In this document: in pieces, positions 1 through 64,000 of the stretch
Layout of the letters: each line of letters begins with the position of its first letter
Numbering within the stretch: position 1 is the stretch's first letter
From: Desulfobacterales bacterium
GTDB taxonomy: Bacteria; Desulfobacterota; Desulfobacteria; Desulfobacterales; JAHEIW01
Direction: 5' to 3'
DNA: 64,000 nucleotides
Assembly (NCBI GenBank): GCA_030066985.1
Contig: JASJAN010000011.1
Location: forward strand, 1 to 64,000
Notes under the pieces: model-generated
Seen by the model: the letters and a program-made list of their open reading frames with translations, nothing else
Databases searched by the model: none
What the model was told of the DNA's origin: nothing
Program-made: the position numbers and the translations under genes

Positions 1-8
1 TATTATTT

Positions 9-85
<77 letters not shown>

Positions 86-179
86 TCAGTTTATTTTTAA
101 GGTGGAAATAGATAGTCATTTCTGGGGAATTAGTCAAGCGCTTTCTTTGGGTCGTTGATGCGGTTATGCAATCGTTCTG

Positions 180-506
180 CTATAGCGGCGATGTTGTCAG
201 TCGATGGATGCGTTTTTTTAGATCGGCATATTCTGCTTCAGATGGGGGTGTCTGTTTGGGTTTTAACAGAATCGTTTTAGTCCGGCGATGTTTTCCGGAT
301 ACGATTTCCAGAGAAGAAGGCGCTACTGACAGGCACTTGGCCAAGAATTTAAGGCAAGCTTTGTTGGCTGCCCCGTCAACCGGAGGGGCCGTCAATTTGA
401 TTTTAATACTGTCCGCATGCAAACCAACGATCATGTTTTTTGACGATCGGGGTTGAACAAGAACTTTAAATAATATGCCTTGCGGATTTTCCCTAAGAAA
501 AACCAT
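180..506 (-). CDS. DUF167 / YggU-family small protein
   Basis: The 108-residue protein has the DUF167 (UPF0235, YggU) pattern: an N-terminal beta strand with KVLVQPRSSKN, a central LTAPPVDGAANKAC segment, then a strand containing EIVSGKHRRTKTI. The family is small and widely conserved, with no established biochemical role. The start codon lies 4 bases after the hldE stop on the same strand, so the two are probably co-transcribed and translationally coupled. The C-terminus is slightly longer than the typical family member. The family assignment is secure; function is unknown. Confidence 0.88.
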   Translation of the reverse strand: MVFLRENPQGILFKVLVQPRSSKNMIVGLHADSIKIKLTAPPVDGAANKACLKFLAKCLSVAPSSLEIVSGKHRRTKTILLKPKQTPPSEAEYADLKKRIHRLTTSPL

Positions 507-510
507 CTGA

Positions 511-1956
511 TTAATTATTTTTGATCTCGTTAATGATGCGGGTGGCGGAGATGTCTTCGGTGACAGGGATAATTTCTATGCGCCCACCGAAACGTTCCAC
601 GATGTCACGCCCCAAAACGGCGTCGGCTTCGTAATTGCTGCCTTTGGTAAGCACAGCCGGGCGCAGGGTTTCAATCAGCTTGCCCAATTGGTCAGATGAA
701 AAGGCAACCACATAATCCACGCTGTCCAGAGCGCTGATGATTCGCAAACGCTCGTATGCTTTGATCACCGGGCGTCCGGGGCCTTTGAGTTTTTCTATGG
801 AAGCGTCGTCATCAATGGCGACCACCAGTACATCGCCCAGTTGCTTGGATGCAGACAGTAGCTTAATGTGCCCGACATGCAGCAGGTCAAAGCATCCATT
901 GGTCAGCACGATGCGTTTGCCGGTTTTATGAAGTTTTTGCGCAACAGCTGAAAGCTCTGCCACCGTTTTTTGTTTGGATAAGGTGGGATCTGGAATCAAA
1001 TTCAGTTCGGCGGCCAGCTCCGCGGCCGAAACGGTGGCGGTGCCCACCTTGCCGACAACGATTCCAGCAGCTGTGTTTGCCAGTGCAACCGCTTGCTTGG
1101 GTGTATAACCAGCTGCAATTCCCAGGCCCAAAACAGCCAACACCGTATCACCGGCACCTGACACATCGAACACCTGGCGGGCCTTTGTGCCGATGCGGTA
1201 AGGGCGAGCCATACCTTCAAAATAGACCATGCCGTCTTTGCCGCAGGTGACCAGAATTCTATCGATGCCGATTTTATCCATTAGACGCCTGGCAGCTTCT
1301 GTCAGGGTCTGTTCATCAACAATATCGATACCTGCCGCTAGGGCGGTTTCTTTTTGATTGGGTGTAATGACGGATGCCCCGGCATATTTTTCAAAATTAA
1401 GACCTTTCGGGTCGACAATAAGCAGTTTGCCGTGCTGTTGCGCAGCCGCAGCTAATTGTTTCATCAGCGCGCTGGTAACAAGCCCCTTGCCGTAATCAGA
1501 AACCAGGATCACATCGCATCCGACCATCATTTCTTGCGCACAGCGCGAAACCTGGTCACCTATGGGCTGACTGATTTCAGTTTTAACTTCTTTGTCATAT
1601 CGAAGCACATGTTGATGATTGGCAATGACGCGGGTTTTACGCGTCGTCGGTCGCTGCGCGTCCCGGATGATTCCTGCGGTGTCAACAGCCAAGCGATTCA
1701 ACTGGTCAAGAACCCGTTGACCGTCAGATCCGGAACCGATCACACCGACGGCAGAGACGTTGGCCTCCAGGGCTGCAAGGTTGCTGATGACATTACCAGC
1801 GCCACCAAGCGTGTGCTCCTCGCTGGTAACCGATACCACCTGAACAGGCGCTTCCGGTGAAATGCGCTGGGCTTGGCCCCAAAGATAGGCATCCAACATC
1901 AAATCGCCCACTACAAGGATGCGACATCCTGCCATTTTTTTCATATCGATTGTCAT
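511..1956 (-). CDS. hldE: Bifunctional heptose-7-phosphate kinase / heptose-1-phosphate adenylyltransferase HldE
   Basis: HldE makes ADP-D-glycero-D-manno-heptose for the LPS inner core. Residues about 10-320 form a PfkB/ribokinase-type kinase, with GGAGNVISN near the N-terminus and the anion-hole/catalytic motif DVSGAGDTVLAVLG. Residues about 345-481 form a cytidylyltransferase-like domain with TNGCFDLLHVGHIKLL, which holds the HxGH nucleotide-binding motif. At 481 residues it is full length for the fused E. coli-type enzyme. The ATG at 1956 is used; an in-frame ATG at 1944 is possible. Its presence implies an outer membrane with heptose-containing LPS. Confidence 0.95.
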   Translation of the reverse strand: MTIDMKKMAGCRILVVGDLMLDAYLWGQAQRISPEAPVQVVSVTSEEHTLGGAGNVISNLAALEANVSAVGVIGSGSDGQRVLDQLNRLAVDTAGIIRDAQRPTTRKTRVIANHQHVLRYDKEVKTEISQPIGDQVSRCAQEMMVGCDVILVSDYGKGLVTSALMKQLAAAAQQHGKLLIVDPKGLNFEKYAGASVITPNQKETALAAGIDIVDEQTLTEAARRLMDKIGIDRILVTCGKDGMVYFEGMARPYRIGTKARQVFDVSGAGDTVLAVLGLGIAAGYTPKQAVALANTAAGIVVGKVGTATVSAAELAAELNLIPDPTLSKQKTVAELSAVAQKLHKTGKRIVLTNGCFDLLHVGHIKLLSASKQLGDVLVVAIDDDASIEKLKGPGRPVIKAYERLRIISALDSVDYVVAFSSDQLGKLIETLRPAVLTKGSNYEADAVLGRDIVERFGGRIEIIPVTEDISATRIINEIKNN

Positions 1957-2025
1957 TTCGTCGGGTTTCCAGGGAAATGAAATTTAATGCTAACGATGCG
2001 CTGATATGGCGACATCCACCTTAGT

Positions 2026-2439
2026 TTAAGGTTTTTGACTATTTTTCTCAATGATTTCTTTGATAAACTTGGGTGGGCGAACCACTTTGCCGTCACGATT
2101 CAGGCAGGCATGTTTGGTATATCCCTGGGCCAGAAGGGTTTGATCGTCTTGGTTGAATATCTGATAGTCAAATTTAATAGCGCTTTTTAGGCCGGTGTCC
2201 AGCACCGTTTCGATGACTAAAAGATCGTCATACTTTGCCGGTGACAGGTATTTACAATAGGTTTCTGCTACCGGTAAAAATAACCCCCGACTCTCAGCCT
2301 CCAGATAGGTAAGACCCATGGATCGGAATAGTTCGTTACGACCCATTTCAAACCATCTGAAGTAGTTGCCATAATATGCCTGGCCCATGTTATCCGTGTC
2401 GCCATAAATCACACGGCAGGTGGTTTTATGCGTGAGCAT
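2026..2439 (-). CDS. YbgC/FadM-type acyl-CoA thioesterase (hotdog fold)
   Basis: This is a short hotdog-fold 4-hydroxybenzoyl-CoA thioesterase-family protein. The signature YGDTDNMGQAYYGNYFRWFE follows directly after the first strand, with the catalytic-type Asp in DTD and the usual GNY/RWFE helix start. Substrates in this family are short- or medium-chain acyl-CoAs; the exact one cannot be read from sequence. I chose the ATG at 2439 because GAGGA lies five bases upstream. A longer TTG start at 2469 would overlap the thrH stop but has no Shine-Dalgarno sequence. It probably shares a transcript with thrH. Confidence 0.85.
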   Translation of the reverse strand: MLTHKTTCRVIYGDTDNMGQAYYGNYFRWFEMGRNELFRSMGLTYLEAESRGLFLPVAETYCKYLSPAKYDDLLVIETVLDTGLKSAIKFDYQIFNQDDQTLLAQGYTKHACLNRDGKVVRPPKFIKEIIEKNSQKP

Positions 2440-2465
2440 GACTGTCCTCGATATCAAGGCTCCTG

Positions 2466-3068
2466 TCAATTGATAATTTTTTGGATTTCATGCGTTATTT
2501 CAGCATAGGTTGTCGTTACCGGAAACTGTGGGAATTCTGCTTCTACATTATCAGGCGGGCGAAACAAAATGGCCTTTTCAGCCACCTGGAGCATGGTGAT
2601 GTCATTATATGAATCGCCAATGGCAATCACCTTATAGTTCAGATTTTGAAGCGCACTGGCCACCATTTTTTTGCCATCTTTTTGCCGCAGCACATAATTG
2701 GAAATCTTTCCATCGGCTGCAACCGAAAGGGTGTTGCAAAAAAGCGTTGGCCAGCCCAGCTTCTCAAGCAATGGGCTGGCAAATTCCACATAGGTGTCCG
2801 AAACAATAATAACCTGAAGCTGAGATCGGAGCCAGTTCAGAAAATCCAAGGCGCCTTCCAATGGCGCCATTTTAGCGATGACCGCCTGGATATCCTGAAG
2901 TTTCAAACCGTGTTTATCCAAAATGGCAAGCCGCTTTTTCATCAACACGTCATAGTCGGATATATCGCGGGTCGTTAGCCTGAGCTCATCGATGCCAGTT
3001 CTTTCAGCCACATTAATCCAGATTTCCGGTGTAAAAATACCTTCCATATCAGCGCATACGATATACAT
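2466..3068 (-). CDS. thrH: ThrH: phosphoserine phosphatase / homoserine phosphotransferase
   Basis: This 200-residue HAD-superfamily protein resembles Pseudomonas ThrH along its length. The nucleophile motif is CADMEGIFTPEIW rather than the DFDST of SerB, followed by ERTGIDELRLTTRDI, motif II SDT, the conserved LRQKDGKK segment and motif IV GDSYNDITML. Pseudomonas ThrH hydrolyses phosphoserine and can transfer its phosphate to homoserine. The gene sits directly downstream of hom on the same strand, which suggests it provides phosphohomoserine for threonine synthesis here. No thrB is visible in the window. Confidence 0.92.
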   Translation of the reverse strand: MYIVCADMEGIFTPEIWINVAERTGIDELRLTTRDISDYDVLMKKRLAILDKHGLKLQDIQAVIAKMAPLEGALDFLNWLRSQLQVIIVSDTYVEFASPLLEKLGWPTLFCNTLSVAADGKISNYVLRQKDGKKMVASALQNLNYKVIAIGDSYNDITMLQVAEKAILFRPPDNVEAEFPQFPVTTTYAEITHEIQKIIN

Positions 3069-3107
3069 AGGGTTTTTCCAGCTTCTGTTAACCGTTTTAA
3101 GTAAGCG

Positions 3108-4421
3108 TTAATCTAATTTTTCGTCTTCAATTCGAATCAGCATTGTCGGCTGGCTGACCACATCCAAACGGTCGATTTCAGCCAGCGCTTTTTGGACATC
3201 CGCTTCTTTGGCCTGGTGACTGACCATAACAACCGGCACAGACCCATTGGTTTTCCTTCCTTTTTGCTGCATCGATTGAATACTGATGTCATTTTGGCCC
3301 AAAATTCCGGAGATGGCCGACAATACACCCGGCTTATCAAGCAACGCAAAACGAAAATAATAATGGGTGATAATTTGATCCATTGGCATGATGGTGATGT
3401 TTTCAATATGCTCTCTTTGCACTGAAAGGGCTGGAATGCGGCGCGTCGTTCCGGCCATTAGGTTACGGGCGATATCCACCGCATCACTGATGACGGCACT
3501 GGCAGTGGGCATCATGCCGGCGCCTCGGCCATAGAGCATGATATCCCCGACCGCATCACCGGAAACCATGACGGCATTTACTGTGCCGCTCACACTTGAA
3601 AGCAGGTTGTCAAACGGAATCATGGTTGGGTGAACCCGGGCCTCTACCTGGTTGCCTTTGTTTTTGCTGATAGCCAACAGCTTGATACGATATCCAAAAT
3701 GCTCTGCAAATTCTACGTCCAGCGGTGTAATTTTTGAGATGCCTTCAATGTAAACGTCTGGCAGGTTAATGTTCATTCCATATGCCAACGCTGTTAAAAT
3801 AGCGATTTTATGCGCTGTGTCGATTCCATCGACATCAAGGGAAGGATTGGCTTCCGCATAGCCTTTTTGCTGCGCTTCCGCCAAGGCTTCGTCAAACGGC
3901 ATTCTCTCGTCGGAAATTTTAGTTAAAATATAATTACAGGTCCCGTTGAGAATACCGGTCATTGAATGGATCTGATTGGCAACCAATGATTCGCGCATCG
4001 ATTTGATGATCGGCATACACCCGCCTACTGCAGCCTCGTATGCCAGATCAACGTTTTTCTCTGCAGCCGCCGCAAACAGCGTATTGCCCTGACTGGCCAA
4101 CAGCGCTTTGTTGGCCGTAATCACCTGTTTGCCGTTTTCTATGGCTTTTAAAATAAGTTCTTTGGCAATGCCTTCGCCGCCAATCATTTCAACGACAATA
4201 TCGATGTCGGGATCATCAACGACCGCCTGGGCATCTGTGGTCAACACACCAGGTGCAAACGAAAGCCCTCGGTCTGTTTCGATATCAATATCGGCGATCC
4301 GTTTGAGGTGCAGCGTCGCGCCCAGCCGTGAGGCAATCACCGGATAGCTTTCAAGCAGTAATTTTGCTACCCCGGTGCCCACAGTGCCGCAACCAAGCAA
4401 ACCTATGTTTATCGTTTTCAT
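3108..4421 (-). CDS. hom: Homoserine dehydrogenase with C-terminal ACT domain
   Basis: Hom reduces aspartate semialdehyde to homoserine. The N-terminal Rossmann motif is INIGLLGCGTVGTGV. The substrate domain contains ITANKALLA, NGTCNYILTK and the catalytic-region sequence ANPSLDVDGIDTAHK. Residues about 355-437 form an ACT domain (FALLDKPGVLSAISGILG), normally the site of threonine feedback inhibition. At 437 residues the length is typical. The ATG at 4421 is preceded by AAGGAG. It is followed by thrH, so the two make homoserine and then its phosphate. Confidence 0.95.
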   Translation of the reverse strand: MKTINIGLLGCGTVGTGVAKLLLESYPVIASRLGATLHLKRIADIDIETDRGLSFAPGVLTTDAQAVVDDPDIDIVVEMIGGEGIAKELILKAIENGKQVITANKALLASQGNTLFAAAAEKNVDLAYEAAVGGCMPIIKSMRESLVANQIHSMTGILNGTCNYILTKISDERMPFDEALAEAQQKGYAEANPSLDVDGIDTAHKIAILTALAYGMNINLPDVYIEGISKITPLDVEFAEHFGYRIKLLAISKNKGNQVEARVHPTMIPFDNLLSSVSGTVNAVMVSGDAVGDIMLYGRGAGMMPTASAVISDAVDIARNLMAGTTRRIPALSVQREHIENITIMPMDQIITHYYFRFALLDKPGVLSAISGILGQNDISIQSMQQKGRKTNGSVPVVMVSHQAKEADVQKALAEIDRLDVVSQPTMLIRIEDEKLD

Positions 4422-4485
4422 TTAAATTACTCCTTTATCTTTCGATCTAAACATTTTTGGTCATTTTCGGTTCTTCAGATTTATT

Positions 4486-4651
4486 GCTACTGGCTTCTTG
4501 CTTCTGGCTGCCGACTGCTGACAATTTGGCATGTTTTGCGGGCGGGGATAAACCCCGCCCCTACAAGAACGATCAAACATTTTGGTGTAGGGGCGGGCTT
4601 AATGCCCGCCCGCTGACGTAATAAACCAGCAGCCAGTGGCCGGGAGCCAGC
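4486..4651. repeat. Composite GGGGCGGG inverted-repeat element, copy 1
   Basis: The intergenic region between alaC and hom holds nested inverted repeats. The inner part has two 28-base arms, from GCGGGCGGGG at 4539 and up to CCCGCCCGC near 4612, which match with about four mismatches; each arm can also fold on itself. Outside lie GGCTTCTGGCTGCC-like words on the left and their inverted form (AGCAGCCAGTGGCC) on the right. A second copy is at 42982-43150. No reading frame or transposase is associated, so it is MITE- or REP-like. Confidence 0.8.
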
Positions 4652-4652
4652 A

Positions 4653-5819
4653 TCACATCACTTTGCGGATACCGCGGATGGCCTGACTAATCCGCATCGG
4701 ATTTTCAATCAACGCAAATCGCACATATGCATCTCCGTATTCGCCGAATCCTAGACCCGGTGAAACCGCCACTTGCGCCTCTTGGATCAGGAGCTTGGCA
4801 AATTCGACCGATCCCATTTCTAAAAATTTATCAGGTATCTTTGCCCATACAAACATAGTGCCTTTGGGCGTCTGAATATTCCAACCGATACGATTGAGAC
4901 CATTCACCAGTGCATCCCGTCTTTCCTTGTAGGTATCACGGATGTTTTCAACACAATCATAAGGTCCGTTTAGGGCAATGATCGAAGCAATTTGGATCGG
5001 TTGAAAAATGCCATAATCAAGGTAGCTTTTGATGCGGCTTAAGGCGGCCACAATTTGGGCATTGCCCACACAAAACCCAACGCGCCAGCCCGGCATACTG
5101 TAGCTTTTTGACAAAGAGAAAAACTCGACACCGACGTCTTTGGCGCCTTTGGCCTGCAGAAAGCTCGGTGCCTTATAACCGTCGAACACCAGGTCTGCAT
5201 AGGCAAAATCATGGATCACCATAATGTTGTGCTCTTGGGCATATGCAACAATTTTTTCAAAAAAAGCCAAATCAACAACCTCGGTGGTGGGGTTATGCGG
5301 ATAGCTGATGGTCAACACTTTGGGTCGCGGCCAGGTGGTTTTGGTGGCCGCAAGCAGGTTCTCAAAAAAATCGGCCTCGGGTCCCAGCGGTATCCCTCGG
5401 ACATCACCACCGGAAATGATGGCTGAATATGGATGGATGGGGTAGGTTGGATTGGGCGTAAAAACGACATCCCCGGGCCGAATCGTGACCAGAATTAAAT
5501 GCGACATACCTTCCTTGACGCCAATGGTCGCAATCGCTTCTGTGTTCGCGTCGATATCGACATTGAATCTGCGCCCGTACCAGTCTGCTATGGCCATTCG
5601 CAGTTTAGTAATTCCCATTGAAGCGGAGTATCGATGGTTATGCTGTTTTTGGGCGGATTCAATCAGCTTGTCGACAATATGCTGCGGAGTTCCCAAGTCC
5701 GGATTTCCCATACCCAGGTCAATTATATCTTCGCCCGCTCGCCGGGCTTTCATTTTTAGCTCGTTGACGGTTGCAAAGACATACGGCGGCAAGCGGTCCA
5801 ATCGCGCAAATGTAAACAT
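4653..5819 (-). CDS. alaC: AlaC-type alanine/glutamate aminotransferase (class I PLP)
   Basis: The protein follows E. coli AlaC (YfdZ) closely: the N-terminal [39 protein letters not shown] and the PLP-lysine motif [15 protein letters not shown]. AlaC interconverts pyruvate/glutamate and alanine/2-oxoglutarate. I place the start at the ATG at 5819, which has GGAG six bases upstream and gives an N-terminus matching the family; a TTG 21 codons further upstream lacks a ribosome site. It is divergent from purM and upstream of hom across a repeat element. Some relatives act on other amino acids, so substrate is inferred. Confidence 0.9.
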
Positions 5820-6069
5820 CGGCTGCTCCAAATTCGGTTTGTGACGCCTGATGTCATATAACGCCTCCAGCAGGTGTCTCAAAACAACGATTTTACTTGC
5901 GATCCAGCACTTGAACCGAAAAAATTGCTTTGACTTTTATGCTGGATCGGATTAATTTTCAAGGGTTTTTCTTTAATTTTAACGAGACCTCATTAAAGCC
6001 CAGTAGCATTTTTGAACTGACCCGAATTACCGCGATCCATGTAATTGTCGCAAAACACAGGAGATCTCC

Positions 6070-7113
6070 ATGAAAGATTCGTTAACATATGCTGACGCTG
6101 GTGTCGACATAGACAAGGCCAATAAGCTGGTTGATGCCATCGGAGAGATTGCAAAAAAAACGGCGCGTGCCGGTGTCATGAGCGATATCGGCGGTTTTGG
6201 CGGTCTTTTTTCGCTAAATCTGGCGAATCTGGAAAGACCAGTTTTGGTAAGCTCGACCGATGGGGTTGGGACCAAGCTTAAGATCGCGTTTATGCTCGAT
6301 AAACACGATACCGTCGGCATTGATCTGGTGGCGATGTGCGCCAACGATATCATAGTTCAAGGTGCAAAGCCACTTTTCTTTCTCGATTATCTGTCCATGG
6401 GAAAACTCGACAATCAGCGCGCCACCGATGTCATTACCGGTATTGCTCAGGGATGCCAGTTGGCGCAATGCGCTTTATTGGGGGGTGAAACCGCTGAAAT
6501 GCCCGGGTTTTATACGGCCGATGAATATGATTTGGCCGGTTTCGCCGTCGGCGTTGTGGACAACAGCAAGATCATCGACGGAACAGAGATACGGGTTGGG
6601 CATAAGCTGATTGGCATTGCCTCCAGCGGCCTTCATAGCAACGGGTACTCTCTTGCGCGCAAGGTTTGCTTTGAAACCCTGGGTTTAAAAATTGACGAAC
6701 ACGTTGCGGAACTGGGAAGGACCATTGGCGAAGAATTGTTGATCCCCACCAAGATCTACGCTGCTGTCATTGCAGCCCTCATAAAGGACCTGCCGATCCA
6801 TGGAATCGCGCATATTACCGGTGGCGGCATATCAGATAATATCGTCAGGATTGTTCCCCAGGCTTGCAGCATACTGATTCGCGAAGAAAGCTGGGATATT
6901 CCGCCGGTTTTTGCTTTTTTGCAGCAGGGTGGAAATATCACCAAAAAGGAAATGGCCCGCGCATTTAATATGGGTATCGGCATGATTGTTGTCGTACCCG
7001 ATCATGCCGTCGTAGATGTTGTGCAACGCATTGAAGCGCTCGACGAGCGTGCCTATATTATCGGGGAAATACTTGACTGTAAAGAAACAGGCCGGCGTTT
7101 GATATGGGATTGA
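6070..7113 (+). CDS. purM: Phosphoribosylformylglycinamidine cyclo-ligase (AIR synthetase)
   Basis: PurM closes FGAM to aminoimidazole ribotide with ATP in purine synthesis. Seen in sequence: YADAGVDIDKANKLVD at the N-terminus, the glycine-rich GGFGGLFSLN, the DGVGTKLKIA motif, MCANDIIVQGAKPLFFLDY, GGETAEMPGFY and ITGGGISDNI. At 347 residues it is full length for the PurM fold. CAGGAGATCT lies just before the ATG. It stands alone, divergent from alaC, without other pur genes nearby. Confidence 0.96.
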   Translation: MKDSLTYADAGVDIDKANKLVDAIGEIAKKTARAGVMSDIGGFGGLFSLNLANLERPVLVSSTDGVGTKLKIAFMLDKHDTVGIDLVAMCANDIIVQGAKPLFFLDYLSMGKLDNQRATDVITGIAQGCQLAQCALLGGETAEMPGFYTADEYDLAGFAVGVVDNSKIIDGTEIRVGHKLIGIASSGLHSNGYSLARKVCFETLGLKIDEHVAELGRTIGEELLIPTKIYAAVIAALIKDLPIHGIAHITGGGISDNIVRIVPQACSILIREESWDIPPVFAFLQQGGNITKKEMARAFNMGIGMIVVVPDHAVVDVVQRIEALDERAYIIGEILDCKETGRRLIWD

Positions 7114-7429
7114 ATATGACCCGCCACCAGAATGCAAAACGGGCCCCCCTTGGCAGACGACTGAAGGGGCTAAATAAAATTGGTCGGTTGTTCAGTTGGA
7201 TTGCGGAGGGGCAAACCAGTGGTGCGCTCTGCAAGGGGTGAGGTGGCGGTAAAACCGATACTCGGAGAGTATTGCTTCGCAAACGCAAACCGTAAAGGCC
7301 TGAGGACAAAAACCGATAGGATGACCGTAAAAATTTTCCTGCCACCCGTCGCTAAGAAATGAATCAAACGGCCTGTTTTCACATCCGGCAGGCAACCAAC
7401 ACGACTCCGGATCAACTAGTGAGAGATGT
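7114..7429. other. Gene-free stretch between purM and tsaD
   Basis: This stretch has no gene I can support. It is unusually open in several frames on both strands, but the conceptual proteins overlap each other and have no recognisable domain. It contains a perfect 6-bp hairpin (ATACTC GGA GAGTAT at 7259-7273) flanked by AAACCG words on both sides. That layout suggests a repeat element or a structured RNA rather than coding DNA. tsaD begins right after it with GAGAGATGT as its ribosome site. Confidence 0.4.
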
Positions 7430-8425
7430 ATGTATATCCTCGGTATCGAATCATCCTGTGATGAAACCGCCGCAGCCGTCGTTCAGAACGGAACCGCAGT
7501 TTTGTCATCAACGATATCTTCTCAGATGGAAGTGCATCATCGATACGGCGGCGTCGTGCCGGAACTTGCTTCCCGAAAGCATATTGAAGCCATTGTCCCC
7601 GTCGTTGCAGAGGCAATCAGCGATTCGGGCCTAAAAATCCGTCAGATCGATGCCATGGCGGTCACCCGTGGTCCCGGACTGGTCGGTGCTTTGCTGGTGG
7701 GCTTCTCGTTTGCCAAAGCATACGCTTATGGTCTGGGCGTTCCGCTGGTTGGAGTGAATCATCTGGAAGCCCACATCAACTCGGTGTTTCTGGAACCTGA
7801 CCCCCCGCCATTTCCATTTGTGGCTTTATTGGCATCCGGTGGGCATACGGGTATCTATTATGTCACCTCTCACACTGCCATTGAATTGATGGGGCAAACA
7901 CGTGATGATGCCGCTGGCGAAGCCTTTGATAAAGTTGCCAAGTTACTTGGGTTGGGCTACCCGGGGGGCGGGGTGATCGATCGCCTGGCCAAGGACGGCG
8001 ACCCGCAACAGATCGCATTTACGCGTCCGTATCTGAATAAAGCCGATTTTGATTTTAGCTTCAGCGGCATCAAGACTGCCGTTCGTCATTATGTCGACAA
8101 ACATCGAGCTGACGTGAACAGTCGGATTGCCGATATCGCAGCCGGTTTTCAGGCGGCAGTGGTGGAAGTACTGGCTTACAAGTTAATTCATGCGGCTCGC
8201 ATCAAGGATTGTGAGCATATTGCGGTGGTTGGCGGAGTGGCTGCCAACAGCGGTTTAAGACAGACCGTCCGACGAGATGCTGACCGCAGGGGGTTGAAAG
8301 TCCACATTCCTGCCGTTAACCTGTGCGGCGATAATGCCGCCATGATTGCAGCAACTGGTTTTCACTACTTAAAGGCGGGTATGCAGGTTCGGCTGAGCGA
8401 TGATGTTTTCAGCCGCAGTCGCTAA
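7430..8425 (+). CDS. tsaD: TsaD, tRNA N6-threonylcarbamoyladenosine transferase
   Basis: TsaD (formerly Gcp/YgjD) transfers the threonylcarbamoyl group onto A37 of ANN-decoding tRNAs, in a complex with TsaB and TsaE. The protein starts YILGIESSCDETAAAVV. The metal-binding NHLEAH gives His111 and His115, the same numbering as E. coli, and VALLASGGHTGIY and DAAGEAFDKVAKLLGL follow. The C-terminal GGVAANSGLR and DNAAMIA motifs are present. Length (331 residues) is normal. The partner tsaB is about 13 kb away at 21192. Confidence 0.96.
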   Translation: MYILGIESSCDETAAAVVQNGTAVLSSTISSQMEVHHRYGGVVPELASRKHIEAIVPVVAEAISDSGLKIRQIDAMAVTRGPGLVGALLVGFSFAKAYAYGLGVPLVGVNHLEAHINSVFLEPDPPPFPFVALLASGGHTGIYYVTSHTAIELMGQTRDDAAGEAFDKVAKLLGLGYPGGGVIDRLAKDGDPQQIAFTRPYLNKADFDFSFSGIKTAVRHYVDKHRADVNSRIADIAAGFQAAVVEVLAYKLIHAARIKDCEHIAVVGGVAANSGLRQTVRRDADRRGLKVHIPAVNLCGDNAAMIAATGFHYLKAGMQVRLSDDVFSRSR

Positions 8426-8462
8426 TCCGCCAAATGGCAAGATCCGAAAACATCCTCAATTT

Positions 8463-9467
8463 TTAAATCTGGATGTAATTCTGTTTGAGGGTCAAAATTC
8501 TCTTCACCGAAGCCAACCCCATGTCTTTGATTTCATCTGCACGATCTACAGCATTCACAATTTCTTCATAGGCAATGGCGATGTTAGGACCTTTGTGGCA
8601 GATCAGGGCAATATCAATACCGGCCCGGATAATTTGGCGAACCGCGGTTTTGATATCATAATGCTCGACAATGGCGCCCATGTCCAAATCATCTGTCATT
8701 GAGATGCCGGTAAAGCCCATTTGCTCGCGCAACAGGTTTTGGGCGATTTCTTCAGATAGGCTGGCCGGCCATCGGGTATCAATTTGCGGATAGATCACAT
8801 GCGATAGCATCACCCCCGCGACTTGCTGTGCAATGCTATCGGCAAAGGGTATCAGATCGCAGGATTTTATTTCAGCAAGGCTATGGTCACAGGTGGGAAG
8901 CTCAACATGCGAATCTGCAACTGTTCGTCCAATTCCGGGAAAGTGTTTCGCCACCGCCATGATGTGGTGTTGCTGCAAATGTGATATAACGGTCAGCCCC
9001 ATCTTGGAAACCCATCTGGGATCGTGGCCAAAGGCGCGCGCGGCCATGATACTGCTGACTTCCCGCGGAGCGACATCTAATACGGGGGCCAGGTTCATAT
9101 TGATGCCGGCCCGGGTTAATTCGGCTGCTGTCGTGTCGGCAAAAAATATGGCATCATCGACATCGTTCATTGACGGATTTCCGGGAAATTCTGTAAAGGG
9201 CGCCTTCAGTCTGGCGACCTGGCCGCCTTCCTGGTCGATGGCAATGATCAGCGGTGGCTGCTGGTTGGCGCGGGCACATGCCTGAGCGTCATCGCACAGT
9301 TGTCTTACCTGTGCCGGGGTTTCGGTATTTTGTGAAAATAGAATGATCCCGCCAACCTTGAGATCTCCAATGAGATGCTCGAGGTCCTGATTAAATTGCT
9401 TGCCTTCAAATCCGACCATCAGGCGTTGACCGGCCAGCTGCTCTATGGATAAATCTTCTATGTTCAT
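8463..9467 (-). CDS. nagZ: Beta-N-acetylhexosaminidase NagZ (GH3)
   Basis: NagZ removes N-acetylglucosamine from anhydromuropeptides in the cytoplasm during peptidoglycan recycling. The protein is a single-domain GH3 enzyme of 334 residues with no signal peptide. It has DQEGGQVARLK, NMNLAPVLDV, KHFPGIGRTVADSHVELP (the loop holding the catalytic-site His and Asp), and the nucleophile region SMTDDLDMGAI. It converges with tsaD, with only 37 bases between them. Confidence 0.94.
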   Translation of the reverse strand: MNIEDLSIEQLAGQRLMVGFEGKQFNQDLEHLIGDLKVGGIILFSQNTETPAQVRQLCDDAQACARANQQPPLIIAIDQEGGQVARLKAPFTEFPGNPSMNDVDDAIFFADTTAAELTRAGINMNLAPVLDVAPREVSSIMAARAFGHDPRWVSKMGLTVISHLQQHHIMAVAKHFPGIGRTVADSHVELPTCDHSLAEIKSCDLIPFADSIAQQVAGVMLSHVIYPQIDTRWPASLSEEIAQNLLREQMGFTGISMTDDLDMGAIVEHYDIKTAVRQIIRAGIDIALICHKGPNIAIAYEEIVNAVDRADEIKDMGLASVKRILTLKQNYIQI

Positions 9468-9510
9468 AGTGGCTGTGTCTTTATAAATTTTAGAAAAGAT
9501 TAAAATTTAA

Positions 9511-9607
9511 CTGGAGTGCTGGAGTATTGGATAGGAAAACTGCCCTGATATTGATGGTTTAATTCTCTATATGACTCCATTGCTCCAGTACTCCATTACT
9601 CCAATAC
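9511..9607. repeat. CTCCAGTACTCCA-word inverted repeat, copy 1
   Basis: The left arm repeats the word TGGAGT (CTGGAGTGCTGGAGTATTGG). The right arm carries the inverted word several times (CTCCAGTACTCCATTACTCC). The arms are separated by roughly 45 bases, so the element can form a long imperfect hairpin. A related copy lies at 54309-54440. It lies between nagZ and the GGDEF-EAL gene and codes for nothing recognisable. Confidence 0.75.
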
Positions 9608-9669
9608 AGAGTCATTCGTCAACCAACGCTTTGATTATACCATAATTGTGCGGATTGGGTAGGTTAGAA

Positions 9670-11670
9670 TCAATTTGACAGCATCGCCGGCAGCGAAAAT
9701 GGGGTGCCCGGGGTTTCCTGCGCCAATTTTAAGATGTTATCAATCAGCTTATCGACATCGGCTTTGCTCAGTGGTTTGGAAAACAAATAGCCCTGCCCAA
9801 ATTGACAATTCATCTCTAGCAAAATAGCAAATTGTTCTTCGGTCTCCACTCCTTCGGCAACCACCATCATTTTTAAACGATGCGCCAGCGAGATGATGGC
9901 CTCAACGATATTGCGGTTGCCGTCCGGCTCAGATTTAATTCTTGATACAAAACTGCGATCCACCTTCAAGGTATCAATTGGCAGACGCTGCAGATAGCTT
10001 AAAGAAGAGTAGCCGGTTCCAAAGTCGTCGATCACCAGGTGTAAACCCAGGTCCTTTAGCCGGTGCACCAGTCGGATGGTTTCATCTGCATCCTCCATCA
10101 GGGCCGTTTCGGTGATTTCCAGTTTGAGTTGCTGGGGTGGCATACCGGTCTGGTTTAGAATCTCTTTAATATCATCCAGCAGGGTAGGGGATAGAAAATG
10201 TTTGCTGGAGAGGTTGATATTCATTGTCAGTTTGAGCTTGTCTTTAAGCTGGTCCTGCCAGCGACACAGATCCTCACAAGCCTTTTGGGCAATTAGCTGG
10301 GTGATGGGGACAATCAAGCCTGTCTCTTCAGCAATTGAAATAAATGAACCGGGATATATAAGGCCCAGTTGGGGATGGTTCCAGCGAATGAGGGCCTCAA
10401 AGCCCACCAGCGATGCGGTCTGCAAATCCACTATGGGCTGGTAATGATTTTCAAACTCGTTTTTGTTGACGGCTTTGCGCAAATCCGTCTCTCGTTCCAA
10501 CAAGTGCAGCGCTTTTTTGTGCAGCGTTTTATCAAAGATTTTATACTGGGCCTTGCCGTTTTCTTTGGCATGGTACATTGCGGCATCTGCGTCCCTGATG
10601 ATGTTTTCAGCGTCATCGTAGTCCCGGGTGTTGAGTACCACACCGAAACTGGCCGGTGCAAAAACCTCCTTGTTTTCAATCATAAACGGACGCTTGAGCT
10701 CTTGCTGTAGCCGATCAGCCACGCCACTGGCGTATTCGCTATTTTCAATGTCTTCAAGCAGGATGACAAATTCATCTCCGCCAAAGCGTGCCAAGATATC
10801 GAGGTCTCTGAGCGAATCTTTGATCCGATTGGCAAAGGCCTTGATGAGTTGGTCACCGACGCTGTGGCCGAGGCTGTCATTGACCAGCTTAAAGCGATCT
10901 ATATCCAAATATAAAACGGCAAAATAATAATCATCGCGACGTTTGGCGCGTTTGAGCGCCATGTTTAAATGTTCCATGAAAAGCGCCCGATTCGGCAAAT
11001 TGGTAAGCGTGTCATGAAATGCCTGATGATAGATTTGACGTTCAGCCTCCTTGAGCTCAGTAATATCGGCTAAGGTGACGACGCTTTTATCAGAGCCCGG
11101 GATATTGGCCAATGAGCACAACATATCCTTTTGTTTGCCTTCTTTATCGATGAAGGTACATTCAAAGTGGGGCGCCATCGGATGATAATCTGAATGTTCC
11201 GGTATGACTTCACCATTTTGTATTTTGCGCTGCGTTTTTTCATCCATGAATTGCAGCCAGGACTTTAAACTTTCTATTTCTTTTTTTTGGAATCCGGTCA
11301 TACTGGCAAACTCTGAATTTGCCAGAGAGATGGTCGTATCTTTTTCGACAATCACCGTTGCGGTCCCGGTATTTTCAAATATGGTCCGATATTTCATCTC
11401 GGATTCACGCAGTTCGGCGGTGCGCTCTTTGACCTTGATTTCCAGCGTTTCATTGGCTTCGCGCAGGGCTTCTTTGGATTTGTTGATGCTGTTTACCAGT
11501 AGCTGGGTGCACAAACTGATGAGCAAAATAATGCCGGCCGTGATGACAATGGCCAGTGTTTCACTGGCTAAAATGGTCTTTTCAAAATAATAATAGAACA
11601 GAGAAACACCCGCCCCAATGATAATCAGACCCATATTGTCCAGGTTCATCAACCGCTTTTTTTTGCTCAT
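9670..11670 (-). CDS. Membrane PAS-GGDEF-EAL protein (c-di-GMP synthase/phosphodiesterase)
   Basis: This 666-residue protein has two transmembrane helices (about 12-29 and 36-59), a coiled coil, a PAS domain (about 88-207), GGDEF (about 213-375) and EAL (about 385-650). The diguanylate cyclase signature GGDEF is at 297-301, with an inhibitory-site RDLD five residues before it. The EAL half keeps FEALIRW, the EITE glutamate, DDFGTGYSSL, LKVD and AEGVE, so both activities look intact. The periplasmic part is almost absent, so the input probably comes through the membrane segment or PAS. A net direction of c-di-GMP turnover cannot be inferred. Confidence 0.93.
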   Translation of the reverse strand: MSKKKRLMNLDNMGLIIIGAGVSLFYYYFEKTILASETLAIVITAGIILLISLCTQLLVNSINKSKEALREANETLEIKVKERTAELRESEMKYRTIFENTGTATVIVEKDTTISLANSEFASMTGFQKKEIESLKSWLQFMDEKTQRKIQNGEVIPEHSDYHPMAPHFECTFIDKEGKQKDMLCSLANIPGSDKSVVTLADITELKEAERQIYHQAFHDTLTNLPNRALFMEHLNMALKRAKRRDDYYFAVLYLDIDRFKLVNDSLGHSVGDQLIKAFANRIKDSLRDLDILARFGGDEFVILLEDIENSEYASGVADRLQQELKRPFMIENKEVFAPASFGVVLNTRDYDDAENIIRDADAAMYHAKENGKAQYKIFDKTLHKKALHLLERETDLRKAVNKNEFENHYQPIVDLQTASLVGFEALIRWNHPQLGLIYPGSFISIAEETGLIVPITQLIAQKACEDLCRWQDQLKDKLKLTMNINLSSKHFLSPTLLDDIKEILNQTGMPPQQLKLEITETALMEDADETIRLVHRLKDLGLHLVIDDFGTGYSSLSYLQRLPIDTLKVDRSFVSRIKSEPDGNRNIVEAIISLAHRLKMMVVAEGVETEEQFAILLEMNCQFGQGYLFSKPLSKADVDKLIDNILKLAQETPGTPFSLPAMLSN

Positions 11671-12088
11671 TCCTCGCCTCTAAAACCTATAAGCAATTGA
11701 AATAAATTAAAATTAAGGTAAAAATCAGGGGCAATTGATTTGGTTGCAGACGTTTGCGACTGCACTGCCAAATTCAAAAATAACCTTGATATATATCGGT
11801 CAATTGGGGCTAAAACTTAAGATGTAAACCGGCAGGTCTAGTGGTGAGGTTTTTGGGTCGGTGATCAAGGGTAACAGCTGGGAAAAAAACAACCCAGGCC
11901 TTCAATTCATCCTGTATGGAAACCTTCGGAACACATGATGCCTGAAATTGGCGCACCTATCAGCGGCATTGGCTGTCATACGGGTGCCGCAGGTCTGTTT
12001 GAAGGTAACCATCAGATGCCTCAGAACATCAGAGGGGGTTTCGGTGGCCTAAGGATTTTTCAAGCGTTCAAGTTTGAGTCTGGTGAGT
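11671..12088. other. Gene-free stretch of about 420 bases
   Basis: No gene is supportable. The first 150 bases next to the GGDEF-EAL start are AT-rich and likely hold its promoter. The rest (about 11860-12060) is GC-richer, with short self-complementary words (for example CTGGG and CCCAG near 11880-11905), and could be a structured RNA. It does not match the conserved cores of cobalamin, c-di-GMP-I, SRP or 6S RNAs that I could check by eye. Confidence 0.3.
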
Positions 12089-12325
12089 TTACCCTTTGCG
12101 TGACGCATAACAGCGGTTTTCGATGTAGGTCGCTGTGGCCGCATCAAAGGTGGCCTCATTTTCATGAACGAATTTGGGCTCCCCCTCCCAGGCACCGCAG
12201 GCCAGTACCACCGGTTCGCCCAGTGTAAACTTTCGACCGCAGGCCGGACAGCCTTCCTCATTGATGCGATTAAGCGTTTCAAGGTCAATAATGGTTTTAA
12301 ACCGGTTTTTGTCAGCTTTTGCCAT
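12089..12325 (-). CDS. Small conserved protein with one CPACG zinc-type motif
   Basis: The 78-residue protein begins MAKADKNRFKTIIDLETL and contains CPACGRKF, then a Gly/Val strand and a single further Cys near the C-terminus (ENRCYASRKG). The ATG at 12325 is preceded by a strong GAGGAGG, which supports translation; an upstream in-frame start at 12352 lacks this. CxxC suggests metal or redox use, but with only three cysteines a full mononuclear zinc site is not obvious. I do not recognise the family. It lies downstream of mltG on the same strand. Confidence 0.65.
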   Translation of the reverse strand: MAKADKNRFKTIIDLETLNRINEEGCPACGRKFTLGEPVVLACGAWEGEPKFVHENEATFDAATATYIENRCYASRKG

Positions 12326-12472
12326 AGGTTCCTCCTCGATACCACCCAGCACGTTTTTTGGTGGTCTATCATTTTTAGCTATAAGCTAGCTTCTAGTGGT
12401 CCCAATGTCAAGGCGAGTAGATGGGGAGCTTTCGAGTGCACAGGATACCCAGCAGCGATCTAATTGTTCATT

Positions 12473-13501
12473 TTAGTTTTTTCTTTTCGCCGATGATTTG
12501 CGCCGCAGCTGGTATTTTTGGACAGCACGATGATGGTCTTGATAATTTGTGGAGAACTGATGGGTTTGGTCCTTTTTTGATACAAAGTAAATGTAGTCAG
12601 TGTCCGCCGGATAGAGGGCAGCCTCCAGTGATTTCTTCCCGGGATTGGCGATGGGGCCGGCCGGCAGACCGCTGAGTTTGTAAGTGTTATACGGAGTGGG
12701 GGTTTCAAGGTGCCTACGCTTCAAATTGCCATCAAAGTCCTTTATTCCATAGATGACTGTTGGATCTGATTCCAGTCGCATTTTTTTGTTCAGACGATTG
12801 TGAAAAACCGATGAAATGATCGGCCGCTCGAAAGACGCTCCGGTCTCTTTTTCGATAACCGATGCCAGAATGACGATTTGGTGCACTGAAAAACCCAGCT
12901 GTTGGGCTTTTTGTTGCCAGGCGGCATTAAATATCTGCCGGAAGCGGTTTACCATGGTGACGATGATCGTTTTGGTAGGTACATTTTTGGGGAAAAAATA
13001 GGTTTCCGGAAACAGATAGCCTTCGAAGGTTTTGGCAGGCAGATTTTGTTGGTGCACCAAATCGGCGTTGGTGGCTGCTGCGACAAAACTGTTTTTGGGG
13101 GCCAAACCGGCCGCTTCTACCAGATCGGCGATCTGGTAAAGATTAAGTCCTTCTGGTACCGTCAGCTTGTAGAGCTTGATTTCTCCGGTAGCCATTTTTT
13201 GCAGAATCTGTATCGGTGACATGGCTGCCGACAATACATATTCTCCGGCTTGGAGCTTTTTGTCATATCCCTTCAGACGGGCAACGATTTTGAACTTAAA
13301 TGGATCTTTAATGATGCGGCTGCTGGCAAGCGCCGCGGTGGTCGTATTAAATGATTGGCCGGCTGGTACGGTGATGACTGTATTTTCGGATGTCTGGTTG
13401 GCAGGTGTCTGAGCATAATGCTGCAGATGTAGCAAAAAGAATGCGACACCACCGATCATCAACACCATGACAATGGCTGTTAACAGCAGGATTTTTTTCA
13501 A
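12473..13501 (-). CDS. mltG: Endolytic murein transglycosylase MltG
   Basis: MltG (YceG) cleaves nascent glycan strands at the inner membrane and helps set their length. There is an N-terminal transmembrane anchor (about 3-24), a LysM-like region, then the YceG domain with GYLFPETYFF and the catalytic segment LASVIEKETG (the Glu in EKE). The later HNRLNKKMRLESDPTVIYG and GLPAGPIANPG segments are also conserved. At 342 residues it is full length. The start is TTG at 13501, with GGAGGG ten bases upstream. Confidence 0.94.
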   Translation of the reverse strand: MKKILLLTAIVMVLMIGGVAFFLLHLQHYAQTPANQTSENTVITVPAGQSFNTTTAALASSRIIKDPFKFKIVARLKGYDKKLQAGEYVLSAAMSPIQILQKMATGEIKLYKLTVPEGLNLYQIADLVEAAGLAPKNSFVAAATNADLVHQQNLPAKTFEGYLFPETYFFPKNVPTKTIIVTMVNRFRQIFNAAWQQKAQQLGFSVHQIVILASVIEKETGASFERPIISSVFHNRLNKKMRLESDPTVIYGIKDFDGNLKRRHLETPTPYNTYKLSGLPAGPIANPGKKSLEAALYPADTDYIYFVSKKDQTHQFSTNYQDHHRAVQKYQLRRKSSAKRKN

Positions 13502-13652
13502 TGTTTGATTGCCCTCCGGGTTGCCAGATCCTATGGTCGTTGGTTCTAATTTAACCTCTGAATCACTCGCTATAGTTGCTGGGCTATTTTTTAAGCATAT
13601 TAAATATAGTGTGCTGTTGTCAAAGTTCGACCGGTTGATTTGTTGGTTTTAC

Positions 13653-13681
13653 TTGACATGTATCCCCAAACCCCATAATTT
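13653..13681 (+). promoter_or_regulatory. Candidate sigma-70-type promoter for korDABC
   Basis: TTGACA (13653-13658) is followed by a 17-base spacer and TAATTT (13676-13681). The -35 box is perfect and the -10 box matches at three of six positions, including the important first T, second A and last T. The kor start codon is 66 bases after the -10. There is no competing gene between it and korD. Confidence 0.5.
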
Positions 13682-13746
13682 TGAGCGTTTGCAAAAAAAA
13701 TCTTTTAAGTATAATATCACGTTATTAGATCTGTAAGGAATCCTAA

Positions 13747-13953
13747 ATGGCAAAGCCTAAATTAAAAGAGCATAACATCAATAAAACCTGGTGCAAAGGA
13801 TGCGGCATCTGTGTGGCGCTCTGTCCGAAAAAAGTTCTGGCAATAGATGATCAAGAAAAAGTCAGTGTTGTCCGTGCCAAAGATTGCATCTGTTGCCGAT
13901 TGTGTGAGCTCCGATGCCCGGATATCGCAATTGAAATCGAAACTGAAAAATAG
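13747..13953 (+). CDS. korD: 2-oxoacid:ferredoxin oxidoreductase, ferredoxin (delta) subunit KorD
   Basis: This 68-residue ferredoxin has two 4Fe-4S motifs, CKGCGICVALCPKK and CICCRLCELRCPD, each CxxCxxCxxxCP. It is the first gene of a four-gene set in the order D-A-B-C, the common arrangement of four-subunit 2-oxoglutarate or related oxidoreductases. It passes electrons from the thiamine centre in KorB to soluble ferredoxin. korA starts eight bases after its stop. Confidence 0.93.
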   Translation: MAKPKLKEHNINKTWCKGCGICVALCPKKVLAIDDQEKVSVVRAKDCICCRLCELRCPDIAIEIETEK

Positions 13954-13961
13954 GCAATACG

Positions 13962-15110
13962 ATGAGCGAAAATATAAAATTTATTCAAGGCAATGAAGCC
14001 TGTGCAGAAGCCGCTTTGTATGCAGGGCTAAATTTTTATGCCGGTTATCCGATTACGCCATCTTCGGAAATCACGGAATTATTGGCCTTTCGTCTACCGC
14101 AGCTCGGGGGGAAATTTTTGCAAATGGAAGACGAGATCGCATCCGTATGTGCTATTATTGGCGCTTCTTTGACCGGCTGCAAGGTGATGACTGCCACCAG
14201 CGGTCCGGGTTTTTCATTGATGCAGGAAGCGTTAGGCTATGCCATTATGGCAGAAATACCCTGTGTGATCGTCAATGTGCAGCGCGGGGGGCCCTCTACT
14301 GGATTGCCAACCCACGGCAGTCAGGGCGATGTCAATCAAGCCCGTTGGGGAACGCACGGTGACCATGCCATCATCGCTCTAACGGCGTCCAATCATCAAG
14401 ACATTTTCGCACTCACAGTTGAAGCTTTTAATTTAGCTGAAATTTATCGGACGCCGGTTATATTGCTTCTCGATGAAGTTGTGGCCCACATGCGTGAGCG
14501 TCTTGTGGTTCCACAACGCGGCGAAATGCCCTTGGTGGAACGATTAAAAACCGCCGTCAAAGAAGGTGTTGATTATCATCCGTACCTGCCCCGTGAAGAT
14601 GGTCGCTTGCCAATGTCTGATTTTGGTGGTGTTCATCGATATAACGTCACCGGACTTTTTCATGATATGTGGGGGTTTCCGTCCAGTGAACCAAGGGCGG
14701 TGCACGGCTTGCTGCGCCATCTGGTCGATAAAATCGAAAACCGGACCAATCAGCTCGCCCGCTACAAGGAATATTATATCGAGGACGCCAAGCATCTGCT
14801 GGTTTCCTATGGATCGTCGGCGCGCTCGGCCCGGCATATCGTGGAAAAAAGACGATCCCGCGGCGAGCGGCTAGGCTTGTTGGAATTGCAGACACTCTGG
14901 CCGTTTCCTTATGATATCGTGCGCGAAAAATGTGCTGCCGCCCAATCGGTTGTCGTGGTCGAGCAGAACATGGGTCAAATACTGCAGGCCGTAAAAGCTG
15001 CAGTGGATCAGCCGGATAAGGTGTTTCTGGCCAATCGCATTGATGGCGTCTTTATCAGACCCGCTGATATCATGAATATTCTGCGGTTGATCCAAGGTAA
15101 GGGGGTTTAA
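13962..15110 (+). CDS. korA: 2-oxoacid:ferredoxin oxidoreductase alpha subunit KorA
   Basis: The 382-residue alpha subunit has the family start FIQGNEACAEAALYAG followed by FYAGYPITPSSEI, MEDEIASVCAIIGAS, ATSGPGFSLMQE and QRGGPSTGLPT. The enzyme decarboxylates a 2-oxoacid to its acyl-CoA while reducing ferredoxin, or runs in reverse. 2-Oxoglutarate is the most likely substrate from the subunit layout, but 2-oxoisovalerate relatives share it. Only four bases separate it from korB. Confidence 0.92.
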   Translation: MSENIKFIQGNEACAEAALYAGLNFYAGYPITPSSEITELLAFRLPQLGGKFLQMEDEIASVCAIIGASLTGCKVMTATSGPGFSLMQEALGYAIMAEIPCVIVNVQRGGPSTGLPTHGSQGDVNQARWGTHGDHAIIALTASNHQDIFALTVEAFNLAEIYRTPVILLLDEVVAHMRERLVVPQRGEMPLVERLKTAVKEGVDYHPYLPREDGRLPMSDFGGVHRYNVTGLFHDMWGFPSSEPRAVHGLLRHLVDKIENRTNQLARYKEYYIEDAKHLLVSYGSSARSARHIVEKRRSRGERLGLLELQTLWPFPYDIVREKCAAAQSVVVVEQNMGQILQAVKAAVDQPDKVFLANRIDGVFIRPADIMNILRLIQGKGV

Positions 15111-15114
15111 CCAT

Positions 15115-15918
15115 ATGGCGATAAAAGCATATTTGCGAGAACGATTTTTTCCGCATCTTTGGTGTCCGGGCTGCGGTCATGGTATGGTTTTAAACGGTAT
15201 GCTGCAGGCAATCGAAAGAATGGGTCTGAGCAGAAACGAGATTGTTATGGTGTCGGGTATCGGCTGTTCATCGCGTATTACCGGGTATGTAGATTTTCAC
15301 ACCTTGCATACGATTCATGGCCGGGCCTTGGCTTTTGCAACCGGTGTAAAAATGGCCCGTCCGGAGCTCAATTTGATTGTACCTATGGGAGATGGCGATG
15401 CCCTGGCCATTGGCGGAAATCATTTTATTCATGCGGCGCGCCGCAATATCGATATAACCGCCATTGTCATGAACAACCGCATTTACGGAATGACCGGTGG
15501 ACAGTTTTCGCCATTATCGGGCGAAGATGTTCGCGCGACGACCGCCCCTTATTTAACCATTGACCCCAGCTTTGATGTTGTGGAGCTGTCCAAAGCAGCC
15601 GGCGCCACTTTTGTGGCGCGAACCACAACCTATCACATTCAGCAAATGACTGATATCATTCAACAAGCCATATTGCATGAAGGTTTTTCAGTGGTGGAAA
15701 TTTTCTCCCAGTGCCCCACGTACTTTGGCCGTAAAAACAAAGCCGGTGATGCGGTAGACATGATCGCCTATTTCAAGAAACATACGACTCCGATCGGCTC
15801 CAAATCCAAAAAAGAGAACCCGGATCTGATTGAGCGTGGTATTTTTGTGCAAACAGAAAAACCGGAATATTGCAACGAATACGACAAGATGGTTCAAAAG
15901 GTAATGAAAGGTCGTTAA
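15115..15918 (+). CDS. korB: 2-oxoacid:ferredoxin oxidoreductase beta (TPP-binding) subunit KorB
   Basis: KorB carries the thiamine diphosphate site. The first Cys pair is in HLWCPGCGHGM. The TPP/Mg motif reads MGDGDALAIGGNHFIHAARR, followed by VMNNRIYGMTGGQ. The third section has SQCPTYFGRKN, where a conserved Cys is expected. At 267 residues the size is right. It is the third of four genes, two bases before korC. Confidence 0.93.
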   Translation: MAIKAYLRERFFPHLWCPGCGHGMVLNGMLQAIERMGLSRNEIVMVSGIGCSSRITGYVDFHTLHTIHGRALAFATGVKMARPELNLIVPMGDGDALAIGGNHFIHAARRNIDITAIVMNNRIYGMTGGQFSPLSGEDVRATTAPYLTIDPSFDVVELSKAAGATFVARTTTYHIQQMTDIIQQAILHEGFSVVEIFSQCPTYFGRKNKAGDAVDMIAYFKKHTTPIGSKSKKENPDLIERGIFVQTEKPEYCNEYDKMVQKVMKGR

Positions 15919-15920
15919 AA

Positions 15921-16466
15921 ATGGAAAGATGCAGAATGGTATTTTCGGGTTCGGGTGGACAAGGTGTTATCACCGCAGCCATTATCCTGGCCGAAGCAGC
16001 AGTGCTGCACGACGGGCTAAATGCAGTCCAATCCCAATCCTATGGAGCTGAGGCCCGCGGGGGCGCAACCCGCTCGGACATTATTATATCCGATACGATT
16101 CTCCATTATCCCAAAGTGATCCAGCCCAATGTGCTCGTCTGTCTGACCCAGGACGCTTACAATAAATTTTACTCGATTATTCGGCCGGGCGGCTTGCTGA
16201 TCAGCGATACACGCTATGTAAAAACCGAAAAAAAGGTTGATGCCCAGCAAAAAGAACTTGCGATGTATGAAAGCGTTATGGATAAAATCGGCAAACCCAT
16301 CGTTTTCAATATTTGCATGCTCGGGGCTGTTATTGCCATAACAGAATTGGTTAAACCCGAGTCCATCATGAAAGCACTGGAAAACCGTATTCCGGCCGAT
16401 TTTTTGGATATGAATCGCAAGGCGCTAGATATCGGGATAGAGCTAGGGGAGGCCATAAAAAACTAA
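15921..16466 (+). CDS. korC: 2-oxoacid:ferredoxin oxidoreductase gamma subunit KorC
   Basis: The protein starts RMVFSGSGGQGVITAA, typical of the gamma subunit, and continues with SQSYGAEARGGATRSDIII. It helps form the CoA-binding part of the complex. I use the ATG at 15921, two bases after the korB stop; a longer in-frame opening at 15870 lies inside korB and adds residues the family lacks. It is the last gene of the operon; a structured repeat follows. Confidence 0.92.
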   Translation: MERCRMVFSGSGGQGVITAAIILAEAAVLHDGLNAVQSQSYGAEARGGATRSDIIISDTILHYPKVIQPNVLVCLTQDAYNKFYSIIRPGGLLISDTRYVKTEKKVDAQQKELAMYESVMDKIGKPIVFNICMLGAVIAITELVKPESIMKALENRIPADFLDMNRKALDIGIELGEAIKN

Positions 16467-16497
16467 AAACCGGCTTTGGCCCATTATCTTTTATCCG

Positions 16498-16633
16498 AGT
16501 GCTGTGTTCCCCCGCAAAATGCGGGATTTCACATCTTTTCTTAAAAATACTAAGGTGTTCAGCAATTCGATTTGAAATACTCGCGTATTTAAATATACGC
16601 TCCGTTTTCAAATCAAATTGCGCCCTGCACTCG
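16498..16633. repeat. Large multi-hairpin intergenic element, copy 1
   Basis: The element is bounded by CGAGTGC (16498-16504) and GCACTCG (16627-16633). Inside are a small hairpin (CCCGC AAAAT GCGGG, 16511-16525) and a long imperfect stem pairing GCAATTCGATTTGAAA (16562-16577) with the inverted sequence at 16605-16621, around a near-palindromic core GCGTATTTAAATATACGC. The layout and several words match the element at 27609-27695. It fills most of the stretch between korC and the metallophosphoesterase gene, and may end transcription of both. Confidence 0.7.
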
Positions 16634-16803
16634 AATAAAATCTAACGGCCTTAAGTCGGTTTTGTTTGTTTTTATATTCAGGATGAATTGATATCACTGG
16701 TATTTTCAGTATTGTAACACTGCATTACAACCTTACTTCGGTTTACGATTCATTGGATGTCCGTTTTACTAAAACGACTTATGTTTCTCATGGAAGAGCG
16801 ATT

Positions 16804-17529
16804 TTACCACAGGCGTTTAGCGTGTTCTGGCGGAAGACCGATGGCCTTCATTTTCATAACAACCGCTTCAATATCATACGCCACAGACCTGACTTCAACC
16901 GTATCTTCTTCAGAGTCCCAGATAATATATTTTGCCTGATTGTTTCCATCTCTGGGTTGCCCGACACTGCCGGCGCTGATGATATGCTTTTGTCGCGCGT
17001 TCAGCTGGTTGAGGCCCTTCTTTAGCCGACCGCTTTCAAAACCATGCCGGCCGTAACTGGTAATGTCCAGAGTATGGGTATGACCGATAAAGCAACGTTG
17101 TTCCTTTAATTTTTTTAACGCTAAAATTTTTGCTTCTTCGGGCAATTGGAACAGGTAGGTCAAAACAGAGTCCGGCGGAAATCCATGAACAAAGCGGCAT
17201 CCATGCGCAATAATGTGGGTTTTTAAGGTTTTTATATAGTCGACGGATTGAGATGACAATAATCTTCGGGTGATATTCAATGATTTACGGGCAGCACGGT
17301 TAAACCAATCCAGATAGGTGGGTTGAATTAAGGCCAATTCATGGTTACCCTGTACTGCACAAATGTTGCGTTGGCGGATGTGTTCGATGACACGTTCCGG
17401 TTCCGGGCCATATCCAATATGATCGCCCAGACTAATAATGTCATCGATACCGATCTTATCGATCTCAGCCAAAATTTGTTCAAGGGCCTCCTTATTACCG
17501 TGGATATCGGAAATAATGGCAATTTTCAT
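16804..17529 (-). CDS. Calcineurin-like metallophosphoesterase (YfcE/DUF-type)
   Basis: The metal-binding motifs of this superfamily are present in order: ISDIHGNKEALE, SLGDHIGYGPEPERV, VQGNHELAL, then GHTHTLDI; the C-terminal part has SAGSVGQPRDGN. This GYGPEP subgroup is close to bacterial PA4781/Icc-like phosphodiesterases whose substrates are mostly unknown. The ATG at 17529 has GGTGAGG upstream and starts the protein exactly at the first strand; the longer opening to 17583 adds an unconserved leader. It is a single gene, convergent with korC. Confidence 0.88.
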   Translation of the reverse strand: MKIAIISDIHGNKEALEQILAEIDKIGIDDIISLGDHIGYGPEPERVIEHIRQRNICAVQGNHELALIQPTYLDWFNRAARKSLNITRRLLSSQSVDYIKTLKTHIIAHGCRFVHGFPPDSVLTYLFQLPEEAKILALKKLKEQRCFIGHTHTLDITSYGRHGFESGRLKKGLNQLNARQKHIISAGSVGQPRDGNNQAKYIIWDSEEDTVEVRSVAYDIEAVVMKMKAIGLPPEHAKRLW

Positions 17530-17675
17530 TGGCAACGCCTCACCTAAAATCCGGCGTCCACCTGAATGCGCATTGATGTGCATTCGCTAGTGGGCTTATG
17601 CTGAGATAATTTGATCACTTGGCCATCGTTTCCTTGATATACTGACATGGGCTGGCATGCCATTTAAATTTATAG

Positions 17676-18458
17676 CTAAGCCCGCAGCAGATTAAAATAC
17701 CAGGCCATCAATTGGGGACCGAAAAATATATACGTGATGGCGCCAATGGCCAGAAATGGACCAAATGGGATCTTGAGCTTCATGGTTTTTCCAGCCTTTA
17801 AAATGACAAGCAAGCCTGCGATGGTCCCGACGGCCGAAGCCGCAAATATGGTAAATAAAACCCCCTTCCAACCGATAATGGCTCCCATCATAGCCAAAAG
17901 CTTGATATCACCGCCACCCATCCCTTCTTTGCGGGTCAGCAGATAATACAATTGAGCGACAAGCCACAGGCTGCCACCGCCGATCAATATGCCCAGCAGG
18001 GACTCAATCCAGGTCACCTTTGGCAGGGCAAGGCTGGCGGCAAAAAAGAGCGGGATTCCCGGTAAGGAAATCACATCCGGAATGATTTGGTGATCAATGT
18101 CGATAAATGTTATGACCAACAAAGTGGCAATGAAAGTATAGTAAATCAGAGATTCAAAACCCAAACCAAATTTCCAGAATACGCCCACAGCAAATATGCC
18201 GCTGATAAATTCGATAACCGGGTAGCGAAAAGAGATGCGTGCCTCACAATGACGACATTTTCCTCTCAAGAGGATGTAGCTAACAATCGGTATATTGTCG
18301 TAAAAACGGATCAGGGTACCACAGCCCGGACACATCGAACGCGGGTGGACAATTGATTTCGATTCCGGAAGCCGGTAGATACATACATTTAAGAAACTTC
18401 CGATACAAATGCCAAAAAGAAAAACGCACAACTCAATTAAATAATTTGCGCTCATCAC
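17676..18458 (-). CDS. pilD: Prepilin peptidase (type IV leader peptidase, A24)
   Basis: The 260-residue membrane protein has an N-terminal cytosolic domain with the two CxxC zinc pairs (CPGC and CRHC) and the IGSFLNVCIYRLP motif, followed by about six transmembrane helices. Both catalytic aspartates are present, in FIDIDHQIIPD and MGGGDIKL. It cleaves and N-methylates type IV pilin-like or type II secretion pseudopilin precursors. No pilus genes are next to it. It is divergent from lon. Confidence 0.93.
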   Translation of the reverse strand: MMSANYLIELCVFLFGICIGSFLNVCIYRLPESKSIVHPRSMCPGCGTLIRFYDNIPIVSYILLRGKCRHCEARISFRYPVIEFISGIFAVGVFWKFGLGFESLIYYTFIATLLVITFIDIDHQIIPDVISLPGIPLFFAASLALPKVTWIESLLGILIGGGSLWLVAQLYYLLTRKEGMGGGDIKLLAMMGAIIGWKGVLFTIFAASAVGTIAGLLVILKAGKTMKLKIPFGPFLAIGAITYIFFGPQLMAWYFNLLRA

Positions 18459-18516
18459 TTATCAGTCCCGTTGGGTTAAGTGTTGGTCTGCAATCGGCAG
18501 TTAACTCGATTCAGCC

Positions 18517-18566
18517 AACCGTTTTCTGGATGCACCCTCCGTATGGTGGGTCTTTAAAAAACGGTT
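18517..18566. promoter_or_regulatory. Inverted repeat in the pilD-lon divergent region
   Basis: AACCGTTTT (18517-18525) and AAAACGGTT (18558-18566) form a perfect 9-bp inverted repeat, with an inner CACC/GGTG pair (18533-18536 and 18545-18548). It lies 59 bases upstream of pilD and 182 bases upstream of lon. It could be an operator or the foot of a hairpin; the sequence alone does not decide. No CIRCE or clear sigma-32 box was seen before lon. Confidence 0.35.
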
Positions 18567-18747
18567 AACGCCATTATGTTGTTATTTAAGCCAGTAGTTC
18601 ATAAAAAATATAACTGGACATTGTCAAAGAAAAATTAAGGCTTACATTAACGAGTTACATTGCAGATGGTTTTAAGTTGCTGAATTAGAATTATTTTCGG
18701 CAAAATAAAGCCAAGCTTAAATTTTAGTTCAATGCTCAGGAGCAAAA

Positions 18748-21165
18748 ATGGCTCAAAGCGATAAAGATGACCTCATCAGTCTGATTGAAGAAGACAGCTC
18801 CAATGCGGACATTCCATCAACACTTCCCATGTTGCCGGTTCGAGATATCGTTGTTTTCAGTGATATGGTGATGCCGCTGTTTGTCGGTCGCACCAGATCG
18901 ATCCGTGCGGTTGAAGAAGGGGTGGCCAAAGATGGTTTTTTGATGCTGGTGACGCAAAAGGATCCGGCAATCGAAAATCCTACTGCTGACGAAATTTATA
19001 GAGTTGGCACCGTCAGTCGCGTCCTGCGCATGTTAAAGCTGCCCGATGGTCGTGTTAAAGCGTTGGTGCAAGGTGTGGCTAAGGCTAAAATTGTACGTTA
19101 CTTGAGGAAACGCTCATTTTATCGGGTTAAAATTGATAAAGTTGAAGAGCCGTTTGTTGAAGAAATAAATTTGGAAATAGAAGCCCTGATGCGAACGGCT
19201 AGGGAACATACAGAAAAAATCCTTTCGTTACGAGGTGAACTTTCCGGTGATATCAGCGCCATTTTGGAAAGTATTGAAGATCCCGGCAAGCTGGCGGATT
19301 TGGCGGCATCTAATTTAAAGCTCAAAATTCAAGAATCCCAGCAACTTCTTGAGTGCATTGATCCGGTTAGACGTCTCAAAAAGGTAAACGATCTGCTTTC
19401 CAGAGAACTTGAACTCTCAACCGTTCAGGCCAAAATTGAATCCGATGTCAAAGATGAGATTTCAAAATCGCAACGTGACTATTTCCTTCGCGAACAAGTG
19501 CGGGCGATTTACAAAGAACTGGGCGAGCAAGATGACAAAACAGTTGAAGTTGAAGATTACCGCCGAAAGATCAAGCGCGCCAAGATGCCCAAAGAAGCAG
19601 ACAAAGAAGCCATCAAGCAACTCAAACGTCTTGAGCAGATGCACCCGGATTCTGCGGAAGCAACTGTTTCGCGAACTTATCTGGACTGGCTGGTGGAGCT
19701 GCCATGGCACAAATCGTCTCGGGATAGCTTTGATATCAACAAAGCCAAATCAGTTCTTGAAAAGGATCACTATGGTTTAAAAAATGTTAAGGATCGGATT
19801 CTTGAGTATCTGAGCGTCCGCAAATTGAATCCTAGGATGAAAGGACTGATATTGTGCTTTGTCGGCCCACCCGGTGTCGGCAAAACCTCTCTGGGTCAAT
19901 CAATTGCGCGGGCATTAAAACGTAAATTCATTCGTATCTCTTTGGGAGGTATCCGCGATGAAGCGGAAATCAGGGGCCACCGGCGCACTTACATTGGGGC
20001 GCTACCCGGTCGTATCCTGCAAGGTTTAAAGCAATGCAGTAGCAATAATCCGGTTTTTATGATGGATGAAATTGATAAACTAGGCGCCGATTTCCGCGGT
20101 GATCCTTCGGCAGCTCTTTTGGAAGCTCTGGATCCAGAGCAAAATATGGCTTTTAGTGATCATTTTCTCAACATCCCCTTTGATCTTTCCAAAGTGATGT
20201 TTATTCTGACGGCAAATCTAACGGACACCATTCCCTCTGCTTTGTTGGATCGCATGGAAGTTATTTCGTTGTCGGGATATACGGAAGAAGAAAAAATGGT
20301 TATCGCCCAAAAATATCTGATACCGCGACAAGTTAAAGAAAATGGACTCAAGCGTCGATCCGTTTCAGTTAGCCGCGGTGCATTGCAACAGATGATAACC
20401 GAGTATACATCCGAGGCCGGTTTGCGCAATCTTGAAAGGGAGATTGCTGCTGTATGCCGTAAGGTTGCCCGCAAAATTGCCGAGCAGCAAAAGGAACCAT
20501 TTAGCGTAACCCGTGGCAATCTGCACAAATATCTGGGTATTCCCAAATATAGCCCTGAAATGGACAGGGAAGAAAATCAGGTGGGTTTGTCCACTGGCTT
20601 GGCTTGGACGCAGGCCGGAGGCGAATTGCTGTATGTTGAAGCGTCTTTGATCAATGGAAAAGGGGAATTAATTGTGACCGGTCAGTTGGGGGACATTATG
20701 CAGGAGTCTGCCCGGGCGGCATTAAGCTATGCACGGGCCAATCTGGCGTCATGGGGCGTGAAGGATAAAAAAATCGATCAGTGCGATATTCATATCCACG
20801 TGCCGGCCGGCGCGATCCCCAAAGACGGTCCCTCAGCCGGTATTGCCATGGCGACAGCATTGATTTCGGCATTCACCCATAGACCCGTGCGCAGCGATGT
20901 AGCCATGACCGGTGAAATTACGTTACGGGGCAGGGTTTTGCCCATTGGCGGCTTAAAAGAAAAAGCGCTCGGTGCGCTGCGGGCCGGAATCCGAACGGTC
21001 ATCATACCAGCTAAAAACAAAAAGGATCTGGTTGAAATTCCGCAACCCTTAAAACGCAAAATTCAATTTATACCGGTAAAGCACATGTCGGAAGTGGTCA
21101 GGCAGGCCATCATTGGGCCAAAATTAAATGCGCGTTCAAAGCGGGCCAAAACCAAAAGCAAATAA
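18748..21165 (+). CDS. lon: ATP-dependent protease Lon
   Basis: Lon is the cytoplasmic AAA+ protease that removes misfolded and regulatory proteins. The N-terminal substrate-binding domain starts [19 protein letters not shown]. The Walker A motif GPPGVGKT is at 373-380, with MMDEIDKLG as Walker B. The catalytic Ser696 ([10 protein letters not shown]) and Lys739 (GGLKEKALG) are 43 residues apart, as in E. coli (679 and 722). At 805 residues it is full length. AGGAGC precedes the ATG. Confidence 0.97.
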
Positions 21166-21191
21166 ATCACTCCGGCATGAACTAGATACTT

Positions 21192-21908
21192 ATGAAAATA
21201 CTTGCGCTCGATACAGCCACAGCCAGCTGCTCCGTTGCCATTACGGATGAGCGGCGCACATACGCTGAATTGACAACACGCAAAAACCAAACGCACTCGA
21301 AGCATTTGATGCAGATGATCGATTCGGTTTTAGAGTCTGCCGGACTGCACATTGACGATCTCGGCGGTTTTGCCCTTACCATCGGACCCGGTTCATTTAC
21401 CGGACTGCGGATCGGAATCAGTACTATAAAAGGCTTGGCGTTGGCGACGGATAAACCGGTCGTTGGCATTTCCAGTCTTGAAACCCTTGCCTGGCAATGT
21501 GCACATCGAAACATTTTAATTAGCCCGTTGCTGGATGCTCGCAAGGCGGAGATTTATGGTGCGACCTACCGTTTCATCGACAACTGTCTGGTTGAGCAAA
21601 CACCTGCTATGGCATCAGCACCGGAAGCATTTATTCGAAAAATTAAAGAACCCTGTATATTTGTCGGCTGTGGTGCGCAGCTTTATCGACAAACCATCGA
21701 AAAATCAATGGGCCCCAATGCGCATTTCATGCCTGATGACCAGAATCTGATCAAGGCATCCAGCATTGCATTTTTAAGCATGAATCGATTCAAAACCAGT
21801 GATACCGATGGCGTTGCTGACTTGGTTCCGCGATATATCCGCAAATCCGATGCGGAGTTAAGCGTTGCCGCCAGACCTCAAATCAAATCGCCCAAAAATA
21901 ATTTTTGA
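21192..21908 (+). CDS. tsaB: TsaB, tRNA threonylcarbamoyladenosine biosynthesis protein
   Basis: TsaB is the non-catalytic TsaD paralogue that forms the TsaBD dimer for t6A synthesis. The protein begins ILALDTATASCSVAI and has GPGSFTGLRIGISTIKGLA, the TsaB hallmark, then LDARKAEIY. Length (238 residues) is normal. Its partner tsaD is at 7430. It overlaps the next small gene by four bases (TTGA). Confidence 0.93.
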   Translation: MKILALDTATASCSVAITDERRTYAELTTRKNQTHSKHLMQMIDSVLESAGLHIDDLGGFALTIGPGSFTGLRIGISTIKGLALATDKPVVGISSLETLAWQCAHRNILISPLLDARKAEIYGATYRFIDNCLVEQTPAMASAPEAFIRKIKEPCIFVGCGAQLYRQTIEKSMGPNAHFMPDDQNLIKASSIAFLSMNRFKTSDTDGVADLVPRYIRKSDAELSVAARPQIKSPKNNF

Positions 21909-22156
21909 AAGCCCGTATCCGGTCATGCCAAAAAACGACCAATGATAATCACCGCATTAGCCCTGCTGAAGGCGTGCCCCGCATCCAGCAAATACAGTTA
22001 AATGATGAAACCATCAGCGGTGTCCATCACCGTTGCGCTGTTTACGATCATCTTGTGGTAATTATTGACAATCCATATGGATATTGTTATGAAATACATT
22101 TTAAATTTGAGCAGACTGACGGCGTCAATTGTTGGCGTGGCTTTCACTTGGGATAA
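21905..22156 (+). CDS. Unrecognised small protein between tsaB and psd
   Basis: This 83-residue frame starts at a TTG that overlaps the tsaB stop and ends seven bases before psd, a spacing expected of a co-translated gene. The protein is polar, with four cysteines, no transmembrane helix and a central beta-rich part (DHLVVIIDNPYGYCYEIHFKF). I do not recognise a family. There is no Shine-Dalgarno sequence, so translation would depend on coupling. Codon use is not obviously different from its neighbours. Confidence 0.45.
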   Translation: MKARIRSCQKTTNDNHRISPAEGVPRIQQIQLNDETISGVHHRCAVYDHLVVIIDNPYGYCYEIHFKFEQTDGVNCWRGFHLG

Positions 22157-22163
22157 CGATTAG

Positions 22164-22835
22164 ATGAAGACATATTCATGGTCTGATCCACCGGGTCAGA
22201 CGGCCTTTCCGGTGGCAAAAGCCGGCTATCCGCTCATATTAGCGGCGGCATTTGTCACTTTGATTTTTGCGCTGCTGGATATGACCACGGCAACGTTGAT
22301 CGGCGTTGTGGTGACATTTAGTTTTTGTGGCTTTTTCAGAGATCCGGATCGGGTTATTCCCAATCAACCGGGAGGCATCGTTTCACCGGCCGACGGGAAA
22401 GTTATTGTCGTGGAGACCATTGATGATACGCCTTTCTTCAATGGTCGCTGTAAAAAAATCAGCATTTTCATGTCCGTTTTCAACGTTCATGTAAATCGTA
22501 TTCCTTTTGACGGTGCCATCGAAAAGATCAGTCATCAACCCGGTAAATTTTTTTCAGCGAATCTGGATAAAGCATCCTCGCAAAATGAACATAACGCTGT
22601 TTTCCTGCAAACTCCGGATAACACACCGATATGCGTTGTCCAGGTTGCCGGTTTGATTGCCCGAAGAATCATATGCTATGCACAGCCCGGAATGGATTTG
22701 GTAAAAGGACAGCGTTACGGATTGATTTGTTTTGGTTCCAGGCTGGATGTTTATCTGCCTGAAGACACGCATGTCAAGGTGACGGTTGGTGAAAAGGTAA
22801 AGGCGGGAACCTCCTTGATCGGGCAGTTTGTCTGA
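22164..22835 (+). CDS. psd: Phosphatidylserine decarboxylase (short, archaeal/Bacillus-like type)
   Basis: Psd converts phosphatidylserine to phosphatidylethanolamine at the membrane. The 223-residue protein has two N-terminal membrane segments, FFRDPDRVIPNQPG, VSPADGKVIVV, an NVHVNRIPFDG block, and the self-cleavage motif FGSRLDVYLP, where the Ser becomes the pyruvoyl group. This is the short form that lacks the LGST pattern of E. coli Psd. The usual partner pssA is not visible next to it. A terminator follows at 22922. Confidence 0.93.
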   Translation: MKTYSWSDPPGQTAFPVAKAGYPLILAAAFVTLIFALLDMTTATLIGVVVTFSFCGFFRDPDRVIPNQPGGIVSPADGKVIVVETIDDTPFFNGRCKKISIFMSVFNVHVNRIPFDGAIEKISHQPGKFFSANLDKASSQNEHNAVFLQTPDNTPICVVQVAGLIARRIICYAQPGMDLVKGQRYGLICFGSRLDVYLPEDTHVKVTVGEKVKAGTSLIGQFV

Positions 22836-22921
22836 GCTCATTCTTGAGGCAAGCTGAACCAAACGTGATGATATGCGCTTTCTTTCTTAAGAGGCCGTAA
22901 GTAAATTGATTTTTCAATCAT

Positions 22922-22963
22922 CGCCGGATTCTAGGAAGGTATCTGTGAATCGGCGGTTTTTTT
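22922..22963 (+). terminator. Rho-independent terminator after psd
   Basis: CGCCGGATTC (22922-22931) pairs with GAATCGGCG (22947-22955), leaving one bulged G, and seven T residues follow directly. It separates the tsaB-psd transcript from leuB, which starts 42 bases later. Confidence 0.8.
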
Positions 22964-23004
22964 ATAACTCATATCAACATTTGTAAAACAGAAATGGTAG
23001 CGGC

Positions 23005-24078
23005 ATGACAAAGACCTATGACATTGCTGTCATCCCCGGCGATGGGACTGGCCCTGAAGTTGTTGCAGAAGGATTGAAAACCTTAGCAGCAGTGGCGGCT
23101 AAATATAATTTCGAGTGTCAACTAACCACTTATGATATCGGTGGTGATCATTATCTGGCAACCGGTGAAACCATCTCAGAACAGCAGCTCGCATCGCTCA
23201 GCGAAAAAGATGCCATTTTTTTGGGTGCCATTGGCCATCCAGAGGTAAAACCCGGCATTCTGGAAAAGGGTATTTTGCTCAAAACCCGGTTTGCGTTAGA
23301 TCAGTACATCAACTTGCGCCCCGTTAAATTATATGAAGGTGTCTATACACCGATCAAAGAAAAGTTGCCTGAGCATATTGATTTTGTCGTGGTTCGTGAG
23401 AACACCGAAGGCCTATATACCGGTGCCGGTGGTTTTTTAAAGCACGGCACCGCGGACGAGGTTGCTATCCAAGAATCCATTAATACGCGCAAAGGTGTGG
23501 AGCGTTGCATTCGCTTTGCATTTGAATATTGCCAAGCACGCAACAAAGACCGCAAAATCACCTTGTGTGGCAAAACCAATGTGTTGACCTATGCGTTTGA
23601 TCTTTGGGAAAGAACCTTTTATGAAGTTGCCAAAGAATACCCGAATATTGAAGCCGATTATGCCCATGTGGATGCGCTTTGCATGTGGATGGTCAAAAAT
23701 CCGGAATGGTTTGATGTCATTGTGACCGACAATATGTTTGGTGATATTATCACCGATCTGGGTGCAATGATTCAAGGTGGCATGGGGATCGCCGCGGGCG
23801 GCAACATCAATCCGGCCGGGGTTTCGATGTTTGAGCCCATTGGCGGCTCAGCCCCCAAGTACACCGGGCAGCAAAAGATCAATCCGATTGCCGCCATCTT
23901 AGCGGTCCAGCTGCTGCTGGATACCATCGGTGAAAAAAAAGCAGCCTTGTGCGTTGAAGCGGGTGTTGCCAAAGTTTTGCGAGAGGATATCAAAGATGTT
24001 GCGGCCGGCCAAATGGGGTATTCAACCAGCGAAATTGGAGAACTGGTCGTTGATTATATTGAAAAAAGCGGTCTATAG
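23005..24078 (+). CDS. leuB: 3-isopropylmalate dehydrogenase
   Basis: LeuB oxidatively decarboxylates 3-isopropylmalate in leucine synthesis. The protein has [29 protein letters not shown], the [19 protein letters not shown] segment, [18 protein letters not shown] and [16 protein letters not shown]. Length is 357 residues. The close relatives tartrate and isocitrate dehydrogenases share this fold; the REN-TEG segment and size fit LeuB best, but substrate is inferred. asd follows 68 bases later. Confidence 0.85.
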
Positions 24079-24146
24079 CATGCACCTCATGTTACCGCAG
24101 TCAGCTATCTTAAAATCGTCAATTGCTTATTCTGGGGGAATGCAGT

Positions 24147-25169
24147 ATGGCTCAAAAAAAATTTAACATTGCAGTTGCCGGCGCTACCGGTGCCGTGGGC
24201 AATCAGATGATTCGTTGTCTCGAAGAAATGGGTTTTCCGATAAAATCCGTTGCCCTTTTGGCCTCTAAACGCTCTGTCGGCCGCCAACTCAAATTTAGAG
24301 GGGATCTGATCGACATCCAGGAGCTTAATAAGGATTCCTTTAAGGGCATCGATATTGCGCTTTTTTCAGCCGGTGGCGGTACCAGTGAAACCTATGCCCC
24401 AGCTGCTTTCAAGGACGGGTGTGTGGTTGTTGATAATTCCAGCGCCTGGCGGATGGATCCGCAGGTCCCGTTGGTTGTGCCCGAGGTCAACCCCCATGCC
24501 ATTGGCCAGTATACGCAAAAGGGCATCATCGCCAATCCGAATTGCTCGACGATTCAGATGGTCGTTGCCCTGAATCCGATTCACCAAAAATTCGGGATCA
24601 AACGCGTCGTGGTCTCAACTTACCAGGCCGTATCGGGTACGGGCAAAAAGGCTATTGATGAACTTTTGGACCAAACCCGTGCGATGATTAACTTTCTTGA
24701 TTACGACAGCAGCGTTTACCCGCATCGCATTGCCTTTAATTGTTTGCCACACATCGATAAATTTATGGATAACGGCTATACAAAAGAAGAAATGAAAATG
24801 GTCAATGAAACCCGTAAAATTATGGAGGATGACAGCATTGCAGTTACGGCCACAACGGTTCGGGTACCGGTTTTCTTTGGCCACTCTGAATCCGTTAACA
24901 TTGAAACCCATGAACCGGTATCCGCAGAAGAAGTCAAGGCGCTGCTGGCAAACACGCCCGGAGTTAAAGTCATGGACGACCCTGACCAAAATGTGTATCC
25001 ACTAGCAACCGATGCGGCCGGGCAAGATTTAACCTTGGTCGGGCGCATTCGCCAGGATGAATCAGTTCCCAACGGCATCAATATGTGGATAGTGGCGGAC
25101 AACATCAGAAAGGGTGCGGCCACCAACACGGTTCAGATTGCTAAAATCCTTGCGAAAGAATACTTATAA
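24147..25169 (+). CDS. asd: Aspartate-semialdehyde dehydrogenase
   Basis: Asd makes aspartate semialdehyde, the branch point for lysine, threonine and methionine. The NADP site reads VAGATGAVGNQM; the catalytic Cys is in NPNCSTIQM, and the C-terminal part has HSESVNIETHEP and GRIRQDESVPNGINMWIVADN. I use the ATG at 24147, preceded by GGGGG, giving 340 residues; an upstream in-frame opening at 24123 adds nothing conserved. Its product feeds Hom at 3108. Confidence 0.94.
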   Translation: MAQKKFNIAVAGATGAVGNQMIRCLEEMGFPIKSVALLASKRSVGRQLKFRGDLIDIQELNKDSFKGIDIALFSAGGGTSETYAPAAFKDGCVVVDNSSAWRMDPQVPLVVPEVNPHAIGQYTQKGIIANPNCSTIQMVVALNPIHQKFGIKRVVVSTYQAVSGTGKKAIDELLDQTRAMINFLDYDSSVYPHRIAFNCLPHIDKFMDNGYTKEEMKMVNETRKIMEDDSIAVTATTVRVPVFFGHSESVNIETHEPVSAEEVKALLANTPGVKVMDDPDQNVYPLATDAAGQDLTLVGRIRQDESVPNGINMWIVADNIRKGAATNTVQIAKILAKEYL

Positions 25170-25211
25170 GAATTTTAGAAATTCAGGAACTAAATAACTA
25201 TTAAACCATTA

Positions 25212-25251
25212 ACCAATAACACCCAATTGAGTGATGCGCACTCAACTGGGT
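25212..25251. repeat. ACCCAATTGAGT hairpin upstream of greA, family copy 1
   Basis: ACCCAATTGAGT (25221-25232) pairs with ACTCAACTGGGT (25240-25251) over a 7-base loop, with one mismatch. The preceding AACCAATAAC and the stem both resemble the element at 53406-53447. It ends one base before the GGAG ribosome site of greA, so it could affect greA translation as well as mark the end of asd. It has no T-tract. Confidence 0.65.
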
Positions 25252-25258
25252 TCGGAGT

Positions 25259-25732
25259 ATGAAATTGGAACGAATTCCCGTCACAAAAGAAGGCTTTGAG
25301 ACTCTTAAAAAAGAGCTCGAAAATTTGAAAAAGGTTGAGCGCCCACAAAATATAAAAGCGATTGAAGAAGCAAGGGCCCACGGTGACTTGAGTGAAAATG
25401 CCGAATATGCTGCTGCCAAAGATCGCCAGGGCTTTATCGAAGGGCGCATCAATGACCTGGAATTCAAACTGGCCAATATTGATATTATTGAAACCGATAA
25501 ATTGCCCAAAGACCGGGCTGTGTTCGGCAGCAAAGTTGTCCTTGAAAATATAGAAACCGGCGAAGATGTCAGCTATCAACTGGTGGGCCCGGATGAATCT
25601 GACATTGAAAATGGACGCATATCCGTCTCATCACCGCTAGGCAGGGCTATTATCGGACGCAAACCGGGTGATGAACTCTCGCTTCAAGTGCCCGGCGGCA
25701 GGCGAACATACGAGCTTGTTGAAATATTATAA
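25259..25732 (+). CDS. greA: Transcription elongation factor GreA
   Basis: GreA rescues backtracked RNA polymerase by stimulating transcript cleavage. Residues 1-75 form the coiled-coil finger (VTKEGFETLKKELENL, then EARAHGDLSENAEYAAAKDRQ with the catalytic acidic tip). Residues 80-157 form the FKBP-like domain (FGSKVVLENIETGEDVSYQLVG, ending VPGGRRTYELVEI). Length (157) is exact. It is next to rpoZ, another RNA polymerase gene. Confidence 0.97.
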   Translation: MKLERIPVTKEGFETLKKELENLKKVERPQNIKAIEEARAHGDLSENAEYAAAKDRQGFIEGRINDLEFKLANIDIIETDKLPKDRAVFGSKVVLENIETGEDVSYQLVGPDESDIENGRISVSSPLGRAIIGRKPGDELSLQVPGGRRTYELVEIL

Positions 25733-25735
25733 TCT

Positions 25736-25831
25736 GTTCAATTGGTTTGATTGGTTAAATTTGTTAAATTCTGCTGTTTCTTATTGCGGTTTGCAAAAAC
25801 GAACCAATGAGACCAATCTAACAAATAAAAC
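25736..25831. repeat. ATTGGTTTGATTGGTT-word inverted repeat
   Basis: The left arm repeats the word TTGGTT/TTGTTAAAT (25737-25770) and the right arm carries the inverted word (GAACCAATGAGACCAATC, 25801-25818). The element can form an imperfect hairpin of about 95 bases. It fills the space between greA and the rpoZ ribosome site at about 25841. It has the same word-array design as other repeats in this window but a different sequence. Confidence 0.65.
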
Positions 25832-25854
25832 ATTTTTTAATGGAGGGTGTCTAC

Positions 25855-26070
25855 GTGGCACGAATTACGATCGAAGATTGTCTTCGGAAAATTAGCAATC
25901 GATTTTTACTGGTCAACATTGTTTCTCAGCGCGTTCGGCAGATTCGCGAAGGCTCGGATTACCTGGTCAGTTCTCCCAAAAATGAAGATATCGTTGTGGC
26001 CCTGAGGGAGGCGGCAGCCGGAAAACTGGTGCCGATTGATACAGACGAAACTGAGGAAGCCGAAACCTAA
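25855..26070 (+). CDS. rpoZ: DNA-directed RNA polymerase omega subunit
   Basis: Omega stabilises the beta-prime subunit. The protein begins ARITIEDCLRKISNRFLLV and has the QRVRQIREGSDYLV segment, followed by NEDIVVALREAAAGKL. I use the GTG at 25855, which has GGAGG upstream and matches the family N-terminus; the in-frame ATG at 25840 falls inside the ribosome site. Length is 71 residues with an acidic tail. Confidence 0.93.
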   Translation: MARITIEDCLRKISNRFLLVNIVSQRVRQIREGSDYLVSSPKNEDIVVALREAAAGKLVPIDTDETEEAET

Positions 26071-26076
26071 AACCTT

Positions 26077-26808
26077 TTGCCAAAAGGTAGCCCTAAATAT
26101 AAAGCAGTAAACCGTGCTGTGGGTAAAGCCGTGCATCGTTATGACATGCTGCGGGACGGCGATCGCATTGTTGTCGGCATTTCCGGTGGTGCCGATAGTT
26201 TGACGATGATGTGGATGCTGGCCGAGCGCTTGCCGCGCATACCGATTCATTTTGAATTGTTTCCTGTTCATATTGATCCGGGTTTTGAAGGCGGGTTTAG
26301 TCAGGCATTGCAAACATACAGCGCAAACGCGGGTTTCAGTTTGCGGGTTGAACATACTGATTATGGTGTCGTAGGTCACAGCTCAGGCAATCGCGAAAAT
26401 CCCTGTTTCTTATGTGCCCGCTTGCGTCGCAAACGGCTGTTTGAAATTGCCGAGGAATTGGATTGCAATAAACTGGCTTTGGGTCACAACAAAGATGATA
26501 TCATCGAGACCCTATTTTTAAATATCTGCTATGCAGGCGAAGTCAGCACGATGCTGCCTTCCCAAACGATATTCAAGGACAGATTCACGATAATCCGGCC
26601 ACTGGCGTATGCCGATGAGGACCTCATCAGAGATCTTGCCCGGGAGCGGAAATTTCCCGAATTTATCAATCCGTGCCCTTCAGCCAACAACTCAAAGCGG
26701 CAGGAGATAAAAACGATGCTAAAACAGCTTTATCGCAATAACCCGAAGATAAAGGGCAATATCTTCAGAGCGATGAGTCGGATTAAAACAGCCTATCTTC
26801 TTAAATGA
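26077..26808 (+). CDS. ttcA: TtcA-family tRNA 2-thiocytidine synthetase
   Basis: TtcA thiolates C32 of some tRNAs, using ATP and an Fe-S cluster. The PP-loop is GISGGADSLTM. A CxxC pair is in NPCFLCARLRRK, a third Cys in NPCPSANNSKRQE, and ALGHNKDDIIETLFLN is conserved. The N-terminal KAVNRAVGKAVHRYDMLRDGD segment fits the family. The start is a TTG six bases after rpoZ, with a poor ribosome site, so coupling is likely. Related PP-loop proteins with other substrates cannot be ruled out. Confidence 0.82.
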   Translation: MPKGSPKYKAVNRAVGKAVHRYDMLRDGDRIVVGISGGADSLTMMWMLAERLPRIPIHFELFPVHIDPGFEGGFSQALQTYSANAGFSLRVEHTDYGVVGHSSGNRENPCFLCARLRRKRLFEIAEELDCNKLALGHNKDDIIETLFLNICYAGEVSTMLPSQTIFKDRFTIIRPLAYADEDLIRDLARERKFPEFINPCPSANNSKRQEIKTMLKQLYRNNPKIKGNIFRAMSRIKTAYLLK

Positions 26809-26809
26809 C

Positions 26810-27580
26810 ATGAAAGATACCCAAAACCAACGCGATTACCGCAATATCCCCATTGATAAGGTGGGGATTAAGAATTTGCGATATCCGATTACCGTAGGCG
26901 ACCGCCGGGAAGGCACTCAACACACAGTAGCCACTATCAACATGTATGTCGATTTGCCCCATGAGTATAAAGGCACCCATATGAGCCGGTTTGTCGAGAT
27001 GCTTCATCTTCTGCAGCCGGAGATTTCACTGCAAAAATTTTCGGAAATATTAACCAACATGAAAAAACACCTCAATGCTGCCTCCGCACACATTGAGGTG
27101 ACTTTTCCCTATTTTATCGAAAAACGAGCACCGGTCAGCTCATCTCCAGGTTTGATGGATTACACCTGCCGCATTGTCGGCACCAGTGATCCAGAGGGCA
27201 AAATCGATCTGGTTTCTGAAGTCATCGTGCCGATTTCATCCGTTTGCCCCTGTTCATTGGAAATCAGCGATACCGGAGCTCACAATCAGCGCGGAGAGGT
27301 GCATCTGGCAACCCGCTTTAGAAAATTCATCTGGATGGAAGACATGATTGAATTGGTCGAGGCAACCGCCTCCACCGATGTCTACTCTGTTTTGAAGCGT
27401 TCGGATGAGAAAAGCGTTACCGAGACGGCCTTTGCGAATCCCAAATTTGTAGAAGATATTGTCCGCGATATTGCCAAGAAACTAAAAGAAGACGACAATA
27501 TTACCTGGTTTTCAGTCAGCGCTGAAAATTTTGAATCCATCCACAACCACAGCGCTTACGCGCATATCACCAGCGACTAA
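26810..27580 (+). CDS. folE2: GTP cyclohydrolase FolE2 (type IB)
   Basis: FolE2 converts GTP to dihydroneopterin triphosphate for folate (and possibly queuosine) synthesis; the family can work with metals other than zinc. The 256-residue protein has VGIKNLRYPITVGD, NMYVDLPHEYKGTHMSRFVE, the catalytic-Cys segment SSVCPCSLEISDTGAHNQRG and TSTDVYSVLKRSDE. It starts one base after ttcA, so the two are co-translated. Confidence 0.95.
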   Translation: MKDTQNQRDYRNIPIDKVGIKNLRYPITVGDRREGTQHTVATINMYVDLPHEYKGTHMSRFVEMLHLLQPEISLQKFSEILTNMKKHLNAASAHIEVTFPYFIEKRAPVSSSPGLMDYTCRIVGTSDPEGKIDLVSEVIVPISSVCPCSLEISDTGAHNQRGEVHLATRFRKFIWMEDMIELVEATASTDVYSVLKRSDEKSVTETAFANPKFVEDIVRDIAKKLKEDDNITWFSVSAENFESIHNHSAYAHITSD

Positions 27581-27608
27581 TAATTTGACTTTTAAATGGT
27601 TATTTTCC

Positions 27609-27695
27609 CGATGAGCGGTGTACTCCGCGGATTTCAGCCCTCAACGTACTTCAAGTACGCCTCGAGCTGAAATCCTTGTGCGGCCTTGCTCATCG
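27609..27695. repeat. Large multi-hairpin intergenic element, copy 2
   Basis: Three nested inverted repeats share one axis: CGATGAGC (27609) with GCTCATCG (to 27695), GGATTTCAGC (27629) with GCTGAAATCC (27666-27675), and CGTACTT (27645) with AAGTACG (to 27659) around a 1-base centre. The order and several words (GTGT, CCGCG, GATTTCA, TTGTGCGGCCT) match the element at 16498-16633. It lies between the convergent folE2 and dacB genes and may end both transcripts. Confidence 0.75.
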
Positions 27696-27849
27696 ACAAA
27701 ATACCTCCTTTAAAAGCCAAATTTAGTTTTTATAATTCTCTTATATCTTCGAATTCACTATCCCCCATAATTTTCAATACGGTTTTGAGAGAAAACGCAT
27801 CAAGCAATGCGCGAACGATAGAATATGAAGTCAAATGGGTTGATGAGGA

Positions 27850-29094
27850 TTAATCGAGGATGCGTAGAAGCCTTAAAGCTATGGGCTCGGTGGATTTGCC
27901 CGGGCTGTTGAGCATGATCACATAGCGGCAGAGCTTACCGTTGGCTCTTTTGATATAACCGGCGCGCGTGCTGATACCATAAAGCGTTCCGGTCTTGTAA
28001 TATTCTCTGCCCGCCCGGCGCATATAATAATGGTAGGGCAAAAATTCTTGCAGAACACGTTCCATTTGACTGGCTGACACTTTGTTGTCACGGGATATTC
28101 CAGACCCTTCGACAATCTTCATGTCCGCCAAGCCCAATACCTCTTCGGCATAATCGCCTGCGATGGTGACCCCTTTGGCAAGGGTGCCCGGAGATCCGAT
28201 GATATGGGCGCCGGTGGCGATTAACACCTGGTTGGTCATAAAATTATTGGAATGTTCCAAAAGTCTGACAACATTCTGATCGAGTGATGCAACGGATTCA
28301 TATCGATATACCAATCGGTCAACTTCCGTATCAACTTTTCCCAGCTTGATCTTGCCCTTGAAGCGCACCCCCTGCTGTTTCAAGAAATATTGGAAAAGCT
28401 GGCCGGCATAGAGCGATATTTCGTCTTTATGATGGGAAAAAACGATGCGGCCGGCTTTAAGTTTTGAGGCCTTGATTCTTTTGATCACCGAGGGCAATAA
28501 GGGTGTTTGGGGTTCGGCACTGACATACCCCTTTGCGGTGCGTCTAAAGGCCACCGTGTTGAAATTGACACACAGTGCGCCATTGGGAGCATCATAAGGT
28601 TGGGCTGATGAGGTAATTCCAGGAATGGTCAACGGCTGCTGGAAATAGGAGTCGTCCATAATCAGATCGTTCAGCGGGTTTGATGTTTTTAAAAGGACTG
28701 CCAAGATCTGTGAGATTTTTGCAATGTTCTCGGAAATCAGCAGGGGATCGCCATACCCCTTGATTATAAGATTTGATTGCTGATCCAAATAGAACTCGGT
28801 CGGAAATCGGTAATTGTCCCCAAGATAGTGCAAAGCCACCAGGGAGGTAAATACTTTTAAAATCGAGGCTGGTATTCGCTTTTTGTCGGCATTTTTCGAA
28901 AATAGGATTTGACCCTGGGCATCGGTGATCAAAATGGAATCATTTTGCCCGATCAAGGCTTCCAGTTCAGAAAAATTCTGGGCCATCCCAGAGACGGGGG
29001 CTGCGAGAAGCACGAGGAAGATGAGCCGCTGCAGACAATATGCAACCACTCGATGCTTGTGAAGCCTGGCTTGAAAAATAACGAATCGACTCAT
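27850..29094 (-). CDS. dacB: D-alanyl-D-alanine carboxypeptidase/endopeptidase (PBP4, S13)
   Basis: The protein has a signal peptide (RLIFLVLLAAPVSGMAQ) after a basic leader, so it acts in the periplasm. The penicillin-binding motifs are all present: SxxK in PASILKVFTSL, SxN in EHSNNFMTNQ, and KTG in YKTGTLYGIS. PBP4-type enzymes cut peptide cross-links and terminal D-Ala. It is 414 residues, slightly shorter than E. coli DacB, which has a larger insertion domain. Confidence 0.9.
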   Translation of the reverse strand: MSRFVIFQARLHKHRVVAYCLQRLIFLVLLAAPVSGMAQNFSELEALIGQNDSILITDAQGQILFSKNADKKRIPASILKVFTSLVALHYLGDNYRFPTEFYLDQQSNLIIKGYGDPLLISENIAKISQILAVLLKTSNPLNDLIMDDSYFQQPLTIPGITSSAQPYDAPNGALCVNFNTVAFRRTAKGYVSAEPQTPLLPSVIKRIKASKLKAGRIVFSHHKDEISLYAGQLFQYFLKQQGVRFKGKIKLGKVDTEVDRLVYRYESVASLDQNVVRLLEHSNNFMTNQVLIATGAHIIGSPGTLAKGVTIAGDYAEEVLGLADMKIVEGSGISRDNKVSASQMERVLQEFLPYHYYMRRAGREYYKTGTLYGISTRAGYIKRANGKLCRYVIMLNSPGKSTEPIALRLLRILD

Positions 29095-29220
29095 GGGCTT
29101 TAAAAATACCGTTGTCGTGGGGCCAAACTATCTTTAATCAAATGAATACCACATGATTTTAACAAAAGACTGAATTTCTGCTCTAAACTGATCCACTGCG
29201 GCTTCACATGTCGGCGGTCG

Positions 29221-29664
29221 CTACTGTGGGCTCTCAATAATAATGGTTACCGGGCCGTCATTGACTAAAGCGACTGCCATCATAGCGCCAAAATGACCGG
29301 TTTGCACCCTGATACCGTGGTGGCGCACCCTCTCAACAAAGGCCTCGTAAAGTTCAGTCGCCTTCTCGGGTTCAGCCGCCTCGATAAAAGAAGGCCGTCT
29401 GCCTTTGCGACAATCCGCCAATAAGGTAAATTGAGAAACCGCCAGCAGCTCACCACCGGTTTGCAACAGCGAGCGGTTCATCTTGCCCTTCGCATCTTCA
29501 AAAATCCTGAGATGAATAATTTTGTTAACCAGATAATCGGCATCCTGGGCAGTGTCGTTTTTGGCAATCCCCAGCAATATGAGTAAACCGCTTCCGATTT
29601 GGGCTACAATCTGGTCATCGACTTTAACCGAACTTTGCTCAACTCTTTGAATAACAGCACGCAT
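29221..29664 (-). CDS. dtd: D-aminoacyl-tRNA deacylase
   Basis: Dtd removes D-amino acids wrongly attached to tRNA. The sequence starts [15 protein letters not shown] and has the cross-subunit motif [21 protein letters not shown] (SQFTL), then the [19 protein letters not shown] segment (Gly-cis-Pro-type region in the family is NDGPVTI here). Length (147) is exact. It lies upstream of dacB on the same strand. Confidence 0.96.
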
Positions 29665-30041
29665 GGGTCGCCATCCCGATTATGCTTTCAATACAGAGGC
29701 CTATAATTTGCTGAAAAAGCTAGTAAAATTTCAGAAAAGGCTATTTTGTCAGCCTATTTAACGTATTATCTCACAATCTGACCGCCTAACCAACAGCTAA
29801 GAATAAGTTTACCCTTTACGGTAGGCGGGCAGGTATGTCAAGATACCCCTTCGAAATGCCGTATGATTCGGTAGCATGCAAGGCACCTTCAACCGCCGGG
29901 CCGTTGAATTCTTATGGGTTGAAGAAACTTTATTTTTATAATATAAATAGTTTAGGTATATTATCAACGATTGAGCACTGCTTTCATCAAAAGCACGCCG
30001 AGCTGTGAAGGGCGATCCGCAGCCGGCTGGGAGACGGATAT
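29665..30041. other. Non-coding stretch with short hairpins before the cyclase gene
   Basis: No gene is supportable. The middle part holds short perfect stems, for example GGTAT/ATACC at about 29832-29847 and TTCAAC/GTTGAA at about 29888-29908, then an AT-rich block with a candidate promoter at 29919-29947. The stems could belong to a small RNA, but I see no known RNA family core. Confidence 0.35.
29919..29947 (+). promoter_or_regulatory. Candidate sigma-70-type promoter for the cyclase gene
   Basis: TTGAAG (29919-29924), a 17-base spacer and TATAAA (29942-29947) form a good vegetative promoter. It is 94 bases upstream of the TTG start at 30042. Confidence 0.5.
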
Positions 30042-32609
30042 TTGAAGAAAAAAAACTTATATACGAAACTGAACCTGGTATTTGGCCTTTTCTTTTTCTT
30101 TCCGGTTCTGGGATTTATCTTTTTTAGCATAAAATACGACATGCTTTCGGACAAGTATGTCCCTTTATTTTTTTTGGGCATCCTGATTTTTTCGTTTGCC
30201 GGTTTTTCCATACTAAAGAAATTGTTCGATAAAATTTCGAATATATCCGAGCAGATGTCATCCAATTATTTGGGAGACTTTCCGGATGACACGCTTTCCT
30301 CGGGCACCGATGAGCTGCAAAACATTGTGCAGTCTTTTAGCGCCATTGAACAGCGTTTTGGTAACACGTTTCATGCCCTTGAGAAAAAGGCTTCTGAAAT
30401 ATCCATATTAAAAGAGCTGTCAGAATTATGTTATGTTACTTTTGATGCTGAAGAGATCCTGCACATAACCCTCGAGCGTGCGCTGATGCTGACCAACTCG
30501 GACCTGGGATCGATTCTGACCGTCAACAAAGTCGAACCCAAGACATTTGTGGTCAAAGCCACCGTAGGTCTGGGAAAATTTGTCAAAGCCGGCGACCGTA
30601 TTGATTTTGAAACCAGCATCGCCAAATATGCCGTTATCAACAAGTCCCCGCTCGTTGTCGAAGATATCGAAAGGGACAATCGCTTCGGTCGAGCCAATCT
30701 GGCCCACTATGGCACCAAGTCCTTTGTCTGCATGCCGATCAAAACCAGCAAGGAGATTTTCGGGGTTCTGACCATTTCCTCGCGACAGGATCGCATTTAT
30801 ACCCAAGAGGATGTTGAGGTTCTGACCCCTTTGTTGAGCAATGCGGCCTTTACCTATGAAAATTTGCGTCTGCTAAAAGAAAATGATCGCAACGCGCTGC
30901 ACCTAAGATCTATTGAAAAAATATTTAAAATTCTGACGTCCAGCTTCAGAGACACCGAATTGCTGCATGCGGTTCTTAATGAGCTTCAAAGCGTCGTTCC
31001 GTTTGACCTGGCCTTCGTGCTGACCCAGGATGACTCACAGCCCGGGCATTTAAAGATTTTCGATTTGCTCATCAGCGGTCCCTCAAATCTGGTCAGAGGC
31101 ACCAGTTATCCCATCAGAGACTCCATTCTGGGCAAAGTATTCAAGCAGGAAAGCAGTCTGCTGGTGGATAATACCTGTTCGATGGCCAATGCGCTAGATC
31201 GTGAGCTTTTTGCCGATCAGGGTTGTACCGCCTGTCTGTTGGCTCCTTTAAAAAGTGATGGCAGCGTCACCGGGGTTTTGGCCTTAGCCGCACACGATGC
31301 CAATATGTTTTACAATGCGCACAAGCTCATTACCTGGATTGCCAATGGCCTTTCGTTGGCAATTGAGCGCAACCGGCTGTCAGCTGCGGTCGTCAAACGA
31401 AACCAGGAATTGGATACCATTCGTCAGGTTGGCAGCGCACTCGCGTCGTCAACTTTTGATATCAGTAAGGTTTTAAAATACACGATGGATATGATTCGCG
31501 AGGTGATGAATGTCGAAGCCGGTTCATTGCTTTTCCTGGAAAGTGATGAACTAGAGGTTGCGGTTGCCTTCAATATCAAGATCAAATCCATGAAAAAATT
31601 TCGCCTCAAAATCGGGCAGGGGATTGCTGGTTACGTGGCTGCCAGAGGCAAATCCATACTGGTCAACGAGATTGAAAAATCCCCTCATTTTTTTCCGATG
31701 GTGGATGAGTCTACAGGATTTAAAACCGAGTCTGCACTTTGCGTGCCCATGGTATCACAGGGCAAGGTCATTGGCGTTATCGAGGTTCTCAATAAAATAA
31801 ACGGGGAATTCGATACCGATGACAAAGATTTGTTGCAATCGATTGCCACATCGGTGTGTATTGCTTTGGAAAACGCCCGGCTTTACAAAGAAACCGTCAG
31901 CATGGCTGAACAAGAGCGCGATATTCGGCACATGTTCCAGAAGTTTGTCCCCAAAGAAGTTCTGGATAAAATTATTTATGATTCCGAAAATGAAAAGCCG
32001 GTGGTTGAAGAATTGAAAACCCTGACCCTGCTTAATATTGACATTCGGGGTTTTTCTGATCTTTCCCGCAAGATCGGCTCGCAAAAAACGGTCTCGCTTC
32101 TCAACAGTTTTTTCTCGGTTATGGGTGGCGTTGTCTTCAAACATTCCGGCATTGTGGACAAATACCTAGGCGATGGTTTTCTGGCCCTTTTTGGAGCGCC
32201 AGTGTCCAGTACCAAGGATGCGGATAATGCTATCGCTGCCGGTTTTGAAATGAAAAAATCCCTTGATGCGGTCAATCGATATTTGAAGCGCAAATTTGAT
32301 ACCACCGTCAAAATGGGCATTAGCATCCATACCGGTGAAGTGGTGGTCGGCAACATCGGCTTTGAACAAAAAATGGACTATACGGTAATCGGCGATCCCG
32401 TCAACACCGTCTTCAGGTTACAGAACCTGACAAAATCGTTTCCGAATGGGATATTAATCAGCGAAAATACGCTACGAGCGGCGCGAACTCGGCCTCATGT
32501 CGGCGAAATCAAGACATCAAGCGACCTTGCTCAGGAGCTCGGCGATATGAAAGTATATGAGTTGCTCGGTGAAAAGCCGGATAAACCTTATGTCATTGCC
32601 GCCCGTTAG
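30042..32609 (+). CDS. Membrane-anchored three-GAF class III adenylate/guanylate cyclase
   Basis: The protein has two transmembrane helices (about 10-30 and 39-58) with almost no periplasmic loop, a short linker, three GAF domains (about 120-275, 295-440 and 465-615), and a C-terminal class III cyclase (about 660-800). Both metal aspartates are present, in LLNIDIRGFSD and YLGDGFLALFG, with the later KMDYTVIGDPVN segment typical of active enzymes. GAF domains may bind cyclic nucleotides or sense redox or small molecules. The start is TTG. It is a single gene with no obvious effector beside it; whether it makes cAMP or cGMP cannot be read with certainty. Confidence 0.9.
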   Translation: MKKKNLYTKLNLVFGLFFFFPVLGFIFFSIKYDMLSDKYVPLFFLGILIFSFAGFSILKKLFDKISNISEQMSSNYLGDFPDDTLSSGTDELQNIVQSFSAIEQRFGNTFHALEKKASEISILKELSELCYVTFDAEEILHITLERALMLTNSDLGSILTVNKVEPKTFVVKATVGLGKFVKAGDRIDFETSIAKYAVINKSPLVVEDIERDNRFGRANLAHYGTKSFVCMPIKTSKEIFGVLTISSRQDRIYTQEDVEVLTPLLSNAAFTYENLRLLKENDRNALHLRSIEKIFKILTSSFRDTELLHAVLNELQSVVPFDLAFVLTQDDSQPGHLKIFDLLISGPSNLVRGTSYPIRDSILGKVFKQESSLLVDNTCSMANALDRELFADQGCTACLLAPLKSDGSVTGVLALAAHDANMFYNAHKLITWIANGLSLAIERNRLSAAVVKRNQELDTIRQVGSALASSTFDISKVLKYTMDMIREVMNVEAGSLLFLESDELEVAVAFNIKIKSMKKFRLKIGQGIAGYVAARGKSILVNEIEKSPHFFPMVDESTGFKTESALCVPMVSQGKVIGVIEVLNKINGEFDTDDKDLLQSIATSVCIALENARLYKETVSMAEQERDIRHMFQKFVPKEVLDKIIYDSENEKPVVEELKTLTLLNIDIRGFSDLSRKIGSQKTVSLLNSFFSVMGGVVFKHSGIVDKYLGDGFLALFGAPVSSTKDADNAIAAGFEMKKSLDAVNRYLKRKFDTTVKMGISIHTGEVVVGNIGFEQKMDYTVIGDPVNTVFRLQNLTKSFPNGILISENTLRAARTRPHVGEIKTSSDLAQELGDMKVYELLGEKPDKPYVIAAR

Positions 32610-32756
32610 CGCACCTTTGCACTTCATATTGTTATCTGCAAAAACGTTACTGTTCGCCGGCAAACACCACAGGCATTTGTTTACATTCATCCAACCCTAA
32701 AATAGGCAGAGGCGTTACAGCGCCAGCGTTTGCAGCGGATCACGACGGAGAAAAGC

Positions 32757-33329
32757 ATGAAAGATTCGGGCGACCAGGGATTCTTAAAAGGACAATTTCT
32801 GATGGCCATGCCCGGTCTGGTAGACCCTAATTTTCACCAGACGGTCACCTGTATGTGTGAACACAACGCTGATGGCGCCATGGGGGTGGTCATCAATCGG
32901 GTCCATCATGCCCTAACGGCAAAGGATATTTTTGAAGAGCTCAACATCGATTGCGCGCCCGGGGCCGAACGAATTCCGATTCACCTCGGCGGTCCGGTCC
33001 ATATTGCTGAAATTTTTGTGCTGCATGGTCCCCCATTTGATTGGGAGGCCTCTTTAAAGATTACCCCTGAGGTTGCCCTGAGCAATACAAAAGATGTTAT
33101 CGAGGCGATAGCATCGGATAAAGGTCCGGAAGCATTTATTATATCTCTTGGTTGCGCCGGTTGGGGTCCGGGTCAGCTGGAAGCCGAAATTAAGCAAAAT
33201 GCCTGGTTGACGTATCCGGTGTTCGAAGACAACATCTTTAAGATGCCGGTTGAAGATCGTTGGAAAGAGGCTGTCAAGAAGATGGGCATTGATCCGAGGT
33301 TGCTTTCCGATAGAGCGGGTCATGCTTGA
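32757..33329 (+). CDS. AlgH/YqgE (UPF0301) family protein
   Basis: The protein starts FLKGQFLMAMPGLVDPNFHQTVTCM and has MGVVINRV, IHLGGPV and the GCAGWGPGQLEAEI motif, which together define the UPF0301 family. AlgH is linked to alginate and virulence regulation in Pseudomonas, but its biochemical role is not settled. The ATG at 32757 has GGAG upstream; the longer in-frame opening at 32730 is not conserved. Length is 190 residues. Confidence 0.93.
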   Translation: MKDSGDQGFLKGQFLMAMPGLVDPNFHQTVTCMCEHNADGAMGVVINRVHHALTAKDIFEELNIDCAPGAERIPIHLGGPVHIAEIFVLHGPPFDWEASLKITPEVALSNTKDVIEAIASDKGPEAFIISLGCAGWGPGQLEAEIKQNAWLTYPVFEDNIFKMPVEDRWKEAVKKMGIDPRLLSDRAGHA

Positions 33330-33344
33330 TGAAGGGTGTGATCT

Positions 33345-33500
33345 TTAGCGACGGGCTTGACTAGATTTGGCTTTGGCCTTGGTTTTTTTTTTCTTCAAAC
33401 AGTCTTTGTCTTTTCTAACAAATGCGCACAATTTCGGATTGTAATATTCTTTGCAGTTGAGAGGATTATAAAGCGGACATTCAGGATGCTTCTCGGACAT
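33345..33500 (-). CDS. Small Cys-rich basic protein
   Basis: From the ATG at 33500 this is a 51-residue protein with five cysteines in HPECPLYNPLNCKEYYNPKL, then CAFVRKDKDC, and a lysine-rich tail (KKKKTKAKAKSS). The spacing suggests a small metal-binding fold plus a nucleic-acid-binding tail. A longer frame to 33578 exists but adds nothing conserved. The ribosome site (GAAGGG) is weak and distant. I do not recognise the family; it converges with algH. Confidence 0.5.
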   Translation of the reverse strand: MSEKHPECPLYNPLNCKEYYNPKLCAFVRKDKDCLKKKKTKAKAKSSQARR

Positions 33501-33938
33501 AAACTGTTTTTTCCCTTCTTGAATTAAATTCCTGAGGCGGAACAGGCGTTTTGTAGCACATAATCTCAGGCTTGACAAGGCATTATATCACAATTCACGG
33601 CGCGCTAAAATCCACCGATGGATTCCTGCTCGGCGCTGCCGCTGTTTTGCCGATCAATTCACCATTTCAACACGGGTCCAAGCTGTGGACGCCTACCAGC
33701 CCCATGAGGGCATACCCGTGCAGTCTCAAACAGGATAGCCAGGCCCTGGAAGGCTGTTTATCCGTTTTTTCCTTGACCTCATTCAGCAGTCAAATTAGTC
33801 AAATTCCAGCTAATATCTAAATACAACCGGTGCGCTTGCAGCGCCCAGAAATTGAAAAATCAATAAAAGGCTATATTATTATGTCATCCTTTCTAAAACT
33901 TGGCGCTTGAACACTTCTATTTAGCGGAGGTAATTGAA
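33501..33938. other. Gene-free stretch before the activase gene
   Basis: I find no gene in these about 440 bases. Open frames here are short and lack domains or ribosome sites. A small GCGC-TTGCA-GCGC hairpin lies near 33830. A TTGACC at about 33773 might be part of a promoter, but no convincing -10 box follows at the right distance. Confidence 0.3.
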
Positions 33939-34712
33939 ATGATAACAGCAGGAATTGATTGTGGCGCCAAAAACACAAAAACGATTATCTTGCAACGAGG
34001 TCAGATTATCGGCAAAGCCATGCTCACCACCGGCTATGATCAAGATAAAGCCGTTATAGATTCCCTAAAGCAGGCAGCCGAGGATGCCGGCATTTCACGT
34101 GCCGATGTCCAAAGAATTGCTGTTACCGGATCCGGCAGGTGGGCGGTAAAAACTGCCGATGATACCATCAGTGACATCAAGGCCATGGCCAAAGGCGCCC
34201 ATTTTTTCTTTCACAATTCCCGCACCGTCATCGATGTCGGTGCCGAAGAGGGTCGGGCGGCCAAAATTGACGAACACGGCAACGTGGTGGATTACGCGAT
34301 TAATGAGAAATCCGCGGCCGGCGCCGGCACATTTATCGAAGGCATGGCCCGGGCGCTTGATGTGACCGTTGAAGAAATGGGGCCCTTGTGCCTTCAATCG
34401 GACAAAGACATCCCCATGAATGCCCAGTGCGTCATTTTTGCCGAATCAGATGTTGTTAACCTGATCCACGCCAATACCGCCAAGCCTGAGATCAGCAAAG
34501 CCATCCATGATGCAATCGCCAGCCGAATCGCTTCCATCGTCCGTCGCATCGGGATCAATGAAGATATCGTCATGTTCGGTGGTGTGGGGTACAATCCCGG
34601 ATTTATATCCGCGCTTAAAAAAGAATTGAAAGTCGATACCATCTATATCCCGGATGAACCTGAATATGGCACTGCGTTTGGCGCCGCTGTATTGGCGGCC
34701 GAAACGCAATGA
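33939..34712 (+). CDS. Orphan BcrAD/BadFG/HgdC-type CoA-substrate activase ATPase
   Basis: The protein is an ASKHA-fold ATPase of the BcrAD/BadF/BadG family: MITAGIDCGAKNTKTIIL at the N-terminus, VTGSGRWAV, VIDVGAEEGRAAKI, then INEKSAAGAGTFIEGMAR and NAQCVIFAESDVVNLI. Such proteins use ATP to pass an electron to 2-hydroxyacyl-CoA dehydratases or benzoyl-CoA reductases. The usual cluster Cys in NDKCAAGTG is Ser125 here, while Cys164 is kept, and the GGQD motif is GAEE, closer to BcrD-type subunits. GCGGAGG precedes the ATG at 33939. No dehydratase or reductase subunits are adjacent, so its partner is unknown. Confidence 0.85.
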   Translation: MITAGIDCGAKNTKTIILQRGQIIGKAMLTTGYDQDKAVIDSLKQAAEDAGISRADVQRIAVTGSGRWAVKTADDTISDIKAMAKGAHFFFHNSRTVIDVGAEEGRAAKIDEHGNVVDYAINEKSAAGAGTFIEGMARALDVTVEEMGPLCLQSDKDIPMNAQCVIFAESDVVNLIHANTAKPEISKAIHDAIASRIASIVRRIGINEDIVMFGGVGYNPGFISALKKELKVDTIYIPDEPEYGTAFGAAVLAAETQ

Positions 34713-34794
34713 TAGCTAATCTTATATGGCCGAATTCATATTTTTTTTAAATTTATTTACCAGCTTTTCGGCATCATATTTGATTATCCGGTGG

Positions 34795-34995
34795 TTTCAG
34801 GTGTCAGGTGCCACTTTACGGCCGCTGGCTTCTCGCTTCTGGCTGCTGGCCTGGACAAGCAGTCAACAAATTGATTTCCAAATCTGTTAAATTGTAAGGA
34901 TTATCGTTTTCAGGTGTTAGTCCCCCTCATTGACCCTTACATTTATCACCTGCTTGCCGCGCCGTCGCTTTAGCGAAGGCGGGATACCTGAACCT
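34795..34995. repeat. Mixed word-repeat region (CAGGTGTCAGGTG and GGCTTCTGGCTG)
   Basis: TTTCAGGTGTCAGGTG (34795-34810) is followed by GGCTTCTCGCTTCTGGCTG words (34827-34845), then a second TTTTCAGGTGTTAG (34907-34920), and CACCTG and CGCTTTAGCGAAGGCGGG at 34948-34983. Both words recur elsewhere: the first at 60604-60624, the second at 4488, 42989 and 60575. The stretch from 34713 to the next gene otherwise holds nothing I can name. Confidence 0.6.
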
Positions 34996-35347
34996 AGGAT
35001 ACTACCAGTTTTTCAAATTATTATTTGATTTAGATGCGTTATTTTGTGGATAAATATCGAACCTATTGTAATTAAACGATTTTCAGATCGGTTTTTTAGT
35101 TCGTATGATGCGCAATGGGGATATTATAACCTAAACACCCATTTCATTTATCCTAAATTTAGTGCACAGCTTCCCAATTATCTATTACAGATTCCGAATA
35201 AACAAATACAAAGTATTCCATCCCGGTGGTGATCCAGAAATGTTCAAACAAAGTCACGCGGTAGGGCATAGGTGGCTCTGAACCGTGTTTTAGACATAGC
35301 TAAAATTTGTAGATCGAATCCAATTGCGTTTTATCTTGAGGCATATT

Positions 35348-38242
35348 ATGTCCCGCTTGCTGCTGCAGGGTTTCATAAAAGATCGCCAAGCATCTCAAAT
35401 CGGATCCATTAAAAAATTAGGCATCCTGCTTCTTTTAGCCATTGGATTTCTTGTACTGGTGACTGTTCTGGCCGTGTTCGCTCTTGAGCGGATCAAAGCT
35501 AAAATTCAAGCCGATACCGGCGAGGCTCTGCAAATCGTATTACAAACCACCCACGAGTCCCTGAACCTGTGGGTGGAATCCAACAAATTCCAAATCAGAC
35601 AAACCGCAAATGACGCGACATTGATGACCTTGGTCGAGGACCAGCTAAAAGTCCCCCGCAATAAAGACACCTTGTTAAAAAGCCAAACTTTACCGAAATT
35701 GCGTAAATTTTTCAGGAGTAAAAGTGATCAGTTCGGGCAGGCCGGCAGTTTTTTTATTATTTCCCCGGATTTGGTCAATATCGCAACCATGCGTGATGGC
35801 AACATCGGGGCCAAGAACGTGATTGCCAACCAGGCCCTGGATCTTCTCAACCAGGCTTTCAAGGGTTCGGCTGTATTGGTGCCTCCGATATGGTCTGATC
35901 AGGCTTTGAAAGCATCTTCTAACGGTAAGCCGAAAAATACGCCAACCATGTTTCTGGCAGCACCCGTGAAAAATATCCAGGAAAAAATTATTGCCGTCGT
36001 TGCGCAGCAAATCGATCCTTCCGGGGAATTTACCCGACTGATTCAACTGGGGCGCATCGGTAAAAGCGGCGAAACTTATGCTTTCGGCCGCTATGGCAAG
36101 CTGCTTTCCGAAAGTCGTTTTGAAGATGATTTGCGTCGGGCTGGGCTGCTCGGTAAAAACGAAAGCAGCATTCTAGCGGTCAGCGTACGTGATCCCGGCG
36201 GTGATTTGACCAGGGGCTATTCTGCAGCGGTTCCCAGATATCAGCAGCCGCTGACCCTGATGGCCCAAGAAGCAACCAAAGGAAAAGCCGGCCTGAATGT
36301 GACCGGATACCGCGATTACCGGGGTGTGCCGGTTTACGGCGCCTGGTTATGGGATGATAAATTAGGAATCGGGCTGACCACCAAAATTGATGAAGCAGAT
36401 GCCCTCGGCCCCTATTTTGCAACACGCACGGTGATCCTGAGCGTGCTGGGGATTACGGTTTTGTTGGCCCTGGGCTCGTTGGCGTTTGCGGTGCTCATTG
36501 AGGAGCGCGCCAGTCGCGCTTTACAAAAATCCCATGACGAGCTTGAATTTCGGGTCGAGCAAAGAACCGCTGAACTGAAAGAGAACCAGGCGCGGCTAAT
36601 GGAGAGCGAAGAACGTTTTCGGGGTTATTTTGAGCACAGCCAGGTCGGTATGACCGTCACCGCACCGGATAAGGGGTGGATAGAGGTTAACGGCCAGTTA
36701 CAGCAGATGCTGGGGTATAACCTGGACGAGTTGCGCCAAATGACCTGGGCTGAGCTGACCCACCCGGACGATTTAGCAGCGGATTTGAAAAACTTCGAGC
36801 GAATGATGGCCGGTGAGATTGACGACTACGCCATGGACAAACGTTTCATCCGCAAGAACGGCGGGATCGTGTATGCGAACATGACGGTCACTTGCGTGCG
36901 CAATGAAGATGGTTCCGTTCAAAATGTCCTGGCCTCGATGCTGGATATCAGCGAACGTAAAGAGGTCGAGCAGGCTTTGTTCGAAAGCAGAGCAACTGCG
37001 CGAGGGCTGTTGGATGCCACCCAGGAATCTCTCATTCTGCTGGATAAAGAGGGCATCATAATTGCCGTAAACCAGACCGCCGCGCACAGACTGCAGCAAA
37101 AACCGGCAGAACTCATCGGAACCAACCGTTTTGATCTATTACCTGGAAATGTACGCACGTTGCGGAAAGCACATTTTGAAAAGGTTTTGCAAACCGGTGA
37201 GCCTGAAGATTTTGAAGATGTTCGGGACGAAATGATATTTCATAATATTTATTATCCGGTTCGGGATAAAGACGATGTTATCATGGGGGTTGCCATTTTT
37301 GCCCAGGATATCACCGAGCGCAAGAAGGCCGAAAAAGCCATAATGGAGCGTGAACAGCAAATCACCGGCATTCTCGATCATACCTTTGGGTTGATCGGGT
37401 TAATGAGACCCGACGGAACTGTCATTCGGGTAAATAAAGCAGCTTTGGAAATGGGCGGCATCAGCGAGACGGATATCATTGGCCAGGCCTTCTGGAAAGG
37501 GCCATGGTGGTCCCACTCAAAGGAGCTCCAGACGTGGTTGCAGGGCGCTATAAAACGGTCGGCCGGTGGGGAATTCATACGCGAGGAAACAACTCATCCG
37601 GATCCGGACGGAGAAATTCATTTCGTAGACTTTTCAATCAGCCCTATCAAAGACGACTCAGGGAAGGTAATTCTTTTGGTCCCTGAAGGATATGATATTA
37701 CCGATAAAAAGAAAGCTGAAGAAGCCATTCGCGAAAGCAGAGAGCGGCTTGATACCATCCTGAAAACCACCGCCCAGGGATTCTGGCTTAATGATCCTGA
37801 TGACAATATGATGGAAGTCAATGACGCCATGTGCAAAATTCTGGCTTTGACAAAAGAAGAGATCATCGACCGGAATTTTTTTGAATTTCTCGATGAGGAA
37901 AACAAGGAGATTGTGCATCAGCAGAATCTGATGCGCAAAAAAGGCATCCATAGTATGTATGAGATTTCGTTAATGCGATCCGATGGGCAGCAAGTCCCTT
38001 GCTTGATGAACGCCTCCCCCCTTTTAGATAAGGAAGGGAATGTTGTTGGTTCATTTGGTATGACAACCAACATCGCCGAGCGCAAGCAGATGGAAGAAGA
38101 ATTAAGACGCAATGTGGATGAACTGGAGCGGTTTAGCAAGGTTGCCTTTGGGCGGGAAAAAAAGATGATCCAGCTCAAGCAGGAAATTAACGCGTTAATG
38201 AGCCAAATGGGTCAAGGGGAAAAATATAAAATTGTAGAATGA
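35348..38242 (+). CDS. Cache-domain, multi-PAS membrane sensor without kinase domain
   Basis: The protein has TM1 (about 24-45), a periplasmic sensor of about 310 residues resembling a double Cache domain (SFFIISPDLVNIATMRDGN, YAFGRYGKLLSESRF), TM2 (about 358-384), a coiled coil and four PAS domains (about 416-535, 545-660, 670-790, 795-915). It ends in a coiled coil (SKVAFGREKKMIQLKQEINA) with no histidine kinase, GGDEF or methyl-accepting domain. The ATG at 35348 has TTGAGG upstream and replaces a TTG at 35324. The V4R protein and hybrid kinase follow closely, so it probably acts as a sensor for that kinase. Confidence 0.85.
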   Translation: MSRLLLQGFIKDRQASQIGSIKKLGILLLLAIGFLVLVTVLAVFALERIKAKIQADTGEALQIVLQTTHESLNLWVESNKFQIRQTANDATLMTLVEDQLKVPRNKDTLLKSQTLPKLRKFFRSKSDQFGQAGSFFIISPDLVNIATMRDGNIGAKNVIANQALDLLNQAFKGSAVLVPPIWSDQALKASSNGKPKNTPTMFLAAPVKNIQEKIIAVVAQQIDPSGEFTRLIQLGRIGKSGETYAFGRYGKLLSESRFEDDLRRAGLLGKNESSILAVSVRDPGGDLTRGYSAAVPRYQQPLTLMAQEATKGKAGLNVTGYRDYRGVPVYGAWLWDDKLGIGLTTKIDEADALGPYFATRTVILSVLGITVLLALGSLAFAVLIEERASRALQKSHDELEFRVEQRTAELKENQARLMESEERFRGYFEHSQVGMTVTAPDKGWIEVNGQLQQMLGYNLDELRQMTWAELTHPDDLAADLKNFERMMAGEIDDYAMDKRFIRKNGGIVYANMTVTCVRNEDGSVQNVLASMLDISERKEVEQALFESRATARGLLDATQESLILLDKEGIIIAVNQTAAHRLQQKPAELIGTNRFDLLPGNVRTLRKAHFEKVLQTGEPEDFEDVRDEMIFHNIYYPVRDKDDVIMGVAIFAQDITERKKAEKAIMEREQQITGILDHTFGLIGLMRPDGTVIRVNKAALEMGGISETDIIGQAFWKGPWWSHSKELQTWLQGAIKRSAGGEFIREETTHPDPDGEIHFVDFSISPIKDDSGKVILLVPEGYDITDKKKAEEAIRESRERLDTILKTTAQGFWLNDPDDNMMEVNDAMCKILALTKEEIIDRNFFEFLDEENKEIVHQQNLMRKKGIHSMYEISLMRSDGQQVPCLMNASPLLDKEGNVVGSFGMTTNIAERKQMEEELRRNVDELERFSKVAFGREKKMIQLKQEINALMSQMGQGEKYKIVE

Positions 38243-38275
38243 TCTTCATAAACGCCGGCATAAGGAGGTGCAAAT

Positions 38276-38803
38276 ATGTTCAAAGAAGAAAGAGAAGAGC
38301 TCAAATTCGATTGGAGCATGATTGGCAATATCGGGGAAGGGCGCCCCAACCTCGGCAACACCATGGATGTCAGCGTTTACCGGCTGATGCAGTTTACCCT
38401 CAGGGATGTGCTCATCAAGCAATTCGATGCGGAAACCGCAGATAACATATTTTATGAGGCCGGCAAACATGCCGGCAAAGAGTTTTGCAAAGAGTTGATC
38501 ACCCGCAAAGATGATTTTAATGCATTTGTGGTCGAGCTCCAGGAGTTGCTAAAAAAGCTAAAAATCGGCATTTTACGCATAGAAGAAGCTGATCTTGAAA
38601 AAATGAACTTTATGTTGACGGTTGCTGAAGATCTGGATTGTTCCGGCCTGCCGGCTAGTGACGAAACCATCTGTACCTACGATGAGGGATTTATCAGCGG
38701 GCTGCTCTCTGAATACACCGGGAAAAATTTCAGCGCCAAGGAAATCGACTGCTGGTGTTCCGGTGATAGGGTCTGTCGCTTTGAAGCCAAATCAGTTGCC
38801 TGA
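38276..38803 (+). CDS. V4R-domain (4-vinyl reductase-like) protein
   Basis: The C-terminal half has the V4R pattern: [20 protein letters not shown] followed by [18 protein letters not shown], with conserved Cys residues and CxF ending. V4R domains bind small hydrophobic or tetrapyrrole-like ligands in several families and occur in signalling proteins. The N-terminal part (about 1-100) is helical and may dimerise. AAGGAGG lies just before the ATG. It sits between the sensor and hybrid kinase genes with 33- and 11-base gaps, so it is likely part of the same operon. Its ligand is unknown. Confidence 0.85.
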
Positions 38804-38814
38804 GGATTCAGCGA

Positions 38815-41800
38815 ATGCTTAAAGTAAAAGAGGAAGATATCGATAAAATAACAGAGGTTTTTTATCTGATTCTCAAGGGTAAAAAGCCGACATCTATCGA
38901 GCTGCCTGAAGATTATCCGGACAATGAAATCAAACAGGCGGTCAGCTACATCAATAAATTCATTGCTGAGTATAACGGCGTGACAGAGCTCATTTATACG
39001 CTGGCCAGGGGCGATCTGAGTTTTGAAGCACCCAAAGGGAAAATGCTCATCCTGCAGTCGCTAAAGAATTTGCAGGCCAGTCTAAGACATTTGACCTGGA
39101 CGACCCAGCAGATCGCCAAGGGGGATTTCAATCGCGAAGTCGATTTTATGGGAGAGTTCTCAGCCGCCTTCAACAGTATGGCCCGGCAGCTAAAGAATTC
39201 CTTCACAGAACTGTCAATTATCAATCGTGTGGTGCAGGACCTGAGTGGAGAACTGGATTTTCAAAAGATGATTGAGCTCGCCAGCCAGACGCTTAACGAA
39301 ATGCTCAAGGCCCACACCCTATATATTGCACTGTATGACAAGCAGAGCCAATCGATTAGTTTTCCCTATTACAAGGCCGGCAACCAACAAAGACAACAGC
39401 CATCGATGTCCCTGGGTCAGGGATTGACCTCAAAGGTCATAGAATCGGCGCAGCCCCTGTTGTGCGGAACCTGCCAGGAACAGAACGACCAGGGTGTCGT
39501 CATTGCATCCGGCGAATGTGAGACGTATCTGGGCGTGCCCATTTTAATCGGCAAAGAGGCAATCGGTGTTCTCAGCGTGCAGCATCCCGACGCGAATCGG
39601 TACAGTCAGGATGATGTGCGCCTGGTGAGCACGATTGCCGCCAATCTGGGGATTGCCTTAGAGAATGCACGCTTATTTACCGAATCGCAAGCCGCCAATG
39701 AAGCGCTTGAAAACCGTGTCAATGAGTTGGATGACGCCCGTCTGGCCATGCTGAACATGATGGAAGATCTCGATGAGGCCCGAAATGAAGCTGAAGATGC
39801 TACTAAGGCCAAAAGCGAATTTCTGGCTAACATGAGCCATGAAATCCGCACGCCCATGAATGCCATTATGGGGATGGCGCATCTGGCTTTAAAAACTGAT
39901 TTGACGCCCAAACAATACGACTATTTGAAAAAAGTAGATATCTCCGCCAAGTCCCTGCTGGGAATTATCAACGATATCCTGGATTTTTCCAAGATTGAAG
40001 CCGGCAAATTGGATATGGAGTCCGTGGACTTCCAACTGGAGGATACACTGGACAACATCTCCACGCTGGTGGGTATCAAGACCCAGGAAAAGGGGTTGGA
40101 GCTGCTGTTTAAGACCGACCCTTCCGTACCGTCGGCGCTGGTCGGCGACCCCCTGCGCCTGAGTCAAATTCTCATCAACTTGTCAAACAACGCTGTCAAA
40201 TTTACCGATAAGGGGGAGATCGTCGTCTCCAGTGAATTGGTTGAAAAAGACGAGGAGCAGGTTACCCTAAAATTTTCGGTTCAAGATACCGGCATTGGCA
40301 TGACCCCTGAACAAGCGGCCAAGCTTTTTCAACCGTTTATGCAGGCTGATTCCTCTACTACCCGTAAATACGGCGGCACCGGTCTGGGGTTGACGATCAG
40401 CAAGCGGCTGGCCGAGATGATGGGTGGTGAAATCTGGGTGGAAAGTGAGCAGGGCCGGGGCAGCACATTTAGTTTTACCGCCAACTTCGGCCTGGGCGAT
40501 GGGATGGCTAAAAAGCAGTATAAGCCCGCTTCTACGATGCGCGGCATGAAAGTGCTGGCGGTGGATGACAACGCCACGTCAAGGGATATTCTGCAGGATA
40601 TGCTGGTATCTTTTACCTTCGATGTCACTGTGGCTGCATCCGGGCCAGAGGGCATCGCTGAAATTGAAGCCGCCAACAAAGATAAACCATTTGAGCTGGT
40701 GATCATGGATTGGAAGATGCCGGATATGGACGGTATTGAGGCCTCCAAGCGCATTAAACAGCACAGGGATTTGAGTAACATTCCAGCCATCATTATGGTG
40801 ACCGCTTACGGCCGCGAAGAGGTCATGCAGCAGGCGGAGGAGCTCGGACTCGACGGCTTTCTCCTGAAGCCGATCAGCCCTTCGATGCTTTTTGACGCCA
40901 TTATGCAGGCGTTTGGCGAAGCGCTGCCCGAAACCTCGCGAATTGCCCAAAGACATGAACAGGATGCTGAGGCGCTGAATAATCTGCCAGGCGCCCATGT
41001 GTTGTTGGTCGAAGATAATGAAATCAACCAACAGGTGGCCAAGGAAATTCTCGAAGGTGCCGGTTTAAAGATTACCCTGGCCACCAATGGCCAGGAGGCC
41101 GTTGATGCGGTCAAGGAGAATGCGTATGACGCGGTGCTCATGGATGTGCAGATGCCGGTTATGGATGGGTATACCGCCACTCGCAAAATACGCGAGTGGG
41201 AAACAGAGGTCAGAGGTCAGAGGTCAGAAGACAGAGAAAGAGGCTCAGCCCTCAGTCCTCAGTCCACAGAACTACCCATCATTGCCATGACCGCACATGC
41301 CATGGCCGGTGATGAGGATAAGAGTTTGCAGGCCGGTATGAACGGGCATGTGACCAAACCGATTGATCCGGATCAACTGTTTGCCACGCTGCAGGAATGG
41401 ATAAAGCCGAGTGAGAAACGCGTCCAGCTCCAACAAGCGGATATTGGTGCTGAGAAACCTGAGCCGGATCAGGCGGTCGAGGTAAAAGATGAGCTTCCGG
41501 CGGCTTTGCCGGGCTTTGATCTAGCAGATGGACTAAAGCGACTGCAGGGCAACAAAACGCTCTATCGGAAATTGCTGCTCAACTTTGGAAACGATTACAA
41601 CACGGTCGCAAATGACATCCGCAAGGCACTCGATGCAAAGGATTTTGATCAGGCGCACAGCCTGGTTCATAATCTTAAAGGGCTTGCCGGTAATCTGGCC
41701 GCCACGGACCTGCAGTCCGCTGCAGTTAATCTGGAAAACCTTGTCAAGGGTATTGGAAATAAAACACCATCGGCCGAAAAATTGAATCTAAAATTCTCGG

Positions 41801-42108
41801 ATCTTGAGAATGCGCTCAATCAAGCCCTTGAATCGGCTCGGAGTATTGGCGCATCTGCTCAAGAATCCGTCTGTGAGCTGTCCGATGATGAGATTGCAGC
41901 TATTCCTGCTGAATTTGCTCAAGATATTGCCAAACGCATTCGTGATGCAGCAGAGATGGGGGATGTTATGACATTGAATGCCGTTGCGGAGGAAATCAAG
42001 ACGCATTCAGATGCCTGTGAGCCGCTTAGTAAACAGATACTTCAACTGGCGGAAGACTTTGATCTCGATGGCGTTCAACAATTAGCGGATGCATTAGATG
42101 CCTGTTGA
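38815..42108 (+). CDS. Soluble hybrid histidine kinase: HAMP-like, GAF, HisKA, HATPase, two receivers, HPt
   Basis: The 1097-residue protein has no clear membrane helix. In order it has an N-terminal helical/HAMP-like part, a GAF domain (about 150-290), HisKA with His342 ([12 protein letters not shown]), HATPase ([23 protein letters not shown]), receiver 1 with Asp632 ([10 protein letters not shown]), receiver 2 with Asp777 ([10 protein letters not shown]), and an HPt domain with His952 ([14 protein letters not shown]). All phosphotransfer residues are present, so it can run an internal phosphorelay. Receiver 2 carries an in-frame insertion of about 22 residues made by a nucleotide word repeat (41205-41270). 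No output domain is present, so its final target is another protein. Confidence 0.93.
41205..41270 (+). repeat. In-frame AGAGGTC word repeat inside receiver 2
   Basis: AGAGGTC occurs three times in a row (41205-41225), followed by AGAAGAC and then a CTCAGnCCT-type array to about 41262. The three 7-base units and the whole 66-base block keep the reading frame. The encoded peptide ([19 protein letters not shown]) lies between the third helix and the fourth strand ([10 protein letters not shown]) of the receiver, where a loop can absorb it. It resembles intergenic word repeats in this window in style. Confidence 0.75.
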
Positions 42109-42183
42109 ATTTTTATTTTTTTACTTCTATACTGATTTTTCGATTGATTATCGCTCACACGGTTTTTGCCAAATGGAACCCAT

Positions 42184-42600
42184 ATGAAATCACACCAATA
42201 TTCGTTTGAGCTCAAAAACGACCTGTCCGAACTGGAAACCCTATGCCAGCATTTGAATAAATTTGGCCAGGATACCGGGCTATCGGAGGCCTGCCTCACC
42301 GATATCAATATCTGCCTGGATGAACTGTTCACCAATATCGTCTGTTATGGTTTTAAAGACAAGTTAGAGCATCTCACTCTATTTTTACTGCAGCTGAGCA
42401 AAGATGTGCTGACGGTAGTCATTGAAGACGAAGGGGTGGCTTTCAATCCGCTTGAAAAAAAAGATCCGGAAATCCCCGACGATCTGAAAGATGTCAGAAT
42501 TGGCGGCCTCGGAATACATATTGTCAGAAAATTAATGGATGAACTTCACTATGAAAGAAAAGACAGTAGAAATAAGTTGACCTTAAAAAAAAGGGTCTAA
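42184..42600 (+). CDS. RsbW-like anti-sigma factor ATPase (HATPase_c)
   Basis: This stand-alone GHKL ATPase of 138 residues has LTDINICLDELFTNIVCYGF (N-box) and VIEDEGVAFNPL, GGLGIHIVRKLMDELHYER (G1/G2). This is the RsbW/SpoIIAB pattern, whose members bind or phosphorylate a STAS antagonist. The ATG at 42184 gives a family-like N-terminus. The STAS gene follows 31 bases later. No PP2C phosphatase is visible in the window. Confidence 0.88.
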   Translation: MKSHQYSFELKNDLSELETLCQHLNKFGQDTGLSEACLTDINICLDELFTNIVCYGFKDKLEHLTLFLLQLSKDVLTVVIEDEGVAFNPLEKKDPEIPDDLKDVRIGGLGIHIVRKLMDELHYERKDSRNKLTLKKRV

Positions 42601-42631
42601 TTTTTTTGATAAAGCCGGAAAGGAATTAAAA

Positions 42632-42970
42632 ATGGAAATCGAGCACAGAGTGGAAAATGAAATCCTGATTTTTGCCATCAAAGGACGGCTGGATGCGGCA
42701 ACAGCATCAACAGCAGAAGACACCATAAAAGAAACAATGGCGGATGATACCAAGCAACTGCTGTTTGATCTGAGTGCGCTTGAGTATCTAAGCAGTGGTG
42801 GCTTGCGCGTTATTCTGGGGGCTGCTAAAGAAATCAGGCGCCGGGAAGGTAAAGTAGCACTTGCCGCTCTAAAGCCGTATGTTTATGAAATTTTTGAGGT
42901 CAGCGGTTTCACGGCCATGATCCCCATCAAAGATACTGTTGAAGAAGGTCTCCAAGACCTAGCATCGTAG
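42632..42970 (+). CDS. STAS-domain anti-sigma factor antagonist
   Basis: The 112-residue protein is a single STAS domain: IFAIKGRLDAATAS, LLFDLSALEYLSSGGLRVIL, then KVALAALKPYVYEIFEVSGF. The Ser just before GGLR is at the phosphorylation position of SpoIIAA/RsbV. Its partner kinase is the preceding gene. Together with the hybrid kinase it suggests partner switching at the end of this signalling operon. Confidence 0.92.
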   Translation: MEIEHRVENEILIFAIKGRLDAATASTAEDTIKETMADDTKQLLFDLSALEYLSSGGLRVILGAAKEIRRREGKVALAALKPYVYEIFEVSGFTAMIPIKDTVEEGLQDLAS

Positions 42971-42981
42971 AAAAGCGATGC

Positions 42982-43150
42982 GTTTCTGGCTACTGGCCGC
43001 TGGCTTCTGGCTGCCGACCATTGATCATCTGGCACATTTTGCGGGCGGGGATAAACCCCGCCCCTACAAGTTCGATTAAACGTTTTTGTGTAGGGGCGGG
43101 CTTAATACTCGCCTGCCGATTGAATAAGCCGGTTGCCAGCCGCCAATGCC
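42982..43150. repeat. Composite GGGGCGGG inverted-repeat element, copy 2
   Basis: This copy matches 4486-4651 over most of its length: GGCTTCTGGCTGCCGAC, TGGCACATTTTGCGGGCGGG, then TGTAGGGGCGGGCTTAAT. The right inner arm has decayed (ACTCGCCTGCCG instead of a clean CCCGCCCGC), and the outer right arm reads GTTGCCAGCCGCC. It separates the STAS gene from the convergent GNAT gene and slightly overlaps the latter's stop. Confidence 0.8.
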
Positions 43151-43593
43151 TAATTGATAGCTTTCTTTAAATTGATAAACGCGCTGCGGTCAAAGCCAAG
43201 GGTTTTGAAAAAGGAAAGCAGATCGGTTGAATCCCAGCGGACGGAGGTATAAACTTTTTCAATACCCGCCGCCTTATAAATTTCAAATATTTTTTGGGCC
43301 ATTTCAGCCCCGATACCCTGGCCCATGAATTCGGGATCCACTCCCACGGTCGCAATCCAGGCACTTTTGGTTTCACCAAAACCGGCTGTCAGGATATAGC
43401 TGATCATAAAGCCCACGACTTTGCCTTGATGTTCGGCCACATAGCACGCTTCCTCGCCATTTTGGGCATGCCCCTCCACCACTCTTTTAAAATCCGGTTC
43501 TACCGGACGGCGTGTAATAGCGGCGTAAATTTGGGTAATCGTTTCTGCATCTTCCACTTGTAAACGTCTGACTTGAAAATTCTCCACGGGCAA
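43150..43593 (-). CDS. GNAT-family N-acetyltransferase
   Basis: The 147-residue protein has the GNAT fold: RRLQVEDAETITQIYAAI at the start, GKVVGFMISYI as strand 4, ATVGVDPEFMGQGIGAEMAQ as the acetyl-CoA-binding motif A (QGIGAE), then YTSVRWDSTDLLSFFKTLGF. The substrate cannot be inferred. The start is TTG at 43593 or GTG at 43587; the latter has better spacing from AAGGA. It lies downstream of the DUF2080 gene on the same strand. Confidence 0.87.
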   Translation of the reverse strand: MPVENFQVRRLQVEDAETITQIYAAITRRPVEPDFKRVVEGHAQNGEEACYVAEHQGKVVGFMISYILTAGFGETKSAWIATVGVDPEFMGQGIGAEMAQKIFEIYKAAGIEKVYTSVRWDSTDLLSFFKTLGFDRSAFINLKKAIN

Positions 43594-43613
43594 AATCCTT
43601 ATCGCTGGAAGGG

Positions 43614-43817
43614 TTAATCGGTTCTGATGATTTTTACCTTATGACCGACCCAATTGGGCGGGAGATAAACTCGACCACTGTTACCGCTTGATTTGACTCG
43701 CTTTTCGATCATTTCTTCGCCGTATATTTCAAACTTCACCCTGTTATCCGGCGTCGCAGCGGCGGATTTATTTCGATCATCAACTTTTTTCTTATTTTCG
43801 TTTTTTGCGTTTGCCAC
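43614..43817 (-). CDS. DUF2080 / AbrB-like small DNA-binding protein
   Basis: This 67-residue protein has a lysine-rich leader followed by FEIYGEEMIEKRVKSSGNSG, RVYLPPNWVGHKVKII. This is the DUF2080 pattern, a small beta-barrel protein related to AbrB/SpoVT dimers and often annotated as transposon-associated, mainly in archaea. The start is GTG at 43817. Upstream there is a direct repeat of AGCTACATT (43973-43981 and 43984-43992), spaced by 11 bases, that could be its operator. No transposase is nearby. Confidence 0.7.
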   Translation of the reverse strand: MANAKNENKKKVDDRNKSAAATPDNRVKFEIYGEEMIEKRVKSSGNSGRVYLPPNWVGHKVKIIRTD

Positions 43818-44051
43818 GATGAAAGGCCTCTTTCTTCAAGCTGGTTGTTTCAAAAAGTTTGGTTGGGTTTTCAGAACGGCTCCCGATGGGTCACCTGCAA
43901 ATAGAAGGTCTCATAAGGTCTTGAAATTACATTTTTAATATTAAGACTTCGTTTTGATAAAATACATAGTAGAGCTACATTAAAGCTACATTGTATCAGA
44001 GTCAAGCAAAAATAATGAAAATTAACTGGTACTGACACGGTCAATTTTTAA

Positions 44052-44282
44052 ATCTGTCATCGAAAAGGCGATCGTAAGATCACCTTAGGTATTGAAGTGG
44101 AGTCGATCACCACCCAAGCAGCGGTGGTCGAAGACGGCTGGCTGCCGGCCGGTGCGGTGAAATCGACCTAATGGTGGTCAGCGTTCTGGAAACAAAAATG
44201 GGGCATGCCATCGAGGTATCTGAAAAAAACCCGGCTCATAGGAACCATCGGGGCGGCCTTGATTGCCAGCTCACAGAAATAA
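44052..44282 (+). pseudogene. Decayed remnant of a BcrAD/HgdC-type activase
   Basis: After a stop at 44049, one frame reads ITLGIEVESITTQAAVVEDG to a stop at 44169. This matches the N-terminus of BcrAD-type activases (GIDvGSiTTK). A second frame from 44171 reads VVSVLETKMGHAIEV, and a third from 44235 reads LIGTIGAALIASSQK to a TAA at 44280, which matches the family C-terminus. The middle of the gene, including the cluster Cys region and ATP motifs, is missing. It is a gene with a large internal deletion and two frameshifts. It ends two bases before the tmcB stop. Confidence 0.7.
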
Positions 44283-44283
44283 A

Positions 44284-45621
44284 TTAATCTTGGTTTTCGG
44301 GATCCAGCTTGAGGTGGTCTGGCACAATCATGGATTCGACAATGATCTCCTTGAGTGATAGGGCTTTGATGTTCAGCTCAAATTCTTCACCCAGATCATT
44401 AATCTGGTCAAAGCAATTGTGGCAGGGCGTGATCACGATTTTAGCGCCGGTCTCTTTGATTTGATCGGCCTTTAACTTGCCGGATGCCATGCGGTAGGGT
44501 TTATAGTCCGGGCCCATGGGCATAATACCACCCCCGCCGCCGCAGCAATGATTGTGTTCCCGGTTGGGGGCCATATCCCTGAAATCTTCGGCAATGTAAG
44601 GAATGATCTTGCGGGCATGCTCCCACAGGCCGCCGTTGCGCGACACGTTGCAGGGGTCTTGGTAGGTGATCGGTTCTTTTATTTTTTTGTCGGGATCGAT
44701 CTGGATGCGGCCGTCGCGCAGATATTCATGCATCAACTGCACATAATGCTTAATTTTAACCGGCGGTTTACCATCCGGGTAACCAGCCATATAGGGGCCT
44801 TCAAATGCCATCGAGCGGTAGGCATGACCGCATTCGGTTATCAGAACATACTGGGCGTTTAGCTCCTGGGCTTTGTCATATACATTTTTGACTTGTTTAC
44901 CGGCCAGCTTGCGGTTGCCCGCAAACATCGGCAGATTGGTGCAATCCCAGCCAAAGGTCGGCATGGTCCAGCTTTCTTTGGCGGCCGCAAAAATGATTGC
45001 CGCATATGAAATGTCCTGAGGGTAATAAACCGGTTCGCGCGGGTTGACGGTGTACATGTATTTGGTATCGGGCTGGTCGATGGGAATGTCCACCCCTTTG
45101 TAATCATCTTCGACCTCTTCAACCATCCACTCACAGGTGTCGACGAGTTCTTCAACCGGTATGCCCATATGATTTCCCGTTTTGTCGCAATGGTCAGAAA
45201 AATAAGCCAATTGCTTGGGCGTGATGCCCTGGGAGTGGCAAATGCTGCGGGTAATGGTAATCATGGTGGCCACATCGATGCCAAAGGGGCAGTACATTGA
45301 GCAGCGTTTGCACATCGTGCATTGCAGCCAGGCGATTTGGTAGCATTTTTTCAAAAAAGCGCGGTCCACCTTGCCTTTGCGCCGGTACATCTCACCTAGC
45401 GTGTGTCTGAACTTATAAGCGGGGCTTAGATGGGGGTCCCGCTCATTGGCCACGTAAACAAAACAGCTTTCAGCGCACAGACCACAGCGCGAGCAAATGC
45501 TCAGCCAGGTTTTTATACGGGCGCCATCGTTGGCCTTCAATATGGCGCGCACCTGGTTGACATCTACCGGTTTGTCGGTATCATCCTCGTATTCAAACTT
45601 CTTTTCGGCAATGTCTGCCAT
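44284..45621 (-). CDS. tmcB: TmcB-like HdrD-type Fe-S protein
   Basis: The 445-residue cytoplasmic-side protein has two 4Fe-4S motifs near the N-terminus (CSRCGLCAESCFVY and CTMCKRCSMYCPFG), then two CCG-type regions. The second is canonical (DPCNVSRNGG, HCCGGGGGI, CHNCFDQ) and can bind the noncubane-type cluster of heterodisulfide reductases. The first lacks the CC pair. Overall it matches TmcB of the sulfate reducer transmembrane complex, which links periplasmic cytochrome c3 to the cytoplasm. CGGAG precedes the ATG. tmcC lies upstream on the same strand. Confidence 0.85.
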   Translation of the reverse strand: MADIAEKKFEYEDDTDKPVDVNQVRAILKANDGARIKTWLSICSRCGLCAESCFVYVANERDPHLSPAYKFRHTLGEMYRRKGKVDRAFLKKCYQIAWLQCTMCKRCSMYCPFGIDVATMITITRSICHSQGITPKQLAYFSDHCDKTGNHMGIPVEELVDTCEWMVEEVEDDYKGVDIPIDQPDTKYMYTVNPREPVYYPQDISYAAIIFAAAKESWTMPTFGWDCTNLPMFAGNRKLAGKQVKNVYDKAQELNAQYVLITECGHAYRSMAFEGPYMAGYPDGKPPVKIKHYVQLMHEYLRDGRIQIDPDKKIKEPITYQDPCNVSRNGGLWEHARKIIPYIAEDFRDMAPNREHNHCCGGGGGIMPMGPDYKPYRMASGKLKADQIKETGAKIVITPCHNCFDQINDLGEEFELNIKALSLKEIIVESMIVPDHLKLDPENQD

Positions 45622-45660
45622 TTTTAAACTCCGAAATATATGAGAGAGTTAAGAAGTTCT

Positions 45661-45733
45661 CTCGCAAAGACGCAAAGGCGCAAAGATTATTTAAAAATCA
45701 TTTACCTTTGCGAGCTTGGCGGCTTTGCGTGAG
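45661..45733. repeat. CGCAAAGACGCAAAG-word inverted repeat, copy 1
   Basis: The left arm is CTCGCAAAGACGCAAAGGCG and continues as CAAAG; the right arm is CTTTGCGAGCTTGGCGG then CTTTGCGTGAG, so the word and its inverse face each other. A diverged copy is at 55111-55185. It separates tmcC and tmcB, which otherwise look like one operon. Confidence 0.75.
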
Positions 45734-45802
45734 GTAACATCTTTATTTCCATTTTCGTAAAACCTATATCAAGCCTACATTAAATTAAGAACACTCGAGT
45801 TT

Positions 45803-46483
45803 TTACCATGATCGGGCTCCTCTCCGCCCACCCATCTCAAAGCCGATAAACGCCCGGGTGAAAAAGAAAAGGATCATGTGTGCCAACTTGGTGATCGGGA
45901 TCAGAATCAACAGAATTTGACTGAATACAATATGCAAGATCAGCATCACTTCATATGGCCCCCATTGATGATAGGCCAGGAAACCAGAAATAAACGGCAG
46001 CATGGTGATCACCAGCAGCGTGTAATCCCAGGCACTGGTTAAGATTCTGACCTCAGGTCTGATTCGACGACGCACAATTAAAAACAGGGCCGCAGCAATA
46101 AAAACCAGGGTCAACCCGTCGGCCCACCCGTCGGGCAGAGACCACAGGGTGATGCCGAAAGCTTCCTCCCATAAAAAAATGTGGGCGCTTAAAAACAACG
46201 GCACAGCCACCAGCGACAGATGAAAGATAAAAGCGACAATCGAAAAAACCGGCTGCTGCCGCATAGAGGCGCTGGCAAAGGGGATGATCCAGTGAACAAT
46301 GGATCGCAATCCCCAGTCCGCATTGAAATGATTGTAAATGACGCGATCTTTTTTACGACTCAGGCGAAATAAGAAAGCCATTCGGATAAGCAGCCCGCCG
46401 ACAAAAAAGATAAAGGTAAACCAGAGGGCCGGCCCGGTTAAAAATTCATAAATGCTGTTCCAGTTTAAATTTGCGTTTGGCAT
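45803..46483 (-). CDS. tmcC: TmcC-like membrane cytochrome b (NarI-related)
   Basis: The 226-residue protein has five to six transmembrane helices, with a NarI/TmcC-type heme b layout: conserved His in RSIVHWIIPF, FIFHLSLVAVPLFLSAHIFL, LAYHQWGPYEVMLILHIVF and TKLAHMILFFFTRAFIG. In the Tmc complex this subunit carries electrons across the membrane between TmcA and TmcB. tmcB is downstream; tmcA (tetraheme cytochrome c3) and tmcD are not in this window. Confidence 0.82.
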   Translation of the reverse strand: MPNANLNWNSIYEFLTGPALWFTFIFFVGGLLIRMAFLFRLSRKKDRVIYNHFNADWGLRSIVHWIIPFASASMRQQPVFSIVAFIFHLSLVAVPLFLSAHIFLWEEAFGITLWSLPDGWADGLTLVFIAAALFLIVRRRIRPEVRILTSAWDYTLLVITMLPFISGFLAYHQWGPYEVMLILHIVFSQILLILIPITKLAHMILFFFTRAFIGFEMGGRRGARSW

Positions 46484-46556
46484 TGGTTAATTTGTTGATC
46501 TGAATCTGAGCACATTAAGACGTTCTACTGATTGAGCCAATGGTACAGATGAAGCC

Positions 46557-46591
46557 AAAAAGGGGCAATCCTAATCCGATTTGCCGTTTTT
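46557..46591 (-). terminator. Rho-independent terminator after the isochorismatase gene
   Basis: On the minus strand, GGCAAATC and GATTGCC form a stem over a short loop, and a run of five T follows. It lies 142 bases downstream of the isochorismatase stop and 75 bases upstream of tmcC, so tmcC has its own promoter. The A-rich left side also allows termination on the other strand. Confidence 0.65.
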
Positions 46592-46732
46592 GTCAATTAA
46601 ACCTAACCGTATGAGGCCATTTTCTTGGAAAAAATGATTTGCGAAGGATCATCTTTGGATGATCTCGCAACCTGGCAGGGAATTTCCTTGAGCGGTTGGA
46701 AAGGTGGAGAGTAGAAAAATGATCAGCTTATG

Positions 46733-47272
46733 TTACTTGACTACGTTGATAATTTCTTTGAATTTGTCACCTTTGGCGATTCTAAGCAATTCAAACAAGA
46801 CGGTTTCAGTACTGGTCAGACCGGCGCCGGCCTGTTTGCATTTTTCAAGGCCGATTTGCTTATTTTCAGCTGTGCGGGAGGCAACTGCATCAGCAACCAC
46901 CTGGACGGCGTAATTCTGAGCAATTAAATCAGCTGCCGTCTGATAAACGCAGACATGGGTCTCAATGCCGGCAACCAATAAGTTTGGGCGATTCAGCTTT
47001 TTGAGTTCTTTGACAAAATTCTCATTACCGTAGCAACTGAAACTGAGTTTGCTCAGTGGTTTTTGATTCGGCAAAAGTTCGGCAATTTCGGTTATAGTGG
47101 GCCCCAGTCCGGCGGGATTTTGCTCGTTCCATAAGATGGGGAGCTCCAGTATTCTTGCGCCTTTGACCAGTCTGATGATTGTATCGAAAAATCCTTCTTT
47201 GTCATGCATGGCCTGGGCCAGTTTGCCCTGAACATCGACCAAAACCAGTGCGCTGTTTTCAGTTGTCAGCAT
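46733..47272 (-). CDS. Isochorismatase-fold hydrolase (YcaC-like)
   Basis: The 179-residue protein has the Asp of the catalytic triad in LVLVDVQGKLA, the Lys region near SKLSFSCYGNENF, and the Cys in VAGIETHVCVYQTAADL. This layout is shared by YcaC-like and nicotinamidase-like hydrolases. Substrate is unknown. GGAGAG lies eight bases before the ATG. Confidence 0.87.
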   Translation of the reverse strand: MLTTENSALVLVDVQGKLAQAMHDKEGFFDTIIRLVKGARILELPILWNEQNPAGLGPTITEIAELLPNQKPLSKLSFSCYGNENFVKELKKLNRPNLLVAGIETHVCVYQTAADLIAQNYAVQVVADAVASRTAENKQIGLEKCKQAGAGLTSTETVLFELLRIAKGDKFKEIINVVK

Positions 47273-47289
47273 TGCATTGCTCTCCTTAC

Positions 47290-47320
47290 AAAAAAGGGCA
47301 GAGTTAGGAAGGCTCTGCCC
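47290..47320 (-). terminator. Rho-independent terminator between a small gene and the isochorismatase gene
   Basis: On the minus strand, GGGCAGAG (47320-47313) pairs with CTCTGCCC (47303-47296) and six T follow (47295-47290). It lies just upstream of the isochorismatase ribosome site, so transcripts of the upstream small gene end here or run through into it. Confidence 0.7.
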
Positions 47321-47362
47321 GTTGGCTTCTAATTAGTTATAAATTAAAACGACAAACAATGT

Positions 47363-47605
47363 CTATTCGTCAAAAACCAACTCGCTGCGCCATTTTCCGA
47401 CCCGCAGCCATCGCTCTCTGCGTTCGGCAGCCTGGCGGCGTTCCTTACCCGTTCTTCTTTCCAGGCCGCCTTTTTCAAAATATGCCGCGCTCAGCTTTTG
47501 GTGGCAGTCTCGATCCGAGCGGCCTTCTAGCAGAGAACGCTCCCGCCATGCGCCCATTTCTGTCCTGTTATCTTTTTGCTGTCGGGTTTCGTTTTTCTGG
47601 TCCAT
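47363..47605 (-). CDS. Small Arg-rich protein with ERRxGKERR motif
   Basis: This 80-residue protein is highly charged and contains GGLERRTGKERRQAAERRER followed by WLRVGKWRSEL. Similar ERRSGKDRR-type stretches occur at the N-termini of PilZ and c-di-GMP proteins and in small proteins of Desulfobacterota, from memory. Nothing suggests enzymatic activity. A terminator follows. It could be a small RNA- or protein-binding factor. Confidence 0.5.
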   Translation of the reverse strand: MDQKNETRQQKDNRTEMGAWRERSLLEGRSDRDCHQKLSAAYFEKGGLERRTGKERRQAAERRERWLRVGKWRSELVFDE

Positions 47606-47808
47606 TTGGCATCTACCGTTGGTGCGCTAAAATTGTCATCATCTGGCAAAGTTGATTTCCAACGCTGCAACATGTATTTTCGCTATAAACTTCAGAGCGA
47701 TACAAACATCGATGGCCGCAAACAGTTATTTTTAGAAGGCTTGGTTTTTAATTCGATCAATATTCGTTTGAATTAATAAGAAAAATTACAAAATATGTCA
47801 ATGAATAA

Positions 47809-47943
47809 TTCAGGTTTCCGGGTTGCAAGTTGCGGGTTACGAGTTGCGCGTTCCTTGAACGCGTTACGGATTGCAGGTCGCGAGTTTCATGGTCCAGATT
47901 GCCGGCCGAAAGTGACCAGCTGCCAGTAGCCAGTAGCCTGACA
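47809..47943. repeat. GGGTTGCAAGTTGCGGGTT-type word repeat
   Basis: The words GGTTGCAAG, GTTGCGGGTTACGAGTTGCG and GATTGCAGG repeat with variation from 47816 to 47876, and CAGCTGCCAGTAGCCAGTAG follows at 47918-47937 (inverse of the GGCTACTGGC word of other elements). The remaining bases between 47606 and 47996 contain no gene. Confidence 0.55.
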
Positions 47944-47996
47944 GATGAAATCAAATTTTGCGTTGTGTGCGATTCGGATATAATTGAAGGAATGCG

Positions 47997-48539
47997 TTAA
48001 CTTTTGATTTTGACCACTTCTGACTTGTTTGCCGAAAATTCTGTGATGGCTTTATGTTGGTGTGCGTTAAGCTGGCTGAATTTTACGCCAATTCCATTTT
48101 GGCTGCTCCAGACAATTTCACCGGTGATGGTCAGTGGTTTCTGATAGCTGGGAGCCGAAAATGTCATGATGATTTCCTGGCTGCTGAAGAGAGCGTTGCT
48201 GGTTTCGATAAATACCCCATGATCGCTGATATCCAGTATATACCCGTCAAACTGGCGACCCTGAACGATGTAGGTCAATGGTATCAAACAGGGTTTGCGC
48301 GTGTATCTACGTCGGTCTTCGCTGATGATAGTGTCAACCTTGGTCTGCAAATGCTTCAGCAAAGCAGCTTGATGCTCATCGGACATGTCGATGACCAGCT
48401 TGAATAATTGAGCGCTAAATTGCTCTTTTAATAGATCTTTTAAAATAAGGATGAACTGGTCTTCTGAGATATGGTTTATCAGCTCAAATAAGCGCGCGAT
48501 GATCGGGTATTTGCCAACAGCGGTATCAGATGGATTCAT
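47997..48539 (-). CDS. PilZ-domain protein (probable c-di-GMP receptor)
   Basis: Residues about 95-175 are a PilZ domain: RRRYTRKPCLIPLTY with the Arg motif, then YILDISDHGVFIE with the DxSxxG motif, both needed for c-di-GMP binding. The N-terminal 90 residues are helical (LFELINHISEDQFILILK) and unlike known output domains. AGGGAG precedes the ATG. It may respond to the GGDEF-EAL protein at 9670; that link is speculative. Confidence 0.85.
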   Translation of the reverse strand: MNPSDTAVGKYPIIARLFELINHISEDQFILILKDLLKEQFSAQLFKLVIDMSDEHQAALLKHLQTKVDTIISEDRRRYTRKPCLIPLTYIVQGRQFDGYILDISDHGVFIETSNALFSSQEIIMTFSAPSYQKPLTITGEIVWSSQNGIGVKFSQLNAHQHKAITEFSANKSEVVKIKS

Positions 48540-48999
48540 TATTTACTCCCTGAAAGTCTACATTTGGCGGAACTCCGCTCTTTTCACTGAACGTGCAAAT
48601 CAAGGCTTTTGCTCAGTCGCTATATGCCTTATCGGCAAAATTTATCGTAAACTTGATTCTCAAGGAATGAAATGGATAAAAATTCCAAAGAGTTGGCACT
48701 GAGCATAGTTAAACTTTATTGCTACTGCCGGTTTTGATAGGCGCTGGTGGTCATCTGAAAAGCAGGCCATGACCCGAATAGATTTTTATTGCCAAACCCA
48801 ACTTCTTTCTGTTATAGCCATTTTATTTAATTTCAATTGTTTAATTGATGAGGCGGATTCATTTTTTCTTGACTGGGAAACCTTTTATTTGAATGGCGTT
48901 TTTGATGACCCGGCGCTTCTCTATGACGTGTTTTTAACTGGATGATGTTTTCGAGGGATGACGACGGGGAAACCTTTAATTCCAGAAAAAGGAGGCAAA
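48540..48999. other. Gene-free divergent region between the PilZ gene and aapJ
   Basis: I find no gene here. Open frames are short and without a ribosome site. The stretch is AT-rich near 48800-48890 and must hold the promoters of both divergent units. TTGACT at about 48868 lacks a good -10 box at 17 bases. Confidence 0.3.
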
Positions 49000-50019
49000 A
49001 TGATGAAACGTTTCAAACTACTTGTAGCTGTCTTTTTGGCGGTGGTGCTGACCTCAGGCATTGCGCTGGCCGGCACACTCGAAGAGGTTCGCGCCAGAGG
49101 CCATATTATTGCCGGTGTCAACGGCGGCGTATTTGGTTTCAGTATGCCGGATGACAAAGGCGTCTGGAAAGGACTGGATGTTGACACCGCCAGGGCCATT
49201 TCCGCTGCCGTATTCGCTGATCCCAATAAAGTCAAATTTAGTGCACTAACGGCAGTACAGCGTCTGCCGGCGCTGCAGGCCAAGGAAATTGATGTGCTGT
49301 GCCGCAACACCACCCAAACCCTCACGCGCGAAACCGTCAACGGTTTGAATTTTGCCCCCGTCAATTACTACGATGGTCAGGGCTTTTTGATCTCCAAGAA
49401 ATTAGGGGTTAAAAGCGCCAAAGAATTAGGGGGTGCGACGGTTTGTGTGTTGCCGGGCACAACCACCGAGATGAATGCGGCCGACTTTTTCCGCGCCAAC
49501 AACCTGAAATGGAAGCCGGTGGTTATTGAGCAAACCGCCGAATTAAATAAAGCCTTTTTTGCCGGGCGCTGTGACGTGCTGACCTCAGATATGTCCCAAT
49601 TGGCGGCGCAGCGATCGGTTTCGCCGAATCCGGCAGAATATGTACTGCTGCCTGAAATTATTTCCAAGGAACCTCTGGCGCCGGTTGTGCGGCATGGAGA
49701 CGACCAGTGGTATGACATCGTTAAATTTACCGTCATGGCCCTGATCAATGCTGAGGAAATGGGGATTACCTCTAAAAACGTCGATGATATGCTCAAAAGC
49801 AAAAATCCGGAAATCCAACGTTTTCTGGGCGTATCACCGGGTATGGGTAAAGCCCTGGGCCTGGATGAAAAATGGGCCTACAATATCATCAAAATGGTCG
49901 GAAACTATGGCGAAATCTATGAACGCAACGTCGGGCCGAATACACCGTTAGGCCTTGAACGGGGACTGAATGCATTGTGGACCGAAGGTGGTATCATGTA
50001 TGCCGCTCCGTTCAGATAA
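49000..50019 (+). CDS. aapJ: General L-amino acid ABC transporter, periplasmic binding protein AapJ
   Basis: The mature protein follows a signal peptide (KLLVAVFLAVVLTSGIALA). It has the AapJ pattern: TLEEVRARGHIIAGVNGGVF, KGLDVDTARAISAAVF, VDVLCRNTTQTLTRE-like segment and GLDEKWAYNIIKMVGNYGE. It belongs to the long-type family-3 solute-binding proteins for broad L-amino acid uptake. The ATG at 49000 has a perfect GGAGG five bases upstream; the earlier in-frame opening at 48958 is not needed. It begins the JQMP operon. Confidence 0.92.
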   Translation: MMKRFKLLVAVFLAVVLTSGIALAGTLEEVRARGHIIAGVNGGVFGFSMPDDKGVWKGLDVDTARAISAAVFADPNKVKFSALTAVQRLPALQAKEIDVLCRNTTQTLTRETVNGLNFAPVNYYDGQGFLISKKLGVKSAKELGGATVCVLPGTTTEMNAADFFRANNLKWKPVVIEQTAELNKAFFAGRCDVLTSDMSQLAAQRSVSPNPAEYVLLPEIISKEPLAPVVRHGDDQWYDIVKFTVMALINAEEMGITSKNVDDMLKSKNPEIQRFLGVSPGMGKALGLDEKWAYNIIKMVGNYGEIYERNVGPNTPLGLERGLNALWTEGGIMYAAPFR

Positions 50020-50030
50020 TCGGTCAGAAA

Positions 50031-50057
50031 GGTGCCCCACGTTTCAAGTGGGGCGCC
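50031..50057 (+). terminator. Strong hairpin between aapJ and aapQ
   Basis: GGTGCCCCAC (50031-50040) pairs with GTGGGGCGCC (50048-50057) over a 7-base loop, with one mismatch near the base. It starts 11 bases after the aapJ stop and is followed by TTATCATTATC rather than a pure T run. It is probably a partial terminator or an mRNA-stabilising stem that lets the binding protein be made in excess. Confidence 0.65.
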
Positions 50058-50132
50058 TTATCATTATCGCGTGAATTGTAAAGAGCGCTGCAATTTGACT
50101 GGAATCCAATTAGCGTAGCGTTTAGCGTAGAG

Positions 50133-51338
50133 ATGGCCATGGTAACGGACGGAAAAGCAATCCCGGCAGACACCGATCTGTCTGAAAAAGTTCCTTTCTG
50201 GCTTGATCCTCAAAAGCGTGCCATTGTTTATCAGATTGGCGTGCTGTGCATGTTCGGGCTACTGGCCTACTATCTTATCTCCAACACCCTGATCAATCTT
50301 GAAAAGCAAGCGATTGCCACCGGATTCAGCTTCCTGAACAAGGAATCATCCTTCGAGATCGGTGAGACCCTGATTCCGTATTCAGCCGCCAACACCTATG
50401 GGCGTGCGCTGGTGGTCGGGGCCCTCAACACTCTAAAAGTCGCTTTTATCGGCATTGTCATCACCTTGATTTTGGGAACCATTCTCGGGATTGCCCGTCT
50501 GTCGAGTAACTGGCTGGTTTCAAAAATCGCCGGGATCTACATTGAAGTGATGCAGGATATCCCGGTACTGTTGCAGCTGTTTTTCTGGTATGCGATTTTT
50601 TACGAAAGCCTGCCATCGCCGCGCGAGGCGCTCAATCCTTTTCATGGACTCTTTCTTTGCAACCGCGGCGTTATCTTTGCGGTTCCCGAAAGCCATCCTG
50701 CGCATAAATATATGCTTCTGGCTTTAATATTAGCTTGCATCGGCATTTACTTTTTCCGGCGCTGGGCCAAAAAACGGCAGGATGCAACCGGACAGGCGCT
50801 TCCGGTGTTCCGTATCTCTATCGCCACCATCATTGGCCTGCCGTTGACAACCTGGCTGATTTTTGGTGCTCCGGTGAAAATGGATGTGCCTGTGCTGACG
50901 GGTTTTAATTTTAAAGGCGGAACGACGCTCAGCCCCGAATTCATAGCCCTGCTGTTGGGCCTGGTGCTGTATACAGCCGCATTCGTTGCGGAAGTGGTGC
51001 GGGCTGGCATTCAATCGGTGAGCAAAGGCCAGCGCGAGGCCGCCATGTCCATTGCTTTGAAACCGACGCAGGTATTGAATCTGGTGATTTTACCTCAGGC
51101 GTTGCGGGTGATTATACCGCCGTTGACCAGCCAGATGCTGAATCTGACCAAAAACAGCTCGCTTGCGGTGGCCATTGGATTTCCGGATTTTGTTTCGGTC
51201 GCCAATACCACTATTAATCAAACCGGCCAATCTATTGAAGGCGTGGCCCTGATCATGGCGGTTTATCTGTTTTTCAGCTTGTCCACTTCGGCATTTATGA
51301 ATTGGTACAACAAAAAGGTTAAACTGGTCGAAAGATAA
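50133..51338 (+). CDS. aapQ: General L-amino acid ABC transporter permease AapQ
   Basis: The 401-residue permease has about eight transmembrane helices and the family-3 (HisMQ-type) core: SAANTYGRALVVGALNTLKV, IEVMQDIPVLLQLFFWY and the EAA loop AGIQSVSKGQREAAMSI followed by PQALRVIIPPLTSQ. The length fits the long-type AapQ. The start at 50133 (or 50139) lies 75 bases after the hairpin. It forms the membrane channel with AapM. Confidence 0.91.
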   Translation: MAMVTDGKAIPADTDLSEKVPFWLDPQKRAIVYQIGVLCMFGLLAYYLISNTLINLEKQAIATGFSFLNKESSFEIGETLIPYSAANTYGRALVVGALNTLKVAFIGIVITLILGTILGIARLSSNWLVSKIAGIYIEVMQDIPVLLQLFFWYAIFYESLPSPREALNPFHGLFLCNRGVIFAVPESHPAHKYMLLALILACIGIYFFRRWAKKRQDATGQALPVFRISIATIIGLPLTTWLIFGAPVKMDVPVLTGFNFKGGTTLSPEFIALLLGLVLYTAAFVAEVVRAGIQSVSKGQREAAMSIALKPTQVLNLVILPQALRVIIPPLTSQMLNLTKNSSLAVAIGFPDFVSVANTTINQTGQSIEGVALIMAVYLFFSLSTSAFMNWYNKKVKLVER

Positions 51339-51345
51339 AAAGCCC

Positions 51346-52443
51346 ATGGAAGCTTATGTTCAGGAAACACCGGTAGAGGAGTTAAAACCACCGGTTTCGA
51401 GTGTGGGGGTCCTTGGATGGGTGAAAGCCAATCTGTTCAACGGCTGGTTTAACTCCCTGCTGACGATCGTAACACTTTATATTCTGTGGGAGATCATTCC
51501 ACCGTTTATCCGCTGGGCTTTTATTGACAGTGTCTGGAATACCACCGGAGCCGTGTGCCGGGACATAGACGGCGCCTGTTGGTCGATTATTACGACCAAT
51601 TTGCGCTTCATTATTTTTGGCTTCTTTCCGTATGACCAGCAGTGGCGGCCTTTGATTGCCATGCTGCTCCTATTTGGCTTGCTGTTTTACAGCCGTGACC
51701 GAAATCATTGGCATAAATACTTGGCTTATGCCTGGCTGATCGGCTTGGTGGTTATGGGGTTTCTGATGCGCGGAGGGCTCTTTGGGTTGCCCGGGGTAGA
51801 AACCTCTCAATGGGGTGGGCTGCCGCTGACGCTGCTGCTATCCGTTTTCGGGCTCACTGCGGCCTATCCTCTGGGGGTTGTCCTGGCATTGGGTCGTCAG
51901 TCTCGGATGCCGGCAATTCGCATGCTGTGCGTCGTGTACATTGAACTCATCCGCGGCGTCCCGCTGATCAGTCTGCTGTTTATGGGCTCCATAATCTTTC
52001 CACTATTTTTGCCCGAAGGCATTACCATCAATCAAATTTTGCGGGCCCAGGTAGCCATTATTTTGTTTACAGCTGCCTATATTGCCGAAGTCGTTCGCGG
52101 CGGTTTGCAGGCTATGCCGCGCGGACAATACGAGGCTGCTGAGTCCATCGGGCTAAACTATTTTCTGACCATGCGGCTGATTATACTGCCCCAGGCACTG
52201 AAAATTGTAATACCGCCGACCGTAAGCATCCTCATTTCCGCCTTTAAAGATACGTCTCTGGTGGTCATCATCGCACTCTGGGATCTGTTGAAAACCACCC
52301 AAGCGACACTATCAAATCCCGAATGGATGGGTTTCAGCCGCGAGGCTTATATTTTTGTTGCCATACTTTATTTTTTAGGCTGTTTTTCGATGGCCAATTA
52401 CAGCCGTAAGCTGGAAAAGGAATTGTCTACTGAAGAACACTAA
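51346..52443 (+). CDS. aapM: General L-amino acid ABC transporter permease AapM
   Basis: The 365-residue permease has a long N-terminal part ([19 protein letters not shown]) and about eight helices, with [19 protein letters not shown] and the EAA loop [19 protein letters not shown] followed by [13 protein letters not shown]. This matches AapM in order and size. It begins seven bases after aapQ. Confidence 0.91.
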
Positions 52444-52490
52444 GAAGTCTAACAAATACGTTTCATTCGAATTTGGAACGAGAGGACCCA

Positions 52491-53267
52491 ATGACCGAGG
52501 AAAAGTCAGCAAACAGCGATACACAGAGAGAGACGGAACCCATTATCGAAATTATTGATATGCACAAGTGGTTTGGGGAATTCCATGTGCTGCGAGGTAT
52601 TGATCTGACCATTCAACAAAAAGAGCGTATCGTCATTTGCGGTCCGTCAGGTTCCGGTAAATCAACCCTGATTCGCTGCATTAATCGTTTGGAAGAGCAT
52701 CAACGCGGCAAAATTATCGTTGATGGTATTGAGCTGACGAATAACCTCAAAAATATCGAAAAAATCAGAACCGAAGTCGGCATGGTCTTTCAGCACTTCA
52801 ATCTTTTTCCGCACTTGACCATTGTTGATAATCTGGCCCTGGGGCCGATTTGGGTCAGAAAAGTGCCCAAGAAAGAAGCTGTTGAAACCGCCATGCATTA
52901 TCTGGAAAAGGTCCATATTGCCGAGCAAGCCCAAAAATTTCCTGGACAGCTATCCGGGGGGCAGCAGCAACGGGTGGCGATTGCCCGCAGTCTGTGTATG
53001 TCGCCGAAAATCATGCTATTTGATGAGCCCACCTCTGCCTTGGACCCCGAGATGATCAAAGAAGTTCTGGATGTTATGATAGACCTTGCCCAGGAGGGTA
53101 TGACCATGATTGTGGTGACTCATGAGATGGGTTTTGCCAAGAGCGTGGCCCACCGGGTGCTATTTATGGATTTTGGGCAGATTGTGGAAGGAAACACGCC
53201 CGAAGAGTTTTTCGAAAATCCCCAGCACGATCGCACCAAACTATTTCTCAGCCAGATATTACACTAA
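52491..53267 (+). CDS. aapP: General L-amino acid ABC transporter ATPase AapP
   Basis: The ATPase has Walker [10 protein letters not shown], the Q-loop ([11 protein letters not shown]), the signature [15 protein letters not shown] and Walker [15 protein letters not shown], then the H-loop VTHEMGFAK. The ATG at 52491 has GAGGA upstream, giving 258 residues; an in-frame TTG at 52473 is less likely. It closes the aapJQMP operon and energises uptake of polar and other L-amino acids. Confidence 0.93.
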
Positions 53268-53405
53268 CCTCACCCTTTTTCCCAAAAATTACAGCCGAAT
53301 CAGTCAATTTATGCTAAAATAAGACCCATGACGGGAGTTGTCGGTTAAGCGTTTGATAAGAACTAAAATCTTTCTTAGTTCTAAATTGAAGTGACCGATA
53401 ATCCC

Positions 53406-53447
53406 TAACAATTAACGCCTGATTGAGGGCAACGTCTCAATCAGGCG
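53406..53447. repeat. CGCCTGATTGAG hairpin after aapP, family copy 2
   Basis: CGCCTGATTGAG (53416-53427) and CTCAATCAGGCG (53436-53447) form a perfect 12-bp stem over an 8-base loop. The 10 bases before it (AACAATTAAC) and the stem pattern match the hairpin at 25212-25251. It may serve as a terminator for the aap operon although no T-tract follows directly. Confidence 0.65.
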
Positions 53448-53534
53448 CATCTAGTTTAAGTTTGAGGTGTATCTGGCCGATATAGCACTAAATTAGCCAC
53501 AAAATAGACCGGTGAAAATCGACCGGAGTGTCGC

Positions 53535-54302
53535 ATGAATTTGTATTACGCTGATGGTGATCGGCAGGTCGGACCGATTGGCAAAACTGAGCTGCAGTCC
53601 CTGATCAGAACCAAAAAAATAGATGCCAATACCCTTGTCTGGCAGCCCGGCATGACGGAGTGGCAAGCCTTGGGTATTTTTGTGCGCCGTAAAACCCAAG
53701 GTGAGGCCGCAACGAGGGAACCGGCGCCGCCGGCCCAACAATCATTGTGTTCTGAATGCGGTCAAGCGTTTGCCGAAGATGACATGATCCGGTTTTCAGA
53801 TGTCTGGGTGTGCTCTGGCTGTAAACCGATTATTGTTCAAAAGATCAAAGAGGGTGTCGCCATTTCCGGTGCTATGGATTATGCCGGGTTTTGGCTCCGT
53901 TTTGGGGCCTGGTTTATTGATTATATCATCTTGGGCATTATCAGCATGGTAATTTATCTTCCGATAACCCTATTGGGTGCCTTTTCTTTTGATCAACCGG
54001 CTGTATTCGTCACCTTTCAAGTCATTTCAACAATTCTCAATTTTGTCCTCCCGGCTGCCTATGAGATTTGGTTTGTGGGCAAATATGGTGCGACACCGGG
54101 GAAAATGGCCTGTAAAATAAAAGTGGTCACCGCCGACGGACAGATGATCAGTTATGGCAGATCTGTCGGCAGACATTTTGCTAAATATATCAGCGGGTTG
54201 ATTCTTGGAATCGGCTATATCATGGCCGGGTTTGATGACCAAAAGCGCTCGCTGCATGACCGAATATGTGACACCCGTGTGATCAAGTCAGGGGAGATAT
54301 AG
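53535..54302 (+). CDS. GYF-like domain, zinc ribbon and RDD membrane protein
   Basis: Residues 1-50 form a GYF_2-type domain (YYADGDRQVGPIGKTELQSL, VWQPGMTEWQAL). A zinc motif follows (CSECGQAF, then CSGCK at about 97). From about 115 the protein is an RDD membrane domain with three to four helices (AGFWLRFGAWFIDYIILG, RSVGRHFAKYISGLILGIGY, DDQKRSLHDRICDTRVI). RDD domains are found with transport and membrane-stress proteins, and their role is not settled. CGGAG precedes the ATG. It is the first gene of the long run of membrane genes to the window end. Confidence 0.85.
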   Translation: MNLYYADGDRQVGPIGKTELQSLIRTKKIDANTLVWQPGMTEWQALGIFVRRKTQGEAATREPAPPAQQSLCSECGQAFAEDDMIRFSDVWVCSGCKPIIVQKIKEGVAISGAMDYAGFWLRFGAWFIDYIILGIISMVIYLPITLLGAFSFDQPAVFVTFQVISTILNFVLPAAYEIWFVGKYGATPGKMACKIKVVTADGQMISYGRSVGRHFAKYISGLILGIGYIMAGFDDQKRSLHDRICDTRVIKSGEI

Positions 54303-54308
54303 GCGCAC

Positions 54309-54440
54309 TATGGAGTGTTGGCGTAATGGAGTAGTGGATTAATGGATTTTTGAAAATTCAGGTTTTCCCAATACTCCAGCACTCCAGTCCGGCCTTCGTA
54401 GCCGAGGCTACTTCGGCGGAGTAGGCTACTCCATTACTCC
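54309..54440. repeat. CTCCAGTACTCCA-word inverted repeat, copy 2
   Basis: The left arm has TGGAGTGTTGGCGTAATGGAG words, and the right arm CAATACTCCAGCACTCCAG then CTACTCCATTACTCC. An inner GTAGCCGAGGCTAC hairpin (54399-54412) has been added relative to the copy at 9511-9607. It separates the GYF/RDD gene from the next gene. Confidence 0.75.
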
Positions 54441-54512
54441 GGTTGAATATGCCACGGGTTCTATAGTTTGAACTACCGTTGTTGACATAATTAGCAATTG
54501 AAGGAGCGATCC

Positions 54513-55076
54513 GTGATTGCCTGCACCCGGTGCAAAACACCACTTGATGCACAAGCCCTCAACACGTATGCGTTGAACTCGTGTAAGGCTTGCAATGAGT
54601 CCTTTCGAGCAGATGTTTATCCGGCATTATTTCGCAAGCTGCCTTCCGGCCAGGGCGGTGCGCCGCTGCAGGATGAAGAAGAAGCCAGTTGCTTTTATCA
54701 TCCGGCCAAAAAAGCGGCTGTGGCCTGTTCGGCCTGCGGTCGCTTCCTGTGCGCGTTGTGTGATGTTGACTTTAATGATCGGCACCTTTGTCCGGCGTGT
54801 CTCGAGACCGGTAAAACCAAACGCAAGATTAAAAATTTGGAGAATCATCGGGTATGTTATGACACGGTGGCATTATCGATTGCGCTGATTTCAACACTGT
54901 TTATATGGCCGACCATCCTTTCTGCACCGATCGTTATTTTTATGGTCATTCGATACTGGAACGCCCCCAGCAGCATTATCCCCCGCACAAAAATTCGTTT
55001 TGTCATGGCATTTTTGATTGCCGGGTTGCAACTGGCAGGGTGGCTTCTGTTTTTCGGCGGATTGATGGCCGCCTAA
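54513..55076 (+). CDS. Zinc-ribbon and B-box-like membrane protein
   Basis: The 187-residue protein begins with a zinc ribbon (CTRCKTPL, CKACNESF), followed by a B-box-like motif (CFYHPAKKAAVACSACGRFL, CALC, CPACLE) and two transmembrane helices at the C-terminus (VALSIALISTLFIWPTILS and FVMAFLIAGLQLAGWLLFF). The GTG at 54513 is supported by AAGGAG six bases upstream. A similar zinc motif recurs in the protein at 56326. The zinc parts are probably cytoplasmic and may bind partner proteins. Confidence 0.75.
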   Translation: MIACTRCKTPLDAQALNTYALNSCKACNESFRADVYPALFRKLPSGQGGAPLQDEEEASCFYHPAKKAAVACSACGRFLCALCDVDFNDRHLCPACLETGKTKRKIKNLENHRVCYDTVALSIALISTLFIWPTILSAPIVIFMVIRYWNAPSSIIPRTKIRFVMAFLIAGLQLAGWLLFFGGLMAA

Positions 55077-55110
55077 GCAAGCGGTTATTTTAAATAAGAT
55101 GAATTATAGC

Positions 55111-55185
55111 CTTACGCAAAGACGCTAAAGCGTAAAGAAGATACACGCTTTTTTTTCTTTGTGGTCCAATTGGGCTTTGCGCGAA
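55111..55185. repeat. CGCAAAGACGCAAAG-word inverted repeat, copy 2 (diverged)
   Basis: CTTACGCAAAGACGCTAAAG then CGTAAAG forms the left side, and CTTTGTGGTCCAATTGGG then CTTTGCGCG the right side. The words and spacing follow the copy at 45661-45733, with more changes. Confidence 0.65.
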
Positions 55186-55264
55186 AATGATTAATTAAAC
55201 TCGGAACAAACCAATCTCTATATTAGCAATGACTGTATAAGAGATAGGTTGTGAATGGGAAAAA

Positions 55265-56326
55265 ATGGCTGTACCACCACCACCAACTTACCATCGACTG
55301 CCCGGCAAGAAAAAAGGCTTTGTTATGGGGCAGCACACCCTATGGCGGGGCAAAGATCACTTGCTTCAGATTTATGCGCGCTGGGGTTCTGAAGATTATA
55401 AACGCTATTACTTCAACGACATTCAAGCGATCATCACGCGCCGAACCGAAACCGGAAAAATTCAAAACTTTGTGATGGGTGCTTTGACAGGTCTTTTCGT
55501 TCTTCTGGCGGCGACTTCGGCAAGTGCCTGGATTCCTTTCAATGGCATTATAGCGTTCGTTATGCTCGTTATTTTGTTGGTCAATGCCATCAAAGGGCCC
55601 ACCTGTGAAACCCATCTGTTGACAGCTGTTCAAACTGAAAAACTACACTCGCTCAATCGTTTATCCACGGCGCAAGCGGTCATGAATCAGGTTAAACCGA
55701 TCATCGAACGTTTTCAGGGGCCTCTGCAGCATGAGACCCTTATCCAACAGAGTGCACAACTTTCAAACGCTGGGCAGCAGAGGCCTCCAACGCGTCTGGA
55801 GCAAAGAGCCTCGAAAGCCCGCAAAAACGAAAGCGGGCGGGTGCATCTGATGCTGTTCGTTCTGTTGAGTTTCCATGGCCTGATAGTGGCGGTCGGTTTT
55901 ATGCTAACGCATGTTGGTTTGACCTTTGTGGGAATCGCCGTAATGCTAATGATGGGAATCTGCGTTGTCATCGCCTTGGTCAAACAGTATGAAAGCAACT
56001 TACAGCACCCCGTCCGCACGATGACATGGGCGGCATTGGGATATGTCTGTTTTTCGTTTATCAGCAGCTATATCATTAGTATGGGACTGGCTTTCAAGAA
56101 TCCCGACATTGTCCACAATCAATGGGAAATGATCAAATTGTTTTCCAAAATGACGCCTTGGGACAGCTCTTTGATGATGACCCTTAACATTATCGCTTTA
56201 AGCGGTGCGGTGGCCATCGGTATACCAGGACTTTGCTTATTACGAAAATCGCTGCGTGCCAATTTAACGGCTGCAGGCGATTCGGCCGCCCCAGTTGTTG
56301 ACGCTACACCCAAAAGGATTTCTTAA
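55265..56326 (+). CDS. Unrecognised five-helix membrane protein
   Basis: The 353-residue protein has a cytoplasmic PH-like N-terminal part (HTLWRGKDHLLQIYARWG, YKRYYFNDIQAIITRRTE), two helices (about 65-110), a soluble charged middle (about 115-190), and four helices in the C-terminal part (LFVLLSFHGLIVAVGFML, ISSYIISMGLAF and others). I do not recognise a named family. It overlaps the next gene by one base, so the two are translationally coupled. Its place in the run suggests a role with the MoxR-DUF58 genes. Confidence 0.7.
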   Translation: MAVPPPPTYHRLPGKKKGFVMGQHTLWRGKDHLLQIYARWGSEDYKRYYFNDIQAIITRRTETGKIQNFVMGALTGLFVLLAATSASAWIPFNGIIAFVMLVILLVNAIKGPTCETHLLTAVQTEKLHSLNRLSTAQAVMNQVKPIIERFQGPLQHETLIQQSAQLSNAGQQRPPTRLEQRASKARKNESGRVHLMLFVLLSFHGLIVAVGFMLTHVGLTFVGIAVMLMMGICVVIALVKQYESNLQHPVRTMTWAALGYVCFSFISSYIISMGLAFKNPDIVHNQWEMIKLFSKMTPWDSSLMMTLNIIALSGAVAIGIPGLCLLRKSLRANLTAAGDSAAPVVDATPKRIS

Positions 56327-56646
56327 TGGAAGATTTACTGCACCAACGCTGCTTCAATCATATGTTGCGGGAAGCCGTTGCTCGTTGTCCCCAATGCCAG
56401 CGTTATTTTTGCCGTGAATGCGTGACAGAACATGATGATCAGGTATTGTGCGCCACTTGCTTGAGCACAGATGCCGATGCCAAAAGTTCAGATCAAAGCC
56501 GCTTTGGCAGTATGATGCGTTTGATGCAGTTTTTAATCGGAACAACAGTGCTGTGGGTGTTTTTTTATTACCTTGGACAAATTTTACTTTCTCTTCCCTC
56601 AGCGTTTCACGAAGGGACCTTATGGGAAAAGGGGTGGTGGGATTAG
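56326..56646 (+). CDS. Small B-box zinc-finger membrane protein
   Basis: The 106-residue protein has an N-terminal B-box-like motif (CFNHMLREAVARCPQCQRYF, CREC, CATCL), a polar linker, and one transmembrane helix (FLIGTTVLWVFFYYLGQIL). The zinc part resembles the second motif of the protein at 54513. The ATG shares its A with the preceding stop. The next gene starts two bases after its stop. Confidence 0.75.
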   Translation: MEDLLHQRCFNHMLREAVARCPQCQRYFCRECVTEHDDQVLCATCLSTDADAKSSDQSRFGSMMRLMQFLIGTTVLWVFFYYLGQILLSLPSAFHEGTLWEKGWWD

Positions 56647-56648
56647 CT

Positions 56649-58289
56649 ATGAAGCCCAGGGTCAAAGAACATCGCCGAAGTGCGATTCTGCTTGTGGAAG
56701 AAGCCGTCCATCTCTTGCGAAAAGCGCCCTTGTCTTTACTCTCTGCTTACGCCATCGGAACACTGCCATTTGTATTGGCGCTATTTTATTATTGGGCCGA
56801 TATGAGCCGCAGTGCTGATGCCCACCAATATCATGCGGTGGCCTCTCTGGGGATGGCGCTTCTCTATATATGGATGAAATGCTGGCATGTGGTTTTTGCC
56901 GCACGAATAAAAAAGACATTGAGCGGCGAACCACCACAAAAATGGTCTCAGCAACGCGTCCTGTCGCTGGTAACAACCCAAACGCTGATTCACGCGACAG
57001 CTTTTATTGTGTTGCCGCTGGCCGCTGTGGTCGCTTTGCCGTTTGGCTGGTGCTATGCGTTTTATCAAAACGTGACCGTCGAAGCGGCAAACGAGGAGTA
57101 TAAACCAAAAGCGCTATGCCAAAAGGCCTGGTCGCAAGCCAAATTGTGGCCGCGGCAGAACCATATATTGATGTCCATTTTCTTCGTCTTTGGTATCGTC
57201 GTTTTACTAAATGTCGCCAGTGCCATTTACATGGTGCCACATCTGGTCAAAAAATATCTTGGAATCGAATCCTTGTTTACGCTCAGCGGATTTCACGTGA
57301 TCAATACCACTTTCTGGGTGGTGACAATCGGCATATCCTATTTATGTCTGAATCCGTTAGTTAAAACTGTTTACGCCTTGCGATGTTTTTATGGGACCGC
57401 TATTCATTCCGGTGATGATTTAAAATTGGGATTAAAGGCATTGGTGATCGGGCGGTCGCTGGCCATCATCGGCTTGATTGTGCTTGGACTGTTGATTGCC
57501 AGCCCTTCACGCGCTGTAACCGACGCGCAGCAGAAAGTCGCGCCAGCGGCTTTGGATCGTTCGATAGATGAAGTCATGCAGCAGCGGGAATTCATGTGGC
57601 GGATGCCCAGAGACGTGCAGGCTGAAGATCAAACAGAGCCTCAAGGCCCCATTGCTGCTGTGGTGACCTGGATTGTTGACAAGATCAGTGAAGGCTTCGA
57701 CACTGTCATCAATTGGATCGACCAATTAATTGACTGGCTGCTGGCGTTGTTTCCGACCAGTGAGCGCGAGAAAAATGCGGCGGATGTAAATTGGGTCTCC
57801 CTGGTACAGTTTGGTGTTATCGCTTTAATAATCGGTTTAGTGATCGTTCTGGCCTATGTTGTGTGGCGCACTTTGAGCCGACGCCAGGTCGCCAAAGCCG
57901 AAATTGCAGCGGCGCCCGTGGAGACCATGCCGGATCTTGAAGACGAAGATACCACCGCCGATGACCTGCCGGTAAACCGCTGGCTAGATTTGGCACGCGA
58001 ATTAGCCGTCAAAGGATCCCTGCGCTTGGCCTTGCGGGCCTTTTATTTGGCATCCCTGGCCGGTCTGGCTGAGCATGAGTTGATTACGATCGAAAAGTAT
58101 AAGTCCAATCGCGAATATGAAACCGAGCTGCACCGCAGGGCTCACCAGAAACATAATTTGTTAACCGATTTTAGGCAAAGCAGAGAAATTTTTGATCGCG
58201 TCTGGTATGGGCTGCGGTCGATCAAAGAATCTGAATTGGAGAATTTTGCTGCACTTCAAAAAAGGATGATTACCCTTGCCCAAGGCTAA
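56649..58289 (+). CDS. Multi-helix membrane protein with C-terminal DUF4129
   Basis: From the ATG at 56649 the protein has about seven transmembrane helices (LLSAYAIGTLPFVLALFYYW, TLIHATAFIVLPLAAVVALPF and others), an extracytoplasmic linker (about 300-390) with an amphipathic stretch (WIVDKISEGFDTVINWIDQL), a last helix (about 395-415), and a C-terminal DUF4129 domain (WLDLARELAVKGSLRLALRA to the end). DUF4129 proteins nearly always occur with MoxR and DUF58 genes. An alternative start at 56622 would overlap the gene before it. It overlaps the DUF4350 gene by 14 bases. Confidence 0.83.
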   Translation: MKPRVKEHRRSAILLVEEAVHLLRKAPLSLLSAYAIGTLPFVLALFYYWADMSRSADAHQYHAVASLGMALLYIWMKCWHVVFAARIKKTLSGEPPQKWSQQRVLSLVTTQTLIHATAFIVLPLAAVVALPFGWCYAFYQNVTVEAANEEYKPKALCQKAWSQAKLWPRQNHILMSIFFVFGIVVLLNVASAIYMVPHLVKKYLGIESLFTLSGFHVINTTFWVVTIGISYLCLNPLVKTVYALRCFYGTAIHSGDDLKLGLKALVIGRSLAIIGLIVLGLLIASPSRAVTDAQQKVAPAALDRSIDEVMQQREFMWRMPRDVQAEDQTEPQGPIAAVVTWIVDKISEGFDTVINWIDQLIDWLLALFPTSEREKNAADVNWVSLVQFGVIALIIGLVIVLAYVVWRTLSRRQVAKAEIAAAPVETMPDLEDEDTTADDLPVNRWLDLARELAVKGSLRLALRAFYLASLAGLAEHELITIEKYKSNREYETELHRRAHQKHNLLTDFRQSREIFDRVWYGLRSIKESELENFAALQKRMITLAQG

Positions 58290-59586
58290 TGCCATACGCA
58301 CCATTATTTTTGTCGTCATTATTACCGGCTTTTTGCTCGGGGTGGTTAAACTGTTTCTGCTGCGCTTTGAAGCCGGAGACATTTATCCGCCTTACTCAAC
58401 GTTGCGCAGCGATCCAGTAGGAAGCCGGGCGTTTTATCGCAGTTTAGAAAATTTGAGAAACATTTCAGTGCAGCGCAACTACCAGACATTGGCAAACTTG
58501 GAATTTGAGCAACCCAGCACCTTTTTTTTTATTGGTGCATCGGTATTCAATTCTGAATCCGTGGCTGAAGAATGGGTTGACGTTATTGAGCGTTTAACCA
58601 CCAGCGGTGGCCGGCTGGTCCTCTCATTTATACCGGTTGAGAAAAAACCGGCAAAATGGCGCATATCATCATGCTCGGCTAACCGTACCGACCCATCTCC
58701 AGATCAAAACGACGGTCAAACAGATGAATCCGCTGACACTCAAGCGGACGCCGACACGGGGGAGGCCCCATCCGATAGTACTTCCCAGCAGCCCATCTCA
58801 TCAACAGAAACCCAATGTGTTGACCTGAGAGACAAATGGGGGCTCCTGTTGGCATTTGCTGATACCCCGGCGACCACGGCTGTCAAAACTATTACTGACG
58901 AACCGTTGGCAGGTACAGAAAATTTGCCGCAGCGCATTTCCTGGCACACAGCCGTTTATTTTGATGATTTGGATGATAGCTGGCGCGTTATTTATTCCGC
59001 AGAGGGCCGACCGGTTATCGTAGAAAGATCCTATGGCAATGGCAGCCTGGTGCTTTTGGCGGATACCTTTTTCATCAGTAATGAAGCTTTACGATCCGAG
59101 CGGTATCCGGAATTGTTGGCTTGGACAGTTGGACCCAATACACGGCTAATTTTCGATGAAACGCATCTGGACATTCGTAAGCAACCGGGCGTGTTAAGCC
59201 TGATTAAGAAGCATCGTTTCCACTGGTTTATATGTGCCATTGCTGTTTTGGCCGTTTTGTTCGTCTGGAAAAATTCGGCCTATTTTGTACCGCCTCCCAA
59301 AAATCGCCACGACCCTACAGGCCAAGGCGTTTACTCCAGCCGCGACTCCACCCAGGGACTTATTAGCCTGTTGCGCCGCAATATTCCCGCACAGCAATTG
59401 CTACAGACCTGTGCGTATGAATGGAGACGTGCTTTCCAGCGAAACCTGCACTTTGGGAGTGACCCCAGCGATTCGACCAACAGCGTTTTTGAGAAAATGA
59501 AAGCCTATAGACCACCATCCAATGATCCGGTTGTCGGCTATCGGCAGATCTGCAAAATTATTTCAAAAGGAAGACACAATGAATGA
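58276..59586 (+). CDS. DUF4350-domain membrane protein
   Basis: The 436-residue protein has an N-terminal transmembrane helix (IRTIIFVVIITGFLLGVVKL), a DUF4350 part with YPPYSTLRSDPVGSRAFYRS and the later GNGSLVLLADTFFISNEALR, and a second helix (HRFHWFICAIAVLAVLFVW). A low-complexity acidic insertion (DQNDGQTDESADTQADADTG) lies at about 135-165. The family resembles the periplasmic GATase-like domain found with MoxR genes. It starts with TTG inside the end of the DUF4129 gene and overlaps moxR by eight bases, so translation of all three is coupled. Confidence 0.83.
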   Translation: MPKANAIRTIIFVVIITGFLLGVVKLFLLRFEAGDIYPPYSTLRSDPVGSRAFYRSLENLRNISVQRNYQTLANLEFEQPSTFFFIGASVFNSESVAEEWVDVIERLTTSGGRLVLSFIPVEKKPAKWRISSCSANRTDPSPDQNDGQTDESADTQADADTGEAPSDSTSQQPISSTETQCVDLRDKWGLLLAFADTPATTAVKTITDEPLAGTENLPQRISWHTAVYFDDLDDSWRVIYSAEGRPVIVERSYGNGSLVLLADTFFISNEALRSERYPELLAWTVGPNTRLIFDETHLDIRKQPGVLSLIKKHRFHWFICAIAVLAVLFVWKNSAYFVPPPKNRHDPTGQGVYSSRDSTQGLISLLRRNIPAQQLLQTCAYEWRRAFQRNLHFGSDPSDSTNSVFEKMKAYRPPSNDPVVGYRQICKIISKGRHNE

Positions 59587-60544
59587 GAATACCGAAATTT
59601 TGAAAAAGGCTTTGTTGCGAACCAAACAGGAAGTGGCCAAGGTGATCATCGGCTATGACCATGTGGTTGATCTGGCATTAATTGCCATTTTTACCGGTAC
59701 CCACGCACTGATTGAAGGCGTGCCGGGCATTGCCAAAACACTGCTGGTCAGAACCCTTGCGCATGTGATGCGCTCCGATTTTGCGCGGATTCAATTTACA
59801 CCCGATCTGATGCCAACCGATATTACCGGAACGCAAGTATTTAATCTGCAGACCAATGAATTTACGTTGGTTAAAGGCCCGGTATTTTGCACTTTCCTGC
59901 TGGCCGATGAAATCAACCGAGCGCCTGCCAAAACCCAATCGGCTCTGCTGCAGGCCATGCAAGAGCGCACAGTCACCATCGACCGCGACACGCATTCGTT
60001 ATCGCCAAATTTCACGGTATTTGCCACTCAAAATCCGATTGAATATGAAGGCACTTATCCGTTGCCCGAGGCGCAGAAAGATCGGTTTATGCTTAAGATT
60101 AACATGGACCCGCCGAGCAAAGCGGATGAACTCGTTTTGGCTCAGCGTATGCTGGGAAAGGATGCACCCGAAGACACGCTGGCCAGCGGGGCAGTTCAGC
60201 AGATCATAACGGAAGAACTCATCGGCAAGCTGCGGGCGGCGATGGCTGGAATTCTGGTGCAGGAAGACCTGGTTGCTTATGTCGTCGACATCGTCCGTAA
60301 ATCACGTTCGCATCAAAGCATTCTTGTCGGTGCCGGGCCGCGGGCCACGCAGGCGCTTTTACTTTCCAGTCGTGCGTTTGCGGCCATAAGCGGCCGTGAT
60401 TTTGTGACACCTGATGATATCAAGCAGATGGCCTTTCCGGTTCTGGAACATCGCCTGATTCTGCGCCCCGAATATGAAATTGAAGGGCTAACGGTCAAAG
60501 AAGTGATTGAGAATATTTTAAAAGAAATTGCGGTACCGCGGTAG
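59579..60544 (+). CDS. MoxR-family AAA+ ATPase
   Basis: The 321-residue ATPase has Walker A in LIEGVPGIAKTLLVRTL, FTPDLMPTDITGTQVF, Walker B in LLADEINRAPAKTQSALLQA, the sensor-1 ATQNPIEYEGTYPLPEAQ and the C-terminal lid VGAGPRATQALLLSSRAFA. MoxR proteins act as chaperones that mature or insert partner proteins, often with DUF58. GGAAG precedes the ATG at 59579, which matches the family start. It sits between DUF4350 and DUF58 genes, as in many genomes (for example the Mycobacterium moxR2 locus). Confidence 0.93.
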   Translation: MNENTEILKKALLRTKQEVAKVIIGYDHVVDLALIAIFTGTHALIEGVPGIAKTLLVRTLAHVMRSDFARIQFTPDLMPTDITGTQVFNLQTNEFTLVKGPVFCTFLLADEINRAPAKTQSALLQAMQERTVTIDRDTHSLSPNFTVFATQNPIEYEGTYPLPEAQKDRFMLKINMDPPSKADELVLAQRMLGKDAPEDTLASGAVQQIITEELIGKLRAAMAGILVQEDLVAYVVDIVRKSRSHQSILVGAGPRATQALLLSSRAFAAISGRDFVTPDDIKQMAFPVLEHRLILRPEYEIEGLTVKEVIENILKEIAVPR

Positions 60545-60563
60545 CAACAGCGCTGCTGCGCGA

Positions 60564-60696
60564 TGCTGGCTGCTTGCGTCTGGCCTCTGGCTTCTGGCAT
60601 GACTGGGTGTCAGGTGTCAGGTTTCGGGTTTCAGAAAAATGAGGCCATGCGCAATCTGCTAATTATCATCAGGTTGGTAATCCTGACACCTGAAAT
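60564..60696. repeat. Mixed word-repeat element between moxR and the DUF58 gene
   Basis: GGCTGCTTGCGTCTGGCCTC and TGGCTTCTGGCAT are followed by GGTGTCAGGTGTCAGGTTTC and, after about 50 bases, the inverted word CCTGACACCTGAAA (60682-60695). Both words occur in the repeats at 34795 and 4486. It interrupts an otherwise tightly packed operon. Confidence 0.65.
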
Positions 60697-60762
60697 CTTG
60701 ATGAAAAAATTGACTTCGTTGTGCACGGATAAGAAAGATAGTTTAACTTCAATATTGAATAA

Positions 60763-62133
60763 ATGAAGATTGTACCCACATACCGGCTAATTCTGATGGT
60801 GGGGTTGATTTTGTTGCCCTGCACTTTGCTGGTCGCTTTACTGGCGCCGATGCGAAACCCAACCATTCTGGTGACGGTTGGCCTTATCGCAGGGGTTGTT
60901 GCAGACGCTTATCGCTCCAAGGACCGATTGCAAGGGATTCAGGTTATGTTGCCGGAAGTCGTTCGAATTTCAAGAGGCCGCGAGGGCAATTTTAACCTCC
61001 ATATCGAAAATGGGAACTCGACGATCAGGCGTATACGACTGGGCTTGTCTTTCCCGGAAGAAATCGACACCCCTACAGTCGAGCTGGCTGTCGAGTTGCC
61101 GTCGGATACCCAAACCTCAGTTATCGCTTGGTCTTTGACGGGTCTAAAGCAAGGACGCTTTCTGATGGATCGGTGTTATCTGGAAACGGTGTCGCCCTGG
61201 GGGTTGTGGGCTGTGCGATCGGCAGTTGCAGCCCGTATGGAGATTCGGGTGTATCCCAGCCTGTTTGATGAACATAAAAATTTAAGTGGACTTTTTTTGA
61301 ATAGGGGCCTGGGAATTCATGCCCAACGACAGGTCGGAAAGGGCCGGGATTTCGAACAGCTTAGAGAATACGTTCCCGGTGACAGTTTTGAAGATATCCA
61401 CTGGAAGACAACCGCCAAGCGTGGCATACCGATTACCAAAGTCTATCAGATCGAAAGAACCCAGCAAATATATGTGATCATTGATGCATCGCGCTTAAGC
61501 GCTCGATCTTCAGCGACAAAGAAGTTGGCAAGCAACAGAGAAGATCGTAACACTGCCAACGATATGGTCCCCATACTGCAGCGTTTTATTACAGCGGCCC
61601 TCATTATGGCATTGGCTGCAGAGCGACAAGGCGATTTGTTCGGCCTTTTGACCTTTGACGACAAGGTGCGCTCTTTTTTAAAGGCCAAAATGGGTAAATC
61701 CCATTTCAATGTCTGTCGGGATTCACTCTATATGCTGCAGCCGCAAAATGTATCCCCTGATTTTGCTGAGCTGTTTACCTTTATCGGCACCAAAATTCGT
61801 CGCCGCGCCCTGATGGTTTTTCTCACTCATCTGGATGATCCGATCCTGGCAGACAGTTTTACACGTCACATCGATATCATTGCCAGACATCATGTGGTCC
61901 TGGTCAATATGATCAAACCATTGACCGCCAAGCCGCTGTTTACTTCGGAATCCGTTTCATCGGTCAACGATATTTATACCGACCTGGGTGGACATATGCT
62001 CTGGCGGCGGCTGCGCGAAACCCAAAAGATTTTGCAAAAACGTGGTGTCGGTTTTGCAATGCTTGAAAATGAAAACCTATGTACGGATTTAGTGGGGCAG
62101 TATTTGTCATTGAAAAGAAGACAAGTTCTTTAG
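60763..62133 (+). CDS. DUF58-family membrane-anchored protein
   Basis: The 456-residue protein has two N-terminal transmembrane helices (YRLILMVGLILLPCTLLVAL, ILVTVGLIAGVVADAY) and the DUF58 core GKGRDFEQLREYVPGDSFED followed by IHWKTTAKRGIPITKVYQIE. It continues with a von Willebrand A-like part beginning YVIIDASRLSA, in which the usual metal site is only partly kept. DUF58 proteins pair with MoxR ATPases and are probably their clients or partners. The ATG lies 22 bases after the nearest repeat-derived sequence and lacks a strong ribosome site. Confidence 0.87.
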   Translation: MKIVPTYRLILMVGLILLPCTLLVALLAPMRNPTILVTVGLIAGVVADAYRSKDRLQGIQVMLPEVVRISRGREGNFNLHIENGNSTIRRIRLGLSFPEEIDTPTVELAVELPSDTQTSVIAWSLTGLKQGRFLMDRCYLETVSPWGLWAVRSAVAARMEIRVYPSLFDEHKNLSGLFLNRGLGIHAQRQVGKGRDFEQLREYVPGDSFEDIHWKTTAKRGIPITKVYQIERTQQIYVIIDASRLSARSSATKKLASNREDRNTANDMVPILQRFITAALIMALAAERQGDLFGLLTFDDKVRSFLKAKMGKSHFNVCRDSLYMLQPQNVSPDFAELFTFIGTKIRRRALMVFLTHLDDPILADSFTRHIDIIARHHVVLVNMIKPLTAKPLFTSESVSSVNDIYTDLGGHMLWRRLRETQKILQKRGVGFAMLENENLCTDLVGQYLSLKRRQVL

Positions 62134-62264
62134 AAAGTGACTAAAGTGAGAAGTAATCTAAAGTGGCTAAAGTTAATGTATTCTATCTGTTTCTATAAAA
62201 GATGGCGGAAAGTGACACCGCAACGTTAGGCACTTTTAATTTTAGTGCACTTTAGGCAATTTAA
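62134..62264. repeat. CTAAAGTGGCTAAAGT-word inverted repeat
   Basis: The left part repeats AAAGTGACTAAAGTGAGAAG and CTAAAGTGGCTAAAGT; the right part has the inverse (GGCACTTTTAATTTTAGTGC, ACTTTAGGC). It fills the whole gap between the DUF58 and SpoIIM genes and ends at the SpoIIM start. It has the same design as the other word repeats but its own sequence. Confidence 0.65.
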
Positions 62265-62267
62265 AAT

Positions 62268-63272
62268 ATGATTATCGATTTGCAAAAATTCATCACCGAA
62301 GAGCAGCTCTATTGGACCGAGCTGGAATCCGTGCTGGATCGGTTGGAAAGAAAACCGGAAGAAAAGTTAAAGCTGGGTGCGCTAGAACGATTTCATTATT
62401 TGTATCAGCGTGCGTCAGCCGATCTGGCTAAAATTTCAACTTTTTCAGCCGAACCCAACACCCGTCAATATCTTGAATCGCTGGTCGGTCGGGCCTTTGG
62501 CGAGATCCATGAAACCCGCGAAAAACCCCATCGCTTGCGACCTTTACATTGGTTCTTTAACACCTTTCCACAAACGTTTCGCAAGCATTTGCGCGCTTTT
62601 TGGATCAGCTTGATAGCCATGTTGGTGGGGGCGGCCTTTGGCGGATTTGCCGTTATGGTGGATTCGAACACCAAACAAATCCTGCTGCCGTTTTCACATC
62701 TTCAGGGCGATCCTTCCGAGCGCGTCAAAAATGAAGAAAGCGTCGAAGCCGATCGACTCAAGGGGGCCAAGAGTTCTTTTTCCTCCTTTTTAATGACCCA
62801 CAATACCAAGGTCGCCATTTTTACTCTCGCTCTGGGAACGACCTGGGGAATTGGCACTCTGATAATGCTGTTCTACAACGGGGTCATCTTGGGGGCTGTT
62901 GCCATCGATTACGTGCTGGCCGGGGAGTCTGCTTTTCTGCTCGGCTGGTTGCTGCCGCATGGCGCCATTGAAATTCCGGCTATATTACTTGCCGGGCAGG
63001 CCGGCATCGTCCTGGCCAGCGCACTCATCGGGTGGGGAAAACCCATATCTTTGCGCATGCGACTGCGCCAAATATCACCCGATCTGGTTACGCTTATCTG
63101 CGGTGTGGCGCTGATGCTGGTTTGGGCGGGAATTATTGAAGCCTTTTTTTCGCAGTACCACGAACCGGTTTTGTCCTATACCTTCAAAATAGCTTTTGGA
63201 TGTATTGAGTTGCTGATATTGGTCTTTTTTTTAGGCAGAGCCGGTCGAAAGAAAGAAATTGTAAATACCTAA
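62268..63272 (+). CDS. SpoIIM-family (stage II sporulation protein M-like) membrane protein
   Basis: The 334-residue protein has a helical cytoplasmic N-terminus (about 1-105), then about six transmembrane helices with the SpoIIM signature: FRKHLRAFWISLIAMLVGAA, the FLMTHNTKVAIFTLALGTTW block, and LLPHGAIEIPAILLAGQAG. The family exists far outside spore formers and is often beside MoxR, DUF58 and RDD genes; no sporulation is implied. The membrane partner role is inference. Confidence 0.88.
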   Translation: MIIDLQKFITEEQLYWTELESVLDRLERKPEEKLKLGALERFHYLYQRASADLAKISTFSAEPNTRQYLESLVGRAFGEIHETREKPHRLRPLHWFFNTFPQTFRKHLRAFWISLIAMLVGAAFGGFAVMVDSNTKQILLPFSHLQGDPSERVKNEESVEADRLKGAKSSFSSFLMTHNTKVAIFTLALGTTWGIGTLIMLFYNGVILGAVAIDYVLAGESAFLLGWLLPHGAIEIPAILLAGQAGIVLASALIGWGKPISLRMRLRQISPDLVTLICGVALMLVWAGIIEAFFSQYHEPVLSYTFKIAFGCIELLILVFFLGRAGRKKEIVNT

Positions 63273-63358
63273 AATTTATTATGGAATCTTTAAAAATTAC
63301 TTGTCTCTTAAATTTAAGCTCATTTATTAGGTATGACATACTGTTTTAGCAAACACCA

Positions 63359-64000
63359 ATGACGGATAGAATAAACACACTCATCATTAAGACACCAGAA
63401 GGCGTTGAATTTTCATTACGTCTTGCAGGACCGGTAACGCGTTTTTTAGCCTGGTCGATTGATCTGGGGACCATCATTGCCATTATGTCCATTCTCAATG
63501 TCCTCTTTACGATCATAGGCGTTATCAACCGTGATCTTGCCGTGGCCGCCAATTTTATTGGCTTTTTTGTGATTACAATTGGCTACGGAATATTTATGGA
63601 ATGGTACTGGCAAGGTCAAACATTGGGAAAAAAGCTTTTACGTCTCAGAGTGATGGACGCGCAGGGGCTGCGACTGCAATTCAGTCAGGTGGTGATTCGC
63701 AATTTGCTCAGATTCGTCGATAGCTTGCCGGCGCTGTATTTGGTTGGCGGTTTGGTATGTCTGTTTAACCAGCGGGCCCAACGTTTGGGTGATTTTGCGG
63801 CCAATACGATTGTTACCTGGAACCCGCGGATTTCAGAGCCGGATTTAAATCAGCTTTTAGAAGGCAAATACAATTCCTTCCATGAATATCCCCATTTGGA
63901 AGCCCGTTTGCGGCAACATGTCACGCCGCAAGAAGCGCAGATTGCCGTTCAGTCGATTATGCGGCGGGACACGCTTGATCCGCAGGAGCGCATAGCACTT
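63359..64000 (+). CDS. RDD-family membrane protein (partial, runs past the window end)
   Basis: From the ATG at 63359 an open frame continues to the last base. It has the RDD pattern VTRFLAWSIDLGTIIAIMSI, the second block WQGQTLGKKLLRLRVMD, and RAQRLGDFAANTIV. After about residue 165 it becomes soluble and helical (LEARLRQHVTPQEAQIAVQS). RDD genes commonly follow SpoIIM in MoxR clusters. The C-terminal end is outside the window. No stop codon was found in the 214 codons present. Confidence 0.88.
   Translation, partial: MTDRINTLIIKTPEGVEFSLRLAGPVTRFLAWSIDLGTIIAIMSILNVLFTIIGVINRDLAVAANFIGFFVITIGYGIFMEWYWQGQTLGKKLLRLRVMDAQGLRLQFSQVVIRNLLRFVDSLPALYLVGGLVCLFNQRAQRLGDFAANTIVTWNPRISEPDLNQLLEGKYNSFHEYPHLEARLRQHVTPQEAQIAVQSIMRRDTLDPQERIAL

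Follow-up and report, generated by a model that had tools for sequence, protein, structure and literature searches.

Introduction

Why should one genomic region hold a complete activase gene that stands alone and, about 10 kb away, what looks like the ruin of a second one? The window analysed here, a stretch of 64,000 nucleotides from a Desulfobacterales bacterium, is part of contig C11 of a genome (G000) that consists of 81 contigs and is 97.8% complete. Activases of the HgdC family are homodimers with a [4Fe-4S] cluster, and they deliver low-potential electrons to an enzyme of the 2-hydroxyacyl-CoA dehydratase/benzoyl-CoA reductase family (HGD-D). HgdC-type activases couple this electron transfer to ATP when they serve dehydratases, as BzdPQ does for BzdNO. 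An activase without a partner enzyme, such as the "orphan" encoded at 33939, therefore raises the question of what it once served, and the remnant raises the question of whether both belonged to the same system.

Results

A Degenerate Activase Gene Next to tmcBC-Like Genes

The remnant, called act3 here, is surrounded by the following genes.

43150..43593, minus strand: GNAT acetyltransferase, a conserved marker dividing the bzdPQ side from the act3 side
44076..44282, plus strand: act3 pseudogene, remnant of an HgdC-type activase, 207 bases
44284..45621, minus strand: TmcB/HmcF-like FeS protein, its stop separated by one base from that of the convergent act3
45803..46483, minus strand: TmcC membrane anchor, over the TmcC model cut-off

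TmcC reaches 257.1 with its model (cut-off 240), and the B subunit at 44284-45621 stays below both of its cut-offs, scoring higher with HmcF (534.4 of 750) than with TmcB (396.6 of 735).

The stub begins with AAG at 44076, where the related genome G002 has ATG at the matching site. Its N-terminal frame runs for 31 codons up to the stop TAA at 44169-44171. A second piece in another frame, VVSVLETKMGHAIEVSEK, spans 44174-44227, and a third piece, RLIGTIGAALIASSQK, returns to the first frame and ends with the stop TAA at 44280-44282. The second frame shift consists of one extra base in the A7 run at 44223-44229. Compared with the intact act3 of G002, to which its DNA is identical at 77% over 79 bases and at 69% over 98 bases, the stub lacks about 600 nt of central coding sequence including the region for both cluster cysteines, and the 207 bases left cannot encode an activase protein. 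A full-length ASKHA ATPase (PF01869/TIGR00241) is not present at this site, and a PF01869 search of the whole genome gave six matches, none of them at 44 kb, so that the stub went unreported.

Taken singly the pieces are weak (tblastn E-values of 1.6e-4, 0.003, and 0.096 in a search over the window). However, their frame scores against an intact activase are 77 and 55, and none of 2000 dinucleotide-preserving shuffles came as high as the best frame (top shuffle 56) or as the sum of the two best, 132 (top shuffle sum 80). The homologous N- and C-terminal stretches are collinear and lie at the orthologous site. Mismatches between the stub and G002 are commonest at third codon positions (7/13, 6/12, and 10/17), and the intact act3 genes of G002 and G005 show this more strongly (12/15 and 23/36). 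Although the numbers are small, the third-position excess in the stub agrees with selection having acted on the gene during some of the time after the two lineages separated. Its identity is settled by intact activases that occupy the same slot in relatives. By homology and position, the stub is a dead HgdC/BcrAD-type activase gene, and the pseudogene is a case of ordinary gene loss.

The initial annotation had described this stretch as the pseudogene of a second BcrAD/HgdC activase whose two termini are joined with two frame changes. Homology at both ends, the damage, and the intact genes in the slot of relatives bear this out; both frame changes are genuine, as are the two termini. Of the boundaries given for it, 44052 and 44282, the end is right and the start lies about 24 bases too early.

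The act3 Slot in Relatives

A TmcB protein search of the named genomes yielded 44 loci, of which 36 could be evaluated, the other eight being omitted for having fewer than 1500 bases downstream. Four of the 36 (L011, L012, L013, and L033) carry an intact activase that is convergent with the TmcB-like gene and 70-75% identical to the act3 of G002. Among the six evaluable loci with a TmcB of at least 73% identity, four have an intact act3; the other two, L010, by gene order the genome of G001, and L050, have none. At L050 (6001-6924), the TmcB match ends at residue 322 of 445 though the sequence runs on, possibly a broken gene. In G001, a member of the same genus, the slot is a clean gap of 14 bases where the window has 260. 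The gene loss next to tmcBC that had been proposed for the window is confirmed by these intact, convergent act3 genes.

In G002, a single contig holds the order GNAT - dehA - dehB - act3, where dehA encodes 369 and dehB 423 amino acids. Contigs C51, C296, and C381 of this genome share exact 121-base ends, and joining them gives a continuous order of sensor - AlgH-like - bzdP - bzdQ - flavin/FeS - signalling cassette - GNAT - dehA - dehB - act3, in which the names sensor-like and AlgH-like are our presumption. In G002, the contigs with act3 and with TmcB were examined for an end overlap and have none, which leaves the linkage at that point unsupported. A second act3 N-terminus in G002, next to a run of N, was ascribed to assembly and disregarded. 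The arrangement GNAT - dehA - dehB - act3 recurs in G055, from another family, and the remainder of that contig shows no TmcB.

The act3 product of G002 scores well over the models for its family (TIGR00241, 288.5 with a cut-off of 125.4; PF01869, 235.1 with a cut-off of 31.5), and both Cys motifs are present in act3 of G002, G005, L011, L013, and L033. Among solved structures, DehB of G002 matches HadB best (E 5e-77), and DehA matches BzdN (E 6e-50) ahead of HadC (E 1e-45). As both stay far below the HadB and HadC equivalog cut-offs (303 of 750 and 195.8 of 700 bits), dehAB is assigned, as a predicted pair, to the HGD-D family (PF06050) only. For the same locus in relatives an intact gene and its partners had been anticipated, and these are act3 and, as a possible partner, dehAB.

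Whether dehAB ever stood in the window's lineage is less clear. The pair adjoins act3 in G002 and the more distant G055 only, and the other act3 genes near TmcB are solitary, so the window's ancestor may never have held it; fossils of dehA or dehB were not found in the window. The activase might even have been solitary beside tmcBC at all times, serving some other enzyme, with dehAB inserted later in G002 and only the activase lost here. The four intact act3 genes without dehAB at L011, L012, L013, and L033 speak for this, as do G070 and G211 (apparently the genome of L011), where the start of act3 lies beyond GNAT from bzdPQ with no dehAB between. On the other hand, the sister genome G002 and G055 of another family share GNAT - dehA - dehB - act3, which is easier to understand as an older state that was lost repeatedly. 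We give an always solitary activase slightly less than an even chance.

The Orphan Activase as a Predicted BzdP

On the other side of the GNAT gene, the window contains:

33939..34712, plus strand: BzdP ortholog (the "orphan" activase), with NEKS instead of NEKC
34713..35323, no strand: no remnant of bzdQ or of the flavin/FeS oxidoreductase gene (838 aa) that occupy this site in G001 and G002
35324..42970, plus strand: signalling cassette of PAS protein, V4R protein, hybrid kinase, HATPase_c_2 protein, and STAS protein

When 242 genomes of the order were searched with the orphan, orthologs (E <= 1e-70) were obtained from 30. A second activase follows them in G001-G005 and G012, and that of G001 exceeds the cut-off of the bzdQ model TIGR03192 (403.8 vs. 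380.2). Directly before bzdP, a BzdO over the curated cut-off is encoded in G036, G067, G069, G146, and G179, a BzdO 88% identical to that of G146 in G167, and a BzdO homolog of 51-52% in G076, G166, and G182. The BzdO of G146 has the solved BzdO as its best PDB match (E 3e-163), and the BzdN of G146 scores just under its cut-off (449.4 of 453.8). In other families, the orphan ortholog sits in a bzdN-O-P-Q operon, and the orphan itself is an ortholog of the activase gene directly behind bzdO. Since its orthologs in relatives lie behind bzdO and before bzdQ, the orphan is assigned as BzdP, from either a bzd-type benzoyl-CoA reductase or an enzyme closely related to it, for example a tetrahydronaphthoyl-CoA reductase (PMC12016498).

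The first presumed cluster-ligand Cys is replaced by Ser in the window and is Cys in the other 29 of the 30 BzdP-like proteins; the second Cys motif is kept. Alignment places the Ser at the Cys of 1hux and 4eht that we take to be a ligand of the bridging [4Fe-4S] cluster. The orphan was examined for selection more relaxed than in its orthologs, and none was seen: dN/dS is 0.12 against G002 and 0.20 against G001, compared with 0.19 between G001 and G002 (dS 0.66-0.93), and private changes affect 6 of 144 columns in the orphan vs. 4 of 142 and 9 of 147 in the relatives. Five neighbouring genes of G000-G002 gave dN/dS values of 0.03-0.13, and bzdP lies above nearly all pairs, indicating weaker constraint on bzdP than on its neighbours in each of the three genomes. 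The orphan bzdP does not look neutral by these measures, and there is no sign that it decays faster than in relatives.

In G002 the signalling cassette is flanked by the flavin/FeS gene and GNAT; G001 does not have it at this place. The hybrid kinase (38815-42108) contains, in frame near residue 796, a short purine-rich dispersed repeat (41203-41236), to which numerous sites in G000-G005 match over about 33 bases. Beside GNAT, at 42971-43152, lies an intergenic repeat that recurs at 4480-4636 (81.5% identity) and also matches G002. Recombination between intergenic repeats was considered as a cause of deletion; the repeats are present, junction evidence is not, and such a mechanism is not claimed.

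Loss of bzdNO, bzdQ, and the Flavin/FeS Gene

BzdO was searched for in 23 genomes, 22 of which have bzdP (G055 does not), and eight further bzdP genomes lie outside this search (G076, G079, G138, G166, G167, G182, G183, and G203). No BzdO over the curated cut-off exists in 17 of the 22. In 16 of these 17, bzdQ nevertheless stands beside bzdP, with no stop in the matched stretch and with both Cys motifs each, the exception being the window's genome. In the BzdQ list of 30 rows, those of G079 and G000 are BzdP itself (30-31% identity); all other 28 contain bzdQ, and of these G069, a genome with BzdO, is the only one whose match includes a stop. The contig of G079 ends at bzdP, and its bzdQ state is uncounted; in G129, G203, and G141, the second motif with its Cys is present though the pattern missed it. 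The flavin/FeS gene accompanies bzdQ in 11 of the 17 BzdO-less genomes, and a short piece of it is found in a 12th. Fossils before bzdP correspond to BzdO residues 384-430 in G003, BzdO 298-353 in G199, and BzdN 74-217 in G070.

Two loci deserve mention in their own right. At L201 (G069, 5098-8083), bzdO is broken up into two overlapping frames and there is a stop in the bzdQ match, possibly a freshly broken operon. At L199 (G155, 2824-7234), a different HGD-D pair (30-32% identity) lies behind bzdPQ, possibly a swap of the catalytic partner.

In the window, a search for a bzdQ fossil returned the orphan (E 2e-32), the stub (0.023), and otherwise matches with E of at least 0.6, none of them in 34713-35323, a segment without DNA similarity to G001 or G002. 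The 2.5 kb before 33939 contain no bzdNO fossil. No ortholog turned up in the rest of the genome either: the best BzdO score (73.9 bits) is below the cut-off of 448.6, no bzdQ ortholog is among the activases found, no flavin/FeS ortholog is among the matches listed (best listed 42%, mid-protein only), and DehA has no match. The only clear PF06050 gene lies on contig C18 and is 39% identical to DehB. A weak PF06050 match on C9 was rejected as a dehydratase, as it sits in an ORF that starts like what we take to be a universal-stress-type protein. The genome therefore does not hold all four of N, O, P, and Q, N having been judged via PF06050 and DehA.

The tree of BzdP+BzdQ joins the window and G002 as sisters (support 0.994). 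As G002 keeps bzdQ, the flavin/FeS gene, and act3, the loss of all three falls on the window's own branch, and the loss of act3 in G001 must be a second event. Four changes (Fitch) are needed to explain BzdO presence on this tree, a count that depends on several weak nodes and on states partly set by assumption. BzdO was coded as unknown for G079, G183, and G012, as present for G076, G166, and G182 (the 51-52% homolog), and, judging by the locus only, as absent for G138 and G203.

Persistence of bzdPQ in so many genomes could also mean that the module, often together with the flavin/FeS gene, was re-employed for another low-potential enzyme, a second role that is now collapsing in the window's genome. 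The open bzdQ frames beside bzdP in 16 of the 17 genomes would be expected then, as would the low dN/dS values in the BzdO-less G001-G005 (bzdP 0.05-0.19, ten pairs; bzdQ 0.06-0.14, nine pairs and one undefined) and the different HGD-D pair after bzdPQ in G155. However, the partner enzyme is still hypothetical, the flavin/FeS gene lies next to bzdQ in only 11 of the 17, and the bzdP values of G000-G002 exceed nearly all of the neighbour controls, i.e., constraint is weaker. Moreover, several dS values are greater than 1, and a recent loss of bzdNO would likewise leave a low dN/dS. Such re-employment seems unlikely to us, and slightly less likely still is its fullest form, in which a BzdPQ pump outlived BzdNO in many genomes because it was selected for another enzyme and the window shows this reused pump cut to one subunit with one ligand replaced.

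Discussion

Very probably, the stub is a dead activase gene and the orphan is a BzdP left behind after the loss of bzdNO and, subsequently, of bzdQ and the flavin/FeS gene. The ancestor of the stub would have been an ATP-hydrolysing activase of the HgdC kind that fed an HGD-D enzyme, placed between the GNAT gene and tmcBC-like genes. It was destroyed by three changes: an internal stretch was deleted, the start codon was lost, and a run of A gained one base. According to the tree, bzdNO would have been lost earlier, in a wider group; the losses on the branch of the window's own genome would be those of bzdQ and the flavin/FeS gene, the latter perhaps an electron feeder. In this genome, the reductase system is in the process of being dismantled. 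The unexpected part is a BzdPQ module with open frames after the reductase is gone. That the gene is intact and the stub an artefact of sequencing or assembly is highly improbable, for although a single extra homopolymer base, one of its two frame changes, is a common type of error, about 600 nt are absent, the start codon is altered, the flanks run into GNAT and TmcB, and a DNA search of the genome gave no second act3 copy.

The stub and the orphan had been taken together as signs of one ring- or hydroxyacyl-CoA-reducing pathway that was lost or moved. Losses did occur around both, but two systems are involved, a bzd-type benzoyl-CoA reductase for the orphan and, for the stub, an HgdC-like activase as it stands behind an HGD-D pair in G002 and G055. 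Loss of the reductase holds; a move finds no support, as orthologs of the dehydratase pair, bzdO, bzdQ, or the flavin/FeS gene were not found in this 97.8% complete genome.

With its scores over TIGR00241 and PF01869 and both Cys motifs, the act3 product of G002 resembles the HgdC and HadI activators (PDB 1hux, 4eht), unlike the window's copy, a stub of 207 bases. The dehAB pair of G002 can be likened to HadBC (PDB 3o3m) but differs in scoring far under the equivalog cut-offs. The relatives' N-O-P-Q order and their BzdO and BzdQ over the cut-offs recall the class I benzoyl-CoA reductase BzdNOPQ of Azoarcus/Aromatoleum (PDB 8s02), from which the window differs in having P alone, with a presumed ligand Cys changed. 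Class I reductases are described as common in facultative anaerobes, and BzdPQ as using ATP to drive electrons into BzdNO (PMC11971306). Genes of bzd type are also reported from anaerobes that degrade aromatics, among them the sulfate reducer Desulfotomaculum gibsoniae with the class I reductase genes bzdNOPQ (PMC4148979), and NaphS2 and N47 with bzdNOPQ-like ncrABCD/THNCoA reductase genes in four-gene sets (PMC12016498). Compared with these sets, the window has bzdP only. BzdPQ kept without BzdNO is not described in any title or abstract found.

Within one order, a graded record of the decay of a radical ring-reducing or dehydrating system can be followed, from a full operon through a reductase-less operon and a single subunit to a stub and a clean gap. 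Finding bzdP or bzdQ in a genome is no evidence for benzoyl-CoA reduction by this enzyme, as a BzdO over the cut-off is missing from 17 of the 22 genomes searched that carry this bzdP. One may also ask why BzdPQ outlives BzdNO so often, and if the reductase-less BzdPQ is functional, its target enzyme becomes a testable question.

The pathway as a whole is not lost. The ring-cleavage hydrolase Oah and the dehydrogenase Had mark the benzoyl-CoA route after ring reduction, and both persist on contig C18 of the window's genome (Oah, 564 bits with TIGR03200, cut-off 464; Had, 458 bits with TIGR03201, cut-off 339), so that the suggestion of a lost pathway was too strong. Oah is over the cut-off in at least 19 of the 30 bzdP genomes, G000-G005 included. 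Probably, a different reductase serves in this genome. C18 also carries a further activase and a lone HGD-D gene, 12-13 kb from oah and had, with the second HGD-D subunit absent alongside. At C18:29496-45600 (L127, L220), oah, had, the activase, and the single HGD-D gene form one region, which also contains what are presumably an indolepyruvate-oxidoreductase-like pair and a phenylacetate-CoA-ligase-like gene.
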